Part shown: positions 1-21,744 of the stretch, one piece after another | Position numbering within the stretch: position 1 is the first letter of the stretch | How the letters are laid out: each line of letters opens with the position of its first letter | Virus record (IMG/VR): IMGVR_UViG_3300050821_011941 | Coordinates: 1-21,744 of that record | Length of the DNA: 21,744 bases | DNA from: a virus | Direction: 5' to 3' (one strand) | The notes under the pieces: model-generated | What the model was told of the DNA's origin: nothing | What the model saw: the letters and a program-made list of their open reading frames with translations, nothing else | The model's database searches: none | Program-made: the position numbers and the translations under genes

Positions 1-267
1 CCTGTCAAGACATTTATTTTAAGCCCAACACGCCAGGACTGGATATGAGGCGTTCTGTTTTTCCAGCCGCCCATGTATTCGGGAGAAATAAAAGTGCCAC
101 CAACGCCAGCCGCAGCCTAATGCGGCCCGACGTAGTGAAAAGTAAAGGAATCTTTTTTAAGAAATTGGGAAAGACAAGGGCAGACCATTTCGTTAATCTC
201 TTATGAGACTCATTCTCAATTAATAGAAGTTTGCCATGAGCATATAAATTTATTACATTTTCTAAAA
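1..267. other. Leading segment without a supported gene
   Basis: No gene can be supported here. A + strand frame is open from the window edge to a TGA at 204-206 and could be the 3' end of an upstream gene, but its roughly 67 residues resemble nothing I recognise. A minus-strand frame covers the same bases and runs into the terminase gene, so it is probably a shadow. The last 60 bases before the terminase start are AT-rich and hold a possible promoter, described separately. Confidence 0.5.
231..259 (+). promoter_or_regulatory. Possible promoter of the late operon
   Basis: TTGCCA at 231-236 (five of six to the -35 consensus) lies 17 bases before TACATT at 254-259 (four of six to the -10 consensus), in an AT-rich stretch. 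The predicted transcription start falls almost on the ATG at 268, so the message would be leaderless, which fits the absence of a Shine-Dalgarno sequence before that gene. TATAAA at 243-248 is an alternative -10 but lacks a good partner. This is pattern matching only. Confidence 0.3.
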
Positions 268-714
268 ATGAAATGGACAATTTCCAAAGCCGCAAAAGAA
301 TTTGCGACGACGGAGGAAACAATCACGCGCGGTCTTCGTTATCTCGGCCTCGACACAAAGCGAAAAAGCAAGGGCGCGAACGAATACACGACTAAGCAAA
401 TTGTCGGCGCAATTTTTGGCGACCTGAAACACGAAAAAACCAGATTGACGCGGGCGGAAGCGGAAATAAAAGAAATTGAATCGCTTGAAAAAGCCAACAC
501 CGTTATTCCCCGCGATGACGTTGTGACATTCATTCGCGAAACTTTTTCACCGGTGCGCGAAATGGTTATAGCTCTTGCTGGAAGCCAGGCGGCGTTATGC
601 AATCCCAGCGATCCGCAACATGCTCACGCGCATTTGACGGCCTGGACGGATATGTTTCTGAAGCATTGCAAAGAGAGGATGCCGGTCTCGGCAGAAAAGG
701 AGACAAAGGAATGA
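268..714 (+). CDS. Terminase small subunit, Nu1-like
   Basis: Probable DNA-recognition subunit of the packaging motor, which binds the phage packaging site and brings the large subunit to it. The 148-residue protein opens with a helix-turn-helix (about residues 3-28, 'TISKAAKEFATTEETITRGL'), as in lambda Nu1. A charged helical stretch follows (about 55-75, RAEAEIKEIESLEKAN), then the pattern 'VIPRDDVVTFIRE', which resembles the 'l-v-p-a-d-e-V' segment before the C-terminal part of Nu1-family proteins. The following genes, including a gpA-type large terminase, support the call. No Shine-Dalgarno sequence precedes the ATG, possibly because the message is leaderless. The stop overlaps the next start (ATGA at 711-714). 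Family assignment is by motif and position, with no search done. Confidence 0.8.
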   Translation: MKWTISKAAKEFATTEETITRGLRYLGLDTKRKSKGANEYTTKQIVGAIFGDLKHEKTRLTRAEAEIKEIESLEKANTVIPRDDVVTFIRETFSPVREMVIALAGSQAALCNPSDPQHAHAHLTAWTDMFLKHCKERMPVSAEKETKE

Positions 715-893
715 TTCGCAATGAGACTCGGATTTGTCCTGTCTGTGGTAAGGAAATCGAAATTGAGCCGGTTTTGGAAACTAAAAGCCAAACCGAATGC
801 CAATGTGGTGCAAAGCTGAATCTTGAATGGGAGAGGATTGAAACCGAAAATGGTCCTGAAGATATAATCTATTTTGAAAAAATCCGACCTTAA
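711..893 (+). CDS. Small zinc-ribbon protein
   Basis: A 60-residue protein beginning at the ATG at 711, which overlaps the preceding stop as ATGA and has a strong Shine-Dalgarno sequence (AAGGAG at 697-702, eight bases before the start). A longer frame reaches back to 597 but lies inside the terminase small subunit gene and lacks such a site. The protein has CPVC near residues 8-11 and CQC near residues 29-31, a Cys-X2-Cys plus Cys-X-Cys set typical of a single zinc ribbon, followed by an acidic tail. Function is unknown. Its place between the two terminase genes suggests a packaging accessory factor or a regulator, but that is inference from position. Confidence 0.75.
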   Translation: MIRNETRICPVCGKEIEIEPVLETKSQTECQCGAKLNLEWERIETENGPEDIIYFEKIRP

Positions 894-897
894 ATTC

Positions 898-2715
898 ATG
901 GCATCAATCCGCGATGCCTGTTTGACGGAAAGGCCGATGCAATCCGTCGCGGATTGGTGCTGCGAAAATCTCACATTCGACGAAGCGGGAAATCATGGTC
1001 CGTATAAAACCGCCGGGTGCGAATACATCATTGACCCGCTCAACGACTGGAATAAACCATTTATGCGGGATGAAGTTTTAGTCTGGGGAAGTCAGAGCAA
1101 AAAGACGGGGATGTTAATGGGCGGCGCGGCATGGGCCGCGATTAACGATCCGTGTGGATTTCTCTGGGTGATGCCATCGCTTACGCTCGTCGCAAAATTT
1201 TCCCGTCAACGCTGGCAAAAAATGTTGCGGCGTTCCGAATGTTTCAAAGCCGTTTTGCCGGTAGGCGCAAAGCGGCATGATTTTGCGACTGCATCTCAAA
1301 TGCTCGGCGCAGCGACATTTAATTTTGTCGGTTCAAATTCGCCGGCGAACCTTGCAAGCAATCCGTGTCGCCGCGTGGTGCTTGATGAAGTGGATAAATT
1401 TGATGCGGGCGGACGTGAGGAAGCCGACGCGGTGAACCTCGCGGAGCAACGCACAAAGGACCAGATAAACCCGCAACGCTGGAAAACCTCAACGCCGACG
1501 CTCGTTACCGGATTGATTTGGCAGGAATATTTAAAGGGCAACCAGATGCGATATTTTGTGCCCTGTCCGAAATGCGAAAAGGAAGTTGTGTTTGCGTGGA
1601 GCGCGGAATATACAAGTCTCGCAAAGACCGGGTGCGAGGCATACATGCAATGGGACAGCGCGGCTAAGGTTAATGGCAAATGGGACTTGGAGAAAGTGGA
1701 GAAATCGGCGCGGATGATTTGCCCGCATTGCAAATACAGCATCAAAGATTCAGAAAAGACTAAGATGGTCAGAAAGGGAAAATGGAAAGCGACAAACTTA
1801 CAATCATCTGCGAACTTCGTTTCCAGACACCTCCCTTCGCTATACGCGACGGCTCCGGAAACATCATTCGGCGCTCTCGCAGTAAAATTCTTACAGTTAA
1901 AGAACTCCTTGCTTGGATTACAGGGCTTCATTAATGGGGAATTAGCCGAGCCTTATGAAGGACAGGACACGCGAAAAAAACGCATCGACCTCGTAAGCCG
2001 CGGCGTCGAAGTGACGGCGGAATGGCAAAAGCTATTGACCGTTGATTGCCAACAGAAACAGCCTTATTTCTGGTATGTTGTGCGGGCCTGGGACGGCAAA
2101 CGCAGCGAGGGAATTGAAGCTGGCAGTTGCGATCAATGGGAAGATTTGCGCATCGTTCAGGAAAAGCACGGCATAAAAGATATTGGCGTTGCCGTGGACT
2201 CCGGTTACGGCGCAAGAAGCGAGGCGGATGTCTATAAAAACTGCGCGCGGTTCGGGGAATATGAGCAGGGCGAAGAAAGTTTACTTCACATGGGCTGGAT
2301 GCCGGTTAAAGGTTTTCCCGGTTCAAAAAAGTGGAAAGAGGCGGGAACGCGGATTGAACTGCCTTACTATTTGTCCAAGGTAGATCCCTTTCGCGGCACC
2401 GCGGAAGCGGGCAATGTGGAGATGAGTTTGTTTGAATTCAGCGGTGATTTTTACAAAGACATCCTGGCGGCAATGCGCGAAGGCAAAGGCGCAATACAAT
2501 GGGCGGTATCGAAAGCGATGGACAATGAGGAATATTGGCGGCACATGGATGGCGAAGTTAAACAGCCGATGCACAGCCCGCGCACGGGAAAAGTTACGTT
2601 TGAATGGGTGAAACGCGGGCGGCACTGGCCCAATCATTTATTCGATTGCGAGATCATCCAGATTGCGCTTGCCCATTTTTACGGTTGGTTTACTTTTGAA
2701 CTCCAAGAGAAATGA
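898..2715 (+). CDS. Terminase large subunit, gpA family
   Basis: ATPase and nuclease of the packaging motor: it cuts concatemeric DNA and pumps it into the prohead through the portal. From the ATG at 898 it has 605 residues, close to lambda gpA (641). It shows a Walker A-like 'WGSQSKKTG' (63-71) and Walker B 'RRVVLDEVD' (158-166). Two Cys pairs, CPKC (223-226) and CPHC (275-278), resemble a zinc-finger insertion. The C-terminal RNase H-like nuclease has candidate acidic residues in 'TVDCQ' (D383), 'VDSGYG' (D434) and 'HLFDCE' (D583); the ending 'NHLFDCE' is characteristic of gpA proteins. An alternative TTG start at 874 adds eight residues and overlaps the zinc-ribbon gene. I prefer the ATG five bases after that gene's stop. 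The next gene overlaps as ATGA. Both catalytic halves look intact. Confidence 0.95.
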   Translation: MASIRDACLTERPMQSVADWCCENLTFDEAGNHGPYKTAGCEYIIDPLNDWNKPFMRDEVLVWGSQSKKTGMLMGGAAWAAINDPCGFLWVMPSLTLVAKFSRQRWQKMLRRSECFKAVLPVGAKRHDFATASQMLGAATFNFVGSNSPANLASNPCRRVVLDEVDKFDAGGREEADAVNLAEQRTKDQINPQRWKTSTPTLVTGLIWQEYLKGNQMRYFVPCPKCEKEVVFAWSAEYTSLAKTGCEAYMQWDSAAKVNGKWDLEKVEKSARMICPHCKYSIKDSEKTKMVRKGKWKATNLQSSANFVSRHLPSLYATAPETSFGALAVKFLQLKNSLLGLQGFINGELAEPYEGQDTRKKRIDLVSRGVEVTAEWQKLLTVDCQQKQPYFWYVVRAWDGKRSEGIEAGSCDQWEDLRIVQEKHGIKDIGVAVDSGYGARSEADVYKNCARFGEYEQGEESLLHMGWMPVKGFPGSKKWKEAGTRIELPYYLSKVDPFRGTAEAGNVEMSLFEFSGDFYKDILAAMREGKGAIQWAVSKAMDNEEYWRHMDGEVKQPMHSPRTGKVTFEWVKRGRHWPNHLFDCEIIQIALAHFYGWFTFELQEK

Positions 2716-2894
2716 TTTTACATTTCAAAAATAACGACATGCAAACCGTAGCGGTTCTTTTATCAAAATTTGGCAGGCGCACGCAATCCATCCGCGAAAA
2801 AGAATCGCTCGGCACTTTGACTGGATTGGAGTTAATCGAAGCCGATTTGACAAAAGGCGCCCTCATCCGCCTTAACCCAAAACTGCTGAAATGA
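2712..2894 (+). CDS. Small hypothetical protein after terL
   Basis: A 60-residue protein whose ATG overlaps the terminase stop (ATGA at 2712-2715). A second ATG at 2739 is possible. The sequence is basic and mixed, with 'SKFGRRTQSIREKESLGT' in the middle and 'LIEADLTKGALIRLNPKLLK' at the end. There is no transmembrane segment, signal peptide or Cys motif. I do not recognise it. Lambda has the head-tail connector gpW in the region between terminase and portal, but nothing here resembles gpW. The evidence that it is real is the back-to-back ATGA coupling on both sides and good coding character. Confidence 0.65.
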   Translation: MILHFKNNDMQTVAVLLSKFGRRTQSIREKESLGTLTGLELIEADLTKGALIRLNPKLLK

Positions 2895-3070
2895 GCGGAC
2901 GCATCAACCGTAAAGAACTAGCCGCGCAACTTGGCGTTTCCGTAAAAACGCTTTCGCGCCATGAATCAGAATGGGGCTTGAAAAAAGAGCGTGTTTATCT
3001 CTCCCGAAATATCGTGCATTATCCCGCTGATTCCGCTTCAAGGGTGTTCAAACGTCGGCGCGGTCAATAA
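2891..3070 (+). CDS. 59-aa helix-turn-helix protein
   Basis: A short gene that a 60-residue cutoff would miss. It starts at an ATG overlapping the previous stop (ATGA at 2891-2894) and ends with TAA at 3068-3070. The first 25 residues, including 'NRKELAAQLGVSVKTLSRHE', read as a clear helix-turn-helix of the excisionase/MerR-like type. A Trp-Gly turn follows, then 'LKKERVYLSRNIVHYPA' (a possible wing) and a very basic end (FKRRRGQ). It is therefore a likely DNA-binding protein. Because it lies between terminase and portal genes, it could be a packaging-site or head factor, a regulator of late transcription, or a cargo gene. Nothing in the sequence decides among these. Confidence 0.75.
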   Translation: MSGRINRKELAAQLGVSVKTLSRHESEWGLKKERVYLSRNIVHYPADSASRVFKRRRGQ

Positions 3071-3137
3071 GGCATTATCCGCATCTGTCCATTTCTGTCC
3101 CTTCTGAATTTTCTGCATCTATGCTATTGCTCCCTCA

Positions 3138-3560
3138 ATGGCTTGTCTCGCTGGAGCAATTAAGCGCGGTTTTCTAAGGCAAATCTTTGCCCAGGCGCAA
3201 GCATCGCAGACGGCGGTGACGCTCGGCGCGGCATTGCTCGCGTTTCAGGCGAATGCGTTTAGCTCGGTTCAATCAGGGCGCTTGATTGTGTCCACTTCCG
3301 GCAACGGGAAATCCGTTGCCTTCTCGATGCCGACCATGGGGCAGATAGTGCCCGATGAATTAATGTCCTTCAGCGAGGAACTATTTGAAGTTTATTCCGA
3401 CGCCCTGACAGCACTTGGAACCCTTGGCACGGACCCGAATCTCGATCCGCCGATATTCGCACAAATGCTTCTCGATGACCGGATGCAGACTGTCACGGAA
3501 GTGCGCATGGATTTCACGCCCACGCGCCTTTGGACAAATGGAGTGTCCGCCCCGCAATGA
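3138..3560 (+). CDS. Hypothetical protein before the portal
   Basis: A 140-residue protein starting at the ATG at 3138. An in-frame stop at 3105-3107 excludes a longer form with ATG. The N-terminal half is Ala-rich and moderately hydrophobic (AQAQASQTAVTLGAALLAFQ). The middle contains 'LIVSTSGNGKSVAFSMP', and the end has 'DRMQTVTEVRMDFTPTRLW'. The 'GNGKS' string looks like part of a P-loop, but the protein is too small and otherwise unlike an ATPase, so I treat it as chance. It fills the slot of the lambda head-tail connector gpW without resembling it. No Shine-Dalgarno sequence precedes it. A 67-base pyrimidine-rich gap separates it from the helix-turn-helix gene, and its stop overlaps the portal start (ATGA). 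Function unknown. Confidence 0.7.
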   Translation: MACLAGAIKRGFLRQIFAQAQASQTAVTLGAALLAFQANAFSSVQSGRLIVSTSGNGKSVAFSMPTMGQIVPDELMSFSEELFEVYSDALTALGTLGTDPNLDPPIFAQMLLDDRMQTVTEVRMDFTPTRLWTNGVSAPQ

Positions 3561-5065
3561 AGAAATTTTTAAAACGATTGTGGAACGCGATTTTCAACCG
3601 CTACGAAGCTGCTTCGCAATCATGGTCTGACCGTTCGTGGCTCAATACTGCGACGCAGGACGCCCGATTTGACGCGAATGAAGCCACGCGCCGCGAACTC
3701 GTTCGCCGGTCCCGCTATTGGGAACAAAATAATTTTATCGTCAATCGGCTGGCGGATTTGTTCGAGCAATTCACGGTGGGAGCGAACGGTTTGCAGGTTA
3801 TTCCCGCTTCCAACACGGAAACATGGAATACATCGGCCTCGGAATGGTGGGGAACTTGGTGCCGATTTCCGGCACTGGATTGCAAGCAGCCTTTTGGAAT
3901 TTTGCAAAGCGTCATGGCCCGCGCATGGTTCGTTGACGGCGAGGTATTCATTTGGAAAACCTTTTCTGAAAATCAGAAAATCTCTCCGCGCATTCAATTG
4001 ATCGAGGCGCATCGTGTCCAGACGCCGCCGGACATGCGCGAACAGGAGGGCAAAACCATCATTGACGGCGTGAAAGTTGATGGCAACGGCCGTCCAATCG
4101 GTTACTACGTCAAAATCGGATTCAAGGATAATGAATATCAACTGGTATCCGCCGACCAGATGATTCACCTTTTCGAGCCTTCGCGTCCCGGCATGTATCG
4201 CGGCATCCCATTCCTATCGCCCGTGATGAACATGCTCCATGACCTTGACGATCTGCAAATGTTTGAAATGCGGGCGGCAAAAGAGGCGAGTGCGGTCACC
4301 AACGTAATCACGAATGCCAGCGGGGAAATAAAAGACGCCGCGACGTTGCGCAAGGTAAACATGAACACCACGACGCAGGGGGGCGGCCCGAATGGAACCA
4401 CGAAACCCGATCCGCAATATTATCAAACCTTGCTTGGCGCGCGAACCATCGCCTTGAAAAAAGGCGAGGACATGAAGCAGTTTGCGATTGACCGGCCTTC
4501 GGTCGTGTCCCGTGAATATTGGGACTACCTTCTTGCCGCCATCTGCGCGGGTGTCGGCATTTCGCGACTCCTGGTCCTGCCCTTCTCCATGCAAGGGACT
4601 GTTACCCGCGCAGACCTCGATGTTTCGGCGGTATTTTTCCGTTCCCGTTCGCAAGTCATATCCGCCGCCATCCGCGAGGTTTACGTTTGGGTAATGACCT
4701 TCGCAGCGAAATATGACAAGGCCCTCGACGGTGCACCGGATGATTTTTTGAAACATATCATCCGTCCTCCGCGCTCGGTCAATGTGGATGTGGGACGCAA
4801 TTCATCGGCGGTCATCGCCGAACTGGATTCAGGCACGCGCACTTATCAGGATATTTACGCGGAGAAAGGCGAGGATTGGCGCGAACAGTTGACGCAGAAA
4901 GCCAAGGAGCGGGCTTTTGTGCATGCTCTAGCCAAAGAATATTCCACGCCGGAAGAAAAGGTGAGCATCGACGAAATCGCCGCAACCGCCGCCGCTCCGG
5001 TCACGCCTGACCCGCAGGAACGCAGTTCCAGTGATTCAATCGCCGCCACTTCGACGCCGCCATGA
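3557..5065 (+). CDS. Portal protein, lambda gpB family
   Basis: Forms the dodecameric ring at one capsid vertex through which DNA enters and leaves, and to which the terminase and neck attach. The start is the ATG at 3557, overlapping the upstream stop as ATGA; the frame extends to a TTG at 3530 without need. At 502 residues it matches the family (lambda gpB is 533). Features typical of gpB-type portals are the early Arg-rich 'RRELVRRSRYWEQNN' with 'GANGLQV' (about 45-82), the central 'ADQMIHLFEPSRPGMYRGIP' (about 198-217), a following helix 'MNMLHDLDDLQMFEMRAAKE', and 'CAGVGISRLLVLPF'. The C-terminus is a low-complexity Ala/Pro/Ser tail. The stop overlaps the protease-capsid gene as ATGA. 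Confidence 0.92.
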   Translation: MKKFLKRLWNAIFNRYEAASQSWSDRSWLNTATQDARFDANEATRRELVRRSRYWEQNNFIVNRLADLFEQFTVGANGLQVIPASNTETWNTSASEWWGTWCRFPALDCKQPFGILQSVMARAWFVDGEVFIWKTFSENQKISPRIQLIEAHRVQTPPDMREQEGKTIIDGVKVDGNGRPIGYYVKIGFKDNEYQLVSADQMIHLFEPSRPGMYRGIPFLSPVMNMLHDLDDLQMFEMRAAKEASAVTNVITNASGEIKDAATLRKVNMNTTTQGGGPNGTTKPDPQYYQTLLGARTIALKKGEDMKQFAIDRPSVVSREYWDYLLAAICAGVGISRLLVLPFSMQGTVTRADLDVSAVFFRSRSQVISAAIREVYVWVMTFAAKYDKALDGAPDDFLKHIIRPPRSVNVDVGRNSSAVIAELDSGTRTYQDIYAEKGEDWREQLTQKAKERAFVHALAKEYSTPEEKVSIDEIAATAAAPVTPDPQERSSSDSIAATSTPP

Positions 5066-7221
5066 AAAAACAGCATCGCAGAAATTTTAAAGGCGTCCCG
5101 CAAGCCAGCGCAAAAGTCATTCCCTGGCTCACGGTCAAAAATCTTTCCACATCCGATTGTGAAATGTGCATCAACGGGCAAATTGGAAAGTCATGGTGGG
5201 ATGATAGCGGGACCAGCTCCAAGGAATTTCGAGACGCGCTTAATGCGATACCAAATGGAAAACAAATCAAAGTCCGTATCAACAGCGAAGGCGGCTCGAT
5301 TCAAGACGGCCTCGACATTTACAACGCCATCAAAGCCCGGCGCAATGACGTTACCTGTTGTGTGGACGGTTACGCGCTTTCAATCGCTTCCATTATCGCC
5401 CTCGCGGGTGGTAAAACTGTCAGCCCGAAGTCTTCCGTTTGGATGATCCATGAACCCTGGTCAATGACCGAGGGGGACAGCGAGGACCATCGCAAATCGG
5501 CGGACATGCTCGATAAACATGCGGAAGTGCTGGCGTCCATCTATTCGGATGAAACCGGCAAGAGCAAAAAAGCCATGCGGGATGCCATGAAAGAGGAAAC
5601 ATGGTTTACCGGCGAGGAAGCGGCGGAATTCGGACTCGCTGATGAAACGATAGACGATGACGGCACGATGGCCGCGTTCGCCAAAGTCGATTTGTCCAAG
5701 TTTCAGCACGTTCCCCAAAACATTTTAGAAAAACTTTCGCGGGCTGCGATTCAGCCTGCGGCAATCCCCGTCGCTCAGGCGACACAACCCAAAGTAATAA
5801 TGAACAAAGCAAAAATGCTCGCCCTGCTCAAAAAGCATGGCATCACCCCGCCTGATAACGCGACGGATGACGAGATTTTGGCCCTCGTCGAAAACCTTCC
5901 GGTCGCACAACCTGTAACCGCGATAGCCGGTGCCGCGACCGACCCGCTCGCCGCAAAAATCATTTCGATTGAAGCACAACTCGCTTCCGAAAAGAAAACG
6001 CGAATCACAGCGTCCCTGCAAAAGTTGGTGGACAATTGCCAGCTTCCCGCCGCCGAAATGGACGGCTGGGTCGAGGATTGCGTGAATGACGAGACCATTC
6101 TCGCGCGGTTGCAGAAACTTCCCGCCGCGCGGCCAGGCGGAGAGCCAATCACCGGCATCATTGACCTCGCAAAGGAAGGCGATGCCAAGCGGCACGGCGG
6201 TTTTGAACCGCTGGCGAAAATCTATGAGACCCACAAGACGCCCAAGGCCCGAGCGGCGGCGGTCAAAAAGGATTGGGTCAGTCTCCATAATGAAGCCATC
6301 AAGCGCGATGCGCGTCGCGGCTCGAACCCGGTCAATACCAACACCTATTCAGCGACGCTTATCACGAGTTTCCTGATGGACGGCTCGGTAACTGACTTGC
6401 AAAACATCTGGGCACCGCTGCGGGCCTTCTCAATTGATTATCAGCCTGATCCCTACAAACCGAAAGCCACGGGCGAATTGAAGCACCTCATTTCCGGTTC
6501 GACGGCGCAGACGAATGCCACAAACTTTGAATCGGGCGATTCCAATGTCGGCGTTTCAACGGTGACGATGAATCAATATACCGTCAGTTTTCAAGTCAGC
6601 AATTCGGATTTGAATTCCGGTTTGCGAATGGAAAACCTCGTCACTATCAACACCGCGCAATTCGCGAACAAGGTGATTGAGATCGCGACGGCGCCAATCA
6701 CGGTTGCGAACTTTGGCAACACATACGCCCCGCTTATTTCAAGTTCGGCGGCATTCGGGTTTTCTGACCTGGCGACCTTGCAGGGAAACCTCAAAAAGTC
6801 CTACAAGAAAAATCTGATTCTTGATGGCGCTTATATCGCTCGCGTTGCGAACACTCCCGGCTTCTTCCAGCTCGCTGGCACGGTAGGCGGTGCGACGGAA
6901 GATCAGACGATGGCATGGAAAGCCTTTGGCTGGGACATGATAGCGCAGAACACCGATTGGAGCGGCGCCGATCCGCTAGTGGTCGGCTTTGCCTGCCATC
7001 CGCAAGCCATTGCCGGTATTGCCGGTATGCCGCTCGCGCCGGTTGATATTCCCGGAGGGACATTTGAACAGCAGACCTTTGAAGTTCCGGGCATCGAAAC
7101 GAAAGTGGCGCTTTATCGGTGGTTCAACCTCGCGACGCGCACCATGTGGTGCTCGTATGACATCATGCTTGGCGTCACGGCGGTTGATCTCACCGCTGGC
7201 AGTCTCGTCAAGAGTGGCTAG
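5062..7221 (+). CDS. ClpP-like head protease fused to capsid protein
   Basis: One uninterrupted 719-residue frame. Residues about 20-205 are a ClpP/S14-type head maturation protease: 'INSEGGSIQDGLDIYNAI' (73-90), the nucleophile segment 'DGYALSIASIIALAG' (Ser107), 'VWMIHEP' (His130), a likely acid near Asp151, and 'WFTGEEAAEFGLAD' (181-194). Residues about 225-380 form a linker with short helical and Ala/Pro-rich parts, as expected for a scaffold. From about 425 to the end, a 'TNTYSATLITSFL...' start and 'FQVSNSDLN', 'TMAWKAFGWDM' and 'VGFACHP' segments fit an HK97-fold-type major capsid protein, although I recognise the family only generally. In lambda these functions are split between gpC, Nu3 and gpE. 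An internal Met247 (ATG at 5800, 'MNKAKMLALLKKHG') looks like the natural start of a separate scaffold-capsid protein. The gene is coupled to the portal as ATGA. Confidence 0.85.
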   Translation: MKKQHRRNFKGVPQASAKVIPWLTVKNLSTSDCEMCINGQIGKSWWDDSGTSSKEFRDALNAIPNGKQIKVRINSEGGSIQDGLDIYNAIKARRNDVTCCVDGYALSIASIIALAGGKTVSPKSSVWMIHEPWSMTEGDSEDHRKSADMLDKHAEVLASIYSDETGKSKKAMRDAMKEETWFTGEEAAEFGLADETIDDDGTMAAFAKVDLSKFQHVPQNILEKLSRAAIQPAAIPVAQATQPKVIMNKAKMLALLKKHGITPPDNATDDEILALVENLPVAQPVTAIAGAATDPLAAKIISIEAQLASEKKTRITASLQKLVDNCQLPAAEMDGWVEDCVNDETILARLQKLPAARPGGEPITGIIDLAKEGDAKRHGGFEPLAKIYETHKTPKARAAAVKKDWVSLHNEAIKRDARRGSNPVNTNTYSATLITSFLMDGSVTDLQNIWAPLRAFSIDYQPDPYKPKATGELKHLISGSTAQTNATNFESGDSNVGVSTVTMNQYTVSFQVSNSDLNSGLRMENLVTINTAQFANKVIEIATAPITVANFGNTYAPLISSSAAFGFSDLATLQGNLKKSYKKNLILDGAYIARVANTPGFFQLAGTVGGATEDQTMAWKAFGWDMIAQNTDWSGADPLVVGFACHPQAIAGIAGMPLAPVDIPGGTFEQQTFEVPGIETKVALYRWFNLATRTMWCSYDIMLGVTAVDLTAGSLVKSG

Positions 7222-7249
7222 ACAACCCTGAACCTGAACAAATAAACAA

Positions 7250-7693
7250 ATGAAAAAAATCATTCTCACAATCGCTGCGGTTGCGCTCGGCCTTCAGGCT
7301 TGGGCGCAAGCCCCAACTTATGACCCGCAAAACCTCGTCATCAATGGCGTGGTAAATGCGCTCGTATATAGCAACGTGAACGCAGTCATCGATTGCCGCA
7401 AACAAGCGAGCGTCGGCGTTATGATCAGCTATACCCAGATGGGAACCACAAACACGGCCACCAATTCATTCGCGTTCATTCGCGGCTTGGATGGCATCGC
7501 CACAAATTACGAGACGGCAACAAACCTGACCGTAATTACGGACGTCGCCCGAAATGGAACCGGCTATTTCTTTACCAATATTCCGACTTGGGGATGCGGG
7601 TATTTGAAATTGACGAACATCTACGACGGCAACCCGACGACATCCATGACCAATATAAATATTTGGTATGGGTCAAAAATCTCCTCTCCATAG
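7250..7693 (+). CDS. Secreted 147-aa protein after the capsid gene
   Basis: Begins with a textbook Sec signal peptide: MKK, a hydrophobic core (IILTIAAVALGL) and a likely cleavage after 'AWA' at residue 19. The mature part, about 128 residues, is rich in Asn, Thr, Tyr and Gly and reads as a β-sandwich ('VGVMISYTQMGTTNTATNSF', 'GTGYFFTNIP', 'MTNINIWYG'). It has two Cys (DCRKQ and WGCGY) that could form a disulfide after export. The gene lies 28 bases after the capsid stop and before a strong hairpin, so it is probably transcribed at capsid level. By position it would be a capsid decoration protein, but the signal peptide points to the periplasm or cell surface. It resembles the product at 9419. 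No family recognised. Confidence 0.8.
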   Translation: MKKIILTIAAVALGLQAWAQAPTYDPQNLVINGVVNALVYSNVNAVIDCRKQASVGVMISYTQMGTTNTATNSFAFIRGLDGIATNYETATNLTVITDVARNGTGYFFTNIPTWGCGYLKLTNIYDGNPTTSMTNINIWYGSKISSP

Positions 7694-7711
7694 CGGCGCA
7701 TTCAGGTGCAC

Positions 7712-7743
7712 TCCCCGCCCGCGTTTTGGCTCGCGGGCGGGGA
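7712..7743. terminator. GC-rich 12-bp hairpin, possible attenuator
   Basis: TCCCCGCCCGCG at 7712-7723 is perfectly complementary to CGCGGGCGGGGA at 7732-7743, leaving an eight-base loop. It lies 18 bases after the secreted-protein stop and 11 before the next start. No T-run follows, so it is not a classical intrinsic terminator. It may act as an attenuator, an RNA-processing or 3'-end stabilising element, or a block on ribosome access to the next gene. Its place fits a need for far more capsid than neck protein. Confidence 0.5.
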
Positions 7744-7754
7744 CAATTTGAAAC

Positions 7755-8087
7755 ATGAACCTTGCCGACACAGCATTGAATGAGGGGTTTTACAGCCTGC
7801 TGACTGTCAACGCAAGAACCATGCAGACCGTTAAGGCTCCGCTCACGCAGTTTCAGGCGATATTGAATGTCGCCAATCCTTTCGATCCCGAAACAGAACT
7901 TGGCAGCGATCCGCGCGAGAAATGCACGATGGAAGTGCTGCAACCGGGACCAGTGTTGAACGTCAATGATTTTATAACGGAATTTGGCACGGTGAACAAA
8001 TGGCAGGTGGTTTATCGGGACAACAACCCGGCGGACTTTACGGTCAAATACGTTTTGGCGGTAGTGATTGCCGCACTTGATACATGA
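7755..8087 (+). CDS. Probable head-tail connector
   Basis: A 110-residue protein with no signal peptide or membrane segment. The sequence mixes helices at the N-terminus ('LADTALNEGFYSLL') with later β-rich segments ('GPVLNVNDFITEFG', 'NKWQVVYRDN', 'DFTVKYVLAVVIAAL'). Size and position, directly after the capsid unit and before the tail completion protein, match small neck proteins such as lambda gpFII (117 residues). I see no decisive family motif, so the call is from synteny. Its start is only 11 bases after a strong hairpin, which may lower its translation. Its stop overlaps the next gene as ATGA at 8084-8087. Confidence 0.6.
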   Translation: MNLADTALNEGFYSLLTVNARTMQTVKAPLTQFQAILNVANPFDPETELGSDPREKCTMEVLQPGPVLNVNDFITEFGTVNKWQVVYRDNNPADFTVKYVLAVVIAALDT

Positions 8088-8896
8088 TGACGGTTGAAGA
8101 AATCGACATGCGCGGTTTTATATCCGGCCTTGAGGGCCTGATAGAGGAGCTTGGTATTGCCGCGCCTAAAGTCGTCAAGCATGAATTGGGCGAATTGATC
8201 GGGACGCTTGTGAGAGTGACGCCGCCGAGTGACCCCGCCAAAACCAGAAAGTCAATCGATAAGCGTGTTGATTCCACCCTTCAAGCAGCCAACATACGAG
8301 CGGCTTTGGCCAGTAAATATGCACTGAATATTCAAGGGATGAATAATACCGGCCCGGGACCATCAGGGATTACATGGTATGCCGTGACGCCCGATTTTCT
8401 TTTTGGCGTAGCTCCTGAAAGGGATGCGAGAAAAGATTCCAATGACGACATTTATCGCCTATTTAAAACAATGACGAGGAGAGGAAAGCAGCATTTGTCG
8501 TTTCGCCACCCTCATAAGCGGCAAATGGTCTCTTTGACTCAAAAGCTGTTGGTCACATCTTCGCAAAAGACCTCTGTTAAAGCCAGGCTCAAAAAATCCA
8601 TTGGCCGGCTCAAGGCCGGATGGTGCGCTTCTGTTTTTAACGGCGTAATCAAAGTATCTCGCGGCATTCCGCAATACGTTGCCCGCCACGCGCAAGGTGT
8701 TCGCGGTCGATTCAATGACGGAACGGGCAACAAAGAGCTTCCGTATTTCGAGATTGTCAACTCTGCTCTCGGCGTGGGAGAGAGCGCCTACTTTGTGCAA
8801 AAGGCTTTGGATATTCGCGCCAAAGCGATGATGGTGAATACGCAACTATTTTTCGAGGGCAAAAAACATTTAAGCGATTATGCCAAGCGCGGCTGA
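8084..8896 (+). CDS. Probable tail completion / neck protein
   Basis: A 270-residue soluble protein. The N-terminal 75 residues are helical ('FISGLEGLIEELGIAAPKVV') and lead into 'VRVTPPSDPAKTRKSI', a basic motif common at the start of tail-completion proteins. The middle has 'KKSIGRLKAGWCASVFN' followed by 'VSRGIPQYVARHAQGVRGRF', a pattern I associate with phage neck or minor tail proteins (the 'gWn...vp.wv.rH' type). The C-terminus is helical. Two start codons, at 8084 and 8087, are adjacent; the first overlaps the previous stop as ATGA. The role resembles lambda gpZ, joining head and tail, but this is inference from order and from weak motifs. The next gene starts inside its last six codons. 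Confidence 0.6.
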   Translation: MMTVEEIDMRGFISGLEGLIEELGIAAPKVVKHELGELIGTLVRVTPPSDPAKTRKSIDKRVDSTLQAANIRAALASKYALNIQGMNNTGPGPSGITWYAVTPDFLFGVAPERDARKDSNDDIYRLFKTMTRRGKQHLSFRHPHKRQMVSLTQKLLVTSSQKTSVKARLKKSIGRLKAGWCASVFNGVIKVSRGIPQYVARHAQGVRGRFNDGTGNKELPYFEIVNSALGVGESAYFVQKALDIRAKAMMVNTQLFFEGKKHLSDYAKRG

Positions 8897-9416
8897 AATC
8901 CAGGCGGTATATGATTTTGAAAACATACTTGAAGCGGCGATTGCAAGCGTGTTTGAGGCTGAGGAATTTAATGTTCTCACGCGCGCAAGCGTTGGTCAAT
9001 TTCAAGAGCAAAGGCCGCGCCTCGAAATTGTGGTGCAATCGCAAGGCGGCGCGGCGACTGGCAATCGTGGCGCAAGCAAAGCTCTGCAAGGACTCACAAA
9101 TCTCGGCACGCCGCCGACAACGGTTGTCATGTGCGCGTTTTATTCCGCTCGCGCTTTGTTCGCTTTGGTTACGAATGGGACCGAGGACGATAAAAAAGTC
9201 CATGCGGCGTATTTATATACCGCTCGCTGGATTATCGACACGCTTAGTCCAAGGGTTAATTATCAACTGCTCACAAATCACGCCGTCAACATGCCGATTA
9301 TTCCGGGCGCAACGGTCACGGCTTTTGAGAAGGATAAGGGCTATTGGATTAGCAATTTCTCGGCTGAATTCACTTTTTCGATTGTCGATGGCGCCTGGTC
9401 AAATTTAACAAACTAA
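8880..9416 (+). CDS. Probable tail terminator protein
   Basis: A 178-residue protein beginning at the ATG at 8880, 17 bases before the previous stop. After an N-terminal helical stretch it contains 'EEFNVLTRASVGQFQEQRPRLEIVV', typical of tail terminator proteins in which a charged 'RPRLEI' strand begins the core. 'AFYSARALFALVTNGTEDDKK', a helix 'HAAYLYTARWIID', and an ending 'YWISNFSAEFTFSIVDGAW' read as further strands. Lambda gpU is the functional analogue: it caps the tail tube and stops polymerisation. The order neck, terminator, tube supports the call, but the 'terminator' label remains an inference. An overlapping frame in another phase (8911-9408) is rejected as a shadow. Confidence 0.6.
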   Translation: MPSAAEIQAVYDFENILEAAIASVFEAEEFNVLTRASVGQFQEQRPRLEIVVQSQGGAATGNRGASKALQGLTNLGTPPTTVVMCAFYSARALFALVTNGTEDDKKVHAAYLYTARWIIDTLSPRVNYQLLTNHAVNMPIIPGATVTAFEKDKGYWISNFSAEFTFSIVDGAWSNLTN

Positions 9417-9418
9417 CT

Positions 9419-9865
9419 ATGAAAAAAACAAAACAACTGATTTTTACTATCACGCTTGCCTGGCTTGTGGGTAGGACGGCGTTCGCGCAATTCGTTTTCA
9501 ACCCTCTGTCGGTTGTGCCGTCTAACGCGCCTACATATTGGAATCCAACAAATGTGTTGGGAACGTTTACGATCACGCCGCATTTGGTGCAAATCAGCGC
9601 GGCGAATTTTGGTAACACGAATACGCTAACAATTGCTGTGCGTGTGGGTATTGATAATACGTTCTCGAATTATCCTGTGACATTTTTTACATTCACCAAC
9701 AATGCCACTTTTTCCAACAACGTGACAGGTGGCCCGGTAAGTTCAAACGGCACTTATACCGTTTACATCCCGCAACAAACGATCAACGTTTACGGCTCGG
9801 CCCTGGTGGCCACAACCAATGATGCGAATACAAACCTCCAGGTTGGCGCATTCTTAATCTACTAA
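9419..9865 (+). CDS. Second secreted protein, before the tail tube gene
   Basis: A 148-residue protein with an N-terminal Sec signal: MKKTKQ, a hydrophobic core (LIFTITLAWLVG) and a likely cleavage after 'TAFA' at residue 23. The mature part is rich in Asn, Thr, Phe and Val and predicts as all-β ('NTLTIAVRVGIDNTFSNYPV', 'NGTYTVYIPQQTINVYG', 'LQVGAFLIY'). It matches the 7250 product in length, composition and the run 'G-x-TNT-x-T ... R-x-G-x-D ... NY', so the two may be paralogues. It starts two bases after the tail terminator stop and precedes the tube gene, so it is in the structural operon. A periplasmic or surface product, such as receptor masking or superinfection exclusion, is as likely as a virion protein. 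Confidence 0.78.
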   Translation: MKKTKQLIFTITLAWLVGRTAFAQFVFNPLSVVPSNAPTYWNPTNVLGTFTITPHLVQISAANFGNTNTLTIAVRVGIDNTFSNYPVTFFTFTNNATFSNNVTGGPVSSNGTYTVYIPQQTINVYGSALVATTNDANTNLQVGAFLIY

Positions 9866-9893
9866 ATCTTTGGCGAAGAAAGGACAATAATCT

Positions 9894-10298
9894 ATGGCCG
9901 AAACAAACCCACAATTTAATGACGGAGCGATACCTTACGGTTCGCGGATTGAAACGTTCAATCGCTTGAATGGGCCGGGGCCGACTGGCGCACTTGGATC
10001 TTATATCCTCGAAGGTATTGCCATAACACGCGGCACCAAGCTCATTCAACGTCAGGATCAGATTGGAGGCCCGACTGGGACGGTTGGTATTCCCATGCAC
10101 GTCACTGGCAGCGCAACCGCGCAACTTGCGGCGACTATTACAGTCTTTCTGCGCAATGGCGATTGGTTTTCGGACACGTTCGACGCGACATTGGGTGTGG
10201 AATATTTCTACATTTACAACGTCAAGCACGACGAGACGCAAGAGGGCGTATGGAAGCAGACCTTTGACTTTGTTAAAGCCTACGGCACGCCTCCGTAA
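9894..10298 (+). CDS. Probable major tail tube protein
   Basis: A 134-residue protein preceded by AAAGGA at 9879-9884, a reasonable ribosome site in an operon where such sites are scarce, which fits high expression. The sequence is β-rich: 'YILEGIAITRGTKLIQRQDQ', 'TVGIPMHVTGSATAQLAATI' and 'YFYIYNVKHDETQEGVWKQT' would give the strands of the small β-barrel used by siphovirus tail tubes. 'GIPMHVTG' and the ending 'KQTFDFVKAYGTPP' suggest a conserved family that I cannot name. Position after the terminator candidate and before a chaperone-like gene and tape measure is the main support. It is short for a tube protein, so an accessory tail protein is the alternative. The stop overlaps the next start (TAATG). 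Confidence 0.6.
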   Translation: MAETNPQFNDGAIPYGSRIETFNRLNGPGPTGALGSYILEGIAITRGTKLIQRQDQIGGPTGTVGIPMHVTGSATAQLAATITVFLRNGDWFSDTFDATLGVEYFYIYNVKHDETQEGVWKQTFDFVKAYGTPP

Positions 10299-10897
10299 TG
10301 GTAATAAACCTGATAGAAAAAATTCCCGGCTTGCGGGAAGCGGTTGAGAAGGAGACTGTTTCCCGCGATGCCGCGTTTCTATGTCTGATTGAAAGTATAA
10401 ACAGCTTTGATGTATTGCCGATGACATTGAGGCATTACGTGACGTTGCGATCTGTCGGTTCGCCGGTGATGAACGGCGAAATACCAAGTCCAATTGAGCT
10501 ATTCACTTTTCTTTGGATTCTTTCGCCGCATTTTCAACCGATTGATTGCGAAGCCAAGACCGCGCTTTATGATAAGTTGAAAGCTTTGGACATTGAAGGT
10601 GTTGCGAGGACAATTACCGCCGCACGGGAATATTGGCTGGAAACGTTTTTTGATGCAAAAACTTCCCGGCATGGCAACGGCGACACTCATTATTTTTCCG
10701 ATGCGTGCGCCATCTGCGCGATGTTCGGGCGTGAATATGGTTGGTCAATGGAAGTTACAATGGCGTTGCCGATGAAATGCGTGTTGCAGTTTCAAAAGGA
10801 AATAAAACAGCAGCATGGCGGCGTGCTGGGCAACCCATCCGACATTCTTAAATCCCGCTACCTTGACTCGCTAAACCAGAAAGCGAGGAATCAATGA
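10298..10897 (+). CDS. Probable tail assembly chaperone
   Basis: A 199-residue soluble, mainly helical protein in the usual slot for a tail assembly chaperone, between the tube protein and the tape measure. It contains 'SRDAAFLCLIESINSFDVLP', 'PSPIELFTFLWILSP', 'ALDIEGVARTITAAREYWLE' and a charged C-terminus. Cys and His are scattered (DACAICAMFG) without a zinc pattern. Known chaperones such as lambda gpG/gpGT often use a programmed -1 frameshift; I found no convincing slippery heptamer near the 3' end here. It starts at a TAATG overlap and its stop overlaps the tape-measure start as ATGA, so translation of all three is probably coupled. The label is positional. Confidence 0.5.
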   Translation: MVINLIEKIPGLREAVEKETVSRDAAFLCLIESINSFDVLPMTLRHYVTLRSVGSPVMNGEIPSPIELFTFLWILSPHFQPIDCEAKTALYDKLKALDIEGVARTITAAREYWLETFFDAKTSRHGNGDTHYFSDACAICAMFGREYGWSMEVTMALPMKCVLQFQKEIKQQHGGVLGNPSDILKSRYLDSLNQKARNQ

Positions 10898-12441
10898 CTC
10901 GCGCAGAAGAAATCCTGATTCGATTGGGGATTGATAATAAGGGAGTGACAAAAGGGCTTGGTTTGGTTCAGGGCCAGATAAATGAGTTTTCGCGAACCGC
11001 GAGAAATGCAATCACCAGTGCGCTGGGTGCGTATCTGACCGAGGAAGGCATTCGTTCAATCATCGAGTATGGGAGAGAGATCGACGACACGGCAAAGCGA
11101 TTAGGCGTATCTGCGGAAGCGGTTCAAGTATGGGGCTACGCTTTGCGCAAGACCGGACAAGATCAGTCCGCGATGATTAGTTTGTTTGAGAAGATGGCGA
11201 TGGCGCGGGACAAGGCTTTGGGCGGTGAAACCGGTGCACTGAATGCGTTCAAACAATTCGGCATTTCCGTGGATGATTTGCGCAATAAGCGGTTGGAGGA
11301 TTTAGCCGATCAAATCAGCGATGTATTTAAAGCAGGCGACCCGCAAAAACTGGTGGGCGCATTGCGCGAGATTGGCGGACGCTCGGCAGGGGGCGCGGTT
11401 GACGCGCTAAAGGACGGTATTAAAGACGCACGCAAAGAGGCGAAGGATTTGGGATTAATCATGACGGACGATGTTGTCGCGCAATTAAAGGAAGCGGGCG
11501 ACCGCATGACGGAAATTGGCACCAAGCTAAAAGTATTTTTTGCCGACCCGATTGTATTCGCCATGAAATTGGTGCAATCCATTGTTGCCGAGATCGAAAC
11601 CGACTTGCAAAGAATCGGACTTCATATTGCTAGATTTACCACCGTTTTAAAGAATGGCCTTTTTAATGATGCCGCGAACGCGCGAGCACAGGAATTCTTT
11701 GACCAGGAGGAGGGTAGAATCAATCGCAATGAAATAAAGGGACTGCGTAGAATTTGGTCTAAATCTCCTTCTCGCGCTTCGGCTTTTAGCGGTGGCGGAA
11801 ATGAGAAACAGGAATCCGAGGAAATCCGGCGTGAAAACGAGGAAGCAGACCGTAAGGAACTGGAGGCGCGAGGCAAGCTCAAAACGTTGAATGAACAGCT
11901 TGCCGATTTGCGCAGGCAGGATTTTTTGGACTTTCAGGCGATGGCGGCGACGGAATTGGATTCGCTTGAGCGTGCGAAGGCGCGTAATAAACTCGCGCAA
12001 GACCATCTTGATATTGCGAACAAGGAAAAGGAAATAAAGCTGGCGACGGAAGAAATCGCCAAGAGTCAGGAGCAGCTTGATTTTAAAAGAAAAGAGCGCG
12101 AAGAAGCCGACACGATTTTCCCCACCTTGCTGCAAATCGCGCAATCCTGGTTCATGCAAAAAACATGGGGGCGCGGAATTCAATGGAGGCAAGGCCCGTT
12201 CGCCGCCTTGGCTCAAGAACTTGAAAAATTGCAGGCGGATGAGCCAAACGCAATTGCGCTTGGTAATTCCGATAGGGCTGATTGGGATAGAAAGCGAATT
12301 AAAGATATAAACGTTCAATTGCAAAATGCTGGTCTAAGGCCGAAAATTGATCATCTTGCCTCGATGGATGAGGAAATAAAAAAACTCAGAGAGGCTATTG
12401 ATAAAGGCACCGGCAAAATCCAAGTGCCGATGAACAAATAA
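10894..12441 (+). CDS. Tail tape measure protein
   Basis: A 515-residue protein that sets tail length and is injected ahead of DNA. The N-terminal 200 residues carry tape-measure hallmarks: 'IRLGIDNKGVTKGLGLVQGQ', 'GREIDDTAKRLGVSAEAVQVWG', and 'FKQFGISVDDLRNKRLEDLA', a known pattern in minor tail and tape-measure proteins. A mildly hydrophobic stretch 'KVFFADPIVFAMKLVQSIV' follows (about 213-231). A long charged coiled coil covers about 305-405 (EEIRRENEEADRKELEAR and similar). Under the general length relation (roughly 0.15 nm per residue) this would imply a tail shorter than 80 nm. No peptidase or lysozyme domain is seen. It starts as ATGA on the previous stop. Confidence 0.85.
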   Translation: MTRAEEILIRLGIDNKGVTKGLGLVQGQINEFSRTARNAITSALGAYLTEEGIRSIIEYGREIDDTAKRLGVSAEAVQVWGYALRKTGQDQSAMISLFEKMAMARDKALGGETGALNAFKQFGISVDDLRNKRLEDLADQISDVFKAGDPQKLVGALREIGGRSAGGAVDALKDGIKDARKEAKDLGLIMTDDVVAQLKEAGDRMTEIGTKLKVFFADPIVFAMKLVQSIVAEIETDLQRIGLHIARFTTVLKNGLFNDAANARAQEFFDQEEGRINRNEIKGLRRIWSKSPSRASAFSGGGNEKQESEEIRRENEEADRKELEARGKLKTLNEQLADLRRQDFLDFQAMAATELDSLERAKARNKLAQDHLDIANKEKEIKLATEEIAKSQEQLDFKRKEREEADTIFPTLLQIAQSWFMQKTWGRGIQWRQGPFAALAQELEKLQADEPNAIALGNSDRADWDRKRIKDINVQLQNAGLRPKIDHLASMDEEIKKLREAIDKGTGKIQVPMNK

Positions 12442-12443
12442 AA

Positions 12444-13205
12444 ATGCCAACACTCGCGGCAACTGTTTTGGATTTTGTTGACGGTGACCACACGCTAATC
12501 AGCTTCATCGGGTCACCAACGTTTCGCCAGCCTTTCGCCGGCGATAATGGTTATTACATTCTTGAACAGAAGTGTAGGCAATTCCTGGCGGACTTTAATG
12601 CAACGGCGCTTAATACCGCGTATCCACTTGCACCCTATTCCAGTTATATTTTGGTAAGCGAAGGTCCGTTGCAGGATGTTGGCGGCGGTTTGGTTGATTG
12701 GGTGCAAACTTACGCGCTTGTTCCTAATACGCGCAATGACCCAAGTTCCATCTCTTACAATTTTATTGGTTATTACGGCACAGTGGCAAATTTGGCGGTT
12801 GCGCTCACGTTGAAAGCGGTTGGAAGACCGCGCAATACGTTTGTGGTGAAATGCCGGATTCAAAACGATTATTATTTTTGTGCAACCGGACAAACCTATA
12901 CAACCTTCTCGCAAATTCCCATCATTCTCGCGCAACGCTATTACGTTTCGCAGGGAACCATTAGCGGTTCGACGTGGACTCCTACCTACACACTTGGAAG
13001 TGCGGCAGATTTGGCGACGGCGAGCGACCAGAATGATTTATGGAATATAGCGGATTGGGGTGGCTTGATACCTACGCGCCCGACTCAGGCGGCTTATGCG
13101 GCGATGATTCTTGCAGGCACTGAAATCGTCGCGGAAAATTCCACCATCTCGCGCTGGCAAGGGAATATTTTCCAGAGACAGACCAAATTTATAGTGGCGC
13201 AATGA
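12444..13205 (+). CDS. Hypothetical tail-tip protein
   Basis: A 253-residue protein starting two bases after the tape-measure stop. It is rich in aromatic residues and predicts as mainly β, with a regular 'ILVSEGPLQDVGGGLVDWVQ' in the first third, 'GRPRNTFVVKCRIQNDYYFC' in the middle, and a C-terminal segment 'ILAGTEIVAENSTISRWQGN'. Two Cys (KCRIQ and YFCAT) are ten residues apart. No signal peptide or membrane segment is present. Its place immediately downstream of the tape measure is that of distal tail or tail-tip hub proteins (lambda gpM/gpL region), but I see no motif of those families. The stop overlaps the next gene as ATGA at 13202-13205. Confidence 0.7.
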   Translation: MPTLAATVLDFVDGDHTLISFIGSPTFRQPFAGDNGYYILEQKCRQFLADFNATALNTAYPLAPYSSYILVSEGPLQDVGGGLVDWVQTYALVPNTRNDPSSISYNFIGYYGTVANLAVALTLKAVGRPRNTFVVKCRIQNDYYFCATGQTYTTFSQIPIILAQRYYVSQGTISGSTWTPTYTLGSAADLATASDQNDLWNIADWGGLIPTRPTQAAYAAMILAGTEIVAENSTISRWQGNIFQRQTKFIVAQ

Positions 13206-14173
13206 ACGACGAAACCAATAATGCTAATCCGAATCCCGGACCAATGTCAGGAGCGGATGACATCCCTTTATTCCATGAAGGAAGCGCGGGGCCGCAAGTG
13301 TGGAGCGCGGCGGTAATGAATCGGCTGGTGAGGCGCTTGAACGCATTGGCGAGAGGTAAAATAAATATTCAACAGGCGGAAGTAAATGCCGATGGAAGTT
13401 TTTCTTCATCTGGTAAATGGAACTTGTCAGATAATAATTTGATAATTGATTTGCTGCTGAACAATCAAGCTGGCGGCTCTGGCAGCGGTTCATCCGTTCA
13501 ACTATTCCAAGTCACTACCGCTTACACTTTGGGCGATCAATTCGTTACTTGCGGAACGGCTACGGCGACTGGCTCTAACACTTATACAAACTTAGGCGAC
13601 GGAATTAAGATTGCCTTGCCATATAAGTTGCGAACGAATACTTACAGCAGTCCGGCATTGTTTCCGACTTATGCAGTCAATGATATAATCATCGCCACGC
13701 AACCTACAGGCGGAACGGGCGTTTATTCCGGAGGCGCGGATGTCGGATGGCAGGATGTGAATTTTGATGCCCGCAGATGGCAGGATGATGATTACTTTAC
13801 TTTTGGAACGATGTTCGCCACATATTTTACCGCGACAAGCATTGTATCTGGCTTAACTGTTTCGATTGCGAGGCCAAAAGAATTTCTTAACTCAACTCCA
13901 GCACTCATTGGGAGTGAGACAATTGATGGAAATACTTTTACCTACACCTATGGCGCAAGCTCGCCATATACTTACGTTGCGCGTTTGGCTGCATGTTCGG
14001 CGCTGAGTATTCAGGAATATCAGGTCATCGTGCCACGTTATATCGCTACCAGCATCATTCATGCGAAGCTGGTTAATACCGGCATGACGGACGGTTCAAG
14101 CGACCCGATCTGCTGGCAGGAAGTGAGCGGGCGTGAGTGGGCAATGTCCTCAGTGCAATCCGGCTACGAGTAA
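13202..14173 (+). CDS. Hypothetical tail protein with glycine linker
   Basis: A 323-residue protein. A polar N-terminal segment leads to a basic amphipathic helix, 'VWSAAVMNRLVRRLNALARG' (about 38-57), that recurs in phage proteins of this type and may attach to the tail tip. A Gly/Ser linker (GGSGSGSS, about 91-98) then separates it from a β-rich, aromatic C-terminal body of about 220 residues. The layout (anchoring helix, linker, globular domain) fits a baseplate or side-fibre component, but I recognise no family. The start is an ATGA overlap with the previous gene and the stop is in a TAATG with the next. Confidence 0.7.
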   Translation: MNDETNNANPNPGPMSGADDIPLFHEGSAGPQVWSAAVMNRLVRRLNALARGKINIQQAEVNADGSFSSSGKWNLSDNNLIIDLLLNNQAGGSGSGSSVQLFQVTTAYTLGDQFVTCGTATATGSNTYTNLGDGIKIALPYKLRTNTYSSPALFPTYAVNDIIIATQPTGGTGVYSGGADVGWQDVNFDARRWQDDDYFTFGTMFATYFTATSIVSGLTVSIARPKEFLNSTPALIGSETIDGNTFTYTYGASSPYTYVARLAACSALSIQEYQVIVPRYIATSIIHAKLVNTGMTDGSSDPICWQEVSGREWAMSSVQSGYE

Positions 14174-15006
14174 TGGCAATACAACTTCCATCAGGTGTTT
14201 GGGTTGAGACCGGCGTCCCAGCCGAGAGCAAGACGCACGCGCTGGTTGAATCTCTGGCGCATCAGCGCAGAAATCAGCCTCCGGTATATGTAATGAATCC
14301 ATCGTTTCAAGTCGGCTGGTCCTCTTTATGGACATTGCCGACTCCGACAGATGGAGTGCATCCGTCATTTGACGCGGCTTTGTTTCACGTGAATTCCTGG
14401 CAACAAACAGACTCACTGTTGGAAGACAGTTGGCCAGCATTAGATCAAAACATAACAGATGCTTTTGGTTGGGAATTACTAAGTCCTAATCCCAACACTT
14501 CGTTAATTGTTGACACCGGAGCGACATGGAGCGCCGATGCGACAGGAGAACCGTATCAACTTGCTAACGGCCCCTACGCTGGCGGGCCAAAAGGCGCTTC
14601 CTATTCTCCACTCTACGCTTACTGCTTTAATTTTGGAGCGAATGTAAAAATGGGATGGTCGGAATGGATGAACCCGGTTAACCTTGTCAATGCCGACCTT
14701 TTGCTAAGTGACGACTCCTTGCTATCAATAAATCAAATCGGGATGAACTCCGATTTTTCCGGGACGCTCACATTTGGCCCGATTGTTTTGAATTTCAGCC
14801 GCGCTTCCGGATGGTCTGGCACGGGAGTATCAGGCAATGCTTTTTCAAGCATTGGTGGCCCTTCGGGTTCGGGTCAATGGGATGCCAAGCTCACCTACAA
14901 TTTTACTAATCCATGGCAAATCAGCCTCGCAATGGGGCCATTAAATGTGTCCGGTTCTGGAGGGACAAAGCAAGGCGGCGGCTCAATCGTTTATCAATTT
15001 GGTTAA
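14173..15006 (+). CDS. Hypothetical tail protein
   Basis: A 277-residue protein beginning at the ATG at 14173, whose first base is the last base of the previous stop (TAATG). A longer frame back to 14137 is possible but runs inside the neighbour. The N-terminus 'MAIQLPSGVWVETGVPAESK' is followed by Trp-rich segments ('FQVGWSSLWTLP', 'GWELLSPNPNTS', 'MGWSEWMNP'). A glycine- and serine-rich C-terminus follows ('SSIGGPSGSGQWDAKLTYNF', 'GSGGTKQGGG'), suggesting an exposed β-structure. No signal peptide is seen, unlike the fibre gene two bases downstream. It is probably a tail-tip or fibre-attachment protein by position. Function unknown. Confidence 0.7.
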   Translation: MAIQLPSGVWVETGVPAESKTHALVESLAHQRRNQPPVYVMNPSFQVGWSSLWTLPTPTDGVHPSFDAALFHVNSWQQTDSLLEDSWPALDQNITDAFGWELLSPNPNTSLIVDTGATWSADATGEPYQLANGPYAGGPKGASYSPLYAYCFNFGANVKMGWSEWMNPVNLVNADLLLSDDSLLSINQIGMNSDFSGTLTFGPIVLNFSRASGWSGTGVSGNAFSSIGGPSGSGQWDAKLTYNFTNPWQISLAMGPLNVSGSGGTKQGGGSIVYQFG

Positions 15007-15008
15007 AC

Positions 15009-17924
15009 ATGAAATCACTCATTACATTTTTTCTTCTCGCGCTTCTGTCGATCAACGCACGCGGCGAGAGCATCATCTTTCAAACCTCGAATTGGAATTT
15101 GAGCGGGACGAACGCCATGACGAACACAATTCGCGTGACGCAAGTAGGGCAGATTATCGGTGGTCAAGGCATACAAGTTGGATTGCCAATCAATCTCAGC
15201 ACGACGAACGGATTTATCACCAACGCCTTTTTAATCGGCAACTATTCGCTATCGATTTTGAATGGCGCCCCTTATCCTTACAACGGAGTTTTATATTTTC
15301 AATCGTTGGATAATACCACGACGAATTTTGTTAATTTCACGAATCGTTGGTTGAGCGGCGGGGATATTTTTGTCAGCCAACCGGGACCGGTGGGACCGGC
15401 TGGTCAATCTAATTGTGTTCAGATTACTAATGGCGTAGCCACCAATCTAACTATCAACGGAGGGACAATCAGTTCTATTAGCGGTGGACTTGCTATTACT
15501 ACCAACCAAAACGGTTCGGGTACAATGCAGGTGAATATTACCGGCACGCCCGGAACCAACGTCGGTTTTCTAAATGCCCCTCTGGTTGTGACAGCAAACA
15601 ACGGCTCCGACCATGTTCTGGGATTGCAGAACACTGACCCGCATCAATTCACGACGGTTAATTTTGTAACGGATGACCAAAATGTCGGGGCGATCGGACC
15701 GGGCAACAGCCTGAACAATATCTACCCGAACACGATGATGATCGAGGATGACACTCCGGCTCACAACGGAGTGTGGCTCGCGGACGGGAACGGGAACGTT
15801 CTTGCGGGCGGACTTTACAATCGGAATTTCGTCTGGACGACCGGCGCGACCCATTCCACCAACGGTCTGGCTATCACGACTGTAATCACGCCGTCCGGCA
15901 GCATTTCCAATGCTGGTAGTTTGACCTTTGGAGGAACTGCCAACGGGAACGGCAGCGGTCTCACGTCGCTCAACGCCTCGGCCATCAGCGCCGGGACGGT
16001 GCCGACGAACAACGAGTTCGGCCTGCTTCCCGCTCTCGCGAACAGCAACGGCATCGGCCTGACCAATTTGTCCGGCAGCAACTTCCTGCCGCAAGGGGCT
16101 AATAGCATCTTCGGCAACGGCACCGGCAGTGCCACGCAGCCGGGAGGGACCACGAACGGTTCATATATTGTCAACACGCTTACGGGTCAGCAATTCGTCG
16201 GAGGCGGCGCTGGCCTGACTGCACTCAATGGCAGCAGCATCAGCAGCGGGACGGTGGCGACGAATTATCTGCCAGCGGCGCTGGCGGCGCTGGCGGCGAA
16301 CAATGGGGTGAACCTGACGGGCTTCACGGCGGGACAGATTCCGAATCTGCCGGGGAGCATCATTACCAGCGGGACGATCAATCAGGCGCGAATACCGCAG
16401 GACGGGACAACAATCACCAACAGCGGTGGAAACCTGACGGCGGGGACGAATGTTGCGCTCTACAACGCCAGCGGCACCTTTGGCGGGACGCAGACGTTTG
16501 GGAATATGACGGTGAATGGGACTATTGCCGGAACCGCGGTCGTGCCGCTTGCGAATGGAGGCACCGGCAATGCTGTCGGGTATGCACAAGGTTTTACTAA
16601 TGGTCTGCTTCCGATGTATTTCAGCAACAACAATAATTACCCGACGCTAGTCGTGCCGCTCACTCCAGCCCAATCTTCAAACACGACCTTTAACAACCAA
16701 ATTCAGGTGTTTAGCGGCATCAGTTCCTATGGTTCTTCCGTTGGGTTTACCTATCCGTTAATCGGAACAAACTTTGTCTCAGGAGCGCAGAATTTGTGGT
16801 CAACCAATATCGACCCGGTAACCGGACTGGCAGTCACGAATTATATCCAGAACGCGGGCAATATGTTTCAGGTGGGACAGGTGCCATTGCAGTCGGGCAC
16901 TAATAAGACCATCAATTCATCTCCCAATATTGGCCAAGGCTGGGCGCAAGCATGGTCTCCCGCGCAGCCATATTTCATCGGCGGATTTTCCAGCGGCCAC
17001 CAAATCGCGGGGATGGTTTACGAGCCGTCAAACGTGACATTCTACTTCAATCCAGTTATTCCAACAAATTACGATGGACGCGGAGACAACTTCGCAAAAT
17101 CTTACGTAATCTTTGACGGCGTTCATACCAATGTTGCCCTGACAAATTTGCTTCAATTTCAGGTGAGTGCGCAAAACTTTACGCTTGATAGTTTTGGAGA
17201 TTTCGCAAGCACTTTAGGTGGAAATGTTTATTTCAACTCGTCTAAGGCTCAGTTTACGAATCTAGTGCTTAATCAAGCCGGGAATACTGGAGGTTCCGAT
17301 TTTACTCCAGTCATTTCCATTCCGAACGCTGCTGGAACATCGGGAGGCTGGACAGAAGGCTTGCGAGATGATTCTGGACATTCTTTATATTGGGGCACGG
17401 ATTCAACCGTCATGCTTCAACTGGCAGGAGACAGTTCGGCAGTGCAATCACTTGTTCCGTTACTTGCCAATTCAGGAACATTCACAAATGGCATTGTCGG
17501 CAACACTGCTTCAAATAATCCACCCGCTGGCAACGTCGGTGAATTGGTTCAAACACTCGTGGCTCAAGGCTCCGCTGTCACCTGCTCGACTGGTGTAGTA
17601 ACCAATGTGGCTCAGGTCATTCTTACTGCTGGGGATTGGGATGTGGAGGGCAATGTAAATTTCACTAATGCTTCGGCTACTGTTACCCAGGAAGTAGCAG
17701 GTATATGGCCAACTACCTTAAGTGCGTCAGGAATTCCGACTGATGGAAGTGAGGTTATCTCTGGGGTGTTATCCACCGTTGTGACGGGGGCAGACTCAAT
17801 CACCTTGCCGCGCAAACGTATAAATACTTCCGTTACCACTACAAATTATCTGGCAGCTAAAAGCACATTCTCCGCTGGCACGGTGAAGGCTTATGGGCAA
17901 ATTAGCGCAAGGCGGGTGCGATGA
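15009..17924 (+). CDS. Tail fibre with signal peptide
   Basis: A 971-residue fibre, probably the receptor-binding device. The start chosen is the ATG at 15009, two bases after the previous stop; a frame back to 14913 lies inside that gene. The N-terminus is a Sec-type signal (MKS, core LITFFLLALLSI, possible cleavage after 'ARG' near residue 18). A Thr/Asn-rich β domain follows, then a short collagen-like 'GPVGPAG' (about 125-131). Next are three related repeats: 'GNGSGLTSLNASAISAGTVP' (near 314-333), 'GGGAGLTALNGSSISSGTVA' (near 398-417) and a variant ending 'GSIITSGTINQARIP' (near 449-463). The C-terminal 100 residues ('GDWDVEGNVNF' ... 'YGQISARRVR') match a β-sandwich tip domain found on many tail fibres. 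The signal peptide is unexpected for a fibre assembled in the cytoplasm. Confidence 0.85.
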   Translation: MKSLITFFLLALLSINARGESIIFQTSNWNLSGTNAMTNTIRVTQVGQIIGGQGIQVGLPINLSTTNGFITNAFLIGNYSLSILNGAPYPYNGVLYFQSLDNTTTNFVNFTNRWLSGGDIFVSQPGPVGPAGQSNCVQITNGVATNLTINGGTISSISGGLAITTNQNGSGTMQVNITGTPGTNVGFLNAPLVVTANNGSDHVLGLQNTDPHQFTTVNFVTDDQNVGAIGPGNSLNNIYPNTMMIEDDTPAHNGVWLADGNGNVLAGGLYNRNFVWTTGATHSTNGLAITTVITPSGSISNAGSLTFGGTANGNGSGLTSLNASAISAGTVPTNNEFGLLPALANSNGIGLTNLSGSNFLPQGANSIFGNGTGSATQPGGTTNGSYIVNTLTGQQFVGGGAGLTALNGSSISSGTVATNYLPAALAALAANNGVNLTGFTAGQIPNLPGSIITSGTINQARIPQDGTTITNSGGNLTAGTNVALYNASGTFGGTQTFGNMTVNGTIAGTAVVPLANGGTGNAVGYAQGFTNGLLPMYFSNNNNYPTLVVPLTPAQSSNTTFNNQIQVFSGISSYGSSVGFTYPLIGTNFVSGAQNLWSTNIDPVTGLAVTNYIQNAGNMFQVGQVPLQSGTNKTINSSPNIGQGWAQAWSPAQPYFIGGFSSGHQIAGMVYEPSNVTFYFNPVIPTNYDGRGDNFAKSYVIFDGVHTNVALTNLLQFQVSAQNFTLDSFGDFASTLGGNVYFNSSKAQFTNLVLNQAGNTGGSDFTPVISIPNAAGTSGGWTEGLRDDSGHSLYWGTDSTVMLQLAGDSSAVQSLVPLLANSGTFTNGIVGNTASNNPPAGNVGELVQTLVAQGSAVTCSTGVVTNVAQVILTAGDWDVEGNVNFTNASATVTQEVAGIWPTTLSASGIPTDGSEVISGVLSTVVTGADSITLPRKRINTSVTTTNYLAAKSTFSAGTVKAYGQISARRVR

Positions 17925-17965
17925 CCACCCCGCCCCAACCCGAATGGACGCCGAGCGATAAATAA
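17921..17965 (+). CDS. Possible 14-aa peptide ORF
   Basis: ATG at 17921 overlaps the fibre stop as ATGA and reads MTTPPQPEWTPSDK to a TAA at 17963-17965, four bases before the next gene. The overlap matches the coupling used through the operon. It may simply keep ribosomes moving across the gap to the lysis genes. At 14 codons it can equally be chance. Confidence 0.2.
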   Translation: MTTPPQPEWTPSDK

Positions 17966-17968
17966 TTT

Positions 17969-18466
17969 ATGCAAAACCCTGAGTGGATAACAGCATTGGG
18001 AACCGTGGCCGGTGTTGTCATCGCGTGGATTGTGGCTCGCGGCGCGGGGCGCAAGGAAGCGGAGCGCTACAGTCAGGAGCAGTCGCGGGAGAAGGAGCAG
18101 TTCAAAATTGAACTCGCCGTCTGGCGTTCAAAAATCGAATTTATGGTAGGCGAACTTTGGGCGAGCCAGGGGCGGCGCGGCACAACCGCTGCGGTCATCA
18201 AAGGGCTGGGCGAAGTGCACAGCCCGCTCAAGGCGACGGTGAAGGGCCGGGAAATATTCGCCGCCATCACGCCGGACATTGACGCTTTTTACCGCACGGA
18301 AGGGCACACGCTGGACGAAGGCATGTTGCGGGCCAAGCTCGAAAGCCTTTTTGGCGACCGCATCATGCGCGAAATCTGCATCCCGCACCACTTCATGCAG
18401 AGCGAGTGCATCGAGATTGCCGTGGCGATAGTGCGCGAGGACTGGGAGAAGGAGCACGCGCAATGA
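17969..18466 (+). CDS. Membrane-anchored protein, lysis region
   Basis: A 165-residue protein with one N-terminal membrane segment (about residues 6-23, 'WITALGTVAGVVIAWIVARG'), then a charged, probably coiled-coil stretch ('GRKEAERYSQEQSREKEQFK') and a soluble, mixed-charge domain. The membrane segment lacks a typical cleavage site, so an anchor is more likely than a cleaved signal. The layout (short anchor plus long coil) resembles inner-membrane spanin or holin-associated proteins, and it opens the set of genes leading to a cell-wall enzyme. No family recognised. The stop overlaps the next gene as ATGA at 18463-18466. Confidence 0.65.
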   Translation: MQNPEWITALGTVAGVVIAWIVARGAGRKEAERYSQEQSREKEQFKIELAVWRSKIEFMVGELWASQGRRGTTAAVIKGLGEVHSPLKATVKGREIFAAITPDIDAFYRTEGHTLDEGMLRAKLESLFGDRIMREICIPHHFMQSECIEIAVAIVREDWEKEHAQ

Positions 18467-18765
18467 AACTCTCGCTCAAGACGGTTATCTGGATTTGGGT
18501 GCTGGCCACGATTCGTTTTATCGTCAAGTGTGGCATCAGCGTCGGCGCGTTGTTTCAAGCTATGTCGCTGGCGTGGCCGGACATGACGCCGTTTCAAAGG
18601 CAATGCTTTGATGTGAGTGTTTGCATGGTGGTTTTGAATCACACGGACAGCTTTGTGACCAACGTTGTCAAGGCGCTGAAAGAGGGCAAGGAATTGCCGC
18701 CCGATGACAACGGCGACACTCAATTTATCGCTCGACAGACAACCGCAACTGAAATAAAAAACTAA
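18463..18765 (+). CDS. Holin-like small membrane protein
   Basis: A 100-residue protein from the ATG at 18463, overlapping the previous stop (ATGA). A longer frame to 18406 lies inside the neighbour. A basic MKLSLK start precedes a hydrophobic region (about 8-35, 'TVIWIWVLATIRF' and 'GISVGALFQAMSLAW'). A weaker hydrophobic stretch 'DVSVCMVVLNH' (about 49-59) may be a second membrane segment. The C-terminal 30 residues are hydrophilic. Size, hydrophobic N-terminus, charged tail and position before a cell-wall enzyme fit a holin, but holins share no diagnostic motif. Confidence 0.6.
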   Translation: MKLSLKTVIWIWVLATIRFIVKCGISVGALFQAMSLAWPDMTPFQRQCFDVSVCMVVLNHTDSFVTNVVKALKEGKELPPDDNGDTQFIARQTTATEIKN

Positions 18766-18770
18766 ACATC

Positions 18771-19436
18771 ATGAAAAAGTTCCTTCTTAGCATCGTGCTC
18801 GCCCTGTCCGTGCTCACGGTCAAGGCGCAGACTAATACCTCAACTAACGGCCTGCCAGCCTTGCAACGTGTCGGCAATGATCTACTGGCGTTTCTTCAAG
18901 ACAACAACGCCTTCGGTGGAACCAACAGCCTACGCATCGTCGCCGGCCCCGTGGAAAGCGGCAATCATTGGGGCGGACTGTTGGAAACGCATATCCCGCT
19001 CGCCGCCAATGGTCAAATCTCACCCGGCTTCGCTGTGATGTATTTGAACAAGACCTTTTACGACGCCAACATCAACCTGAATCTTTCGAGCACCTTCGAT
19101 GTGTTCAAACTTTTTGGTTCTACCAATCTGAGTTTGCCGCTTAATATTGGCATCGAAAGCGGGCCATACGTCAACATGCACGATAGCAGCATCGGTGCTC
19201 AATCCGGAGCGTTCCAAACGATTGACACTAAACTAGGCGTCGGGCATCTGTGTTTGTCCGCGACCGAGATCACGGCGAGCACCTTTCCTAAGCCGATTTT
19301 TGGCGCGTTGCTTTCCTATGGCATCGGCGCAAATCCGGCGAACGACTCGGCGCAGGCAAAGTTTTCACGTTTCTACCAAGCGAGCCTGAATCGCGGTTCG
19401 CTTGAAATACCTTGGGATTCGCGTGCGAGGTTTTGA
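18771..19436 (+). CDS. Secreted protein, possible outer-membrane β-protein
   Basis: A 221-residue protein with a clear Sec signal (MKKFLLSIVLALSVLTVKA, cleavage after residue 19 before 'QTNTS'). The mature part has alternating polar/apolar strands ('NSLRIVAGPVESGNHWGG', 'PGFAVMYLNKTFYDANINLN', 'LSLPLNIGIESGPYV', 'LGVGHLCLSATEI') that fit a small outer-membrane β-barrel or a periplasmic β-protein. It ends with 'PWDSRARF' rather than the terminal aromatic pattern of every barrel, although the last residue is Phe. It sits between the holin candidate and the cell-wall enzyme, so an outer-membrane lysis role, or a cell-surface change during infection, is possible. I do not recognise a family. The stop overlaps the next start as TGATG. 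Confidence 0.75.
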   Translation: MKKFLLSIVLALSVLTVKAQTNTSTNGLPALQRVGNDLLAFLQDNNAFGGTNSLRIVAGPVESGNHWGGLLETHIPLAANGQISPGFAVMYLNKTFYDANINLNLSSTFDVFKLFGSTNLSLPLNIGIESGPYVNMHDSSIGAQSGAFQTIDTKLGVGHLCLSATEITASTFPKPIFGALLSYGIGANPANDSAQAKFSRFYQASLNRGSLEIPWDSRARF

Positions 19437-19912
19437 TGAATGACCTCCCCGATTTGCTGCCCGGCGACGTCCTAATTTACACAGGGCGTTCCTTCTTCGA
19501 CTGGGTAATCCGGTTGAAGCGCGGCTCATTCGCTTGCCACACGGAAATCTACATCGGCGGTGGTCAATCCGTCGCGGCTCGCAACTGGCCGCAGAAGGTA
19601 AATCGCTATCCGGTTCGCTGGAAGGGGCTGTATCGCGTTTACCGGCCTAACCAAACCGTGGACATTGACGCGGCCATGAAATGGTTTTATTCAAAGGCCC
19701 AAGGTAAGAGCTACGATATTTTGGGGTTGCTTTGTTTCACCTTCGCCGCTTGGCAGAGTTCGCCCGACAAATTCTTTTGCTCTGAATTTGCGCGGGACTT
19801 TTTAGTTCCGGGCGGCTTTGACCCTTACAATCCCGACTTCGATTCCGATCATTGCGCCCCCGACCATTATGAGACGAGCGCGAATTGCACAACCTTTTGG
19901 AAAGAACCATGA
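19436..19912 (+). CDS. Permuted NlpC/P60-like enzyme (YiiX type), possible endolysin
   Basis: A 158-residue protein starting at the ATG of a TGATG overlap (an upstream TTG at 19412 gives eight more residues). It has the order of the permuted papain-like YiiX/YaeF group: 'LPGDVLIYTG' (8-17), 'FACHTEIYIGGG' with His35 as the likely base, 'GKSYDILGLL' (90-99), and 'KFFCSEFARDFL' with Cys115 as the likely nucleophile. Enzymes of this fold cut amide bonds in peptidoglycan peptides or lipids. After a holin-like gene it is the best endolysin candidate, since no classical lysozyme or amidase is seen. It lacks a signal peptide, so it would need a holin or another route. An accessory amidase unrelated to lysis is the alternative. 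Confidence 0.8.
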   Translation: MNDLPDLLPGDVLIYTGRSFFDWVIRLKRGSFACHTEIYIGGGQSVAARNWPQKVNRYPVRWKGLYRVYRPNQTVDIDAAMKWFYSKAQGKSYDILGLLCFTFAAWQSSPDKFFCSEFARDFLVPGGFDPYNPDFDSDHCAPDHYETSANCTTFWKEP

Positions 19913-20100
19913 AACTAACCATTATTCTTAACGTCCTCGAAACAAATGTTGACCTTCCGCCGCAGTTTGCCTGCTTGGATTATTTGGAACTCGCCAAAGC
20001 CAGCATCCAGCAACCGCGAGAAAATTCCGCACTGCCGATCACGGGAAACATTTCACTGCCAGACGGCCAATCAGTTGGCGAATGGAGGATTGAACCATGA
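19909..20100 (+). CDS. Small hypothetical protein
   Basis: A 63-residue soluble protein. It starts at an ATG overlapping the enzyme stop (ATGA at 19909-19912) and ends in another ATGA with the next gene, so it is coupled on both sides. The sequence opens 'MKLTIILNVLETNVDLP', continues 'CLDYLELAKASIQQP', and ends 'ISLPDGQSVGEWRIEP'. It has no signal or membrane segment beyond a short apolar start. No family recognised. The tight coupling and conserved-looking composition support it as a real gene, possibly an accessory to the enzyme before it. Confidence 0.65.
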   Translation: MKLTIILNVLETNVDLPPQFACLDYLELAKASIQQPRENSALPITGNISLPDGQSVGEWRIEP

Positions 20101-20516
20101 AATCCACCCCGCTCCTTTACCCCTCCATCATCGCCGCAATCGGCATCGTCATTCTTGGCTTGCTGGCTGCGCATGGAAATGTTCCGCCGATACCGGGACA
20201 GAAATTGCAATCGCCGAAAGCTGCGGCATTGGCGAACATGGCGGGGAAGGCGATGGTGATTGCCACAACGAGCGTCATCACCATCATTACAAACCAAGGT
20301 GTCATCGCCGCTGATTTCAAGGCAACTCAAATTCAAGGGCTTCGGGCGGGATTTGTTTACCGCGCAGGCATGACGATGACGAATGGTTGGAAAGTTTTGG
20401 GAACGGCTCCATATCCCACAAACGGCGGGACGGTCTCCATGCAATTCTCCGGCACAAATCTGCCCGCGCTTTATTTCAAGGCGTTTTATCAGTTTCCGAA
20501 CCCGACGAATTATTGA
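20097..20516 (+). CDS. Membrane-anchored or secreted protein ending the late operon
   Basis: A 139-residue protein with an N-terminal hydrophobic segment (about 9-25, 'PSIIAAIGIVILGLLAA'), then 'HGNVPPIPG', which could be a cleavage region (after 'AHG') or the exit of an anchor. The rest would be periplasmic: a second apolar stretch 'MVIATTSVITIITN' (about 53-66) and a β-rich end ('TVSMQFSGTNLPALYFKAFY') resembling the fibronectin-like ends of secreted proteins in this genome. It could be a second spanin-type component, but there is no lipobox Cys. It begins as ATGA on the previous gene and its stop is seven bases inside the facing minus-strand gene. Confidence 0.65.
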   Translation: MKSTPLLYPSIIAAIGIVILGLLAAHGNVPPIPGQKLQSPKAAALANMAGKAMVIATTSVITIITNQGVIAADFKATQIQGLRAGFVYRAGMTMTNGWKVLGTAPYPTNGGTVSMQFSGTNLPALYFKAFYQFPNPTNY

Positions 20517-20719
20517 CCACTCGCCCGCTTCCGCGATTTCGGGAACGGGATAATCTCCGCCGATTTTTTTTCAATTTCAGCGAAGGATACGCCGTTCTTT
20601 TGATCGCGGATGATTTCCAATTGCGAAATGAACCGGGCCAAATCGTAGGGCGGTCTTTTGCCGATTAAATAATAAGCCGCCGCTTTTTTTCTCCATTCCG
20701 TTATCCAATCGTCAATCAT
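20510..20719 (-). CDS. Small minus-strand hypothetical protein
   Basis: The only convincing gene on the minus strand. The 69-residue form starts at the ATG at 20719 (reading 'MIDDWITEWRKKAAAYYLIG'); the frame extends to TTG at 20779, adding 20 residues that overlap the operator region. The protein is basic and helical, with 'KRPPYDLARFISQLEIIRDQ' and an ending 'IEKKSAEIIPFPKSRKR'. No DNA-binding motif is certain. It converges on the late operon with stop codons overlapping by seven bases, and is divergent from the ribbon-helix-helix gene, so it may belong to a regulatory switch. No good ribosome site precedes the ATG. Confidence 0.55.
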   Translation of the reverse strand: MIDDWITEWRKKAAAYYLIGKRPPYDLARFISQLEIIRDQKNGVSFAEIEKKSAEIIPFPKSRKRASGQ

Positions 20720-20725
20720 GGCATC

Positions 20726-20742
20726 GCTTTTGCCGTAAAAGC
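20726..20742. repeat. Short inverted repeat before the minus-strand gene
   Basis: GCTTTT at 20726-20731 and AAAAGC at 20737-20742 form a six-base hairpin stem with the loop GCCGT. It lies just upstream of the minus-strand ATG at 20719 and might affect access to that start. It is short enough to be chance. Confidence 0.25.
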
Positions 20743-20747
20743 CCAAT

Positions 20748-20761
20748 AAACACAAGTGTTT
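20748..20761. promoter_or_regulatory. 14-bp near-palindrome in the divergent region
   Basis: AAACAC at 20748-20753 and GTGTTT at 20756-20761 are perfect inverted halves separated by AA. The site lies between the divergent minus-strand gene and the ribbon-helix-helix gene, next to the repeat operator, and could be a separate repressor site. Support is sequence symmetry only. Confidence 0.3.
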
Positions 20762-20769
20762 TTGTGCAG

Positions 20770-20807
20770 TTACCACCAAAGTGGTAAAAAGTGGTAAAAA
20801 GTGGTTG
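20770..20807. promoter_or_regulatory. Operator-like array of 7-bp sites at 10-bp spacing
   Basis: The core GTGGTAA occurs at 20781-20787 and 20791-20797, with GTGGTTG at 20801-20807. An inverted copy, TTACCAC, lies at 20770-20776. The three forward copies are spaced exactly 10 bases, one helical turn, and the last overlaps the -35 box at 20805. Binding here would block RNA polymerase. Ribbon-helix-helix proteins are known to bind such short repeats cooperatively, and one is encoded immediately downstream, so autoregulation is the natural inference. Confidence 0.65.
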
Positions 20808-20833
20808 ACTAGCTTTCGATTTTCTGTTTTATT
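20805..20833 (+). promoter_or_regulatory. Promoter of the second + operon
   Basis: TTGACT at 20805-20810 (five of six to consensus) and TTTATT at 20828-20833 (four of six) are 17 bases apart. The predicted transcription start, about 20840, is within a few bases of the ATG at 20842, so the message would be leaderless; no Shine-Dalgarno sequence is present there. The promoter overlaps the last repeat of the operator array. Confidence 0.55.
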
Positions 20834-20841
20834 GTCCCTGC

Positions 20842-20979
20842 ATGAAATTGAAATCGGTAAAAATCACACCGGAAGCTGCCATGTGGTTGAAGAAAATCGC
20901 CAAGATGACCGGCATCTCCCAAACGCGAATCGCCTCGGCGTCCATCGTGGAAAAGGCTCAGAAAATCCAAAACAAATGA
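20842..20979 (+). CDS. Ribbon-helix-helix regulator, 45 aa
   Basis: A 45-residue protein below the usual cutoff for gene finding. It reads as a minimal ribbon-helix-helix fold: a strand 'LKSVKITPEAA' (about 3-13), a first helix 'MWLKKIAKMTG' (14-24), the turn 'ISQTRI', and a second helix 'ASASIVEKAQKIQ' (31-43). Such proteins act as dimers that put the strand into the DNA major groove (Arc, CopG and ParD types). The repeat array and promoter directly upstream are the likely target, giving negative autoregulation of the operon it leads. Its stop overlaps the next start as ATGA. An overlapping longer frame is set aside. Confidence 0.75.
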   Translation: MKLKSVKITPEAAMWLKKIAKMTGISQTRIASASIVEKAQKIQNK

Positions 20980-21215
20980 AAACAATTCCATTGGATACTA
21001 AACGGTTCATGCCGACATGGACTGAAATAAAAGACAAAGCTCACCTTTACGCGACCGCGAGACTTCGCACGACCGGCGAATGGGTGAAGATTGTTGCGGT
21101 CGTGAAATACATGGACGGTTTGCAACTAGCCGAACCATGCTTCGCGGTGCGCTTTCAAAACGAAGCAGGTCATGGATATTACAAAACGGAGGAACTTTGT
21201 GATTTCTGCCTCTAA
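20976..21215 (+). CDS. Small hypothetical protein
   Basis: A 79-residue protein from the ATG at 20976 (ATGA overlap with the regulator). A frame open back to 20781 in the same phase crosses the promoter and is not used. The centre and C-terminus read as strands ('WVKIVAVVKYMDGLQLAEP', 'CFAVRFQNEAGHGYYKTEEL'), suggesting a small β-barrel or SH3-like fold, and the end 'CDFCL' has two Cys. No function can be given. It shares the operon with a DNA-binding regulator, a membrane peptide and a pentapeptide-repeat protein, the sort of small-gene set found in phage early or accessory regions. Confidence 0.65.
   Translation: MKTIPLDTKRFMPTWTEIKDKAHLYATARLRTTGEWVKIVAVVKYMDGLQLAEPCFAVRFQNEAGHGYYKTEELCDFCL
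21188..21193 (+). promoter_or_regulatory. Ribosome binding site deciding a GTG start
   Basis: GGAGGA, five bases before GTG at 21199, is the strongest Shine-Dalgarno sequence in this part of the window. It favours the GTG over the in-frame ATG at 21172, which has no such site. Confidence 0.6.
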
Positions 21216-21441
21216 ACATTTTCCCTTAATTGGGCGAGAGGCAGCGCCAGCCGACAATGGCGCAAGTGTTGAACTCGACATCACCATCCGACTGCAAACA
21301 GAGCGCGTTGCCATTCTCAAAGAGCTTGTGAATGTGAAACACTGGCGACTCTCCAAGCTCCGCGCAGCGAATGAAGTGATGAACCAATACAATCCGAATG
21401 CGGGCGTGAAACAGGCTTATCCGAAAGGACGGTGGACATGA
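21199..21441 (+). CDS. Small hypothetical protein
   Basis: An 80-residue protein read from GTG at 21199, chosen because of the GGAGGA just upstream. The ATG at 21172 would add nine residues and increase the overlap with the preceding gene from 17 to 44 bases. After a polar N-terminus, 'VELDITIRLQTERVAILKEL' leads into a helical, basic half ('VNVKHWRLSKLRAANEVMNQ') and an end 'VKQAYPKGRWT'. It might bind nucleic acid given the basic helices, but no motif is decisive. Its stop overlaps the next start as ATGA at 21438-21441. Confidence 0.6.
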   Translation: MISASKHFPLIGREAAPADNGASVELDITIRLQTERVAILKELVNVKHWRLSKLRAANEVMNQYNPNAGVKQAYPKGRWT

Positions 21442-21515
21442 TCCCAGTGATTCTAACTCTCGTTTGGGGTCTGCTGATAATTGCCGGGGCGGTGGAACAT
21501 TTTAAACAACAGTAA
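21438..21515 (+). CDS. 25-aa single-span membrane peptide
   Basis: An ATGA-coupled reading frame of 25 codons. It gives a short hydrophobic helix (about residues 2-18, 'IPVILTLVWGLLIIAGA') and the tail 'VEHFKQQ'. Such peptides can regulate or disrupt membrane complexes, or act as small toxins. The start coupling and the clean membrane helix argue for a real gene. It sits between two soluble-protein genes in an operon controlled by a ribbon-helix-helix protein. Function unknown. Confidence 0.5.
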   Translation: MIPVILTLVWGLLIIAGAVEHFKQQ

Positions 21516-21521
21516 AAACCT

Positions 21522-21744
21522 ATGCTAAAATTCGACATTAAAAATCGTTGGTCGGGCGCAGTCAAATTCACGGCGGAAATTGATTGCGATGAGGGTGCAG
21601 CGTATTCGCTAAAGGTAGGTCTGGCTGTTAAATGGGGGATTGAGTTCGCCGCCAACTTGACCGACGCCGACTTGACCCGCGCCGACTTGACCCGCGCCGA
21701 CTTGACCCGCGCCGACTTGACCGAGGCCAACTTGACCGACGCCA
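21522..21744 (+). CDS. Pentapeptide-repeat protein (3' end outside window)
   Basis: The 5' part of a gene, 74 codons visible and open at the window end. A 43-residue N-terminal region ('MLKFDIKNRWSGAVKFTAEI', then 'AAYSLKVGLAVKWGIEFA') is typical of phage proteins in which a small β-domain precedes pentapeptide repeats. From residue 44 the A(D/N)LTx repeat begins (ANLTD, ADLTR three times, ADLTE, ANLTD) and continues off the edge. Such repeats build a right-handed quadrilateral β-helix; some mimic DNA and bind gyrase, but most have unknown roles, so no activity is assigned. The start follows the membrane peptide by six bases. Confidence 0.85.
   Translation, partial: MLKFDIKNRWSGAVKFTAEIDCDEGAAYSLKVGLAVKWGIEFAANLTDADLTRADLTRADLTRADLTEANLTDA
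21654..21743 (+). repeat. Six tandem 15-bp units encoding pentapeptides
   Basis: Six in-frame 15-base units, each with the form (A/G)ACTTGACC(C/G)(A/G)(C/G)GCC. Units two to four are identical and units one and six are identical. The near-identity at third codon positions points to recent expansion or slippage rather than to protein-level conservation alone. The array probably continues beyond the window. Confidence 0.9.

Follow-up and report, generated by a model that had tools for sequence, protein, structure and literature searches.

Sec-type signal peptides are predicted on the main tail fibre and on three small proteins encoded within a 21.7-kb viral contig (the window, that is, the whole stretch of 21,744 nucleotides analysed here, which is a complete record but probably a genome fragment). 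The same arrangement is found in distant relatives and in cultured phages; a possible reading is that in some phages the receptor-binding parts leave the cytoplasm and are added to the particle late. The best explanation, to which we give about an even chance, is that the fibres are exported and cleaved, stay in the periplasm, and become part of virions when the cell lyses. This explanation is favoured because the signals occur well above chance and are maintained on the fibre or spike throughout the deep portal lineages (two lineages are without them), and because signal-peptide fibres of Cellulophaga phages are annotated in virions.

The window has genes for terminase, portal, a ClpP-type protease-capsid fusion, neck, tail, and tape measure, as well as for the fibre of 971 aa, and it includes a putative lysis region (Table 1). 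Since a tape measure protein is encoded, the particle is long-tailed and probably siphovirus-like. The fusion protein is 47% identical to its counterpart in the related contig L002; head protease and major capsid protein form one ORF in the window and two genes in L043 (11494-13810), L081 (4131-6447), and L082 (1863-4196).

Table 1. Coordinates of the signal-peptide genes of the window, their parts, and neighbouring genes.
Feature	Position	Strand	Basis or remark
Portal (context; query for relatives and tree)	3530..5065	+	phrog_21 E 1.3e-53; listed start, true one maybe slightly downstream
ClpP-type head protease fused to major capsid protein (context)	5062..7221	+	phrog_94 head maturation protease E 1.7e-64
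SP1, 147 aa, right after the protease-capsid gene	7250..7693	+	L002 homologue E 5e-11; family of 8
Signal peptide of SP1 (post-capsid gene)	7250..7306	+	Sec/SPI-type, predicted site AWA↓Q
SP2, 148 aa, between neck/tail genes	9419..9865	+	pairwise BLASTP with SP1 E 6e-4, partly across signal peptide
Signal peptide of SP2	9419..9487	+	predicted site AFA↓Q
Tape measure protein (context)	10894..12441	+	phrog_8462 E 4.6e-10
Main tail fibre, 971 aa	15009..17924	+	phrog_11393 tail fibre E 1.6e-15, residues 811-971; tblastn to cultured-phage tail fibres
Signal peptide of main fibre	15009..15065	+	predicted site ARG↓E
Fibre N-terminal beta domain after signal peptide	15066..15398	+	related domains lack signal peptide in other genes; low-confidence model, pLDDT 64
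Fibre C-terminal domain	17463..17921	+	common to KpV74 fibres (no signal peptide) and PBR31 and BcepC6B signal-peptide proteins
SP4, 221 aa, in putative lysis region	18771..19436	+	unassigned family; no relative found
Signal peptide of SP4	18771..18827	+	predicted site VKA↓Q
Possible fifth exported or membrane-anchored protein	20097..20516	+	heuristic score 5.4, signal peptide or anchor

Signal peptides were called with a strict rule-based heuristic in place of SignalP, which looks for a positive n-region, an uncharged hydrophobic core, and agreement with the -3/-1 rule, and which recognised 5/5 textbook E. coli signal peptides as a positive control. By this heuristic the four window proteins have the features of Sec/SPI substrates (positive n-region, hydrophobic h-region, and a -3/-1 motif near residues 15-30), and they score 6.0-7.1. 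When N-termini of the window's own proteins are shuffled, a score of 6 is reached in 19/10,000 draws (0.19%). None of the other checked window genes scores 6 or more, and a lipobox with Cys at +1, as used by signal peptidase II, is absent from all four genes. The predicted N-termini, with the cleavage site marked by an arrow, are MKKIILTIAAVALGLQAWA↓QAPT for the gene at 7250, MKKTKQLIFTITLAWLVGRTAFA↓QFVF at 9419, MKSLITFFLLALLSINARG↓ESII at 15009, and MKKFLLSIVLALSVLTVKA↓QTNT at 18771. The original prediction had placed four such genes at these positions, and all four ORFs indeed sit there, each starting with ATG and each with a Sec/SPI-type N-terminus by the heuristic. It had also noted Gln after the cleavage site in three of the four, as is found here; the fibre site is weaker. 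Its statement that one of the four is the main fibre is borne out by the tail-fibre C-terminus (phrog_11393) of the 15009 product. The possible fifth case, 20097, stays below 6 with a score of 5.4; it is borderline and could be a signal anchor.

The fibre ORF stays open upstream to 14913. A start at 15009 nevertheless fits, and is preferred because it lies 2 bp past the preceding stop and because homologues begin at the equivalent place. The starts of fibre homologues often overlap the upstream stop as ATGA, and a 4-bp overlap of this kind backs the start codons in L004, L005, L043, L081, and L082. Homologues that begin downstream of the hydrophobic segment were searched for, and none was seen in the signal-peptide group; fibre or post-capsid homologues in 14 further contigs retain the peptide. 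An artefact of wrong starts or chance hydrophobic N-termini is thus highly improbable. The heuristic does yield some false calls at internal starts (those recognised, for example in protease genes, were excluded from the curated list), but shuffled sequences reach the threshold in only 0.2% of draws, the peptide is conserved in many contigs, the starts overlap upstream stops, and the annotated starts of cultured phages show the same form.

Relatives were gathered by capsid and portal searches of viral contigs, and most are fragments. In divergent contigs, with portals 35-55% identical, a signal peptide is present both on the long fibre or spike and on the small gene right after the capsid gene. 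The post-capsid slot (adjoining the capsid gene, or separated from it by a single short gene) holds a signal-peptide gene in the window and in L002, L004, L005, L037, L039, L040, and L041, and the mature products are 20-34% identical to window SP1; in L003 this slot has no signal-peptide gene of the SP1 kind. The long fibre or spike carries a signal peptide in the window, L002 (where the fibre is incomplete and ends at the contig border), L003, L004, L005, L040, L043, L081, L082, L097, L101, and L102, and L039 and L041 each have a cut-off signal-peptide gene at the contig end that is likely a fibre. Within the signal-peptide contigs, calls were made for 0/104 genes upstream of the portal and for 33/142 downstream, a few of the 33 being internal starts; the other portal contigs gave 15/371, these being small lipoproteins or false internal starts. 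Contigs without the trait do have fibre-like genes, which are bare of signal peptides. When mapped on the portal tree, the trait occurs throughout the deep lineages, and two changes are needed to account for its absence, one in a shallow, heavily sampled clade and one in L113.

The original prediction took the repeated pattern as a sign of an export-linked layer in this phage group, and not as accidental. This is supported by two syntenic positions conserved across deep lineages and by a bias towards Gln. The layer extends beyond this group: three families of Cellulophaga phages have it, and so do two cultured proteobacterial phages (of Burkholderia and Xanthomonas). Several neighbouring arrangements were noted along the way. 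The densest run observed is in L102 (8620-14460), where five consecutive genes (869, 148, 121, 251, and 562 aa) have signal peptides. Small signal-peptide proteins near the fibres of L004 (20231-20683) and L101 (20888-21391) look fibronectin-III-like by eye. In the slot equivalent to window 9419, L003 has two paralogous signal-less proteins of 169 and 193 aa (14097-14606 and 14621-15202).

The form of the signals bears on whether they are cut. The peptides vary in sequence and length while their character is kept. Thus in L043, L081, and L082, which are close relatives, the core has substitutions and an indel, yet hydrophobicity and the Gln are kept and the mature start QRTPRVVDSAAALVALTPSA is constant. 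An A/G↓Q site is present in 20/28 signal peptides of the group, compared with an expectation of 6% (binomial p 7e-19, several of the 28 being closely related). In Bacteroidetes, Gln follows the cleavage site in 71% of cases as a species average, in a survey not covering all phyla (PMC5837995); the share in the group equals this average, and the window has 3/4. Because of this cleavage-site and Gln pattern we infer cleavage by signal peptidase. If instead the hydrophobic N-terminus were left uncleaved, it could act as a membrane or tail anchor that docks the fibre into the virion or directs fibre folding to the membrane. Such an anchor would explain presence in virions without late joining, and window 20097 is indeed more anchor-like than cleavable; however, good -3/-1 sites and a Gln at +1 in 20/28 would then have no cause to persist, and core length and sequence drift freely, so that we regard this reading as quite unlikely.

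The signal peptide is also an exact N-terminal add-on to a fibre domain, because the same fibre N-terminal domain is found peptide-free: when the signal-less L004 proteins at 13160 and 13683 are aligned with the signal-bearing fibres of L040 and L102, the match starts at residue 3 of the former and at residues 15-20 of the latter. Disulphide formation was considered as a reason for export and set aside, as the Cys pair of SP1 in the window and L002 is missing in L004 and L005.

Judged by their domains, the long proteins of exported type are phage fibres or spikes. The C-terminal domain (phrog_11393) of the window fibre is about 35% identical to that of the tail fibres of Klebsiella phage KpV74 and its relatives, which differ in having no signal peptide and another N-terminal domain. 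The spikes of L004 (PF12708, 2e-16) and L005 (PF13229, 7e-12) both contain a beta-helix lyase domain. The L004 spike is of the same class as the pectate-lyase tailspikes (PF12708), among which a signal peptide is present on the spikes of L004 and L005 and missing from the tailspike of phage PBR31, described as pectate-lyase class (PMC10975493). Short signal-less proteins are encoded just upstream of the signal-peptide spike in L004 (13160-14513), L005 (8716-9237), and L043 (14660-15139); in L004 and L005 they look like N-terminal domains of fibres, and in L004 one more small gene intervenes. In all three contigs the gene adjoining the spike overlaps the spike start by 4 bp. The fibre may be split in these phages, with an anchor that stays in the cytoplasm and a distal part that is exported.

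The small proteins SP1, SP2, and SP4 are putative structural proteins. The mature part of SP1 is predicted to be an all-beta, jelly-roll-like sandwich (pLDDT 77, pTM 0.71). Fold searches with SP1 gave no confident match, only weak jelly-rolls such as CBM35 (Z 8.5), a phage cement protein, and fibre and lectin domains, and these were too weak to assign a function. Judging from their pairwise similarity, SP1 and SP2 may be distantly paralogous. Relatives of SP4 were sought and none was found, and searches of viral contigs with SP1 or SP4 alone gave no matches; the aligned SP1 family is too divergent to serve as a search profile. By eye, SP4 (18771-19436) has alternating beta-like segments and a terminal Phe, and could be a Lom-like outer-membrane protein.

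Evidence that such fibres reach the particle comes from cultured phages, with virion membership taken from public records that mark MS/MS-assigned proteins. Like the window group, Cellulophaga phages phi19:1, phi10:1, and phi18:3 (NC_021799, NC_021802, and NC_021794) have fibre or pectate-lyase genes with signal peptides and mostly Gln at +1, arranged as a cassette of consecutive genes. They differ in having MS/MS virion annotation and a known Bacteroidota host. For phi19:1, phi18:3, and phi10:1 together, this annotation assigns 11 signal-peptide proteins to the virion, and in nearly all of them the residue after the predicted cut is Gln. In particular, the four consecutive fibre/spike genes gp101-gp104 of phi19:1 are all so marked (INA↓Q, VSA↓Q, LNA↓Q, and SFG↓K), while the MS/MS-marked core capsid and tail proteins of this phage that were checked have no signal peptide. 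Signal peptide and MS/MS mark also coincide in phi18:3 gp085-087 and phi10:1 gp091-094, these two phages having been covered in part. The cassette is present as well in phi19:3, phi46:3, Ingeline_1, and Nekkels_1, making three phage families altogether. It should be noted that MS/MS annotation is silent on where a protein starts, and that proteins released at lysis could co-purify. The public annotation nevertheless supports the presence of signal-peptide fibres in purified virions of other phages. No similarity to the window fibre is detectable in the sequences of the Cellulophaga fibres; these support the type of arrangement, and by analogy the window fibre would be a virion protein. Not all Bacteroidota phages have the trait, because the checked genes of Flavobacterium phage FCL-2 and Cellulophaga phages phi38:1 and phi46:1 are nearly blank: FCL-2 has a single lipoprotein-like gene, and phi46:1 a single weak call, in a gene not virion-marked.

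The pectate-lyase domain is also found in phi17:2 (49% identical) on a signal-less N-terminus, which by this comparison is a natural swap of a signal-bearing for a signal-less N-terminus. The proteins phi19:1 gp102 and phi18:3 gp086, from different families, are 82% identical over residues 1-118 and divergent afterwards, as expected if the N-terminal part behaves as a conserved docking module with swapped ends. This identity followed by divergence, together with the MS/MS notes on all four consecutive phi19:1 genes, speaks against free secreted depolymerases or adhesins that aid the exit of progeny from capsule or matrix, or that serve lysogen conversion, with virion detection due to contamination. 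We consider that alternative unlikely, even though in L004 no more than about 80 residues separate the predicted cleavage site from the pectate-lyase domain, with no long separate head-binding domain, and the lyases of Ingeline and Nekkels have been described in one sentence as "also carrying signaling peptides", in a paper that discusses roles in the tail and in progeny escape (PMC8776804).

A further alternative places the action of the exported receptor-binding proteins at the host envelope, in or on which they would bind new receptors or glycans from inside, block superinfection, or stop progeny from sticking to debris, their presence in virions being secondary or absent. This would suit receptor-binding and depolymerase domains, and there is a precedent for the gene position in lambda Lom, which is exported to the outer membrane and whose gene is flanked by those of spike and fibre (PMC12309495). 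Lom resembles the window proteins in being phage-encoded, in having a Sec signal, and in its gene lying near fibre genes; unlike the fibre it is a membrane protein placed in the host, neither fibre nor spike. The two proteobacterial phages point the same way. PBR31 gp35 (L119, 3650-4459, annotated "putative structural protein") and BcepC6B gp19 (L121, 4001-5074, "tail fiber protein") have clear signal peptides and share the C-terminal domain of the window fibre, but they are short (about 270-357 aa), adjoin a holin gene near the lysis genes, and are extra to a separate signal-less spike or fibre next door; they may not be the main receptor-binding proteins. Against action in the envelope, the signal-peptide proteins of phi19:1, phi18:3, and phi10:1 are annotated as virion-detected, and every long fibre-like gene in the available stretches of L097 and L102 is signal-bearing, with no separate signal-less fibre visible. 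We therefore judge it improbable, though to be taken seriously. Of the three options originally offered for the signal peptides (uncleaved peptides, late joining to the particle, or a function on the cell surface), the MS/MS annotations favour a role in the virion and weaken a purely surface role, and do not separate cleaved from uncleaved forms.

Three observations bear on the host of the window phage. A prophage search gave only head-protease matches, in Vibrio and Amycolatopsis, and no informative relative; the terminase and portal are weakly similar to those of an Akkermansia phage; and the weak use of Shine-Dalgarno sequences is compatible with several phyla. Akkermansia phage Moulinsart was rejected as a trait-bearing relative, for it has terminase, portal, and protease ancestry in common but its structural genes are without signal peptides. 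Signal peptides following the Bacteroidetes Q-rule have been noted by the authors of a study of Porphyromonas gingivalis phages (PMC10367356), where the cases differ in being five genes of unknown function that were read as modifying the host surface, and not fibres. A paper treating exported tail fibres was not found in open-access full texts; earlier mention is possible in the subscription literature, including the original Cellulophaga proteomics.

In the favoured reading of export followed by joining at lysis, the fibre and its small companions would be synthesised as Sec preproteins that cross the inner membrane and are cut by signal peptidase I, which would usually leave an N-terminal Gln. 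The exported products would wait at the envelope or in the periplasmic space during the cytoplasmic assembly of heads and tails. Lysis would then bring the two pools together, and the exported fibres or spikes would attach to finished tails. Joining at lysis is the hypothetical step, but in extracts, finished particles can still acquire tailspikes in the case of P22 and long tail fibres in that of T4, and therefore late attachment is physically reasonable.

In the textbook view, tailed phages assemble entirely within the cytoplasm. A broader proposal, which we hold tentatively and as somewhat less than an even prospect, is that a two-compartment route is widespread in some tailed phages of diderm hosts: heads and tails would be cytoplasmic, fibres or spikes and possibly the small jelly-roll protein whose gene adjoins that of the capsid would be exported by Sec, and particles would become infectious only at lysis. 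Candidates in culturable phages are already present in public MS/MS annotations, so the idea is directly testable. If true, it would revise the view of phage assembly, of the timing of infectivity, and of superinfection control.
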